Origin: a virus
Length of the DNA stretch: 36,202 bases
Direction: 5' to 3' (one strand)
Virus record (IMG/VR): IMGVR_UViG_3300031703_000023
Span: 1-36,202 of that record
Part shown: in pieces, positions 1-36,202 of the stretch
How positions within the stretch are numbered: position 1 is the first letter of the stretch
Layout: the number at the start of each line of letters is the position of its first letter
Translations under genes and position numbers: made by a program
Notes under the pieces: model-generated
What the model saw: the letters and a program-made list of their open reading frames with translations, nothing else
What the model was told of the DNA's origin: nothing
The model's database searches: none

Positions 1-91
1 TAGATTTAGTCTATAATGAATAGTTTTTATATAGGTTATTCTTATACAGATATTATTTTAACTGTCTGATATTGTTATGTAGTATGTAGAA

Positions 92-175
92 ATAATTTAA
101 ACCACCATTTTAACCTCATTTAACCACCTAATAACCCCACCTAACTACCTGCAGGTCATACCTACCCATCTGTTT
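92..175 (+). repeat. C-rich imperfect direct repeats
   Basis: The top strand is almost free of G and carries several AACC/CACC-rich units of roughly 10-13 bases (TTTAAACCACCA, TTTTAACCTCA, TTTAACCACCTA, AATAACCCCACCTA). The opposite strand is correspondingly GG-rich. The run includes the 10-bp palindrome ACCTGCAGGT. Such strand-skewed repeats can occur at origins or protein-binding arrays, but nothing here proves either. Confidence 0.4.
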
Positions 176-421
176 GATACCGTAGCTTAGATACGCTTAT
201 AATCGTTTAATAGATTGTGTCTATAGTGTGTGTGTGGTGATATAGGTATAAGTGATAGTTAACGTAAATCTGCTATTCTGTATGTGTAGTACCTCAATTA
301 AATAAATTCAAACAAAAGTCAAATATCTTTTAACACAAAACACATAAACCAAATTTGAAAATATATTAAATAGTCGAATATGTTTTTATTATTATGTGAC
401 TTATTAGATTAGAAATATAAT

Positions 422-514
422 TTAACACCCTCCTGTAATATTTTAAAGATATTGTTTGCGAGACAATTGATAAAGCTAGTATGCTCGTTAGTGTGAATAT
501 CTACTGGGTGTTAA
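422..514. other. Nested inverted repeats, possible structured RNA
   Basis: Three helices can be stacked one inside another. TTAACACCC (422-430) pairs with GGGTGTTAA (506-514), AGATATT (447-453) with AATATCT (496-502), and GCGAG (458-462) with CTCGT (484-488). The left internal loop is 16 nt and the right one 3 nt. No reading frame explains the sequence. It could be a small RNA, a structured leader or a protein-binding site. I recognise no RNA family, and covariation would be needed to separate this from chance in AT-rich DNA. Confidence 0.35.
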
Positions 515-768
515 TAGGAAAATAAAAAAGGATAGATGCAATTACTAAAGAGACTTGATTGACCTGAGCCAATAACCGTGTTAGGATTAAAGTTTAGTAG
601 GTTAGAGAGAACTACAGCTCTTATTATGATAACTAAAAACATACTAAACTGTCCGCCTACTATAGACAAATAGTATTAGTATGTTAATAACTATAAGTAA
701 AATCTATTCTTTAAAGTGCTTTATTATTATTACTATAGCAAATATTGATAGTACTATTGTTATTCCAT

Positions 769-969
769 TCATAATTTATTTATTTCTTGTTTAATTTCTT
801 CTATATATTCCGAAACCTCTTTATCTTGTCCGTAAAAATGCTCAATAGCTTTATGCATTTCATTTACACATATTAATGCACATTTTTTAGCATCCTCTAT
901 ATAATTCCATCCTGTTGTTAAGACCTCATACCTTTCTACTAATTCTTCTGCTTTTTCTTTTGGCGTCAT
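769..969 (-). CDS. Small hypothetical protein, last gene of leftward operon
   Basis: The 66-residue product is charged and probably cytoplasmic. It starts MTPKEKAEELVERY and ends with the amphipathic helix VSEYIEEIKQEINKL. The middle AKKCALICVNEMHKAIEH also looks helical, so the protein is probably all-alpha. Proteins with this MTPKEKAEEL start are frequent as uncharacterised small genes in Bacteroidota phages, as far as I recall. I know no function. The ATG lies just downstream of the 58-residue gene at 972-1148, so it should be the last cistron of the leftward operon. No clear terminator follows. Confidence 0.7.
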   Translation of the reverse strand: MTPKEKAEELVERYEVLTTGWNYIEDAKKCALICVNEMHKAIEHFYGQDKEVSEYIEEIKQEINKL

Positions 970-971
970 AA

Positions 972-1148
972 TTAAAACATTTTAAATTGACTGCTATCTA
1001 ATTCCTCCCAAGCAACTATTTGCTTCTTAACTTGATTAATCTCTTGACTAATAGCTGTTCTTTCGAGCTTTAGATTATCCATCCTACTATTTAAGGTATC
1101 TATATTATAAGTCACCTCTCTTGCTGTATAAGTTTTACCTTCTTTCAT
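972..1148 (-). CDS. Small coiled-coil-like hypothetical protein
   Basis: The 58-residue reading frame starts MKEGKTYTAREVTYNID. It continues as one long predicted helix of Leu, Ile, Lys and Glu (RMDNLKLERTAISQEINQVK) and ends SSQFKMF. The heptad-like spacing suggests a coiled coil and perhaps dimerisation. The gene fills the gap between its neighbours almost exactly: its ATG is one base from the stop of the PP-loop gene, and its stop lies three bases before the next ATG. That tight packing is the main argument that it is real. The first 14 bases are identical to the start of the PP-loop gene. Function is unknown. Confidence 0.65.
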   Translation of the reverse strand: MKEGKTYTAREVTYNIDTLNSRMDNLKLERTAISQEINQVKKQIVAWEELDSSQFKMF

Positions 1149-1149
1149 T

Positions 1150-2016
1150 TTAAAATAATTTAGTTTGATTGTTTATCTCGTTTTCAGTAGGGTTTCTTTC
1201 ATCTAAATCCGTAACTCCACACGCTAATCCATTACAATCCATTAGAGGTTTTGGCTCTCTACCTTTCATCATAGAAATATCTTTCATTAACGGGTAGTCT
1301 TTATGTGGCTTTAAAAAAACTAAACCACCGCCTTTACTTTGGTCTTTACTCATTGTAACAGGTTCTCCCTTCATGTCTGTTAAATCATGTTCAACTTGAG
1401 CCATTTTATCAAAGTTTTCTGGAATATCCCTTTGCATCTTTTGCCAATAACCTATCCCTCCTTGCACACAACCTGTTTTTAAACAGTTATTGTTTAGAAA
1501 ACCTAATACATACGCTCTTGGCATTTTTAAACCTTCATTCATTAGTATTTGCACACAGTCTTTTTTATTATATCCATACATTAATAAAGGAAATACAGGT
1601 TTTGCGGTTTCTCTATAGTTGTTTACCATAGACTTAACCCTTCTGATTTCATCTCCATCGAATCCAAATGCTTGATGTTTGAAATTATTTTCCTTCTGCC
1701 ACTCTTTTCTTAATTCTCTTTTTAGTTCAGAAGAACAAACAGCACCACCAGCAACATTTAAAGACTTGTATTTAAACCACACATCTTGTATCTTATCATA
1801 CTTTTTATCTTTACCTATCCTTGTAATGGTTTCAATTTCTTTACCATACCACTCTTCACAATCTTTTTTAAATCTATAAGTATCATCATCTTCATTAAAA
1901 GTATCAATAAAGATTAACCTTACATTTTCTAAACCGTATAAATCAATACATAATTTACAAGTTACGGCAGAAGTAACTCCTCCTGACCACCAACCAATTA
2001 CCTTACCTTCTTTCAT
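1150..2016 (-). CDS. PAPS-reductase-like PP-loop protein
   Basis: This 288-residue protein belongs to the phosphoadenosine-phosphosulfate reductase/adenine nucleotide alpha-hydrolase superfamily. The PP-loop SGGVTSAV is at residues 11-18, after an N-terminal beta strand (KVIGWW). A second family motif, GGAVCSSELKR, lies around residues 90-100 and resembles the Cys-x-x-x-x-Lys region of PAPS reductases. Four more cysteines form two CX4C pairs (C178/C183 and C261/C266) and could bind zinc or an iron-sulfur cluster. In the family the PP-loop binds ATP or PAPS. Members reduce PAPS or, like DndC, help insert sulfur into DNA, and others modify tRNA. No dndB, dndD or dndE partner is visible, so the substrate here is unknown. 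It is the central gene of the leftward, probably early, operon. Confidence 0.8.
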   Translation of the reverse strand: MKEGKVIGWWSGGVTSAVTCKLCIDLYGLENVRLIFIDTFNEDDDTYRFKKDCEEWYGKEIETITRIGKDKKYDKIQDVWFKYKSLNVAGGAVCSSELKRELRKEWQKENNFKHQAFGFDGDEIRRVKSMVNNYRETAKPVFPLLMYGYNKKDCVQILMNEGLKMPRAYVLGFLNNNCLKTGCVQGGIGYWQKMQRDIPENFDKMAQVEHDLTDMKGEPVTMSKDQSKGGGLVFLKPHKDYPLMKDISMMKGREPKPLMDCNGLACGVTDLDERNPTENEINNQTKLF

Positions 2017-2122
2017 CTTCTTCTATTTTATCTATTCGTTGTTGTGCTTTCTGAACTGCAAAATTAGCAAACGACTCCTTGTTACTAATAATAAACATTG
2101 CTTCCTTTAATGTTAAACACAT
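2003..2122 (-). CDS. Very small hypothetical protein
   Basis: The 39-residue frame starts MCLTLKEAMFIISNKESFA, continues as a charged helix (VQKAQQRIDKIEEDERR) and ends. It overlaps the first 14 bases of the PP-loop gene and starts one base from the stop of the 122-residue gene upstream, so it fits the gapless packing of the operon. The overlap suggests translational coupling to the PP-loop gene. I do not recognise a family. The short length leaves some doubt, but the spacing favours a real gene. Confidence 0.5.
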   Translation of the reverse strand: MCLTLKEAMFIISNKESFANFAVQKAQQRIDKIEEDERR

Positions 2123-2123
2123 A

Positions 2124-2492
2124 TTAATCTATTTTTAAAAATTCAGATTCAGCATAAGTCATAAACCACTCTTTATTGTTCTCATACTTATCTACAATAG
2201 CTTCTAGTATAACAACCTCCTCTATGGTCTTTAGCTTGGCTATCCTGTTTATAAGACTATCTACCTTATTTAATATATTAGTTGTCATCATAGGGTCAGA
2301 TTCGTAAACAACATCAAAAGACTCCCTTACAATAGGTTCTAATATTTTAATCATCCTGTTGCCTTGATTCTTTAGGTCCTGCTTATACCTATTTGTAGTA
2401 ACCAAACACTCGTTGGCTTCTAATAGTAATTGCGATAATAGTATCGACTTTAAAAACATAATCTGTTCGTTTGTAATCTCTTGTTTGCTCAT
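2124..2492 (-). CDS. Hypothetical helical protein
   Basis: This 122-residue protein is likely all-helical and cytoplasmic, with no signal peptide or membrane segment. It contains MFLKSILLSQLLLEANE near residue 12, NRMIKILEPIVRESFD in the middle, and an acidic helix IEEVVILEAIVDKYE near the C-terminus. I recall similar small proteins in early regions of flavobacterial phages, always without a known function. It lies second in the leftward operon, five bases from its upstream neighbour. Its early position would fit host takeover or regulation, which is a guess. Confidence 0.7.
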   Translation of the reverse strand: MSKQEITNEQIMFLKSILLSQLLLEANECLVTTNRYKQDLKNQGNRMIKILEPIVRESFDVVYESDPMMTTNILNKVDSLINRIAKLKTIEEVVILEAIVDKYENNKEWFMTYAESEFLKID

Positions 2493-2497
2493 TTTAT

Positions 2498-2740
2498 TTA
2501 TTGTTTAATTAATACTTGTTCTATATTTGTAAATCTCACTCTTAATTCATTTCTCATAAACACTCTCTTTAAACCATCTTCTCTTTTTAAAGTATCTTGA
2601 GACTTAATACACTTATCTAAGTAAGATTGCTCTTTAAGACCGTGTGTGGTCAACGTAGATACCACAGTATAAACTTTATCTGTATCTAAACATCTAAAAC
2701 TACCGTATTTTATACTATTATTATTATTTAATATATTCAT
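2498..2740 (-). CDS. Small hypothetical protein, first gene of leftward operon
   Basis: I choose the ATG at 2740, giving 80 residues that begin MNILNNNNSIKYGSFRCLD. A longer frame opens with TTG at 2776, but that TTG is the -33 element of the promoter at 2747-2776, so the extra 12 residues cannot be in the transcript. The start lies only a few bases past the -7 box. The message would therefore be leaderless or have a very short leader. The product has a likely beta strand (DKVYTVVSTL) followed by a basic region ending in VRFTNIEQVLIKQ. No family is recognised. Confidence 0.65.
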   Translation of the reverse strand: MNILNNNNSIKYGSFRCLDTDKVYTVVSTLTTHGLKEQSYLDKCIKSQDTLKREDGLKRVFMRNELRVRFTNIEQVLIKQ

Positions 2741-2746
2741 ATAAGG

Positions 2747-2776
2747 CAAATATAAAACTAATATTTGGATACGCAA
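2747..2776 (-). promoter_or_regulatory. Bacteroidota-type promoter of the leftward operon
   Basis: Read on the minus strand, TTG (2776-2774) is followed by exactly 19 bases and then TATATTTG (2754-2747). This matches the Bacteroidota sigma-ABfr/SigA consensus TTG-N19-TAnnTTTG. It points at the ATG at 2740, so it should drive all genes from 2740 down to 769. The perfect spacing makes this one of the best regulatory calls in the window. Confidence 0.75.
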
Positions 2777-2803
2777 CTATAATTAACACAAAATATAAAA
2801 AAA

Positions 2804-2820
2804 TAGTTATCTCAGTATAA
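2804..2820 (+). promoter_or_regulatory. Recurrent AGTTAnC...ARTAT motif before the tail operon
   Basis: TAGTTATCTCAGTATAA lies 12 bases before the ATG at 2833. Related 17-base sequences occur before the genes at 11804, 12572 and 17520, and across the starts at 14717 and 34261. There is no TAnnTTTG box here. I read it as a candidate late promoter core in the divergent intergenic region, with low to moderate certainty. Confidence 0.4.
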
Positions 2821-2832
2821 GATATTTTATTT

Positions 2833-3543
2833 ATGACGCACGAATTTGAGATTAATATACCAGAAACACTAAGAGATATAACAATTTCTCAATGGCAGAA
2901 GTATATTAAAATTTATGAGAAAAATAAAGAAGCTGAAAATACAGAGTTCTTAGAGAAGAAGATGTTGGAGATTTTTTGCGGTGTAAAACTTAGTGATATA
3001 GATAGTATAGGTTTAAGTGTCTTTGACAATACGGTAATGCACTTATCTAACTTACTAAACTCAAAAATAGACCTAGTTAGGACTTTCGATATGAAAGGAA
3101 CTGATGGAGCTGTAGTGCATTTTGGTATGATACCTAACTTGGATAAAATGAGTTATGGTGAGTTTATAGATTTAGAAAAGTACATAGTTGATGACGAGAA
3201 CTTCCATAGAGCTATGGCGGTTATGTATAGACCAATTAAGCACCACAATAAAGATAAGTATCTAATACATGACTATCAAGGAACAGAGTTCTTAGCAGAG
3301 GTTATGAAAGACACTCCATTAGACGTTGCATTAGGTGTGCGGGTTTTTTTTTATCGTTTAGCGACAAAATTAGGGAACTATACGATGGTCTCTACACTAC
3401 AAGAGCTTCAGCAGATACAGGAGGGTCGGGAGGACAAGCATTCTCTAGAAAGTGGGGAACTTATCAAGCAATATATACTCTCGCTGGAGAAGATGTCAGG
3501 AGAATTGGAGAAGTTACAGAAATCCCAGTACATCAATGTTTAA
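2833..3543 (+). CDS. Tail assembly chaperone, unshifted G form
   Basis: The 236-residue protein starts MTHEFEINIPETLRDITISQWQ. This resembles the N-termini of Bacteroidota phage tail assembly chaperones as I recall them. It holds a conserved-looking core (MIPNLDKMSYGEFIDLEKYI near 99-118) and MYRPIKHHNKDKYLIHDY. The frame crosses a run of nine T at 3344-3352 and then continues for about 60 residues, ending SLEKMSGELEKLQKSQYINV. In siphoviruses the unshifted chaperone acts with a frameshifted version to coat the tape measure protein during tail assembly. It is the first gene of the rightward structural block. The C-terminal part after the T run overlaps a second open frame, described in the next entry. 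Confidence 0.7.
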   Translation: MTHEFEINIPETLRDITISQWQKYIKIYEKNKEAENTEFLEKKMLEIFCGVKLSDIDSIGLSVFDNTVMHLSNLLNSKIDLVRTFDMKGTDGAVVHFGMIPNLDKMSYGEFIDLEKYIVDDENFHRAMAVMYRPIKHHNKDKYLIHDYQGTEFLAEVMKDTPLDVALGVRVFFYRLATKLGNYTMVSTLQELQQIQEGREDKHSLESGELIKQYILSLEKMSGELEKLQKSQYINV

Positions 3544-3611
3544 TGTATCTAGAATTTGTTAAAGAGAAATTGGATTTAGAAAATAAAATGATTAAAGCAC
3601 AATCAAGATGA
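2833..3611 (+). CDS. Tail assembly chaperone GT form by -1 frameshift
   Basis: A -1 slip on the T run (slippery T TTT TTT at 3345-3351) joins bases 2833-3351 to 3351-3611 and gives about 259 residues. The -1 frame is open from well before 3300 to a TGA at 3609-3611, which overlaps the ATG of the next gene as ATGA. Its product contains KWGTYQAIYTLAGEDVRRIG and EVTEIPVHQCLMYLEFVKEK. As I recall, this pattern is typical of the T domain in Bacteroidota phage chaperones. Known G/GT chaperones use the same mechanism. The slippery site, long open frame, protein-like composition and ATGA junction together make the frameshift likely, though it has not been shown experimentally. Confidence 0.7.
3344..3352 (+). 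other. T9 slippery sequence for -1 frameshifting
   Basis: Nine consecutive T follow GGG inside the chaperone gene. In the zero frame they are read GTT TTT TTT TAT, so both tRNAs can re-pair after a one-base backward slip. The run lies about 190 bases before the zero-frame stop, the usual arrangement for G/GT genes. I see no strong downstream stem or pseudoknot by eye. A heptamer of T can act alone, and polymerase slippage is an alternative. Confidence 0.65.
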
Positions 3612-5605
3612 CACACGTTTACAACATATTAGACACATTAAAAGACGAATTACTTGCTAGTCCGTCTGTAAATACCGTAACATACGGAGATATAGCTGAC
3701 GTAGACCTAGATAAGACTACTATATTCCCATTATCACACCTTTTTATGGATAATGTTGTTTATAAGGAAAGAACAGTCTTGTTTAATGTAAAATTGCTTT
3801 GTGCTGATATTATTGACTACAATAATGAAAATTCAGATTTTGACTTGTTTTACGGTAATGATAACTTACATGACGTCTTAAACACTCAATTTGAGGTAAT
3901 AAATTCTCTTGTATTGAAGTTAATGAGAGGAGATTTGTTTGAATCAAAGTACCAATTAACTACCCATCCATCAGCACAGCCATTTAAAGAGCGTTTTAGC
4001 AACCAATTAGCAGGTTGGAGTGTAGATTTAGAAATAGAGATTCCAAAGTCAGTAGCACTACCTAATTGCTCTAAAACTGAAACAGAAACTTCAGGTGAAG
4101 TAATGTCTGATAATTATAGCAACAATGTATCACCTACATTAATATACAACAACTCTTCAGTAAAAACAATACAACTAGATACACTTTTCTTCTATCAAAT
4201 GAGGGCTTGGGATAGTGCAACTTCATTTTCAATAGATGGATTAATAGATGGATTGAGCGTTACAAGCTCAGGTGTTATTAGTGGTGTAGTTACAGGTGTA
4301 GCAAGGACAGAAACAATGACCTTAAACGCTACCAATGAATACGGAACAGACTCTGTTGTAGCTACCTTTGATATTACTGTTGAAGGAATAGTAAACGACC
4401 CTTTAGATGGAGATGCTTTTAATAGCTACACAGGAGACCCTTCTAGCCCAAACTCAGACAATGCAGGTAGCGGTGGTGAGGTTTTTACAGGAGACCAAAC
4501 GCCATTAATTTCTTTTGAAGAAGGAAAGAGATATTTTGTTAGAATAGGTGTTCCTTATTTGATGCAATTAAGCAAGGCTTATAACGGAGGCAGTACTCCT
4601 CCTAGAATAACAATAGAGGCAGATAGTGTTATGGAAAATGTTAGTTTTTTTCCTGAGATAAGTCGCTTCTACGGGCTACCTACAGGAGTTCCAAGAACCG
4701 AATCTGTAACAATAACAGCAACAAACTCTTTAGGAATAGATAGTCATGTATTTGACTTTGAATTAATAGACGATATAGGTATTGATACAATGTTAGCTCC
4801 ATATAATCTAGTAGCTACAGGTATAACATCTAGTTCTTTTTATCTTAAATGGAATGAAAGAGAGTATAGCGGTACAGGAGCAGGAGCAGAACTATACAAA
4901 GACGGAGTATTATACAGGTCAGGAACTGATAGTGGCTACATAATACAAAGTCAATCATTAATACACGATTGGAAAATTAGGTTAATTGACTCTTTAGGTA
5001 ATTTCTCACCTTTTTCTGAAACGATAACAGTTAAGGTCTTAGGAGGAGGACCTAAAGCTGAATTAATTTATGACGAGAATAAAAAGAACTACATTCAATT
5101 AAATACTTCTTTTAGTTACCAATTAGTCACAACTATACCTGCGACTTATTACACATCTATCAACCTAACAAACGGATTATCTGTAGATAACGCTACGGGT
5201 ATAATTTCAGGTGTAATATCAAATCTTACGATAGGTTCTACGGAAGTAATTACTATTTACGCAGGAAACGATGAGGGTCAGTCTGAACCTGTTGATATAT
5301 CATTTATAGTAACAGATATAGACGCTAGTATTTTAACTGAACCAATAAATCTATCTGAATCGAATAATAGTTCTGGAGTATTCACTTTGTCTTGGGATTT
5401 ACCTATTTATTCAGGTGATTATTCATCTGTTGAAATATACAAAAATGAAGTATTAGATAGAAGCGTGTTTGAGTCTAATGGTTTGATTGAGTCTTCTTAT
5501 CAATTTCAGGGATTATCTGGTACAAATACTTTTAAAGTAAGGTCTAAGGATGCTTTGGGTAATTACTCAGGATTTTCTTCAACAATAACAGTTATTATGG
5601 TGTAA
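3608..5605 (+). CDS. Tail-terminator-like protein with Ig and FN3 domains
   Basis: The first ~153 residues (VYNILDTLKDELLASPSVNT, TIFPLSHLFMDN, NDNLHDVLNTQFEV, LAGWSVDLEIEIP) resemble the small tail-terminator or tail-completion proteins of Bacteroidota phages. Those are normally about 150 residues. Here another ~500 residues follow: three putative Ig (He_PIG-type) modules near 173-258, 296-386 and 481-569, with signatures such as GLSVTSSGVISGVVTG, and two FN3-like modules near 396-477 and 575-663. Ig and FN3 domains on phage virions often bind surface sugars. The start overlaps the stop of the frameshifted chaperone (ATGA), implying coupled translation. The fusion would place adhesive domains at the head-tail joint or along the tail, which is inference. 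Confidence 0.65.
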   Translation: MTHVYNILDTLKDELLASPSVNTVTYGDIADVDLDKTTIFPLSHLFMDNVVYKERTVLFNVKLLCADIIDYNNENSDFDLFYGNDNLHDVLNTQFEVINSLVLKLMRGDLFESKYQLTTHPSAQPFKERFSNQLAGWSVDLEIEIPKSVALPNCSKTETETSGEVMSDNYSNNVSPTLIYNNSSVKTIQLDTLFFYQMRAWDSATSFSIDGLIDGLSVTSSGVISGVVTGVARTETMTLNATNEYGTDSVVATFDITVEGIVNDPLDGDAFNSYTGDPSSPNSDNAGSGGEVFTGDQTPLISFEEGKRYFVRIGVPYLMQLSKAYNGGSTPPRITIEADSVMENVSFFPEISRFYGLPTGVPRTESVTITATNSLGIDSHVFDFELIDDIGIDTMLAPYNLVATGITSSSFYLKWNEREYSGTGAGAELYKDGVLYRSGTDSGYIIQSQSLIHDWKIRLIDSLGNFSPFSETITVKVLGGGPKAELIYDENKKNYIQLNTSFSYQLVTTIPATYYTSINLTNGLSVDNATGIISGVISNLTIGSTEVITIYAGNDEGQSEPVDISFIVTDIDASILTEPINLSESNNSSGVFTLSWDLPIYSGDYSSVEIYKNEVLDRSVFESNGLIESSYQFQGLSGTNTFKVRSKDALGNYSGFSSTITVIMV

Positions 5606-5606
5606 T

Positions 5607-6149
5607 ATGAAAACAACCAACCTTAATAAAGCGTTAGCTGATTTAGTAAAAAAGTTTACAGAAAAGCTAGAAGCTCAAGCAAAGATAGATAGAACCAATG
5701 CAACAGGTAAATTTGCTAAATCATTTAAAGGCGAGGTTACTAAGGAGGGGTTTGAAATATATTCTGACGCTAAGTATGCAGGTTCTGTAAATAGTGGTGC
5801 AGGAGCAGCTAGGTCTAGCAGAGAAGGGTATGATAAAAAGAGAAGATTAGAAGAATGGGCTTTAGCTAAAGGTATTAGACCTCTAACTAAAACAAAGAAT
5901 GGCTATAAGTTTAGAAAAATGAATACAGATAGTAATAGTGCTTTTAAGTCTATGATATTTGCTATATCTAAATCTATAGCTAAAAAAGGTACAATAAAAA
6001 GATATCAGTATAAAGGTAGTGAAATATTTGACAGGGTGTTTGAATCCATGCGTAAAAAAGTGGGTTTAGATATAAAAGACGGATTTAGCGCTGACCTTAG
6101 AGATGAGCTTATAAAAATAGTAAAAATAAATGGTAATTTAAAGAAATAA
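5607..6149 (+). CDS. HK97 gp10-like head-tail connector or tail completion protein
   Basis: The 180-residue protein starts with a helix (LNKALADLVKKFTEKLEAQAK). It continues with TNATGKFAKSF and YAGSVNSGAGAARSSREG, features seen in HK97 gp10-type neck proteins, where a glycine-rich loop follows the first strand. It is rich in Lys and has no membrane segment. It starts one base after the stop of the preceding gene. In known phages this class helps close or connect the tail end to the head. Assignment rests on sequence pattern, size and position beside the tail-terminator-like gene, so it is moderate. Confidence 0.5.
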   Translation: MKTTNLNKALADLVKKFTEKLEAQAKIDRTNATGKFAKSFKGEVTKEGFEIYSDAKYAGSVNSGAGAARSSREGYDKKRRLEEWALAKGIRPLTKTKNGYKFRKMNTDSNSAFKSMIFAISKSIAKKGTIKRYQYKGSEIFDRVFESMRKKVGLDIKDGFSADLRDELIKIVKINGNLKK

Positions 6150-6152
6150 ACA

Positions 6153-7295
6153 ATGGCAATCAATACAAGAAGTCCATATTACGTAAGTACTTCAATAGCA
6201 AATACATATTATACTACTTTAGATATTTATATTTGGGAGGGTTCTGTTATTTCAACAACAACACCAAAATACAGTTTAAAGAAATACGTAATAAGCGGAA
6301 ATACTGAAGTGAGTTATGAGGTTTCAGAACTTGTAAGAGATTATATAGATACAACATTTGATGGGAATTATAACGGACAATCAGTTTGGTTTAAGTCTAT
6401 TACAAAGGTTTATAATTCTTCGGATGTATTATTAAACACTATTAATACGGGTACAGTATCCGCATTTGATAGTTATTCTTATTTTGAGGAAAATGAATCT
6501 TTTGGATTATCGAACAAATCTTTATTAATAAGCAATAGAGAAATATTTGTTTTAGCAGACAATGTTTTTAGAATACCAATACACACAAGTAAAAACCCTA
6601 CGGTAATATTTTTAAAAGACGGACAAGTAGTATCATCGCAAACACTATCAAGTACTACCGAAAGTTCTACACAAGTAAAATACATTTCTATTGATGGTGT
6701 TACAGGTAATTATGATTCTTTTAAAAGCAGGGTTTTAGAAGACAATGGAACTTTTGAAGATAGTAAATGTTTACAAGACTTTTTAGATGAATTTGAAATT
6801 GGCGAAGTAGATACAATAAGGGTATCAGATTCAAATGGCACTGAAACTATAAAGGTTATCACATTAGATGAATGTAAATACGAACCAAAGAAAGTAACCT
6901 TTGTAAATAAATTTGGTGTATTACAAGATATGTTCTTCTTTAAAAAATCAGTTGAAAAGATGACCGTTAAAAAGGAATCTTACAAGGCTAACATAAGAAA
7001 TCAATCTAACCAATACAGTATAAGTAGCCACGTTAATAGAGAATTTAATGTTGTAGGTAATGAAAGTATTTCTTTAAGTAGTGGTTATTTAAGTGAAGAA
7101 TATAACGAGGTTTTTAAACAACTATTGTTATCAGAAAAAGTGTGGATTACAAATGTAAGTGATTTAGATGTAAAGGTTTTACCTATAAACGTAACTACTA
7201 GCGACATAACATACAAGACTTCTCTAAACGACAAATTAGTAGAATACACAATAGAATTTGAAAATTCATTTGACACTATAAAAAACATTAGATAA
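6153..7295 (+). CDS. Conserved phage tail protein, baseplate or distal tail candidate
   Basis: The 380-residue product is rich in Ser, Thr, Val and Tyr and probably mostly beta. It starts MAINTRSPYYVSTSIANTYY and contains EPKKVTFVNKFGVLQDMFFF near 240-260, followed by KKESYKANIRNQ. As I recall, the VNKFG.LQDMFFFKKS block is shared by uncharacterised structural proteins of Bacteroidota phages. There is no signal peptide or transmembrane segment. It lies three bases after the gp10-like gene and is immediately followed by the 798-residue tail protein. A role at the tail tip or baseplate is inferred from this position. Confidence 0.5.
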   Translation: MAINTRSPYYVSTSIANTYYTTLDIYIWEGSVISTTTPKYSLKKYVISGNTEVSYEVSELVRDYIDTTFDGNYNGQSVWFKSITKVYNSSDVLLNTINTGTVSAFDSYSYFEENESFGLSNKSLLISNREIFVLADNVFRIPIHTSKNPTVIFLKDGQVVSSQTLSSTTESSTQVKYISIDGVTGNYDSFKSRVLEDNGTFEDSKCLQDFLDEFEIGEVDTIRVSDSNGTETIKVITLDECKYEPKKVTFVNKFGVLQDMFFFKKSVEKMTVKKESYKANIRNQSNQYSISSHVNREFNVVGNESISLSSGYLSEEYNEVFKQLLLSEKVWITNVSDLDVKVLPINVTTSDITYKTSLNDKLVEYTIEFENSFDTIKNIR

Positions 7296-9692
7296 ATGCA
7301 ACAAGTTCAGGTATATATAAATGACCAAAGAGTTGAAATGTTTGACTTTGAAAGCGTAACTATAACGGATAGCATCAAAGATGTAAGAGATGTTAGTAAA
7401 GTATTTACAGCATACTCTCAAACATTTAGCCTACCCGCAAGTAAGACTAATAATAAAGTATTTAAGCATTATTATAACGGAGACATTAGAGACGGGTTCG
7501 ATTCAAGAACAAGAGTACCTGCTAGACTAGAATTAAACTCTATACCATTTAAAGATGGCTATATAAAGCTAGAAGGAGTCGATTTAAAGGCTAATAAGGC
7601 ACACACCTATAGGATTACATTCTTTGGAAATACAGTGTCCTTAAAAGACCTATTAGGGGATGACTTACTATCATCTCTTACTTGGTTAAGTAATTTTAAT
7701 TTAAGTTATGATTTACCAAATGTTAAAACGCATTTAACAACTGCAGTAGACAAGACTGTAGATGGAATTACTTACGCAAACCCTATTCAAGTACCTTTAA
7801 TAACCCACACTCAGAGGCTTTATTATAATTCTAATGAAGATGAAGCAGATAATGGAAATTTGCACTGGCATAACGGAGGGGGCTCTCATGTGCACGGTGT
7901 TAAATGGAATCAATTAAAGTACGCTGTAAAATTAAATGTTCTAATCAAGGCTATAGAGAAAAAATACACTATAGCTAATGGATATCCTCGTAACTTAGTA
8001 TTTAGCGATGACTTCTTTAATACTTCAACACCTAATGATTTTAGTGAGCTTTACATGTGGCTACACAGAGTTAAAGGAGTTGTTACTAATGGAAGCCAAG
8101 TAGAGACTTCTAATTATTCTGTGACTGATTTTGCAGACGAGGTTAAAGAGCAAAGTTTTATGAGTAATAGTGCTCTTTCGTTATCTTCGTTTGGTCAGGT
8201 TGAAGGTGCGCAAAAAATATTAAGAGCTAATATAACAGTAAGTAGTGGAAGTGAAGGAAAACCTTATTCTTTTAATATTCTTAGGGATGGATTATCTGTT
8301 TACTCAAGTGGACTCGTATCTAGTAGTGTTTCAAATATAAATGTTCCTGTTGCTATAAATAGCGATTACACAATACAGATAAGCACTACGGAGTCTATTG
8401 TTTTCCAAGAAATATCTTGGAATTATAGCTATTATAACTCAGAGACACAATTAACAGTAAATGAAGATTACTATACTTCTTCTGTAAGTATATCTCAATT
8501 ATTTGACTTTAATATGACTCAACAAGTTCCTAAAATGAAAGTTTTGGACTTTTTGACTGCTGTATTTAAGATGTTTAACTTAGTTGCTTACATTGAGGGA
8601 GACGAGATGGTGGTTAAAACTTTAGACACTTACTATGAAGATGGAGAGTCTTACAATATTACAAAATACATAGACACAGAAGAAAGTCAAGTAAACTCCG
8701 TTCTACCTTTTAGGGAAATAATATTTGGTTACGAAGGATTAGGTTCTTTTTTAGCTAAAAGACATAATGAGTTATTTAATGAAGAATGGGGAACTGAGGA
8801 GTATAAAACAGAAAATAGTAGCATATTTACAGGTGGTATTTATAAATATAAAATACCTTTTGAACACATGAAGTTTGAAAGATTGATTGATATTGACCAA
8901 ACATCAAGCCCTTCTTTTCCTACAACAAATATTCAGTGGGGATTTTCTGTAGATAATAGTCAAGACAGTTATATTGGAAAACCACTTATTTTTTACATGG
9001 CAAGACAAACTGCAGACATATCGTTTGTTGATGTTGATGGAAACAATGTTGCTTCACATCACGAAAAGATAGAAAATTATTTTGCACCTGCAAATTCTAA
9101 CCTTAGCTTACCAGTTTTTACTGATAGACAGTCAATAAACTTTAGTCCAGAATCTGATGAATGGGAACTAACTCCTAATAAGAAATCATTATTTAATAGC
9201 CATCACAGTAATTATATTTCTGGAATATTTAATAAAACTAACAGACTAACTAAAATGACAGCCTTATTGCCTTTAAGGGTTCTTTTAAGCTACTCTCTTA
9301 ACGACAGGTTTATTGTTTTTGGAAAATCTTATAAGATTAACTCAATAGAGACTAATATGCATAACGGTAAATCACAACTTGAATTACTTTCGGATTACGC
9401 ACCTTCAGTTATTGATTTAATTCCGCCTACACCACCAACTAACTTAGCCTTAGTCGCAGGTTCAGAAACATCTGACGGGTTTACTATAACTTGGACAGCA
9501 GGTACGGATAATATAGGTGTTACTAATAATATAATAGAATTACAGCAAGATTTTTACGCTACTATAGGAAACGTTACTTCTTATACATTTACAGGGTTAT
9601 TTCAACAGACTGTATATAAAGTAGCCTTATTCTCAACAGATGCAGCGGGTAACGTATCTGCTATTTCAAACATAATAGATGTTCAATTTTAA
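7296..9692 (+). CDS. Large tail protein with C-terminal FN3 domain
   Basis: This 798-residue protein starts MQQVQVYINDQRVEMFDFES and contains ITDSIKDVRDVSKVFTAYSQ near residues 24-43. I associate that block with large tail-tip proteins of flavobacterial phages. A central part reads MKVLDFLTAVFKMFNLVAYIE. The last ~90 residues form a fibronectin type III domain, from PPTPPTNLALVAGSETSDGF through TSYTFTGLFQQTVYKVALFS to the final strand. FN3 domains are common on tail tips and may touch host polysaccharide. It follows the preceding tail gene directly and precedes the tape measure. A tail-tip or hub role is likely but not proven. Confidence 0.55.
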   Translation: MQQVQVYINDQRVEMFDFESVTITDSIKDVRDVSKVFTAYSQTFSLPASKTNNKVFKHYYNGDIRDGFDSRTRVPARLELNSIPFKDGYIKLEGVDLKANKAHTYRITFFGNTVSLKDLLGDDLLSSLTWLSNFNLSYDLPNVKTHLTTAVDKTVDGITYANPIQVPLITHTQRLYYNSNEDEADNGNLHWHNGGGSHVHGVKWNQLKYAVKLNVLIKAIEKKYTIANGYPRNLVFSDDFFNTSTPNDFSELYMWLHRVKGVVTNGSQVETSNYSVTDFADEVKEQSFMSNSALSLSSFGQVEGAQKILRANITVSSGSEGKPYSFNILRDGLSVYSSGLVSSSVSNINVPVAINSDYTIQISTTESIVFQEISWNYSYYNSETQLTVNEDYYTSSVSISQLFDFNMTQQVPKMKVLDFLTAVFKMFNLVAYIEGDEMVVKTLDTYYEDGESYNITKYIDTEESQVNSVLPFREIIFGYEGLGSFLAKRHNELFNEEWGTEEYKTENSSIFTGGIYKYKIPFEHMKFERLIDIDQTSSPSFPTTNIQWGFSVDNSQDSYIGKPLIFYMARQTADISFVDVDGNNVASHHEKIENYFAPANSNLSLPVFTDRQSINFSPESDEWELTPNKKSLFNSHHSNYISGIFNKTNRLTKMTALLPLRVLLSYSLNDRFIVFGKSYKINSIETNMHNGKSQLELLSDYAPSVIDLIPPTPPTNLALVAGSETSDGFTITWTAGTDNIGVTNNIIELQQDFYATIGNVTSYTFTGLFQQTVYKVALFSTDAAGNVSAISNIIDVQF

Positions 9693-9697
9693 ATATA

Positions 9698-9844
9698 ATG
9701 ATAAGAGAAACTTTAGAATTACTAAGAAGCAAGGAGTGGTTAATTGATGATTTAGATATCAATATAGCTAAAGGATTGTATGAAATGCCTTCAACATTTA
9801 AGGAATTAAGAATTAATAACAAAAGAAAAAAACTAACAAGATAA
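9698..9844 (+). CDS. Small hypothetical protein before tape measure gene
   Basis: The frame encodes 48 residues, starting MIRETLELLRSKEWLIDDLD and ending in a basic tail (RINNKRKKLTR). Its stop overlaps the tape measure start codon (TAATG), and its ATG lies five bases after the previous stop. This gapless fit suggests a real, translationally coupled gene. It is probably cytoplasmic and helical. I do not recognise a family. A minor tail or assembly role would fit the location only. Confidence 0.55.
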   Translation: MIRETLELLRSKEWLIDDLDINIAKGLYEMPSTFKELRINNKRKKLTR

Positions 9845-11754
9845 TGGCTGAAGAAAAAATTATATTTAAGGTTGTAGCTGACTACGATAAAGCTATAAAA
9901 GAATGGGGAGAGTTAAGAGATAAGGTTGCATCTACTACTAAAGAGTATAAAGAGTGCCAAATAGAAATAAATAAGCTAAAATTAGCTAAAGGAGAACTTA
10001 CGGGGGAAACCTTTAAAACTAAAGAATCCTTACAGAAAGAAAAAGAAGTTCTAAGGCAGTCTAATGCTGAATACAAGAGAAGACAGAAAGAGTTAAATAA
10101 TACGTTTAAATCTCAATCAAAACAAGAGAAATCAGTAAAAAGACTAACTAATTCACAGCAAAAGCAAAGTGACGCCACAGGTAGTGCTACCGCTGCTACA
10201 ATGGAACTTAGTAGGGTTGTTTCTGACGCACCATACGGTATTAGAGGTATGGCGAATAACATTACTCAGCTAGTTTCTCAATTAGGCTCAGCTTCTAAAA
10301 AAGCTGGTGGTTTAGGAGCTGCCTTAAAGCTTATGGGTAGTCAGTTGCTTGGACCATTAGGTGTTGTTTTTGCGATTACTGCGGTTGTCTCTGCCTTAGA
10401 TTACTTTTATGGAGCTAATAAAAAAGCTGAGGAGTCTACAAGTGATTTTAAGCAAGAAATAGAGGATTTAGCAGATTTACTAGGAAATAATTTAAACATT
10501 AATATACAAAATTATATTAATCTATTAAAGGATAAAAAGAAAATTGATGAAGAGCTGTTAAAAACAGCAGATAAGCAAAAAGAACTTGAAGATAAACTAA
10601 ATGGATTTATTAAGTATAGATTGAGCTTAGAGGAGAAAAAAAGAAAATCCAAGCTAGATACAGCGGTGTTAGATGCCCAAATAAAGACCATTCAAGAGAA
10701 GGAAATAGAAATTCAATCAAAAATAACAAAAATATACGAAGAAGCTGCCACTAAAGTAAAAGAATATAATGAAAGTAAAGATGAATTAACAGAAGCAGAA
10801 AAAGGAACGGTAAAGCAGCTCGAAAAACAACAATCAGAGCTTAAAAAACATCAAAAAGTTGTATCTAAAAACAGGACTGAATGGCTTAAATGGCAAAAAC
10901 AAATAGACGAGACTCAGGAAGCAATAGACACCATAACAAAAGCAGGAATAATATTAAGACCAAAAGTAGAAGCTCTTGATTTAGAAGGTCTTGCTATAGG
11001 TGTGAAAGATGTATTCAAACACAAGATTGACGTAACTTTAGCTGTTAGACCCGTGTTGCCAGACGATGCTATGCAGAAGTTAAAGTCTCAGCTTGAGAAG
11101 TATAGTGAGTATGCAGAAACAACTAAGAAGGCATTAAGCACAATAGGTGACTTTATTGATGGTGAATTTGAAAGGGAGTTAATAATAGAAAAAAACAAAA
11201 CAAATTCCCTAAATAACGAGTTAAATAAAAGACTCCAAAACGAAAACTTATCTAAAGACCAAAGACAGGCTATACAGAATCAAATAGCTCAAAATGATGA
11301 AAAACTAAGGGTGAAACAAGAAAAGATAGCTCGAAAGCAATTTATGATTCAGAAAGCTTTTAAAATAGGTATGGCTTTAGCAGATACAGCTTCATCTGCA
11401 TTAAAAGCATACGCTTCTCAATTATCAATACCTACGCCAGATGCACCCGCAAGAGCCGCACTTGCAGCAAAAGTAGCTACAGGTTTTGGATTAGCACAAG
11501 TAGCCATGATTGCGAGAACAAAATTTCAATCCTCTGCTGGTAGTTCGCCAAGACAAGCTGTAGATAGTAGCTCTAGTGGTGGAAGTTCTCGCTCAGAGCC
11601 TTCATTCAACATAGTAGGAAGGTCTAAAGATAATTTAATACTAAGTGCTATACAATCACAATTTGATAAGCCTTTAAAAGCTTATGTTGTAGCGAGAGAC
11701 GTTACTAACCAACAGCAATTAGATGGTGTTATTTCAGCATCAGCAAGTACCTAA
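9844..11754 (+). CDS. Tape measure protein
   Basis: The 636-residue protein has a long charged helical N-terminus (residues ~1-110). The block MELSRVVSDAPYGIRGMANN follows, with a hydrophobic segment LGPLGVVFAITAVVSALDYF near 175-190. Another long coiled-coil region (~200-400) comes next, then a late Ala-rich helix (MALADTASSALKAYASQLS). The SDAPYGI block and the end SFNIVGRSKDNL...YVVARDVTNQQQLDG are, in my experience, typical of Bacteroidota phage tape measures. Tape measure length sets tail length. At about 1.5 angstroms per residue, a tail near 95 nm is expected. The protein is short for the family. It lies between the tail tip gene and the capsid protease gene. Confidence 0.8.
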   Translation: MAEEKIIFKVVADYDKAIKEWGELRDKVASTTKEYKECQIEINKLKLAKGELTGETFKTKESLQKEKEVLRQSNAEYKRRQKELNNTFKSQSKQEKSVKRLTNSQQKQSDATGSATAATMELSRVVSDAPYGIRGMANNITQLVSQLGSASKKAGGLGAALKLMGSQLLGPLGVVFAITAVVSALDYFYGANKKAEESTSDFKQEIEDLADLLGNNLNINIQNYINLLKDKKKIDEELLKTADKQKELEDKLNGFIKYRLSLEEKKRKSKLDTAVLDAQIKTIQEKEIEIQSKITKIYEEAATKVKEYNESKDELTEAEKGTVKQLEKQQSELKKHQKVVSKNRTEWLKWQKQIDETQEAIDTITKAGIILRPKVEALDLEGLAIGVKDVFKHKIDVTLAVRPVLPDDAMQKLKSQLEKYSEYAETTKKALSTIGDFIDGEFERELIIEKNKTNSLNNELNKRLQNENLSKDQRQAIQNQIAQNDEKLRVKQEKIARKQFMIQKAFKIGMALADTASSALKAYASQLSIPTPDAPARAALAAKVATGFGLAQVAMIARTKFQSSAGSSPRQAVDSSSSGGSSRSEPSFNIVGRSKDNLILSAIQSQFDKPLKAYVVARDVTNQQQLDGVISASAST

Positions 11755-11776
11755 AATAAAACAATTACAACAAAAA

Positions 11777-11793
11777 AGGTTAACATAATATAA
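11777..11793 (+). promoter_or_regulatory. Recurrent GTTAACAT...TATAA motif before protease gene
   Basis: AGGTTAACATAATATAA lies 10 bases before the ATG at 11804. It matches the motifs at 2804-2820, 12545-12561 and 17462-17478 in spacing and core. The copy at 17462 shares AAAAAGGTTAACAT with it exactly. I read it as a candidate late promoter, with no experimental support. Confidence 0.4.
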
Positions 11794-11803
11794 AAGAACT
11801 AAT

Positions 11804-12385
11804 ATGAAAGATTTAGATATAATAGAGTTGTTTATTGATGATACTAAAGAGGATGATGGTATTGAAGCAATATCTTTGGTAGAATTTCCTGCCATTGAAG
11901 AAAATTTCATAGCCCTTAGTAAGCATAAGATAGACTTTAAGACAGTAGATGCTGATAAAAGAATTATAGTAGGTTTAGCTCTAGTTCCTGACAAGAAGAT
12001 TTATAGACGTAAAAAAGATTATGAATACAATGTCATCTTTTCAAAAGAGACTGTAAGAAAAGCATCCGAACTATACTTAAAACGTCTTAAATTAAATAAC
12101 ACTACACTAGAGCATGATGAGCAAATGACTACAGGTGTTTCGGTTATAGAGTCATGGATAGTTGAAGAGCCTGAAATGGATAAAACCTCTTTATATGGAT
12201 TAAATGCTGTAAAAGGTGCTTGGGCAGTTACTATGAAGATAGATAATGATGAAGTATGGGAAGATGTTAAGGCAGGTAAATACTTAGGACTTAGTATTGA
12301 AGGTATGTTTAGCGATAGCAGTGAAGATATTGAGGAGATTGAGGCTTCTAATGTATTAGAGGAGCTTAAAAAGCTATTATCATAA
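11804..12385 (+). CDS. XkdF-like prohead maturation protease
   Basis: The 193-residue protein carries the patterns of XkdF-like phage serine proteases. These are VGLALVPDKKIYRRKKDYEY near 46-65, FSKETVRKASELYLKR, the His-containing NNTTLEHDEQ near 100-109, VSVIESWIVEEPEMDK, and finally the block KYLGLSIEGMF. In this family the conserved His and the Ser in the late LSIEG block are the probable catalytic residues. The enzyme cleaves scaffold and capsid precursors during head maturation. Its position just before a scaffold-like gene and the major capsid gene supports the call. A short acidic linker ends the protein (SDSSEDIEEIEAS). Confidence 0.75.
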   Translation: MKDLDIIELFIDDTKEDDGIEAISLVEFPAIEENFIALSKHKIDFKTVDADKRIIVGLALVPDKKIYRRKKDYEYNVIFSKETVRKASELYLKRLKLNNTTLEHDEQMTTGVSVIESWIVEEPEMDKTSLYGLNAVKGAWAVTMKIDNDEVWEDVKAGKYLGLSIEGMFSDSSEDIEEIEASNVLEELKKLLS

Positions 12386-12522
12386 TGAGTAGAGCTGTTT
12401 ACTGTTACTGTAAGAACACTTATTCAATAGAGTGTGATAAAGGAAAGAATAAAAGATGTAATGCACCAAACTATTGGAAGCAAGGCATAGGAAACATAAG
12501 TAATACTGCAGAAGAAGATTAA
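12385..12522 (+). CDS. Small Cys-containing hypothetical protein
   Basis: The frame encodes 45 residues, starting MSRAVYCYCKNTYSIECDKG. Its ATG overlaps the stop of the protease gene (TAATG). Cysteines at positions 7, 9, 17 and 25 (CxC, then C-X7-C) could form a small zinc site, although this is speculative. The remainder is polar and ends in EED. I do not recognise a family. The overlap with the protease gene and the length of 45 codons without a stop in AT-rich DNA favour a real gene. Confidence 0.5.
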   Translation: MSRAVYCYCKNTYSIECDKGKNKRCNAPNYWKQGIGNISNTAEED

Positions 12523-12544
12523 AACACGACAGTACATTTATAAA

Positions 12545-12561
12545 TAGTTATATTAATATAA
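12545..12561 (+). promoter_or_regulatory. Recurrent AGTTA...AATATAA motif before scaffold gene
   Basis: TAGTTATATTAATATAA lies 10 bases before the ATG at 12572. It has the same spacing as the copies at 2804 and 11777, but A in place of the central C. Because the scaffold and capsid genes must be strongly expressed late, a promoter here would make sense. Confidence 0.35.
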
Positions 12562-12571
12562 ACCAATAAGT

Positions 12572-13042
12572 ATGAAAGCAACAGAAATCCTTAACAATGT
12601 TAAAGAGCTTTTAAATCTATCTAAAGTAGAGGAAAAAATCGAAGACACTGTAGTTGAAGAAAAAGTAGAATTATCTACCGAAGAAACAACAGAAGAAGTT
12701 ATAGAGGAAGTTAGTGAAGTATTACTTGCTGAAGAAGAGGTTGTAAAGCCTACAGAAGAGGTTGCAGGAGCACCAATGATGTATGTAACACCTGAAGAAT
12801 TATCAGCAGTTAAAACTGAATTACTTTCGATGATTAAAGCATTAATCGAGGATAAGCCAATGGGAGACGTAAAAGAAGTTCCTCAAGAGTTATCAAAACA
12901 AGAAGAAGTTGAATTATCTGAAGATGTAGAAGAAGTTGTACACTCACCAGAAAGCTCAATTGAAACTAAAAAAAGTTTATTATCAAACCGTAACAAACCT
13001 ATGACTACTGAGCAAAGAGTTAATAGTATGTTATTCAACTAA
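12572..13042 (+). CDS. Acidic scaffold-like protein
   Basis: The 156-residue product is extremely acidic. Glu dominates from residue 20 to 70 (VEEKVELSTEETTEEVIEEV), followed by a predicted helix TPEELSAVKTELLSMIKALI and a basic end (SLLSNRNKPMTTEQRVNSML). Scaffolding proteins are typically short, helical and highly charged, with a capsid-interacting C-terminus. They lie directly before the major capsid gene, as here (12 bases apart). No enzymatic motif is visible. The protease gene just upstream would provide the activity that removes it. Identification is by composition and context, not homology. Confidence 0.6.
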   Translation: MKATEILNNVKELLNLSKVEEKIEDTVVEEKVELSTEETTEEVIEEVSEVLLAEEEVVKPTEEVAGAPMMYVTPEELSAVKTELLSMIKALIEDKPMGDVKEVPQELSKQEEVELSEDVEEVVHSPESSIETKKSLLSNRNKPMTTEQRVNSMLFN

Positions 13043-13054
13043 AATTAAATAAAA

Positions 13055-13990
13055 ATGGCTACTACTACAAACATTACTACTACTTATGCTGGTGAAAGTG
13101 CAGGAAAATACATTTCTGCTGCTTTATTATCAGGTAACACAATTGCAAATGGTGGATTAACTATCAGACCAAATGTAAAATTTAAAGAGATTGTAAAAAG
13201 ATTGGAATTAGATGGAATCGTAAAAGATGGTTCTTGTGATTTCGCTGATACATCAACTTTAACCCTTACTGAAAGAGTTATTGAACCAAAAGAATTACAA
13301 GTCAACTTAGAACTATGTAAGAAAGATTTCCGTTCTGATTGGGATGCAATCCAAATGGGATATTCTGCATTTGATAACTTACCTTCTTCTTTCCAAGATT
13401 ACTTAATCTCTTATGTTGCTTCTAAAGTAGCACAAAAGAATGAGAATACAATTTGGCAAGGTGCTGATGCTAACGATGGTGAATATGCAGGTTTTTCTGA
13501 ATTATTAGCTGCTGATGCAGATGCTGTTGTAAGTCAAACAATCGCAGGTACTGTAGTAACAGCTGAAAATGTTGTTGATGAATTAGGAAAGATTGTAGAT
13601 GCTATTCCTTCTGCACTATACGGAAGAGAAGATTTACATATTTACGTTTCACAAAACATCTTTAGAGCTTACAAGAGAAGTTTAGGTGGATTTGCTGCTG
13701 GAGGACAAGGTGCTGCAGGTGTAGGTTCAATGGGAAATAATCAAGATGTAAATGTTTTATACTTTGACGGTGTAAAGGTATTTATGGCTAACGGATTAGC
13801 TTCTAACGTAGCTGTATCAACTACTAAAGATAACTTATGGTTTGCTACAGGTTTATTATCTGATGCACAAGAGGTTAAAATTTTGGACATGGAAAACCTA
13901 GACGGTTCTCAAAATGTTCGTGTGATAATGAGGTACACAGCTGCTGTACAGTACGGAGTTATTGAAGATATCGTAACATACGGAATCTAG
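13055..13990 (+). CDS. Major capsid protein
   Basis: The 311-residue protein has the composition and order of an HK97-fold capsid protein. A flexible Thr/Ala-rich N-terminus is followed by FKEIVKRLELDGIVKDGSCD, an acidic stretch with LELCKKDFRSDWDAIQMGYS, and then a spine-helix-like region (FQDYLISYVASKVAQKNENT). Near the end are the beta strands VRVIMRYTAAVQYGVIEDIV. I recall very similar major capsid proteins in Flavobacterium-type phages. It follows the protease and scaffold-like genes and is followed by a strong terminator. Codon use looks less AT-extreme than its neighbours, with many GCT/GGT codons, as expected for a highly expressed gene. Confidence 0.8.
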   Translation: MATTTNITTTYAGESAGKYISAALLSGNTIANGGLTIRPNVKFKEIVKRLELDGIVKDGSCDFADTSTLTLTERVIEPKELQVNLELCKKDFRSDWDAIQMGYSAFDNLPSSFQDYLISYVASKVAQKNENTIWQGADANDGEYAGFSELLAADADAVVSQTIAGTVVTAENVVDELGKIVDAIPSALYGREDLHIYVSQNIFRAYKRSLGGFAAGGQGAAGVGSMGNNQDVNVLYFDGVKVFMANGLASNVAVSTTKDNLWFATGLLSDAQEVKILDMENLDGSQNVRVIMRYTAAVQYGVIEDIVTYGI

Positions 13991-14008
13991 TAACAATTAA
14001 ATAAATAC

Positions 14009-14045
14009 AAAAAAGGGTAGGTGGTTAATCTGCTTACCCTTTTTT
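14009..14045 (+). terminator. Rho-independent terminator after major capsid gene
   Basis: AAAAAAGGGTA (14009-14019) pairs perfectly with TACCCTTTTTT (14035-14045) around a 15-base loop. The T run on the 3' side gives a classic intrinsic terminator. It would isolate the capsid transcript from the tail-tube gene that follows. Confidence 0.8.
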
Positions 14046-14071
14046 ATTAACTAATAATAAAATATAATAAT

Positions 14072-14623
14072 ATGGCTTGTGATATTAACTTAGGTAGATT
14101 AGAACCTTGTAAAGACAGTGTTGGTGGTATCAATGCGGTTTACTTTGTGAACTACGGAACTATGGGATTGATTACTCCTAACTCAACGGATGCAGATGTA
14201 ATTGATAACGTAGCAGGTTCGCCTTATGCGTACAAATATGAGGTTAGAGGAAACTCTACCTACACAGAGAGCATTCAATCAAGTAGAGAGAATGGAACTA
14301 CTGCTTTTGAGCAAGTGTTAGAGTTGACACTTAAAAAACTAACCAAAGAAGACCATAATACGATTAAATTATTATCTTTTGGTAGACCAAATATTCTAAT
14401 AGAAGATAACAACGGAAACGTATTTTTAGCTGGACTACAACACGGGTGTGATGTTACAGGTGGTACTATCGTTACAGGTGGTGCTATGGCTGATATGTCA
14501 GGATATACTTTAAGCTTTACAGGTATGGAAAAAGTTCCTGCTAATTTCTTAAACAAAACATCCGAAGCTGAATCTGGAGAAGTTACTCTTGGAGTAGCAG
14601 GATTTACTGTCGTGGCAGTTTAA
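14072..14623 (+). CDS. Probable major tail (tube) protein
   Basis: The 183-residue protein starts MACDINLGRLEPCKDSVGGI and contains SSRENGTTAFEQVLELTLKK near 70-89, TIKLLSFGRPNILIEDNNG, and a glycine-rich strand region (GCDVTGGTIVTGGAMADMSG). It ends with YTLSFTGMEKVPANF. The MACDI.LGR.EPCKDS start is, as I recall, common in Bacteroidota phages for a conserved structural protein often assigned as tail tube. Its size, beta-rich composition and own transcription unit (terminators on both sides) fit an abundant virion protein. No tail sheath gene accompanies it. The tube role is probable, not certain. Confidence 0.6.
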   Translation: MACDINLGRLEPCKDSVGGINAVYFVNYGTMGLITPNSTDADVIDNVAGSPYAYKYEVRGNSTYTESIQSSRENGTTAFEQVLELTLKKLTKEDHNTIKLLSFGRPNILIEDNNGNVFLAGLQHGCDVTGGTIVTGGAMADMSGYTLSFTGMEKVPANFLNKTSEAESGEVTLGVAGFTVVAV

Positions 14624-14649
14624 CAATAATTATTGATTTTTAATTTATT

Positions 14650-14676
14650 AACCCTGCTCTAGCGAGTGGGGTTTTT
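14650..14676 (+). terminator. Rho-independent terminator after tail-tube gene
   Basis: AACCCTGCTC (14650-14659) pairs with GAGTGGGGTT (14664-14673) over a four-base loop TAGC. The stem has ten pairs, two of them G-U, and a TTTTT run follows. It closes the short transcription unit of the probable tail-tube gene. Confidence 0.75.
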
Positions 14677-14703
14677 GATTAAATAAAACAAAATAATATT
14701 ATT

Positions 14704-14720
14704 TAGTTATCATAGTATGT
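14704..14720 (+). promoter_or_regulatory. AGTTATCATAGTATG motif overlapping a start codon
   Basis: TAGTTATCATAGTATGT matches the recurrent late motif, but here its ATG is the start codon at 14717. The same arrangement occurs at 34248-34264 before the small terminase gene. If it is a promoter, the transcript would start too late for this ATG. A translation-start or operator role is therefore possible for these overlapping copies. Confidence 0.35.
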
Positions 14721-15154
14721 TAATATTAAACCCAACATCTGAAGAAAGTTCAATAAAGATTCTGCCAAGAGGCTTAGATGTGTCTGGTGAAATATCTATA
14801 AAGCTTAGAAGGGATGGGGATGGTCTTAGTGAGCGTATATATAATATTGCTATAACGGCAGATTCAACACTATACACTGCAGATTCAATAGAAATAACTG
14901 CCGATAGAACAAGTGAGGTAGTGAAGGCTACCATTAGTGGTGGATTTGTTATTATTACATTTTCTTCAGAAATACTTGAGGAAGACTCTACATACTATTT
15001 GGAAATAGATAAAAATGGGGAATTGTGGTATAGAGATAAGATTTATGTAACTTCTAGAACAGCCTCAGAAAGAGCAAAAGAAAAACACGTTATTGGAAAC
15101 AATACTATATATAACACGTATGATAAGACAGACGATAATACATATATAATATAA
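14717..15154 (+). CDS. Conserved hypothetical structural protein
   Basis: The 145-residue product starts MLILNPTSEESSIKILPRGL. It is beta-rich, with strands such as GEISIKLRRDGDGLSERIYN and GGFVIITFSSEI, and ends in a polar tail (NTIYNTYDKTDDNTYII). As I recall, proteins with an M(L/I)ILNP start precede or follow capsid genes in many Bacteroidota phages, so this start is preferred. Its stop overlaps the portal start (TAATG). A small virion or head-decoration function would fit, but no activity can be named. Confidence that it is a gene is high, while function is open. Confidence 0.65.
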   Translation: MLILNPTSEESSIKILPRGLDVSGEISIKLRRDGDGLSERIYNIAITADSTLYTADSIEITADRTSEVVKATISGGFVIITFSSEILEEDSTYYLEIDKNGELWYRDKIYVTSRTASERAKEKHVIGNNTIYNTYDKTDDNTYII

Positions 15155-16914
15155 TGAAAAAGAACAATATTAAAAAAGAGTATAAGGATAGCATTAGAAT
15201 TGTAAATATGGCTTCTTATAATACTCCAGAAATCAAAGAGGTCCATAATAAAGATTGGGTATCTTTTGGTAATAATAATGACTATTTCGACAACTTAATT
15301 GAAAGATATTTAGATAGCCCTACTAACGGTAGATGTGTTAATGGTATTGTTGATATGATTTACGGAAGAGGCTTAGAGTCTACTAATTCTGAGACATTTC
15401 CTGAGCATTATGTTTATATGAAAAAGTTACTTAGACCTAGAGAAGTCAAGAGACTTGTGAATGATTATAAATTATTAGGTCAAGGTGCTATGCAACTAAC
15501 CTACAACAAGGCTAAGACAAAGATATTAAAGGTATCTCATTTCCCTATGGAGACACTTAGAGCCGAGAAAGCAACTAACGGGAAGATAAAGGCATACTAC
15601 TACCATCCAAAATGGAAAGACTGCAAAACTTCTGACAACCCTAAAAGAATACCTACTTTTGGAAATGGAAGTAAGTCTCAAGTTAATGAGCTGTATGTAT
15701 TTAAACCATATAGGAGTGGTTTTTACTACTATGCCACCGTTGACTATCAAGCGTGTTTGCAATATGCTGAATTAGAGTCAGAAGTATCAAACTATCACAT
15801 ATCAAATATACAAAACGGATTACAACCAAGTTTATTTGTAAATTTTAATAACGGAGTTCCAAACGAGGAAACTCAGAACGCTATTGAGAATAAGATAAAT
15901 GATAAGTTTTCAGGAAGCTCTCAGAGTGGAAAAGCAATTATAGCATTTAATGAAAGTGCTGAAACAAAAGCAGACATAGAGGCTATACACTTACCTGATG
16001 CTCATGCACAATATCAATTTCTTTCAGACGAAGCAAGGGAGAAGATTATGTTAGGTCACGGTATTGTATCTCCAATATTACTAGGTATTAAAGATAACAC
16101 AGGATTTGGTAACAATGCAGAGGAATTAAGAACAGCATCTGTTTTGATGGATAATGTTATTATAAGACCTTTACAGGATGGTGTTATTTACGGTTTAACA
16201 GAGATACTTGAGTTTAATAAGATATTTCAAGACTTGTACTTTGTAACTCTACAGCCTATTGAATTTACAGAGTTAGAAAATATATCTACTAAAGTAAGAA
16301 AAGAAGAAGAGACAGGAGAGAAGCTTTCTTCAGAAAAAGAAGCAGAAGACTTTTCAGATGAAGATGGTGATGACTTATATAGTCAATTAGAAGGCTTAGG
16401 AGAGGTTTTAAGTGATGATTGGGAGTTAATCCATAGTGAAGTATATGAAGAGGAGATTGAGTCCGTTAAAATGGCTGAAATAAAGTATTCAGACAAGTCC
16501 TCATCAGAAGACAATGATATTTACAAAATAAGATATGCATACTCTCCTGAAAGAAAGTCACAAGGAAGTAGAAGTTTTTGCAAGAAAATGGAAACCTTAA
16601 CAGGTAGAAAGATTGTGTTTAGGAAAGAAGATATAAACATGATGTCTTTTAGAGGTGTTAATAAGGAGCTAGGTCATAATAGAAACAACTATTCTCTGTT
16701 AAAATTTAAAGGAGGAAAGAATTGTCACCATTATTGGGAATTACAGGTGTATAAGAAATCTAGCGGTAAAAAGGTAAATGAAGACACCGCTTACGGTAAA
16801 GGTCTTGACAAGCCTACTAATCCTTCAGAAATTACAGAAAGAATGATAGATAGAGCAGATAAAGGGGCATACCCAAGTGTGTTAAGTAGAATTAAAAAAA
16901 TCATAGGGATATAA
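15154..16914 (+). CDS. Portal protein with C-terminal extension
   Basis: The first ~380 residues match a portal pattern. WVSFGNNNDYFDNLIERYLD lies near 28-47, NGIVDMIYGRGLES follows, then KLLGQGAMQLTYNKAKT and the crown/stem region IMLGHGIVSPILLGIKDNTG near 293-312. An acidic linker (~390-450) leads to a C-terminal module. It contains SQGSRSFCKKMETLTG, FRKEDINMMSFRGVN, and GGKNCHHYWELQVYKK. I associate this Cys/His-bearing module with phage head proteins; elsewhere it can stand alone or sit in minor head proteins. The portal forms the ring through which DNA enters. Unusually, it lies downstream of the major capsid gene. The start overlaps the previous stop. Confidence 0.75.
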   Translation: MKKNNIKKEYKDSIRIVNMASYNTPEIKEVHNKDWVSFGNNNDYFDNLIERYLDSPTNGRCVNGIVDMIYGRGLESTNSETFPEHYVYMKKLLRPREVKRLVNDYKLLGQGAMQLTYNKAKTKILKVSHFPMETLRAEKATNGKIKAYYYHPKWKDCKTSDNPKRIPTFGNGSKSQVNELYVFKPYRSGFYYYATVDYQACLQYAELESEVSNYHISNIQNGLQPSLFVNFNNGVPNEETQNAIENKINDKFSGSSQSGKAIIAFNESAETKADIEAIHLPDAHAQYQFLSDEAREKIMLGHGIVSPILLGIKDNTGFGNNAEELRTASVLMDNVIIRPLQDGVIYGLTEILEFNKIFQDLYFVTLQPIEFTELENISTKVRKEEETGEKLSSEKEAEDFSDEDGDDLYSQLEGLGEVLSDDWELIHSEVYEEEIESVKMAEIKYSDKSSSEDNDIYKIRYAYSPERKSQGSRSFCKKMETLTGRKIVFRKEDINMMSFRGVNKELGHNRNNYSLLKFKGGKNCHHYWELQVYKKSSGKKVNEDTAYGKGLDKPTNPSEITERMIDRADKGAYPSVLSRIKKIIGI

Positions 16915-17426
16915 TGAAGGCGCTTTTTATAACAGTAAGGGATTTAAAGGCAAAGTCAATAATTAGTGGAAACACAGATGCTGACAAGTTAATTCACTAT
17001 ATCGAGGTTGCTCAAGATATTCATATTCAAAACTACTTAGGCGGGAGTTTGTACGATAAGATGCAAGAGTTAATAATATCAGGAGACATAAACCTTGAGG
17101 CTAATTCAAAGTACAAGACTCTTAGAGACTCTTATATAAAACCTATGCTAATTTGGTTTACACAAGCAGAATACTTACCATTTGCTATGTTTAAAATAGA
17201 TAATGGTGGCGTTGCAAAGCATAGGGGTGAAGAATCTGAGTCGGTAAACTTTAGTGATGTAGATAGAATGATGAGTAAGATAAACGATAGGGCTGAGTTT
17301 TACACAAGAAGATTTTTAGACTATATCTGTAACAACAGCAACTTATATCCAGAGTATAGTAATAATAATAATGGCGATATGTACCCTGATAAGGATGCAG
17401 ATAGTTTTACAGGATGGGTTTTATAA
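16914..17426 (+). CDS. Head-tail connector-like protein
   Basis: The 170-residue protein starts MKALFITVRDLKAKSIISGN and continues with helical blocks (HYIEVAQDIHIQNYLGGSLY, LRDSYIKPMLIWFTQAEYLP), a loop GGVAKHRGEESESVN, and RAEFYTRRFLDYI. This helical layout and the motif QNYLGG followed by LYDKM resemble the head-tail adaptor family of Bacteroidota phages. Its stop is 12 residues past SFTGW. It overlaps the portal stop (TAATG), the usual position for an adaptor that docks on the portal. The assignment rests on pattern and position. Confidence 0.6.
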   Translation: MKALFITVRDLKAKSIISGNTDADKLIHYIEVAQDIHIQNYLGGSLYDKMQELIISGDINLEANSKYKTLRDSYIKPMLIWFTQAEYLPFAMFKIDNGGVAKHRGEESESVNFSDVDRMMSKINDRAEFYTRRFLDYICNNSNLYPEYSNNNNGDMYPDKDADSFTGWVL

Positions 17427-17461
17427 TGGAAGCAAAGAAAAGAAAGACATATAAAACAAAA

Positions 17462-17478
17462 AAGGTTAACATTATAAA
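17462..17478 (+). promoter_or_regulatory. Recurrent GTTAACAT...TATAA motif before fibre gene
   Basis: AGGTTAACATTATAAAG lies 42 bases before the ATG at 17520 and shares AAAAAGGTTAACAT with the copy at 11777. The A/T spacer after the core is slightly different. It may serve the fibre and receptor-binding gene block. Confidence 0.35.
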
Positions 17479-17519
17479 GCTATATGCTTTTTATAAAGAA
17501 ATAAATAAAGAAAATAAAC

Positions 17520-18398
17520 ATGGCAATAAATCCAAGTAATTTAATTAACGTAGGTACAAGCCCTAATGATGGTCAAGGAGATGTTTTATTAGATGCATTT
17601 ATTAAGACTAATAACTTAGCTATAGATTTAGATGAAAGAATAATTGCTAACCAAGACAGCTCGTTAGATAATACTAACGCTCTTTTACAAGAAGTCTCTG
17701 ATAGAGAAGTTGCAGACACTACTTTACAAGATAACATTGATAGTTTAGATGGAAGGGTTGTTTTAAATGATGTGAAAGTTGGTATTACCACCGCTCAATC
17801 TAATGAAATAATAGCTAATAATTCTAAAGCAGGTATCACAACTCAACAAGCGGGTGATATTTCTCTAAACAATGTAAAAGTTGGTATTACTACTTCGCAA
17901 ACAAATGAGATTATTGCAAACAATTTAAAGATTGGTTATACTGAGGATTTAGTTTCATCTAATACAAATGTAGTTGCTAATACTTCAAAGGTTGGAATAA
18001 CAACTACTCAAGCAAGTAATATTGTTACTAACAACGGAAAGGTTGGAATATCTATTCAACAAGCGAATGATATTGTTACTAATAATGGCAAGGTAGGTAT
18101 TACAACTTCACAAGCAAACGAAATAATAGCTAACAACGCAAAGGTTTCAGATATAAACCACGTTACAATAGAGTTACCAAACGTAGACAATACAAGTGAT
18201 GTTAATAAACCTATATCAATTGCTGCTCAATCTGCTTTAGATTTAAAAGTTGATACAACAGAAAACGAATTAAATACTGAAAATATATTTAAATCAGTAA
18301 GTTTTGCAATGGATTATTCTGATAGGGTTAGAGATGATAGTGGAACTATTGAAAGCAGAGAATGCGTAATGAATGAATATTTAAAAATTATAAAATAA
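17520..18398 (+). CDS. Tail fibre protein with 17-residue repeats
   Basis: The 292-residue protein starts MAINPSNLINVGTSPNDGQG, which is common at the start of phage fibre proteins. A helical region (~40-80) precedes about seven tandem repeats of the form NNxKVGITTxQANEIIA, one of them 20 residues long. It then runs into VTIELPNVDNTSDVNKPIS, a segment I recall from phage fibres that ends repeat domains. A short C-terminal domain follows (YSDRVRDDSGTIESRECV). Such repeats usually make trimeric beta or coiled shafts. It is immediately followed, with overlap, by a receptor-binding-type gene, so it probably forms the shaft that carries those tips. Confidence 0.7.
   Translation: MAINPSNLINVGTSPNDGQGDVLLDAFIKTNNLAIDLDERIIANQDSSLDNTNALLQEVSDREVADTTLQDNIDSLDGRVVLNDVKVGITTAQSNEIIANNSKAGITTQQAGDISLNNVKVGITTSQTNEIIANNLKIGYTEDLVSSNTNVVANTSKVGITTTQASNIVTNNGKVGISIQQANDIVTNNGKVGITTSQANEIIANNAKVSDINHVTIELPNVDNTSDVNKPISIAAQSALDLKVDTTENELNTENIFKSVSFAMDYSDRVRDDSGTIESRECVMNEYLKIIK
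17766..18140 (+). repeat. In-frame 51-bp repeats in fibre gene
   Basis: Roughly seven units of 51 bases encode NNxKVGITTxQAxxIxx. One unit in the middle is 60 bases and is diverged (LKIGYTEDLVSSNTNVVA). DNA-level identity is partial because third positions differ between units, so the array is old rather than freshly expanded. Confidence 0.7.
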
Positions 18399-19633
18399 TG
18401 GCAATTATACCAAAATTAGCAATGATACCTTCAGGGTATAAAGATGGTAAACTCTATTCAGTATTACCTTCAGACGGAGTAGGAGATTTTGACGTTACAA
18501 GGGGTTCTAATGCAACAAGAATTAATAAAAATGGCTTAATAGAAACAGTAACAGGTAACACACCAAGATTAGATTATCCTTTAATTGATGGCGTTGTAAG
18601 TGGTTGTCCGAGTTTGTTGTTAGAGCCTGGAAAAACTAACCAATTACAAAGAAGTCAAGAATTAGAAAATGCTTATTGGATAAATAATGGAGTTACTATA
18701 ACTTCAAATAATACAATTTCACCTGATGGCACACTAAACGCTGATTTATTAACTGGAGTTAGTGGTGGATTTGGAGTTGTTAGATTTAGTACTTGGACTG
18801 CTACAAATAAAGTTGCGAGTTGTTTTGCTAAAAAAGGGAGTACAAGTGCATTTAAAATTACAAATGGTTCTTTAAGTTATATAGGAGTTGCTTTTAATTT
18901 AGAAAATGGAACTGTAACAAATGAAGATAGTGGATTTGAGGGTTCGATTGAAGACTACGGAAATGGTTGGTATAGATGTACTGCTATTGATACTTTAGGT
19001 AGAAATGGAACTTTTTCTTTAAATGTTACATCAGCAAGTGAAAGTGTTTACCTTTGGGGTGCTCAATTAGAGTCTGACTACAAAACAAGTTATATTCCAA
19101 CCACAACATCAGTAGTAACCCGTTTTGCAGATACTGCTAACAATGCGGGTAATGCTTCTACGTTTAACGATTCAGAGGGTGTTTTGATGGTGGATATTAG
19201 TGCTTTGGCTAATGAAAGTACATTCAGGGGTATATCTTTAAATGATGGGAGTACGTCAAATATGGTTTTAATTTACTTTACTACTACGCCTAATAATATC
19301 TTAATATATACTACTTCTAGTGGTATTCAATCTAACTTAACTCATACTGTTTCAGATTTAACAGAATTTACAAAAATAGCTATAAGATGGTCTTTAAATA
19401 ACGTTAGCTTATGGATAAATGGGGTTAAGGTCGGAGAGGATTTAACAGCAATTAGCCCTGTTGGAATGAATAAAATAGCTTTTGATAGTGGGACTGGTGT
19501 TGAGAATATGTATAGTAAAGTCAAACAGCTACAATACTACAACACCGCTTTAACAGCTTTAGAATTAGAAACATTAACATCTTACACTTCATTTAACGCT
19601 ATGGCTTTAGCAAAAAACTATAAAATACAATAA
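18398..19633 (+). CDS. Receptor-binding-type tail protein, paralogue 1
   Basis: The 411-residue protein has an N-terminal module containing RGSNATRINKNGLIETVTGN, PRLDYPLIDG and LLLEPGKTN (to ~residue 85). A jelly-roll-like domain follows (GFGVVRFSTWTATNKVASCF, YGNGWYRCTAI, VYLWGAQLESDYKTSYIPTT). The C-terminal region looks like a concanavalin/LamG-type lectin fold (GVLMVDISALANESTFRGIS, FTKIAIRWSLNNVSLWINGV, KVKQLQYYNTALTALELETL). The RxSxATRxNxxGLxE block and the QLE....SYIPT block are shared with the next gene. Such proteins sit at the fibre tip and bind cell-surface sugars. The start overlaps the fibre stop (TAATG). Confidence 0.65.
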   Translation: MAIIPKLAMIPSGYKDGKLYSVLPSDGVGDFDVTRGSNATRINKNGLIETVTGNTPRLDYPLIDGVVSGCPSLLLEPGKTNQLQRSQELENAYWINNGVTITSNNTISPDGTLNADLLTGVSGGFGVVRFSTWTATNKVASCFAKKGSTSAFKITNGSLSYIGVAFNLENGTVTNEDSGFEGSIEDYGNGWYRCTAIDTLGRNGTFSLNVTSASESVYLWGAQLESDYKTSYIPTTTSVVTRFADTANNAGNASTFNDSEGVLMVDISALANESTFRGISLNDGSTSNMVLIYFTTTPNNILIYTTSSGIQSNLTHTVSDLTEFTKIAIRWSLNNVSLWINGVKVGEDLTAISPVGMNKIAFDSGTGVENMYSKVKQLQYYNTALTALELETLTSYTSFNAMALAKNYKIQ

Positions 19634-19634
19634 T

Positions 19635-21260
19635 ATGGCAAATACAATGAAGTTCGGAAACGGACAATGGGCAACCAAAGAAGATTCAATATTAGCATAC
19701 AATGATGAGAACGCAAACTTTAAGCCTTTGCCATTTGTAACTTCAAGAGCAAGTACTGCTACGAGAGTAAATAAAGCGGGATTATTAGAAACAGTTGCAA
19801 GTGGTATTCCAAGAGTAGACTATTTATCAAACACAAGTGGAGCGTATCTATTAGAGCCAATTTCAACTAATTTAATTACTCAATCGGAAGCGTTTGGTAA
19901 CAGTTATTGGACAAAGAGTGGTGCTAGTATTAAGGGAGATACTAATAATACATTATCTGAAAAAGTTGTAAATGGAGATTTTGCAACAAATTTAAGTGGG
20001 TGGACAAATACGGCGGGTGTTACTTGGAACTCAGGAAATGCAAAATATAACGGAAGTAGCGGGGATTTTTATCAAGGAGGGTATGAATTAGGTAAAATAT
20101 ATTTAGTAACTCTAGACTACACTAGGATTAGTGGTCAATTAAATGTAAATATAGGGTCTGCATCAAACCCTATAAGTACGGGTAGCGGGGGGTCGTTATC
20201 AATACAGGTAAACAGCTTCGGTTCTACAAATTTTAACTTAGCATCCATATCATTTGTTGGAACAGTAGACAACGTTTCAGTTAAAGAAGTACAAGGTTTT
20301 TCAGCACCAAGTGTAGATAATCCTACAAGTGCTTTTAAGTTGGTTGAAGATACGAGTACAGGAACTCATTATGTTCTTGCGAACAACTCTACTATATCAG
20401 GCGAAGACTATACTCAGTCTGTGTACGTAAAGCCTGATGGGAGGTTTTTACAGATGACAGGCTCAACGGGTTTTGCATCATCTTATATAAACTACGACTT
20501 AGACAGCGGAACAATGCATTTAACAGGTGCGGGAACAGCTACGGGAACAATTACGTTGTTGTCAAATGGTTTTTATAGATGTACATATACGGACGAATCA
20601 ACATTGACAGGAGTAGGCTCAAGGATTATAGTAGTGTTATCAAGTTCTTTTACGTCTTCAAGATTGCCATCCTACACAGGAGATGGAACTTCGGGAGTTT
20701 ACATATTCGGAGCACAATTAGAACAAAAATCTCACTCTACTTCGTACATACCAACACAAGGTGGTATAGAAACGAGGTTTGCTGATACTGCAAGTCAAAC
20801 AGTACCTGATGGTGTTATAAATTCAGTAGAGGGTACAATGTTTGTAGAGATGGCTGCTTTAGCAAATGATTTATCGGAGAGATGGTTTACAATACAAGAA
20901 AGTGCAAGTACTTTCGATAATCAAATTAATTTTAGATATTCCGCAACAACTAACTTAATACAAATAGTTTCAAGGGCGGCAGGATTAGGTCAAGATGTTG
21001 TTTTATCATATACATTAACGGATGAAACTGATTTTAGTAAAATAGCTTTTAGATGGGCATTGAATGATTGGGCTTTAGCTGTTAATGGTGTGGTTGTAGA
21101 TACGGTTGTTTCTTCTACTGCTTTTACTTCTAATAGTTTAGATTCATTTATATCTAATAGGGGTAATTCAACAAATTATTTCTATGGTAAAGTAAACAAC
21201 CTACAATTATACAAAACAGCTTTAACAGACGCAGAATTAACTTCTTTAACAACAATTTAA
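19635..21260 (+). CDS. Receptor-binding-type tail protein, paralogue 2 with inserted domain
   Basis: This 541-residue protein is a tandem paralogue of the 411-residue protein before it. They share the order N-terminal block (SRASTATRVNKAGLLETVAS), jelly-roll, QLEQKSHSTSYIPTQGG, LamG-like end (FSKIAFRWALNDWALAVNGV). It is longer because an extra carbohydrate-binding-like beta domain occupies about residues 110-215. That domain starts VVNGDFATNLSGWTNTAGVT and ends FVGTVDNVSVKEVQ, and in the paralogue the flanking loop is direct. The insertion suggests modular exchange of host-recognition parts. It follows the first paralogue with one base between them. Confidence 0.65.
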   Translation: MANTMKFGNGQWATKEDSILAYNDENANFKPLPFVTSRASTATRVNKAGLLETVASGIPRVDYLSNTSGAYLLEPISTNLITQSEAFGNSYWTKSGASIKGDTNNTLSEKVVNGDFATNLSGWTNTAGVTWNSGNAKYNGSSGDFYQGGYELGKIYLVTLDYTRISGQLNVNIGSASNPISTGSGGSLSIQVNSFGSTNFNLASISFVGTVDNVSVKEVQGFSAPSVDNPTSAFKLVEDTSTGTHYVLANNSTISGEDYTQSVYVKPDGRFLQMTGSTGFASSYINYDLDSGTMHLTGAGTATGTITLLSNGFYRCTYTDESTLTGVGSRIIVVLSSSFTSSRLPSYTGDGTSGVYIFGAQLEQKSHSTSYIPTQGGIETRFADTASQTVPDGVINSVEGTMFVEMAALANDLSERWFTIQESASTFDNQINFRYSATTNLIQIVSRAAGLGQDVVLSYTLTDETDFSKIAFRWALNDWALAVNGVVVDTVVSSTAFTSNSLDSFISNRGNSTNYFYGKVNNLQLYKTALTDAELTSLTTI

Positions 21261-21268
21261 GAGTAATA

Positions 21269-21297
21269 TTTACCCTCGTGTAACTATCGAGGGTAAA
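21269..21297 (+). terminator. Hairpin after receptor-binding genes
   Basis: TTTACCCTCG (21269-21278) pairs perfectly with CGAGGGTAAA (21288-21297) around a nine-base loop. The downstream sequence TCTTTACAT has only a weak T tract. It probably terminates the fibre transcript, less efficiently than the two hairpins near 14 kb. Confidence 0.55.
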
Positions 21298-21407
21298 TCT
21301 TTACATAAGGAACACAATAAGATAAGAAAATTAAGAAACCTTTACATAATAACTAATAGTTATAACCAAAAGTTAATACAATAACCAATAGTAAATAATA
21401 TAAAATT

Positions 21408-21743
21408 ATGAAATTAAACGTAGCAAAATACCAATTTGATAGCAAAGAACAATATCAAGCAAAATTTGATGCTTTACATACAGAAGATGAAGAAGGAAAT
21501 TTAATACCTGAATTTAGATTCGCAACAGTAGAATTAGGAAACATTGTTTTAGAACAAGAAACCTATGATGAAGATGGCGAAATACTAACAGAAGCAGTTT
21601 TATCTACTGGATGGCACGTTGACGCAGGTTGGTGGGGATTAGATGACCATCCTTACGGTTGGAAGTCTTACAAGGTAGATTTTGAAGAAGGACAAGGAAT
21701 GCATTCTTTTGCAGGTGTAGATTACCAATCACATAAATTTTAA
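21408..21743 (+). CDS. Hypothetical protein before lysis genes
   Basis: The 111-residue acidic protein starts MKLNVAKYQFDSKEQYQAKF and contains LHTEDEEGNLIPEFRFATVE, an aromatic stretch GWHVDAGWWGLDDHPYGWKS, and MHSFAGVDYQSHKF at the end. I recall related small proteins downstream of fibre genes in flavobacterial phages, none with a known function. It has its own transcription unit, between hairpins at 21269-21297 and 21750-21778. The 100-base leader carries a palindrome (ATAACTAATAGTTAT) and a direct repeat. A structural or fibre-associated role is possible. Confidence 0.6.
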   Translation: MKLNVAKYQFDSKEQYQAKFDALHTEDEEGNLIPEFRFATVELGNIVLEQETYDEDGEILTEAVLSTGWHVDAGWWGLDDHPYGWKSYKVDFEEGQGMHSFAGVDYQSHKF

Positions 21744-21749
21744 TAAAAA

Positions 21750-21780
21750 AAGGCATACTTACTATGTAGGTGTGCCTTAA
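21750..21780 (+). terminator. Hairpin after the 111-residue gene
   Basis: AAGGCATAC (21750-21758) pairs with GTGTGCCTT (21770-21778), nine pairs with one G-U, preceded by an A run. No long T run follows (TTAAATATG). It could be a modest terminator or a bidirectional one because of the A run on the 5' side. Confidence 0.5.
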
Positions 21781-21792
21781 ATATGCTATAAA

Positions 21793-21945
21793 ATGAAATT
21801 AATTGATTTGAAAATATATGGATTAAATGGGTTGGCTATGGCTTTAAATTTTACTACTATTGAGTTAGGCTTAAAGATTGTTCTAACTTTAGTTGTTATT
21901 GGTTATACTGTCCAAAAGTGGTATTTAATGAATAAAAATAAATAA
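21793..21945 (+). CDS. Small membrane protein, holin-like candidate
   Basis: The 50-residue frame starts MKLIDLKIYGLNGLAMALNF and has one membrane span, about residues 25-42 (LGLKIVLTLVVIGYTVQKW), with a basic end NKNK. I recall small proteins with this MKxIDIKxY...LKIxLxLVxIGYT.xKWY pattern next to endolysin genes in flavobacterial phages. It ends three bases before the M15 peptidase gene. A role in lysis, as a pinholin-like or antiholin partner, is plausible. Confidence 0.6.
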   Translation: MKLIDLKIYGLNGLAMALNFTTIELGLKIVLTLVVIGYTVQKWYLMNKNK

Positions 21946-21947
21946 AT

Positions 21948-22340
21948 ATGAAGCTAACAAATAATTTTTTTAAGTCTGAATTTGAATGTAAATGTGGTTG
22001 TGATATGCCTATTTCAGTTTTAGACAATGTTAAACTGTTAGCAATACAATTACAGACCATCAGGGATTACGTAAAGCAACCTATAAAAATTAATAGTGCT
22101 TACAGATGTGAAGTACATAATAGTCTTATAGGTGGTTCTAAAAGAAGCCAACATAAATTAGGTAAGGCTTCTGATATTACTATAAATACTTTTACACCTA
22201 ATGAAGTTGTTGATGTTGTAAATAATTTACTTACAAATGAGATGTTAGGTTATTTTTATATTGGAGGCATTGGTCGTTATAATACATTTACACACTTAGA
22301 TATTAGAGATTATAAAGCACGTTGGGATAACAGGTCTTGA
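21948..22340 (+). CDS. M15-family zinc peptidase endolysin
   Basis: The 130-residue protein is a peptidase M15 (D-Ala-D-Ala carboxypeptidase/VanY-type) enzyme. The motif AYRCEVHNSLIGGSKRSQHK contains the zinc-ligand His69, followed by GKASDI with Asp76. Near the C-terminus, THLDIR provides His116 and the downstream acidic residue. The N-terminus has an FxCKCGC stretch often seen at the start of phage M15 endolysins. The enzyme cleaves peptidoglycan cross-bridges or stem peptides and would act in the periplasm once holins open the membrane. No signal peptide is present. It is flanked by small membrane proteins, which supports the lysis role. Confidence 0.8.
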   Translation: MKLTNNFFKSEFECKCGCDMPISVLDNVKLLAIQLQTIRDYVKQPIKINSAYRCEVHNSLIGGSKRSQHKLGKASDITINTFTPNEVVDVVNNLLTNEMLGYFYIGGIGRYNTFTHLDIRDYKARWDNRS

Positions 22341-22341
22341 C

Positions 22342-22485
22342 ATGAATGTATTCAAGGGATTATTTCATTTTACAATGATGTTATTTGGTGCTGTAATAAG
22401 ACTAGACACTATTAAATACCCTAATTTATTAATGTTAATTAACAAGATAGTCTTTGTGACTTATTTAATATACTCAACAATATGA
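22342..22485 (+). CDS. Small membrane protein in lysis cassette
   Basis: The 47-residue frame starts MNVFKGLFHFTMMLFGAVIR. It has two hydrophobic segments (LFHFTMMLFGAVI and LLMLINKIVFVTYLIYSTI), so it could cross the membrane once or twice. It begins one base after the endolysin stop, and its own stop overlaps the start of the 147-residue gene (ATGA). These junctions argue for a real gene. It may be a holin or a regulator of the adjacent holin. No family is recognised. Confidence 0.55.
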   Translation: MNVFKGLFHFTMMLFGAVIRLDTIKYPNLLMLINKIVFVTYLIYSTI

Positions 22486-22925
22486 ATATAATAGGAATTA
22501 TAGGTAATTTATTAGGTATAGGTAAAGACTATTTATCTAATAGGTCTAAGCTAAAGCAAATAAAACTTGAACAAGAATTTGCTATTATAGAAGCACAAAC
22601 AAAAGCTAATGTAGATAGAATTTTATCTAATACTGATTCAGACAATCAAATAGACTTAATTACTGCACAAGATAAAAAACATAGTTTTAAAGATGAAGTT
22701 GTAACTTATTTATTCTTAACACCTGTTTTCATTGCTACTATTACACCTTTTATTATAGCGGTTAAAGAAAGCAACTTTATAAACCTTTCAGAAGATATTA
22801 GGATTTCATACGAAAACTTAAACCAATTACCTGATTGGTATAAATATGTTTTAGGTGCTATTGTTATAGATGTACTTGGGTTTAGGTCTTTTGCAAGAAA
22901 GATAGTAGATAAATATATTAAATAG
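22482..22925 (+). CDS. Putative holin (Holin_3TMs-like)
   Basis: The 147-residue protein has an N-terminal amphipathic start (MNIIGIIGNLLGIGKDYLSN), a charged helical section (LKQIKLEQEFAIIEAQTKAN), then SFKDEVVTYLFLTPVFIATI with one or two hydrophobic segments (~residues 75-95), and a hydrophobic segment near 120-133 (YKYVLGAIVIDVLGF). The layout, an N-terminal helix, a DKK(H/S)SFKDE-like block before the first span and a C-terminal span, resembles the Holin_3TMs family. It would sit in the inner membrane and release the endolysin. It is translationally coupled to the preceding small membrane gene. Confidence 0.6.
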   Translation: MNIIGIIGNLLGIGKDYLSNRSKLKQIKLEQEFAIIEAQTKANVDRILSNTDSDNQIDLITAQDKKHSFKDEVVTYLFLTPVFIATITPFIIAVKESNFINLSEDIRISYENLNQLPDWYKYVLGAIVIDVLGFRSFARKIVDKYIK

Positions 22926-23184
22926 TTCTTTGTCCAAATTTCAGTTATGGAATACTTTCCTTTAGACTCAATTCAGAATTCCTCTGCTGATTTCCTAAAC
23001 CTAATAATACCTCTACAATAAACACAACTGCTGATACAGTTTACAGATGCACAGGATATGAGCGTAATGCCATAGTATGCGGTGAAACAGATTAGTCTGC
23101 GTTTATCTTCAAGCAAAGAACTTATTAATAATACAAATATACAATTATTAAACAGATAAAACACTATTAAATATAATTATTATA
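22926..23184. other. Convergent intergenic region without a convincing gene
   Basis: This stretch separates the rightward lysis operon from the leftward gene at 23185-23685. Short frames exist on both strands (a 24-residue one at 22947-23021, a Cys-rich one on the minus strand), but none has good start, length or homology evidence. On the minus strand a TATATTTG box lies at 23134-23141 without a good -33 element. The composition is less AT-rich than its surroundings. It could be a gene remnant or encode a small RNA. Confidence 0.4.
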
Positions 23185-23685
23185 TCACACCTTTACTCTT
23201 TTTGATACTGTATCTTTAATTTGCTTAATAAAAGCATATTGACCTAAAGTTAATTTTTTACTACACATTATAGATTTAATTTTCCTTACCTCATTAGAGG
23301 TAATAGGTACTCCTGAATCTATCCATTTCATTAGTTTTGATTGCTTTTGTGGAGTCATACTAAGGTTTATTAAATCATTACCTACTAAAGCTATGTGATT
23401 ATTTCTACTTTTCTTTTGTATTTGATTATTAATAATATTTTTTCTTATAGAGTTAATAGTTTTTTTAGTTTCTAAATTAATAGTTTTATTTCTATTTGTA
23501 CCATATTCAGTTACTGGTTTGCTATACATAAATTCACCTTTCTCTTTCATAGAATACTTAATATACTTACAGTTGGTAAGTAATCTAGTTGATTTCCATT
23601 TATTGAAAGCATCAATAGATTTATATTCACTAACAAATTCGCTTTGATTATTATTTGTTTGTAGTAAAATTTTAAATGTTGTCAT
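23185..23685 (-). CDS. Basic hypothetical protein, only leftward gene in the right half
   Basis: The 166-residue product starts MTTFKILLQTNNNQSEFVSE. It contains IDAFNKWKSTRLLTN, a very basic middle (KKTINSIRKNIINNQIQKKS), and a C-terminal helical domain (MTPQKQSKLMKWIDSGVPIT, GQYAFIKQIKDTVSKRV). The high Lys/Asn content suggests nucleic-acid binding, perhaps a regulator or host-takeover protein. Transcription opposes the lysis operon and a Bacteroidota promoter lies upstream at 23737-23764, so it may be an early gene. No family is recognised. Confidence 0.6.
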   Translation of the reverse strand: MTTFKILLQTNNNQSEFVSEYKSIDAFNKWKSTRLLTNCKYIKYSMKEKGEFMYSKPVTEYGTNRNKTINLETKKTINSIRKNIINNQIQKKSRNNHIALVGNDLINLSMTPQKQSKLMKWIDSGVPITSNEVRKIKSIMCSKKLTLGQYAFIKQIKDTVSKRVKV

Positions 23686-23736
23686 AATTGTTTGTTTTTA
23701 ATAATAGTTAATAATAAAGCAGGAGCCACTGCATAG

Positions 23737-23764
23737 CAAAGGTAGTAAAAAAAAACTATAACAA
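23737..23764 (-). promoter_or_regulatory. Bacteroidota-type promoter for the leftward 166-residue gene
   Basis: On the minus strand TTG (23764-23762, within TTTTTTTTG) is followed by 17 bases and TACCTTTG (23744-23737). This fits TTG-N17-23-TAnnTTTG. The expected leader before the ATG at 23685 is around 45 bases. Confidence 0.65.
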
Positions 23765-23810
23765 AAAAAATAAGTTATTAACATTTATTATAATTAAATT
23801 ATAGTGTAAT

Positions 23811-24293
23811 ATGAAACAATGTTATATATATTTGTATATGCCTTTAAGAAAAGTTCATAAGAGGAAAGAAAATAGTTTCTCATTACATAGCGTAGAATAT
23901 ACAGACACTTATACTAAGGAGATGGATGAAGAGGGATTGAAGGTGCTTAAATGGAGTATGTTCGATAGTCCAGACACTTTAGGAAGTGGTAAGTACTTCA
24001 TGGAGAGTGAGCCTGTCTTTATTCTAGATGAAGTGTTTAGAAAAGAAAGATTATCAGGTTTTATTATTCAAGGCTATGTAAGTAAGAGTTATGCTGATAA
24101 ATTAGCTATACCAAGTAATAGTGGTCACAGAGTGGGTAAGTCTGTTAAGTTTAGGTGCATTAACTCATCTAAGAGACTGAAGCTTATAAGAGGACTTATA
24201 CAGTATGGTATAGAAAGAATACAAGTATCGGATGAATTTATATATTTTGATACTGATAATTATTTAAAAGAGCCAAGTTTTATTTGTTTTTAA
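23811..24293 (+). CDS. Degenerate M15-peptidase-like protein
   Basis: Residues ~48-160 follow the peptidase M15 layout known from Bacteroidota phages: FDSPDTLGSGKYF, LDEVFR, FIIQGYVSKSYAD, IPSNSGHRVGKSVKF, KRLKLIRGLIQYGIERIQVS, and FIYFDTDN. In active members the SxHxxGxAxD block gives His and Asp ligands, and FIHxDxD gives the last His. Here His106 is kept, but the Asp position is Lys113 and the final His is Tyr145. Metal binding should be lost. The N-terminal ~45 residues are basic and unlike M15. It may be a non-catalytic peptidoglycan-binding or regulatory relative. It does not lie with the active endolysin but across the region boundary at ~23 kb. Confidence 0.6.
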   Translation: MKQCYIYLYMPLRKVHKRKENSFSLHSVEYTDTYTKEMDEEGLKVLKWSMFDSPDTLGSGKYFMESEPVFILDEVFRKERLSGFIIQGYVSKSYADKLAIPSNSGHRVGKSVKFRCINSSKRLKLIRGLIQYGIERIQVSDEFIYFDTDNYLKEPSFICF

Positions 24294-24315
24294 TTTGTTT
24301 TTATTTTGTTTTTAG

Positions 24316-24347
24316 AGAGGTAGGTTATAAAGCTTACCTCTTTTTTT
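24316..24347 (+). terminator. Rho-independent terminator after M15-like gene
   Basis: AGAGGTAGG (24316-24324) pairs with CTTACCTCT (24333-24341), nine pairs with one G-U, followed by a run of T to 24347. It separates the M15-like gene from the early promoter that follows. Confidence 0.75.
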
Positions 24348-24355
24348 GCTTAATA

Positions 24356-24383
24356 TGTTAAAGAAATGTTAAATTTTGTTAAA
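24356..24383 (+). promoter_or_regulatory. Three phased TGTTAAA repeats, possible operator
   Basis: TGTTAAA occurs at 24356-24362, 24367-24373 and 24377-24383, so spacings are 11 and 10 bases, one helical turn each. An identical arrangement (11 and 10) occurs at 31881-31908 before another early promoter. The third repeat starts 33 bases before the -7 box here and 35 bases before it at 31.9 kb. A phased array of this kind typically binds a regulator. Confidence 0.55.
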
Positions 24384-24387
24384 GTAC

Positions 24388-24417
24388 TTTCACAATCCAA
24401 TTAAAAGACTATCTTTG
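24388..24417 (+). promoter_or_regulatory. Early promoter of the replication genes
   Basis: TATCTTTG (24410-24417) matches the TAnnTTTG -7 box. The -33 position has TTTC (24388-24391) in place of TTTG, 18 bases away, which is weaker than consensus and could require an activator. It would start transcription about 25 bases before the ATG at 24446. Confidence 0.6.
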
Positions 24418-24445
24418 TAGGGAACAAATTAAACAAATATAAATT

Positions 24446-24544
24446 ATGGAAGAATCAGATTGTTGTGGTGCTGAAAGATGGTACGAAACAGACCTTTGTA
24501 GTGATTGTAAAGAGCATACAGGGTTTAACGAAATAGAAGAATAA
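24446..24544 (+). CDS. Tiny Cys-rich protein
   Basis: The 32-residue frame starts MEESDCCGAERWYETDLCSD and has cysteines arranged CC...CxxC, which could hold one zinc ion. The rest is acidic (HTGFNEIEE). It is the first gene behind the early promoter, and its stop is two bases from the next ATG. Small zinc-ribbon proteins of this kind are frequent in early phage operons. The function is unknown. Confidence 0.5.
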   Translation: MEESDCCGAERWYETDLCSDCKEHTGFNEIEE

Positions 24545-24546
24545 TT

Positions 24547-24705
24547 ATGAATTTAAGCGAAGAGACTTGGAGTCAGTTAAAAGAGGAAATAGAAACCTCT
24601 GTTAGTAAAGACCCTAACATAACTGATGTTATAGTTAACTACCAACTAAAAGAAAATAATGGTACAAAAAACATTCTAACCTATAGTGTAAAAATAGAAG
24701 ATTAA
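24547..24705 (+). CDS. Small hypothetical early protein
   Basis: The 52-residue frame starts MNLSEETWSQLKEEIETSVS, continues DPNITDVIVNYQLKENNG, and ends with a strand (NILTYSVKIED). The helix-strand-strand layout suggests a small compact fold. It sits between two other tiny early genes with one- to two-base gaps. No family or motif is recognised. The regular spacing is the main support for it being expressed. Confidence 0.5.
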   Translation: MNLSEETWSQLKEEIETSVSKDPNITDVIVNYQLKENNGTKNILTYSVKIED

Positions 24706-24706
24706 T

Positions 24707-24880
24707 ATGAAAGACTTAGTAGACTATAAGAATTACAGAATAGATGCTTTACAGAAAAAAGTATTTGAGTTAGAGCAAAAGACATCAACACTAGAGACTT
24801 ACATATTCGAGTTGACAGATAAGGATTGCCCAGAGGAATATAAAAACATAGTAAAGAACGAATTATTAAAAACAGAGTAA
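24707..24880 (+). CDS. Small coiled-coil early protein
   Basis: The 57-residue frame starts MKDLVDYKNYRIDALQKKVF and forms one long heptad-like helix (LEQKTSTLETYIFELTD) with a shorter C-terminal helix (EEYKNIVKNELLKTE). It likely dimerises. It precedes the ERF gene by three bases. A helper or regulatory role in recombination would be a guess from position only. No homologue comes to mind. Confidence 0.5.
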   Translation: MKDLVDYKNYRIDALQKKVFELEQKTSTLETYIFELTDKDCPEEYKNIVKNELLKTE

Positions 24881-24883
24881 ATT

Positions 24884-25441
24884 ATGACAATTTTAGAAAA
24901 ATTACAAGAGATTCAAACAACCTTAAAGGTTACCAAGAATCAAACAAATGCTTTTGGTAAGTACAAGTATCGTTCAGCAGAAGACATCTTAGAAGCGCTA
25001 AAACCTCTTGAAGATAGATACAAGGTAGTGTTTAAGATTACAGACACATTAGAAGAGGTTGCTGGACACGTTTACGTAAACTCAGAGGCTAAGATAATTG
25101 ATACAGAATCTATAGACAGAGAGAGTTCAGTATCTTCTTTCGCACAAGCTATTATAGACTTTACCGCAAAGGGTATGCAAATGCCACAGAGAACAGGTGC
25201 AGCAAGTAGTTATGCTAAGAAGTATGCTTTAGGTAACTTGTTGTTAATAGATGATAATAAAGATAGTGATGCTACCAACACACACGGTAAAACGACTCAA
25301 ACAGTAGTTAAGCCAATATTAAAGATAGGTACTCCTGAATTTAATAAAGTATCTGAGTTCATTGCTAAAGGAGGAGAGATGAGCAAGGTAAAGCTAAAGT
25401 ATGAGCTTCCATTAAATGTAGAGAAAGCATTAAAATTTTAA
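24884..25441 (+). CDS. erf: ERF-family single-strand annealing protein
   Basis: The 185-residue protein shows the ERF superfamily pattern. The N-terminal helix ILEKLQEIQTTLKVTKNQTN is followed by KYKYRSAEDILEALKPL (~27-43), a beta region with KVVFKITDTLEEVAGHVYV, and then the signature TGAASSYAKKYALGNLLLID near 104-123. An acidic run (DNKDSD) follows. ERF proteins anneal complementary single strands and, in phages such as P22, promote circularisation and recombination of linear DNA. The C-terminal ~50 residues are divergent. It is followed by a ParB-like gene and an SSB-like gene, a typical recombination cluster. Confidence 0.75.
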   Translation: MTILEKLQEIQTTLKVTKNQTNAFGKYKYRSAEDILEALKPLEDRYKVVFKITDTLEEVAGHVYVNSEAKIIDTESIDRESSVSSFAQAIIDFTAKGMQMPQRTGAASSYAKKYALGNLLLIDDNKDSDATNTHGKTTQTVVKPILKIGTPEFNKVSEFIAKGGEMSKVKLKYELPLNVEKALKF

Positions 25442-25467
25442 TAAGTAACAAATAAAAACAAAATAAA

Positions 25468-26349
25468 ATGAGAACACAAATTGAACAAGTATTTACTGGT
25501 ACAAGGCAATCAGTCAGAAAAACAAGCATTTCGGTTGAACTAGTTAAAGTTACTCCTTCGTTAGCTGAAAACTATTTAAAATTCAATCCTATTAACAGAA
25601 AGGTTAGTCTGAAGAATGTAAATTTCCTAGCTAAACAAATGATAGAAGGTTTATTTATAGAAAATGGAGAAAGTATAGTATTTGATAAAAATAACATACT
25701 TAGAGATGGTCAACACAGACTGATGGCAATAATCAAATCAAGCAAGTCTTATTACATACCTGTCGTTAAAGGAGTTAGTAGTAATAGTATGGCAACCTAT
25801 GATACAGGTAAGAACAGAAGTGCATCAGATGTTTTATCTATAGAAGGGTTTAAAAGCTCCTCAACGGTTTCCGCTTTAATAAAGCAGATAGATAAATATT
25901 GCAAAAGGAGTAGTAAGAGTGCATTTAATGGTTCAACAAATAGAGTAGAAGCATTATCTAACCAGCAGGTACTAGATAACTGTAAAGATAATTACGATTG
26001 GTTGATTGGAATAGTAAATAATTCAGCTAATATTTACAGTAAATGCAACTTAAAAACCCTAAGTGTAACTAATATATCTTTAATAGCTTATATTGTTGGA
26101 GGGGAAAACCCTAGTAAAGAGGTTTATTCTTTTATAAAGCATATTATTGGAGTTTCAAGAACGGAGGAAACAGCTACAAGCTACCTATACAGTAAGCTTT
26201 ACAACTCTAAAACAAACAGCGAGCCATTAAATTTTTATTGGATATTAGGAATGTCGATAAAAGCATGGAACTACTACTCGGAAGGAAACCCTTCTGTTAG
26301 GTACTATAAATTCCAAACAAATCAAGAATTACCAAAAATTAATCAATAA
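25468..26349 (+). CDS. ParB/Srx-like domain protein
   Basis: The 293-residue protein contains VTPSLAENYLKFNPINRKVS and NVNFLAKQMIEGLFIENGES, then FDKNNILRDGQHRLMAIIKS near 73-92. The DGQHRL block is the hallmark of the ParB/sulfiredoxin-like fold, here in a form widespread in phages. Later residues are helical (SALIKQIDKYC, IAYIVGGENPSKEVYSFIKH). In chromosome partition proteins this fold binds CTP, in sulfiredoxin ATP, and some phage members act as nucleases. Activity here is unknown. Context between ERF and the SSB-like gene suggests DNA metabolism or regulation. Confidence 0.65.
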   Translation: MRTQIEQVFTGTRQSVRKTSISVELVKVTPSLAENYLKFNPINRKVSLKNVNFLAKQMIEGLFIENGESIVFDKNNILRDGQHRLMAIIKSSKSYYIPVVKGVSSNSMATYDTGKNRSASDVLSIEGFKSSSTVSALIKQIDKYCKRSSKSAFNGSTNRVEALSNQQVLDNCKDNYDWLIGIVNNSANIYSKCNLKTLSVTNISLIAYIVGGENPSKEVYSFIKHIIGVSRTEETATSYLYSKLYNSKTNSEPLNFYWILGMSIKAWNYYSEGNPSVRYYKFQTNQELPKINQ

Positions 26350-26369
26350 TAACAATTAAATCAGAAATT

Positions 26370-26702
26370 ATGAGTAATCAATTAACAGGAACAATTAAAT
26401 TAATCGGAGAAAAGCAAACATTTGACTCTGGATTCCAAAAAGTAGAATTTGTATTAACAACTCTTGACGAGAAGTACCCGCAAGATGTTAAATTTGAGAT
26501 TGTACAAGACAAGGTAGACGACTTCTTAAAGTACAATAAAGTAGGAGCTTCTGTAGACGTAGATTTCAATGTTAGAGGTAACGAATACAAAGGAAAGTAT
26601 TATGTTAGTCTTTCAGCTTGGAAGGTGTTTAAATCGGATGCTAACAAACCTGCAACGGACATTGGTGTTCCGCAAGAGGAGTTGTCGGACTTACCATTTT
26701 AA
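26370..26702 (+). CDS. SSB-like OB-fold protein (DUF3127-like)
   Basis: The 110-residue protein has an OB-fold pattern: LTGTIKLIGEKQTFDSGFQK, VEFVLTTLDEKYPQDVKFEI, and VDVDFNVRGNEYKGKYYVSL. Its C-terminus ends PQEELSDLPF. Bacterial SSB proteins end in an acidic tip followed by PF (DDDIPF), which recruits replication partners, and this end fits that rule well. It resembles DUF3127 proteins, which I recall as short OB-fold proteins in Bacteroidota. It would coat single-stranded DNA during phage replication. A terminator follows directly. Confidence 0.7.
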   Translation: MSNQLTGTIKLIGEKQTFDSGFQKVEFVLTTLDEKYPQDVKFEIVQDKVDDFLKYNKVGASVDVDFNVRGNEYKGKYYVSLSAWKVFKSDANKPATDIGVPQEELSDLPF

Positions 26703-26708
26703 TTAATC

Positions 26709-26737
26709 AGGGAGGTTTAATAGCCTCCCTTTTTTTA
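26709..26737 (+). terminator. Rho-independent terminator after SSB-like gene
   Basis: AGGGAGG (26709-26715) pairs perfectly with CCTCCCT (26724-26730) around an eight-base loop. A run of T follows to 26737. It ends the transcript begun at the early promoter near 24.4 kb, or attenuates readthrough to the ATPase gene. Confidence 0.8.
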
Positions 26738-26765
26738 TCTATTAAAAACAACAAAAACAAAACAA

Positions 26766-27620
26766 ATGACAGAAGAAGAATTACAAGCACAGAATGACCA
26801 CTTAATGTATATGCAATCCATAGAAGAGGAATGTAATATAGATATAAATAAAAAGATAGAGCATCCTCCTGTAGCTATTAGCTATAATACTAATGAAGTT
26901 AATACAAAGAACGGTGTTAAGAGTTACCCTACCGCTATGTGTACCTATGGTAACTTCAGTTTTATACAAGCTCCTCCTAAATCAATGAAGACATTCTTTG
27001 TTAGTTTATTAGGTTCAGCATTTTGCAATCCTAAAGGCAATCACACTAAAGGTATGAACTCTTTTAGAAATAACAAGCACTTTGTACACTTTGATACAGA
27101 ACAAGGCGAATGGCACTCACAAAGGGTATTTAAAAGAATACAATGGATGAATAAAGGATTAAACTTAGACTTCTATCACACCTTTGCATTGAGAAAGATA
27201 AGTTACAATAGTAGAATAGACTTTATAGAGTACTACTTAGACTGTATGAGAGAAGAAGGTAAAGAGATTGGCTTAGTTGTTATTGATGGTGTTGCTGATT
27301 TAGTTAGTGATGCAAACAACTTAGAAGAGTCTTCAGCTATAGTTCAAAAAATAATGACATGGACCTCTGTCTATAATTGCCATATAGTAACTGTAATTCA
27401 TAGTAACTTTGGTTCAGATAAGCCTACAGGACATTTAGGTAGCTTCTTAGAGAAGAAGGCAGAGACTCAAATACAATTAGAGAGAGATGAGAATAAATTC
27501 GGCTGTATAACCGTATCTTGTAAAAGGAGCAGGAATACACCATTTGATTCATTTGACTTTAAATTAGATGGAGAAGGAATGCCTACAGTGGTTAATGCTG
27601 AAGACCTTAATAGTTATTAA
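26766..27620 (+). CDS. RecA-fold replicative ATPase, RepA/helicase-like
   Basis: The 284-residue protein has a RecA-fold ATPase core. Walker A lies at about 69-76 as APPKSMKT instead of GxxxxGKT, and Walker B at 170-174 (LVVID). Between them FVHFDTEQGEW resembles the substrate-contacting strand of DnaB/RepA-like proteins. Further on, HIVTVIHSNFG and the block GHLGSFLEKKAETQIQLERD match the sensor strand and L2-like region of AAA_25/RepA hexameric helicases. It may unwind DNA or load host proteins at the origin. The degenerate P-loop, with Lys and Thr kept, is a known variant type in Bacteroidota phages as far as I recall. No primase domain is attached. Confidence 0.65.
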   Translation: MTEEELQAQNDHLMYMQSIEEECNIDINKKIEHPPVAISYNTNEVNTKNGVKSYPTAMCTYGNFSFIQAPPKSMKTFFVSLLGSAFCNPKGNHTKGMNSFRNNKHFVHFDTEQGEWHSQRVFKRIQWMNKGLNLDFYHTFALRKISYNSRIDFIEYYLDCMREEGKEIGLVVIDGVADLVSDANNLEESSAIVQKIMTWTSVYNCHIVTVIHSNFGSDKPTGHLGSFLEKKAETQIQLERDENKFGCITVSCKRSRNTPFDSFDFKLDGEGMPTVVNAEDLNSY

Positions 27621-27645
27621 CAATATGTATAATATAGTCTAATTT

Positions 27646-27664
27646 TAGTTAACTTGTTAGTATG
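27646..27664 (+). promoter_or_regulatory. Diverged AGTTAAC...AGTATG motif at a start codon
   Basis: TAGTTAACTTGTTAGTATG overlaps the ATG at 27662. It matches the late-type motif with three extra bases in the spacer and, like the copies at 14704 and 34248, ends in the start codon. A second related sequence, TAGTTATTAACAATATG, lies at 27611-27627. Confidence 0.3.
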
Positions 27665-28384
27665 GAAGCAAGTAAAGATTTTAGACCAAGATTAAAAGGA
27701 AATATTAAGTTAGCATACGAGAACTTAATAAAGGTAGAAGATAAGATATTAGTAATAGGTGACCTACACGAACCTTTTTGCTTAGATGGTTACCTAAGCC
27801 ATTGTAAAGAGATTTACGCTAAACATAACTGTAATAAAGTTATTTTTATAGGAGATGTTATTGACAACCATTATAGCTCTTTTCATGACCCTGACCCTGA
27901 CGGTATGGGAGGTGGAGATGAGCTATCTTTGGCTATAAGTAAGTTATCTAAATGGTACAAGGCGTTTCCAACTGCGGAAGTTTGTATTGGAAATCACGAT
28001 AGAATAGTTACTCGTAAAGCATTTGCTTCAGGTGTTCCAAAGAGATGGATTAGAGAAATGGCAGATGTGTTAGAAACTCCTAATTGGGTTTATGATACAC
28101 GTTTTGTACATAATGGTGTCCAATATATTCACGGAGAATCTGGTAGAGCTACTAAGAAAGCTAAGGATGATATGATGAGTACTGTTCAAGGACATAGACA
28201 TACAGAGATGTTTACTGAATTTGTTGTAGGTGCTAATTACAAGGTTTTTGGTTGTGCTGTTGGTTGTGGCATAGATAATACTACTTACGCTATGGCTTAT
28301 GGTAAGCACTTTAAAAAACCTGCTATTGGTGTTGCTGTTGTGTTTGGTGGAGAGTATGCTATTAACGAACCTATGAATTTATAA
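27662..28384 (+). CDS. Calcineurin-like metallophosphoesterase
   Basis: The 240-residue protein carries all metallophosphoesterase motifs: GDLHEPF (Asp34, His36), GDVIDNH (Asp65), GNHDR (Asn111, His112), IHGESG (His157), and QGHRHT (His178, His180). These residues bind two metal ions and the phosphate. Family members cut phosphodiesters in nucleotides, RNA or DNA (Mre11-like), or dephosphorylate proteins. The family is common in phage replication modules, where the natural substrate is rarely known. Loop DPDPDGMGGGDELS after motif II is characteristic of the phage subgroup. It overlaps the following gene by one base. Confidence 0.75.
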   Translation: MEASKDFRPRLKGNIKLAYENLIKVEDKILVIGDLHEPFCLDGYLSHCKEIYAKHNCNKVIFIGDVIDNHYSSFHDPDPDGMGGGDELSLAISKLSKWYKAFPTAEVCIGNHDRIVTRKAFASGVPKRWIREMADVLETPNWVYDTRFVHNGVQYIHGESGRATKKAKDDMMSTVQGHRHTEMFTEFVVGANYKVFGCAVGCGIDNTTYAMAYGKHFKKPAIGVAVVFGGEYAINEPMNL

Positions 28385-28728
28385 TGAACTATAACAATGA
28401 TTTTAAATACGACTTAAAGGTTGGTCAAGTCAAAGAAGAGGAGCTTGGCAAGATATTTAGCTCATCAACTATTGAAGTTAAGCACGACTTAAAGGCTTTA
28501 TCTACAGGCAATGTTTATGTAGAGTACTTTAGTAGAGGAAAGAAGTCTGGAATATCTACATCACAATCAGATTATTATTGCTTTGCTTTTGGTGATACTT
28601 TTCATTTAATAGCTACAAAGAACTTAAAAGACAAATGTAGAAAATACATAGGGACTTCAAGGGATAAAGTAGGTGGTGACTTAAACACCTCTAAAGGCAT
28701 ATTACTTCCATTAAAAGAATTAATGTAA
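28384..28728 (+). CDS. PD-(D/E)XK-like nuclease candidate
   Basis: The 114-residue protein starts with YDLKVGQVKEEELGKIFSSS, followed by TIEVKHDLKALSTGNVYVEY. The ExK of TIEVKHD and the glutamate in VYVEYFSRGKKSGISTSQSD fit the PD-(D/E)XK nuclease fold. DYYCFAFGDTFHLIATKNL follows as the next strands. Phage members of this family are often structure-specific or Holliday-junction-type nucleases. The catalytic Asp is probably in KYDLKVGQ or further on, and I cannot fix it by eye. It lies directly before a RusA-like resolvase with a one-base overlap, which supports a role in processing replication intermediates. Confidence 0.55.
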   Translation: MNYNNDFKYDLKVGQVKEEELGKIFSSSTIEVKHDLKALSTGNVYVEYFSRGKKSGISTSQSDYYCFAFGDTFHLIATKNLKDKCRKYIGTSRDKVGGDLNTSKGILLPLKELM

Positions 28729-29123
28729 TGATACATGAGATAATTTCCCCAATGCACATAATTGTGCCAAGAAGAACAAAGAAAGATAGAAGAATAGCTC
28801 TTAACTTAAACATCTACAGAAACCTACACCACTCGGTTAACGGACAATCTAAGAAGATATACACAGAGCTGATGAGAGACCAATTAGAAGGACTTATTAT
28901 AAAGACTCCTGTAGAGATTACTTACAGAGTGTTTAAGCCAACCAAAAGGATTTTAGATAAGATGAATGTAATTAGCGTAGTTAGTAAGTTCTTGCTAGAT
29001 GCTATTACTGAGTACGGTTGCTGGGAAGATGATAATGATAACTTCGTTAAGACAGAGACCATATTACCTACAGAGATAGATAGAAAAAACCCAAGAGTAG
29101 AAATAATAATAAAAGAGATTTAA
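28728..29123 (+). CDS. RusA-like Holliday junction resolvase
   Basis: The 131-residue protein matches the RusA pattern. ISPMHIIVPRRTKKDRRIAL opens the protein, a helix NLHHSVNGQSKKIYTELMRD follows, then strands (VEITYRVFKPTKR). The conserved catalytic part is LDKMNVISVVSKFLLDAITE, followed by GCWEDDNDNF and a final strand (PRVEIIIKEI). In RusA three Asp residues bind the metal: one in the DxxN helix and two in the DD block. Here Asp77, and Asp101-Asp102 or the neighbouring Asp104, are in place. The enzyme cuts four-way junctions before packaging. It overlaps both neighbouring genes. Confidence 0.7.
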   Translation: MIHEIISPMHIIVPRRTKKDRRIALNLNIYRNLHHSVNGQSKKIYTELMRDQLEGLIIKTPVEITYRVFKPTKRILDKMNVISVVSKFLLDAITEYGCWEDDNDNFVKTETILPTEIDRKNPRVEIIIKEI

Positions 29124-29653
29124 TGTTAGAAAAATTAGCAGTACACCATACGTTGTGGATTAAGATGCTTGTAAATATGGGTTGTAATGTAGAGACCGCA
29201 AAAGACTTAGTACAAGATATGTACATAAGGTTGCATAACCTCGTTAAAGACCCTAAAAAGATAATGTATGGAGATGATGTAAACAGGTATTACGTGTGGA
29301 CTACATTAAGAAATATGTATTTCTCCCACCTAAGAAAATCAAACAAAAGTATATTTTATAGAATGTTAGAAAATGATGAGGTGGAGCAATTTGATTATAA
29401 TGATGTAGAAGATAACGCTTTTGAAACAATATCAGCTAAAATTGATGCTGTTATTTGCGAGTGGACAGTATATGACAAAAGATTATTTGAGCTATACTTT
29501 ATACAAGGGTTGTCTCTAAGAGCTATTTCAAGCGGTTCTAAGATAGGTTTGACATCAATACATAATTCCATACTAAATTATAAAGATATATTGAGAGAAC
29601 ATCTCTCAGAAGATTTAATAGATTATTTCAACCAAGATTTTGATAAGATATGA
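29123..29653 (+). CDS. Sigma-70-family-like transcription factor
   Basis: The 176-residue protein has the two-domain layout of ECF-type sigma factors. A region 2-like segment, VETAKDLVQDMYIRLHNLVK (~23-42), continues to YYVWTTLRNMYFSHLRKSNK, resembling the DNA-melting helix. A linker of acidic residues follows. A region 4-like HTH, DKRLFELYFIQGLSLRAISS to SIHNSILNYKDILRE, lies near 130-165. Such proteins direct RNA polymerase to specific promoters, and phages use them for middle or late genes. Several late genes here lack the host-type TAnnTTTG box, so a late sigma factor would make sense. It is encoded inside the replication operon with overlapping ends (ATGA into the next gene). Confidence 0.65.
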   Translation: MLEKLAVHHTLWIKMLVNMGCNVETAKDLVQDMYIRLHNLVKDPKKIMYGDDVNRYYVWTTLRNMYFSHLRKSNKSIFYRMLENDEVEQFDYNDVEDNAFETISAKIDAVICEWTVYDKRLFELYFIQGLSLRAISSGSKIGLTSIHNSILNYKDILREHLSEDLIDYFNQDFDKI

Positions 29654-30138
29654 AAAAAGATAGTTACTACATAGAGTTAGAAAAAGAAGGTTACTATGAT
29701 ACCGTAGATAAGCGTTCTAAAGATTACAGAGAGTATAAGAAATGGATAAGTAAGTCTGATGGCTATAATTCTTTAAAGGATAATGTAGAGAGTCAGTCTA
29801 AAGGCTTAGGAGACACTATTGCAAAGATTACTAAAGCTACAGGAATAGAGAAAATAGTTAAGCTAATTGCTGGTGATGATTGTGGATGTGATGAGAGAAA
29901 GGAGATATTAAATAAGAAGTTTAAGTTTAAAAGTGTTAATTGTGTCTCTGAAGAGGATTACATCTACTTAACTAAATTCTTTAGCACAAAACCCTCTAAG
30001 GTTACTAACGCTCAGCAAGTTCAATTGAATAGAATACATAATTATATTTTTGGAACTAGAAAATCAGCGTCCTCTTGTGTTAGTTGTGTCGCAAAAACTG
30101 TATTAAATCTTAAAAAATACTTGCAGGTTTATAATTAG
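29650..30138 (+). CDS. Cys-rich conserved hypothetical protein
   Basis: The 162-residue product starts MKKDSYYIELEKEGYYDTVD and has a conserved-looking middle, GLGDTIAKITKATGIEKIVK followed by LIAGDDCGCDERKEIL (CGC pair). A second Cys site lies late in FGTRKSASSCVSCVAKTVLN. The spacing of C-x-C and C-x-x-C suggests a metal site, zinc or otherwise. I recall a related uncharacterised protein in many Bacteroidota phages next to the sigma-like gene. The overlap (ATGA) with the sigma-like gene suggests translational coupling and possibly a joint function. No activity can be named. Confidence 0.6.
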   Translation: MKKDSYYIELEKEGYYDTVDKRSKDYREYKKWISKSDGYNSLKDNVESQSKGLGDTIAKITKATGIEKIVKLIAGDDCGCDERKEILNKKFKFKSVNCVSEEDYIYLTKFFSTKPSKVTNAQQVQLNRIHNYIFGTRKSASSCVSCVAKTVLNLKKYLQVYN

Positions 30139-30151
30139 TTTTGTAGTTTTG
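30121..30151 (+). promoter_or_regulatory. Bacteroidota-type promoter before the flap endonuclease genes
   Basis: TTG (30121-30123) is followed by 20 bases and TAGTTTTG (30144-30151), fitting TTG-N17-23-TAnnTTTG. Its -33 part lies inside the end of the preceding gene. It would start transcription about 20 bases before the ATG at 30175. Confidence 0.6.
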
Positions 30152-30174
30152 CTTTAAATAAATAATATAAGCAC

Positions 30175-30348
30175 ATGAAACTAACACTTAGACAAAAACA
30201 AACATCATTTTGGAACAATAATATTAATCCAATAACAGGATGGGGAGAGAGTAGGAAGCAAGAAGATTACAGGTTTAAAACAGAACAAAAACTTATTAAA
30301 GAAAGGGCTATTGCCAAAAGAGATAGGTTATCAAAAAAAGAAAGTTAG
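30175..30348 (+). CDS. Small basic hypothetical protein
   Basis: The 57-residue frame starts MKLTLRQKQTSFWNNNINPI, then TGWGESRKQEDYRFKTEQKL and a basic C-terminal helix (AIAKRDRLSKKES). With a dozen Lys/Arg residues it may bind DNA or RNA. It is the first gene after the promoter at 30121-30151 and ends two bases before the flap endonuclease start. I recognise no family. Its position makes a replication-linked or regulatory role possible. Confidence 0.55.
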   Translation: MKLTLRQKQTSFWNNNINPITGWGESRKQEDYRFKTEQKLIKERAIAKRDRLSKKES

Positions 30349-30350
30349 GT

Positions 30351-31091
30351 ATGAAGATTATATTTGATGCTGATAGTTTAATTTACGCTTCTTGCTTTAA
30401 AAATAAAGAAGATAGAGTAAGTAAGGAAGATATGTACGAAACTGATATCACAAAGGCTTTTGATAAGTTTTCAAGTAGTTTCGGTAAGTTGATAGAACAC
30501 TTAGATGAAATAGTTCTGGTAGAAGAGGTTGTGTTTTGTAACGGCTCTAAGAATAACTTCAGAAACACCATTACAGACACTTATAAAGCTAATAGGACAG
30601 GCGAAAGACCTTTAATATTATCTGAACTACATGATGTTGTAAAGATGTCTTATAATTCATTTTATGGGGATGGAGTGGAGACTGATGATGTTGTAGCCAC
30701 TTTATGGGCAGAAGAAGTTAAAAAGAATGGTGTAGATTCTGTTGCTATAATGTCATTAGATAAAGACTATAAGCAGTTTCCTTGCTGGTTTTTTGACTAC
30801 CACTACAAAAGAAGGGAGCTTTATAAAATAACCCAAGAAGAAGCGGATAATAACTTCTACTCACAGATGATTATAGGCGATACTGCTGACAATATAAACT
30901 ACTGCAAAGGTTTTGGTAAGTCTTATGCATTAAAGCTTCTTAAAGAGTCTAAAAATGAATACTCCTTGCTAAATAAAACATACAGGCTTTATAGTCAAAT
31001 ACACGGAAGTGATGCAAAAGATATGTTTAATGAAGCTAGGTCATTACTAAAACTAAAAACAGATTGCTATGAGCAAATTAGACGAGGATAA
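30351..31091 (+). CDS. Phage flap endonuclease / 5'-3' exonuclease
   Basis: The 246-residue protein has the T5/T4 flap endonuclease pattern. The N-terminal FDADSL (Asp6, Asp8) is followed by a region ending YKANRTGERP (Lys79-Arg82, the substrate-contacting part). GVETDDVVAT (Glu110, Asp112, Asp113) is followed by MSLDKDYKQF (Asp137, Asp139), and finally IGDTADNI with Asp177 and Asp180, then GFGKSYALKLL, the helix-hairpin-helix-like piece. These carboxylates bind two metal ions. The enzyme removes RNA primers or flaps from lagging strands, or degrades DNA. Its 3' end overlaps the next gene by 23 bases. Confidence 0.75.
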   Translation: MKIIFDADSLIYASCFKNKEDRVSKEDMYETDITKAFDKFSSSFGKLIEHLDEIVLVEEVVFCNGSKNNFRNTITDTYKANRTGERPLILSELHDVVKMSYNSFYGDGVETDDVVATLWAEEVKKNGVDSVAIMSLDKDYKQFPCWFFDYHYKRRELYKITQEEADNNFYSQMIIGDTADNINYCKGFGKSYALKLLKESKNEYSLLNKTYRLYSQIHGSDAKDMFNEARSLLKLKTDCYEQIRRG

Positions 31092-31338
31092 TTATATTAT
31101 AGAGCTGTATTTTGGCAACGCTTTGTTAGAGATACAAGACGGATTGCCTAAAGAGATATTGCAAGAGACCTTAGAATATTATGAAGAGCAAGAACTTTAT
31201 TTAGCTTGTGCAGGTATAAAAAAGGCTTTAGATTGGTATGAAACACAAATGTTTACTAAGACTATGGTAAAAATAAATGAAATAATTAAGGATGATGATT
31301 TAAGCGACTTAAATTATAGTTCTTGGGATGAAGATTAA
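31069..31338 (+). CDS. Acidic hypothetical protein
   Basis: The 89-residue product starts MSKLDEDNYIIELYFGNALL and is strongly acidic. Helices QDGLPKEILQETLEYYEEQE and IKKALDWYETQMF follow, and the end is DDDLSDLNYSSWDED. It overlaps the endonuclease gene by 23 bases, so translation is probably coupled. Small acidic proteins can mimic DNA or bind host proteins, but this is only a possibility. No homology is recognised. Confidence 0.6.
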   Translation: MSKLDEDNYIIELYFGNALLEIQDGLPKEILQETLEYYEEQELYLACAGIKKALDWYETQMFTKTMVKINEIIKDDDLSDLNYSSWDED

Positions 31339-31356
31339 CAATTAAATAAAACAAAT

Positions 31357-31812
31357 ATGAACAGTTTAGAGAAATTAATGGAGATTACAGAAGGTTTTAA
31401 TGAAGAGATGGCTGAAGTTGAAAGAGAGAGAAGGATGGATATAATAGCGCAGAATGGAAATACAGGTCATCATTACGATTTGTCAAACGCTTCTAGCAAT
31501 ACAAAGCCTGTCTATAAGGTTACAGGAGCAGAGGAAAGAAAAGGTATGCCTGTTTACTCTGGAGTACTTACTTATTTTCCTGATGCATTGAAAGAAGTAT
31601 CTAAATGTAGCTTAGCAGGACAAAAGCAACATAATCACGGAGATAAGCTATATTGGGATAAGAACAAGAGTACAGATAATGCAGATGCTTTGGTCAGGCA
31701 CTTAATAGACCATAATAAGAATCCAATAGATGATGATGGTATATTACACCTTGCAAAAGTAGCTTGGAGAGCATTAGCTACATTACAAATATATTTAGAC
31801 AGTAATAAATAA
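31357..31812 (+). CDS. dATP/dGTP diphosphohydrolase-like protein (DUF5664)
   Basis: The 151-residue protein carries a pattern I recognise from phage DUF5664 proteins annotated as dATP/dGTP diphosphohydrolases. The block VYSGVLTYFPDALKEVSKCS is followed by AGQKQHNHGDKLYWDKNKST, then NADALVRHLIDHNKNPIDDD and ILHLAKVAWRALATLQIYLD. The many His and Asp residues in these blocks probably form the metal site of an all-helical hydrolase. Such enzymes can adjust dNTP pools or, in some phages, remove dATP or dGTP for DNA with altered bases. Activity here is inferred. The gene is followed by a terminator. Confidence 0.65.
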   Translation: MNSLEKLMEITEGFNEEMAEVERERRMDIIAQNGNTGHHYDLSNASSNTKPVYKVTGAEERKGMPVYSGVLTYFPDALKEVSKCSLAGQKQHNHGDKLYWDKNKSTDNADALVRHLIDHNKNPIDDDGILHLAKVAWRALATLQIYLDSNK

Positions 31813-31832
31813 GACACTATTAGAACACTTAT

Positions 31833-31862
31833 AAAGGATGGCAGTTAGCTATCCTTTTTTTT
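31833..31862 (+). terminator. Rho-independent terminator after DUF5664 gene
   Basis: AAAGGATGGC (31833-31842) pairs with GCTATCCTTT (31848-31857), ten positions with one G-U, over a five-base loop AGTTA. A T run follows to 31862. It ends the endonuclease-nucleotidase transcript. Confidence 0.8.
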
Positions 31863-31880
31863 GCTTTAATTTAATTAAAA

Positions 31881-31908
31881 TGTTAAAGTTTTGTTAAAAT
31901 CTGTTAAT
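31881..31908 (+). promoter_or_regulatory. Three phased TGTTAA(A/T) repeats, possible operator
   Basis: TGTTAAA lies at 31881-31887 and 31892-31898, and TGTTAAT at 31902-31908. Spacings of 11 and 10 bases match the array at 24356-24383. The shared geometry beside two early promoters indicates a common binding protein rather than chance. Confidence 0.55.
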
Positions 31909-31914
31909 AGATAG

Positions 31915-31944
31915 TTGATAAACAAAAAAGACATTGTATCTTTG
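31915..31944 (+). promoter_or_regulatory. Early promoter of the small-gene cassette region
   Basis: TTG (31915-31917), exactly 19 bases, then TATCTTTG (31937-31944). This is a full match to TTG-N19-TAnnTTTG. It should start transcription about 20 bases before the ATG at 31968. Confidence 0.75.
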
Positions 31945-31967
31945 GTATATAATTAAAAACAAATATT

Positions 31968-32219
31968 ATGGCAAGATTATTTTACACAGAAAATGGATAT
32001 AACAGAACAATAGTTAACTTTTACGAGTTAGTTAAAGAAACTGAATTTTTCTTAACGTTAGTTCAGGTTGGAAAGTATAATTATGATAATGGAGTAACAC
32101 CAAATACAACTGAATTAAAGGGAGATAATTTTAGAGTCAAAAAAACAAATTCACTTTATAGAATTTGGAACGGACAGAATTTAAAAGAGAATAATAATTA
32201 TACATACACAGGGGCATAA
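31968..32219 (+). CDS. Small hypothetical protein, first gene after early promoter
   Basis: The 83-residue product starts MARLFYTENGYNRTIVNFYE and contains LVKETEFFLTLVQVGKYNYD, then FRVKKTNSLYRIWNGQNLKE. It ends NNYTYTGA. Likely beta strands and a Tyr/Asn-rich makeup suggest a small compact beta domain. No family is recognised. Being first behind a strong consensus promoter, it is probably made in large amounts early. A host-takeover role would fit, but nothing in the sequence shows it. Confidence 0.6.
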   Translation: MARLFYTENGYNRTIVNFYELVKETEFFLTLVQVGKYNYDNGVTPNTTELKGDNFRVKKTNSLYRIWNGQNLKENNNYTYTGA

Positions 32220-32259
32220 AAAACAAAGGGTTGTAAAAACCCCATTAAAAACAAAAAAG

Positions 32260-32349
32260 ATGAAAAAAAGTAAACAAGACCAAGTATTATCAAACAAGGT
32301 GCACGCAGTAGTAATGTGCGTAATAGTAATAATAACAATAAATATATAA
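32260..32349 (+). CDS. Tiny possible membrane peptide
   Basis: The 29-residue frame starts MKKSKQDQVLSNKVHAVVMC and ends with a hydrophobic segment VIVIITINI. It has a basic N-terminus and one possible membrane span, and ends two bases before the next ATG. Peptides like this are easy to find by chance in AT-rich DNA, so confidence is low. The arrangement after the 83-residue gene, with a small hairpin (GGGTT/AACCC at about 32228-32242) upstream, would suit a coupled gene. Confidence 0.35.
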   Translation: MKKSKQDQVLSNKVHAVVMCVIVIITINI

Positions 32350-32351
32350 TT

Positions 32352-32468
32352 ATGAAGAAAGTATTAGGATATTTTTTAGAAGGTATTGTTTATTTTGTAA
32401 TGACTGGATTAGTTGTTTATATGATACTAATGTTTTTATCAATGATTATCAAATTATTTAAAAACTAA
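32352..32468 (+). CDS. Small single-span membrane protein
   Basis: The 38-residue frame starts MKKVLGYFLEGIVYFVMTGL and is mainly one hydrophobic helix (VYFVMTGLVVYMILMFLSMI) with basic ends (MKK and KLFKN). It should sit in the inner membrane. It starts two bases after the preceding small frame and ends two bases before the 104-residue gene, so the spacing is that of an operon. Function is unknown. Superinfection control or membrane perturbation are possible roles. Confidence 0.5.
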   Translation: MKKVLGYFLEGIVYFVMTGLVVYMILMFLSMIIKLFKN

Positions 32469-32470
32469 TT

Positions 32471-32785
32471 ATGAAAGAAGAAATTAAATTAGCTATTCAA
32501 TCAATCCAACCATCTTACGAAACAACAGGTAGTTATCGTTATCCTTTGCCTAATGAGGTAACTTTGTATTCTGATAGTAGTGCTTATTTAATAGATTTAA
32601 ACCTTAAAGAAGGTGTCTTAAATGCGGAATTATGGCAAAGTGAGGAATGGGTTAAATTAAATGAACAAGATGTTTATTATATTTACACTTACTTAAATGG
32701 TTTGCTAGAAGAAGAAATAGAGTTAACTAAAAGGCATTACGAAGAAGAAAGATACGAAGAACAAACAACTTACTTTATAAGGTAA
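32471..32785 (+). CDS. Acidic hypothetical protein in cassette region
   Basis: The 104-residue product starts MKEEIKLAIQSIQPSYETTG and has two parts. A beta-like part carries NEVTLYSDSSAYLIDLNLKE and LNAELWQSEEWVKLNEQDVY. A C-terminal charged helix follows (LEEEIELTKRHYEEERYEEQ). Its stop codon lies inside the repeated intercistronic element that begins TAACG. I recall similar proteins as uncharacterised accessory genes in Flavobacteriia. Function is unknown. Confidence 0.6.
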   Translation: MKEEIKLAIQSIQPSYETTGSYRYPLPNEVTLYSDSSAYLIDLNLKEGVLNAELWQSEEWVKLNEQDVYYIYTYLNGLLEEEIELTKRHYEEERYEEQTTYFIR

Positions 32786-32808
32786 CGGTAGGTATAAGGT
32801 TAGTTGCG
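32783..32808 (+). repeat. Intercistronic element, copy A
   Basis: TAACG contains the stop of the preceding gene. Four bases, GTATAAG, four bases and GTTGCG follow. The same layout (AACG, N4, GTRTAAG, N4, GTTGCG) occurs at 33142-33167. Conserved blocks with variable spacers of constant length suggest a recombination or protein-binding site rather than a coding repeat. Confidence 0.5.
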
Positions 32809-32847
32809 TTAATAATGACAAACCAAAATAAATAAACAAAAAATAAA

Positions 32848-33126
32848 ATGACACAAAATCAAATAAACCACTATAATAGTTTAATGAAGCAAGATGCTGA
32901 GCACAAAGAAAAAGTTATAGAAATACTAGAAACAGATTTTGGATGGAGAAACATCGAGCAAAGAGATGAATTAGTTATTGAAATGATGCAAGATACTATA
33001 GAAGCAACAAAAAAAGCATTTTCTTTAACCGATGTTGTTGCAAGTGTTTACGACAAAAAATGCAAAAAGTTTAATGAGGAAGTAGAGCGTATTAAAAAAG
33101 ATGGAGGTAGTAGTGGGTATTGGTGA
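32848..33126 (+). CDS. Helical hypothetical protein in cassette region
   Basis: The 92-residue product starts MTQNQINHYNSLMKQDAEHK and is almost entirely charged helix, with EKVIEILETDFGWRNIEQRD, MMQDTIEATKKAFSLTDVVA and a basic end (KKCKKFNEEVERIKKDGGSS). It is probably cytoplasmic. It is preceded by 62 non-coding bases that contain intercistronic element A, and followed after 15 bases by element B. No function is recognised. Confidence 0.6.
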   Translation: MTQNQINHYNSLMKQDAEHKEKVIEILETDFGWRNIEQRDELVIEMMQDTIEATKKAFSLTDVVASVYDKKCKKFNEEVERIKKDGGSSGYW

Positions 33127-33141
33127 GTAAATATTTGTTGC

Positions 33142-33167
33142 CAACGACCAGTGTAAGAACTGTTGCG
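33142..33167 (+). repeat. Intercistronic element, copy B
   Basis: CAACG, four bases, GTGTAAG, four bases, GTTGCG. The layout and spacing are identical to copy A at 32783-32808. Just upstream GTTGCCAAC forms a small inverted repeat with it, and downstream GATAG/CTATC could form a hairpin. It lies 15 bases after the stop of the 92-residue gene. Confidence 0.5.
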
Positions 33168-33260
33168 GATAGATATGCACAAACTATCGGATAAAAACAG
33201 AATTAATTAAATAGAAAATAAACATTAACCAAGCAGTAAATAGCAATAGATTATACACAT

Positions 33261-33576
33261 TGTTACCTGCTTTTAAAATTACGGAAATGACAGTAAAAGA
33301 CTTAATTGAAAAACTAAAAGAATTACCGCAGGATGCAAAAGTATTTCATTTGTGGGATGGCGAGCCAAGAACATCTATAAATGTAGTTTATGAAACAAAA
33401 AATGGTGCGGTAATGACCGCTGATTATGGACAAGTTTGTTATTCATCTTCTGCAAGACCAAAAGATGCACCAAATAGCGAAGAAGATAGATATTGGCAAA
33501 CACAAAAAGACCCAAGAGGATATACAGAAGAAGATGAATGGGATTACTAACGTAGTAATTTTTATTGCAGGTAACA
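33261..33576. repeat. 22-bp inverted repeats bracketing one gene
   Basis: The left arm (33261-33282, starts TGTTACCTGC) and the right arm (33555-33576, ends GCAGGTAACA) are reverse complements at 19 of 22 positions. They enclose the 87-residue gene at 33287-33550 almost exactly. The left arm ends four bases before its ATG and the right arm begins four bases after its stop. This looks like a mobile gene cassette or a transcription-unit-sized stem. No transposase is encoded. Confidence 0.55.
33287..33550 (+). CDS. Small hypothetical protein inside inverted repeats
   Basis: I use the ATG at 33287, giving 87 residues starting MTVKDLIEKLKELPQDAKVF. An upstream TTG at 33260 would extend the frame through the inverted repeat and is less likely. 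The N-terminal MTVKDLIEKLK.LPQDA.V block is widespread among small accessory proteins of Bacteroidota and their phages, as I recall, with no known activity. It continues SINVVYETKNGAVMTADYGQ and an acidic end (YTEEDEWDY). Its stop codon is part of TAACG, as at copy A. Confidence 0.6.
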   Translation: MTVKDLIEKLKELPQDAKVFHLWDGEPRTSINVVYETKNGAVMTADYGQVCYSSSARPKDAPNSEEDRYWQTQKDPRGYTEEDEWDY

Positions 33577-33586
33577 CCAAGATAAG

Positions 33587-33637
33587 AAAGCGTTTCAATG
33601 CTTTTTATCAACTGTTGACCAACGTTTTAATGTTGGT
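33587..33637 (+). terminator. Two small hairpins, weak terminator candidate
   Basis: AAAGC (33587-33591) pairs with GCTTT (33600-33604) and is followed by a short T run. ACCAAC (33618-33623) pairs with GTTGGT (33632-33637) around an eight-base loop. Neither has a long T tract. One of them may separate the cassette region from the DnaA-like gene. Confidence 0.4.
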
Positions 33638-33660
33638 AATTAATAATAAATAAATAAATT

Positions 33661-34224
33661 ATGGCGTACATGAAAGAAGATTACTGCACAAAGTCAGCAG
33701 ACAAATTATTAAATAAGTTTAAAGAATTAACAAGATTCAATATTACATCAACATCAAGAACTCCTGAAAACTCATTTCTAAGAGCCTTATCTTACAAGAT
33801 ACTTGTTGATTTGAATTACATGAATGACAGGCAGATTTCAGAGTATTTCGAATCTAAAGGTATTAAAAGACAGAGGAGTTCAATATATCACGCATTAAGT
33901 AAAATCGACTCCTATTACTTGAACTACTCAGATTTTAGGGATATTTATGATATTTACTTTGAAGATAAGGCTGAAGAAAGCAAGGTTAATAGTGAAAAAA
34001 GAGCCAAGAAGCTTAAAGCTATTGAAAATAAAGTTGTAAGAAGTAGTCCTAAAGCTATTCCTGACCTACTAAAGACCCTTGTTGATGGCATACCAGACGA
34101 AAGAAGGCAAGAAGTGTATGAAATGCTTAATCTAAGAGTTAAGTCGTGGGAGTGGAAGTCTAAAAATGAGTATGAGATAATAGAAGGTGATAACGGAGTA
34201 GGTAATAACACTTGGAATCAATAA
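33661..34224 (+). CDS. DnaA-domain-IV-like HTH protein
   Basis: The 187-residue protein has an N-terminal segment with ENSFLRALSYKILVDLNYMN (~36-55), then DRQISEYFESKGIKRQRSSI and YHALSKIDSYY. This order, with RSS-YHALSKID in the recognition position, resembles the DnaA C-terminal HTH. Similar domains are found in phage proteins next to terminase genes. The second half is charged and helical (AEESKVNSEKRAKKLKAIEN, ERRQEVYEMLNLRVKSWEWK). It may bind the origin, a regulatory region or the packaging site. It precedes the small terminase candidate by 36 bases. Confidence 0.55.
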   Translation: MAYMKEDYCTKSADKLLNKFKELTRFNITSTSRTPENSFLRALSYKILVDLNYMNDRQISEYFESKGIKRQRSSIYHALSKIDSYYLNYSDFRDIYDIYFEDKAEESKVNSEKRAKKLKAIENKVVRSSPKAIPDLLKTLVDGIPDERRQEVYEMLNLRVKSWEWKSKNEYEIIEGDNGVGNNTWNQ

Positions 34225-34247
34225 CTAAAAACAGAACACCTTAATTT

Positions 34248-34264
34248 AAGTTACCATAGTATGA
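34248..34264 (+). promoter_or_regulatory. AGTTACCATAGTATG motif at the small terminase start
   Basis: AAGTTACCATAGTATGA overlaps the ATG at 34261. It is almost identical to the copy at 14704-14720 (AGTTATCATAGTATG), which also ends in a start codon. Either both genes share a translation or operator element, or the motif class has more than one role. Confidence 0.35.
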
Positions 34265-34653
34265 GTAAATCAGAAGAAATAAAACCCACAGACGGAAGAA
34301 AAGGTAATTCAAGAAAGAAGTCTATACCTATCTTAGCTGCACCTGATAATGAAAGGTCCAATAAACCAGCAATGAATACGGCTAAGAAAAGCAGGAAGAA
34401 GCAGTACGCTAAGAAAGCTATTAAAAATATATTTGGTAGTGAGGTTAATGCTTTTGAGAGCTTAGCTAAGAAGGCAGAAGAAGGTAGTTATAATCACATG
34501 AAGCTACTGTTAGATTTTGCCTATGGTGACGAAAGTGAGGGCAATGTAGCTAGGGTTCAGGCTCCTGTAATAAACTTCTTTGGAGATAGCCCTGAAGGAA
34601 AAGCAATAAAAGAAAAAATAATAGACGTAACACCAAAAGAAGATGATAAATAA
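34261..34653 (+). CDS. terS: Probable terminase small subunit
   Basis: The 130-residue protein starts MSKSEEIKPTDGRKGNSRKK, a basic and disordered region that continues to about residue 45. A helix RKKQYAKKAIKNIFGSEVNA follows, then FESLAKKAEEGSYNHMKLLL with DFAYGDESEGNVARVQAPVI, ending in an acidic tail (DVTPKEDDK). The pattern ...A.EG...H.KLLLD..YG is often seen in small terminases or their relatives in Bacteroidota phages. It lies immediately upstream of the large subunit, the usual arrangement. It should bind the packaging site and hand DNA to TerL. Sequence evidence alone is moderate. Confidence 0.6.
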   Translation: MSKSEEIKPTDGRKGNSRKKSIPILAAPDNERSNKPAMNTAKKSRKKQYAKKAIKNIFGSEVNAFESLAKKAEEGSYNHMKLLLDFAYGDESEGNVARVQAPVINFFGDSPEGKAIKEKIIDVTPKEDDK

Positions 34654-34822
34654 CTTTAATATTACTACAATAATTATTGATTACATACCAAAAAATAAGC
34701 TAAACAAAGTGACTGCAAATAATATTTGCTGGTGGACTACCTGTATAGTAGGGTTAGAATTAGATAACCTAGCAGATGTTTACGTTTTTTTAGATAGAAA
34801 ATTAGACTTAATAGATGAGTAG
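34643..34822 (+). CDS. Small overlapping protein between terminase genes
   Basis: The 59-residue frame starts MINNFNITTIIIDYIPKNKL and continues NKVTANNICWWTTCIVGLEL, then DNLADVYVFLDRKLDLIDE. It overlaps the end of the small terminase gene by 11 bases and the start of the large terminase by 8. This precise fit and the uninterrupted 59 codons suggest it is translated. The hydrophobic centre (WWTTCIVGLEL) may be a short strand or weak membrane segment. No family is recognised. Confidence 0.5.
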   Translation: MINNFNITTIIIDYIPKNKLNKVTANNICWWTTCIVGLELDNLADVYVFLDRKLDLIDE

Positions 34823-36029
34823 CAACATAGATATCCACAAAAAATACATACCTATTTTCAAAAACGAGAGTAGGTATTTCGTTGTTACGGGCGGAAGAGG
34901 GTCAGGAAAGTCTTTTGGTATAAATGTATTTCTACTTAATCTAACCTATCAAAAAGGACATAAGATACTTTTCTCTCGTTACACAATGATATCAGCACAT
35001 ACCTCTATTATACCTGAATTTATTGAGAAGATTAACTTAATGGGTGTTCACGAAGATTTTAGGATTACTAAGGATGAGATAATGAATCTAAAGACAGGTA
35101 GTAGTATCATCTTTAAAGGTATTAGAACCTCTTCAGGTAATCAAACGGCAGCATTAAAGTCTCTTAACGGTATTACAACATTTGTTGTAGATGAAGCAGA
35201 GGAATTGGTTGATGAAGGTGTGTTTGATAAAATTGATTTCTCTATACGTTCTTTGCTTAAGCAGAACAGAGTTATACTTATCTTAAATCCAACCACAAAA
35301 GAGCATTGGATATACCAAAGATTCTTCCAAAATGAGAATGTACTTCCTGCATCTAATACAGAAAAAGGAGATACAACTTATGTACATACAACATATAAAG
35401 ATAATAAGAAGAATTTATCTCAATCATTTCTACAGAGGATATTTGAAATGAAGCGTAAAAGACCTGACAAGTATCAACACCAAATATTAGGTGGTTGGTT
35501 AGCTAAAGCAGAGGGTACTATTATAAGAAAATGGAGGGTTGGAGACTTTATTCCTACAGAACTCACTTGTTATGGTCAGGATTACGGATTCTCAGCCGAT
35601 TTAACGACACTTGTGAAGATTTCTATAGATAAGCACTCAAGAAAGGTTTGGGTTAAGGAAATCTACGGAAAAGCCAATCTAACGACATCTGACATAGCTA
35701 CTAGAAACAGAGCTGAGTGTGGTATGGATTTAATTATATCAGACAATTCAGAACCCAGACTTCTTAACGAGCTTAAAACATTGGGTATTAATATAAAACC
35801 AACCATAAAAAAGAAGGGTAGTATATTATCAGGTATTGCTCTTATGCAAGATTATGAGATAATAGTAGATAGAGGTTCTCATGGGATTATAAGAGAGCTT
35901 AACAATTATGTATGGAAAGATAAAGGTGAAGTACCTATTGATAAGTTTAATCACTTTATAGATGCTATTAGGTATGGGATGATGTATTTAATACAAGGGA
36001 AGAACTCAGGTGTTTATACAATAAGGTAG
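34815..36029 (+). CDS. terL: Terminase large subunit
   Basis: The 404-residue protein matches the Terminase_3/PBSX-like large subunit. Walker A GGRGSGKS is at residues 26-33, and Walker B TFVVDEAEE near 122-130. A C-terminal RNase H-fold nuclease has acidic residues in GQDYGFSAD (Asp256), IISDNSEP (Asp310) and HFIDAIRYG (Asp383). It packages DNA into proheads and cuts it. Length is normal for the family. It lies at the far right of the window, separated from the portal gene by most of the genome in linear order. A terminator and tandem repeats follow. The start overlaps the preceding small frame. Confidence 0.85.
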   Translation: MSSNIDIHKKYIPIFKNESRYFVVTGGRGSGKSFGINVFLLNLTYQKGHKILFSRYTMISAHTSIIPEFIEKINLMGVHEDFRITKDEIMNLKTGSSIIFKGIRTSSGNQTAALKSLNGITTFVVDEAEELVDEGVFDKIDFSIRSLLKQNRVILILNPTTKEHWIYQRFFQNENVLPASNTEKGDTTYVHTTYKDNKKNLSQSFLQRIFEMKRKRPDKYQHQILGGWLAKAEGTIIRKWRVGDFIPTELTCYGQDYGFSADLTTLVKISIDKHSRKVWVKEIYGKANLTTSDIATRNRAECGMDLIISDNSEPRLLNELKTLGINIKPTIKKKGSILSGIALMQDYEIIVDRGSHGIIRELNNYVWKDKGEVPIDKFNHFIDAIRYGMMYLIQGKNSGVYTIR

Positions 36030-36051
36030 AACGTTTAATAATATAGGTAAG

Positions 36052-36079
36052 AGACCTGATAATTAAGTTTATCGGGTCT
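36052..36079 (+). terminator. Hairpin after large terminase gene
   Basis: AGACCTGATAA (36052-36062) pairs with TTATCGGGTCT (36069-36079), eleven pairs with one G-U, around a six-base loop. A TCTTCTTG stretch follows rather than a clean T run. It is probably the terminator of the terminase operon. Confidence 0.65.
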
Positions 36080-36083
36080 TCTT

Positions 36084-36202
36084 GTGTTTAATAACAGGGT
36101 ATGTTTAATATGACCCTATGTTTAATATGACCCTATGTTTAATATGAGGGTATGTTTAATATGAGGGTATGTTTAATATGAGGGTATGTTTAATATGAGG
36201 GT
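36084..36202. repeat. 17-bp tandem repeat array running off the window end
   Basis: Seven exact-length units of 17 bases fill 36084-36202. Unit 1 is GTGTTTAATAACAGGGT, units 2 and 3 are ATGTTTAATATGACCCT, and units 4-7 are ATGTTTAATATGAGGGT. The last unit ends on the last base of the window. A decayed unit-like sequence lies just after the terminase stop (36030-36048). The length of the full array is unknown. Candidates are iterons of an origin, a packaging signal, or an assembly break at a repeat. Confidence 0.85.

Follow-up and report, generated by a model that had tools for sequence, protein, structure and literature searches.

Triple TGTTAA arrays before two phage operons match host rprX promoters and are candidate RprY-type binding sites

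Two operons of a phage, analysed here as a window of 36,202 nucleotides, are each preceded by three head-to-tail TGTTAA(A/T) units at a nearly constant distance from a Bacteroidota-type promoter. Many phages carry this array with a fixed geometry, which the promoters of the host rprX operon share. Judging from these sequence comparisons, the arrays are probably bound by a response regulator of the host, of RprY type (OmpR/PhoB family), which the phage would use as an activator. We infer RprY as the protein, activation as its mode of action, and the timing of that action in infection.

In the mechanism that we propose, an RprY-type regulator, the partner of the sensor kinase RprX, would bind the three half-sites head to tail on one face of the helix. 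From a position immediately 5' of the -33 element, in a standard -33/-7 promoter of the Bacteroidota type, it would help host RNA polymerase start the two phage operons, and phage transcription would thereby be tied to the state reported by the RprX sensor.

Two arrays at the heads of phage operons

Array 1 (24356-24383, + strand) consists of three direct TGTTAAA units (24356-24362, 24367-24373 and 24377-24383), and array 2 (31881-31908, +) of TGTTAAA (31881-31887), TGTTAAA (31892-31898) and TGTTAAT (31902-31908), in both cases with spacings of 11 and 10. Each array is followed by a -7 box, TATCTTTG, at 24410-24417 (+, a gap of 27 from array 1) and at 31937-31944 (+, a gap of 29 from array 2), and the third unit starts 33 bp and 35 bp before its box, respectively. 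An earlier note on this DNA had described these two triples, their spacing and their -7 boxes, and all of its positions were confirmed. Both promoters have the fixed spacing of the Bacteroidota -33/-7 promoter, TTG plus TAnnTTTG: 22 bp 5' of the -7 box, promoter 2 carries TTG (31915-31917, +) and promoter 1 carries TTT (24388-24390, +), an imperfect -33 element.

A terminator-like hairpin, absent from the earlier note, lies 12-23 bp before both arrays, one at 24314-24343 (+), with a 13-bp stem and a T tail, ending the upstream transcription unit, and the other at 31833-31857 (+). The first start codon follows the -7 box by 23-28 bp at both promoters. Each array thus stands where a transcription unit begins.

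The first genes of operon 1 (24446-26702, +) comprise small ORFs of 32, 52 and 57 aa and genes for an Erf-like annealing protein, a 293-aa protein (phrog_5931) and SSB, after which there is an internal terminator-like site (26709-26730). Operon 2 (31968-36029, +) holds small ORFs without assigned function and then the terminase large subunit gene (34815-36029), with a terminator-like site behind it (36051-36080). The earlier note took both promoters to be early, a timing that is at most putative: operon 2 extends as far as the terminase gene. We call the phage flavobacterial because its terminase matches that of Nonlabens phage P12024L at 50% and its Erf protein that of Maribacter phage Panino at 59%; at the DNA level, positions 1-25000 of the window gave no direct match to annotated phages. 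The phage also encodes a phosphoadenosine phosphosulfate reductase-like protein (1150-2016, - strand), a dATP/dGTP diphosphohydrolase-like protein (31357-31812, +) and a protein that weakly resembles sigma-70 region 2 (29123-29653; Pfam below cut-off, phrog_1740 at 8e-5). Near the terminase of P12024L, gp35 is annotated with a sigma-70 region 2 domain.

Single TGTTAAW words are close to background in the window (49 seen, 36 expected). Triples with spacings of 8-14 were observed twice, and random sequence, which the earlier note had named as a possible source of such arrays, yielded none in 900 simulated windows (Markov orders 1, 3 and 5, with 300 windows per order). The two arrays are also the only ones of their kind, as had been claimed: a search of the window for triples next to a TAnnTTTG box, with up to 5/18 mismatches allowed, returned no further case.

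A regulator encoded by the phage itself might read the arrays. Phages frequently have switch proteins of their own, several ORFs in the window are without a family match, and the weakly sigma-like protein could be counted in favour of this reading. However, the scanned ORFs of the window contained no response-regulator, ParB-, DnaA-, winged-helix or other DNA-binding regulator family, and a site with identical geometry stands at a host chromosomal operon, which makes a phage regulator improbable. The binders suggested earlier did not find support: a 166-residue basic protein was without a regulator match (the best being DUF7440, below cut-off), and neither a ParB-like nor a DnaA-like protein was found among the scanned ORFs, where 26766-27620 encodes an AAA_25 ATPase.

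Recurrence in other phages

An exact triple with a TAnnTTTG box 22-34 bp downstream is present in 83 viral contigs. Across 49 distinct viral sequences the gap from array to box was 27 (13 sequences), 28 (23) or 29 (12), with one outlier at 33; thus 48/49 cases fall at 27-29 although 22-34 was permitted. A set of 48 phage promoters has a -33 consensus of T.92 T.92 G.52, located 22 bp before the -7 box, and their first genes begin with 35 different six-residue prefixes. As the first genes differ, the element appears to travel with, or to evolve before, many genes.

In relatives fetched by protein only, the spacing of TGTTAA pairs peaks at 10, 11 and 21 bp, with no such peaks for control words; the word ATGTTA is the motif shifted by one and was not usable as a control. 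The strict triple with its box, with mismatches allowed, amounted to only 10 distinct cases among these relatives, so the trait is patchy. This is also indicated by Nonlabens phage P12024L, in which no array was found. The isolate Panino carries a direct pair at a gap of 27 (position 192, left end).

The host counterpart at rprX

A scan of 84,980 species for the triple and box returned only 45 stretches, mostly from Sphingobacteriales and Bacteroidales and with a gap of 27 in 34 of them; no perfect triple with box came from a named member of the Flavobacteriaceae. Most of the host stretches lie directly upstream of an operon of a histidine kinase and then an OmpR-type regulator. One such regulator (L283) scores 305.9 bits against the RprY model NF051850, compared with 160.5 for the next family. 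RprY is by far the best NCBIfam match, yet matches outside Bacteroidales-like genomes stay below the curated 370-bit cut-off. An RprY-like protein occurs in 122/149 sampled Bacteroidia genomes. Genomes that have the array hold about one each, even with one mismatch, and 295 Bacteroidia genomes gave 10 matches versus 0 for the reversed pattern.

To avoid circularity, rprX-type promoters were gathered via the RprY protein family alone and not via the motif; the sample covers the class Bacteroidia, evenly sampled without relatedness correction, with kinase start codons set by rule. A direct GTTAA pair at 10 or 11 bp, pointing to the gene, is found at 56/83 of these promoters, and 27/83 are without a perfect pair. 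As controls, the inverse complement gave 0/83 and reversed words 0-1/83. Other ORFs had the direct pair upstream in 15/383 cases, several of which are rprX-like kinases or rprY genes missed by the filter. Spacings between GTTAA words at rprX promoters peak at 10, 11, 20-21 and 31, and the gap from pair to box is 26-29 in 39/56, compared with 27-29 in phages and with 27 and 29 in the window. The window arrays thus match rprX promoters in repeat unit, orientation and spacing, and likewise in their distance to the -7 box, as is expected of RprY-regulated promoters. When 60 genomes were scanned for a direct pair with box, there were 36 matches versus 1 for the control, about 15 of them being rprX. 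Two rprX promoters, the only ones read that we take by protein type to be Flavobacteriaceae-like, carry 2-3 GTTAA units each.

Further arrays were seen in hosts. Five genomes (L289-L293) have triple arrays, TGTTAAACAATTGTTAAANCNTGTTAA, beside another gene and without a -7 box nearby. In L363 (G150), a triple array near 212221 of its contig precedes the gene of a CorA-like transporter, which lies some 4 kb away from rprXY, and rprX itself also carries a direct pair.

General UP elements offer another account of the arrays, which are AT-rich, phased at 10-11 bp and placed just upstream of a -33 element that follows directly. But UP elements would be expected at many strong host promoters, whereas a genome has about one triple, which in most cases stands at one particular operon. 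GTTAA is moreover kept at rprX in GC-rich genomes (L375, 65% GC), and the units are oriented (56 versus 0), so that we consider this account quite improbable. A different host transcription factor could also control both rprXY and the phage operons, in which case rprX would be among its targets and would not speak for autoregulation; the link to RprY is one of promoter association, and some rprX promoters are without the array. Repeat type and phasing are nevertheless those of OmpR-family regulators, and we regard such a factor as very unlikely. Operons of OmpR-family regulators are commonly autoregulated. That a single dedicated regulator serves both window arrays, as proposed earlier, is well supported by the conserved spacing and -7 distance in dozens of phages and by the site at a host operon, and RprY is the regulator that we favour.

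Inverted sites, helical phase and phosphate control

A second class of sites has the inverted unit TTAACA-N5-TTAACA, found in diverse Bacteroidota phage relatives with a gap to the -7 box of 21, 32 or 43 (for example L090:4609, L094:163, L099:8194 and L182:3672). TTAACA pairs in viral contigs show gap peaks at 20-21, 30-32 and 41-42 among the matches listed, and the control pair AATTGT shows one peak at 31 and is otherwise non-periodic, again among the matches listed; the two words were compared by their gap distributions alone. At the locus matching array 1, L090 and L094 have an inverted pair where the window has a direct triple. A single array is shared by rprX and a divergent gene in the hosts G001 and G025; its units are direct with respect to rprX and inverted, at gap 21, with respect to the other gene. 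Near-identical promoters at 4872 and 7994 of Bacteroides phage DAC19 (L768) each have, 41 bp before TACCTTTG, a TTAACA pair spaced by 10 bp.

Direct and inverted positions lie 5-6 bp apart, which is half a turn. Salmonella PhoP boxes are hexanucleotide direct repeats, (T/G)GTTTA at 11 bp, that stand in direct orientation at whole turns and in reverse orientation at half turns from -10 (PMC3335776). By comparison of positions, the inverted class appears to follow this half-turn rule. A phase relation of this kind would speak for a regulator that touches RNA polymerase, and so for activation rather than simple blocking. The arrays resemble the sites of PhoP, an OmpR-family activator, in half-site, 11-bp repeat and orientation/phase rule; unlike them, they would serve another regulator at a Bacteroidota -33/-7 promoter, with three half-sites and a site further upstream. 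The inverted pair at gap 21 may act differently from PhoP boxes, because that study saw no reverse PhoP box nearer than 24 nt (PMC3335776).

In host genomes, inverted pairs or sites precede pstS, PhoU-like and Na/Pi transporter genes, and also genes for other secreted proteins and for proteins that, from sequence type, are presumably DUF1573-like. The small secreted DUF1573-like proteins behind inverted pairs are candidate members of a shared regulon. At seven loci of the 60-genome scan (L682, L683, L688, L694, L696, L697 and L702), small secreted proteins are preceded by an inverted pair whose gap is 21 or 42.

These neighbours raise an alternative in which the arrays would be Pho boxes, and PhoB of the host would link transcription to phosphate starvation. 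Cyanophages offer a precedent, with genes controlled by host PhoBR (PMC10976474, citing Zeng and Chisholm 2012). PhoB is a sister OmpR-family regulator, and true pstS promoters in Bacteroidia have TTAAC repeats near 11 bp. Their orientation, however, is opposite to that of the arrays, with direct GTTAA pairs at 3/30 versus 56/83 for rprX, and the direct triple with a gap of 27-29 is seen at rprX and not at pst genes. For the arrays, PhoB is therefore unlikely. It may well apply to some of the inverted class, among whose phage sites there may be PhoB boxes. We favour RprY for the direct class and see PhoB as its chief competitor in part of the inverted one.

As with cyanophages and PhoBR, marine phage promoters here carry predicted sites for a response regulator of the OmpR family that belongs to the host. 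Cyanophages use PhoB and phosphate-responsive genes, whereas the site here is of RprY type, a strict direct triple at a fixed distance, and the window arrays precede a recombination operon and a terminase operon. RprX/RprY form a host operon in Porphyromonas gingivalis and Bacteroides, and its promoters across Bacteroidia carry the same array. In P. gingivalis, RprY has been connected with responses to sodium and to stress (PMC3646045). Our search of the open literature, subscription papers lying outside its scope, found neither an RprY binding motif nor a link between RprY and phages.

We tentatively suggest, at somewhat less than even confidence, that phages of Bacteroidota have repeatedly put a copy of the site by which host rprX regulates itself ahead of operons of their own. 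The copies would fall into two orientation classes that follow a whole-turn and half-turn rule, and infection would be gated by a host signal of envelope or sodium stress; the GTTAA array would then be a so far undescribed RprY box. The phage could gain either an infection-triggered stress signal or a reading of growth state, both being possible.

The geometry rules make the RprY reading directly testable, and the isolate Panino offers a named host, Maribacter halichondriae, and a direct pair at gap 27. If the reading is true, RprY, a widespread regulator, would have a class-wide candidate binding site, and phages would be seen to place blocks of core genes, and not just accessory metabolic ones, under a two-component system of the host.
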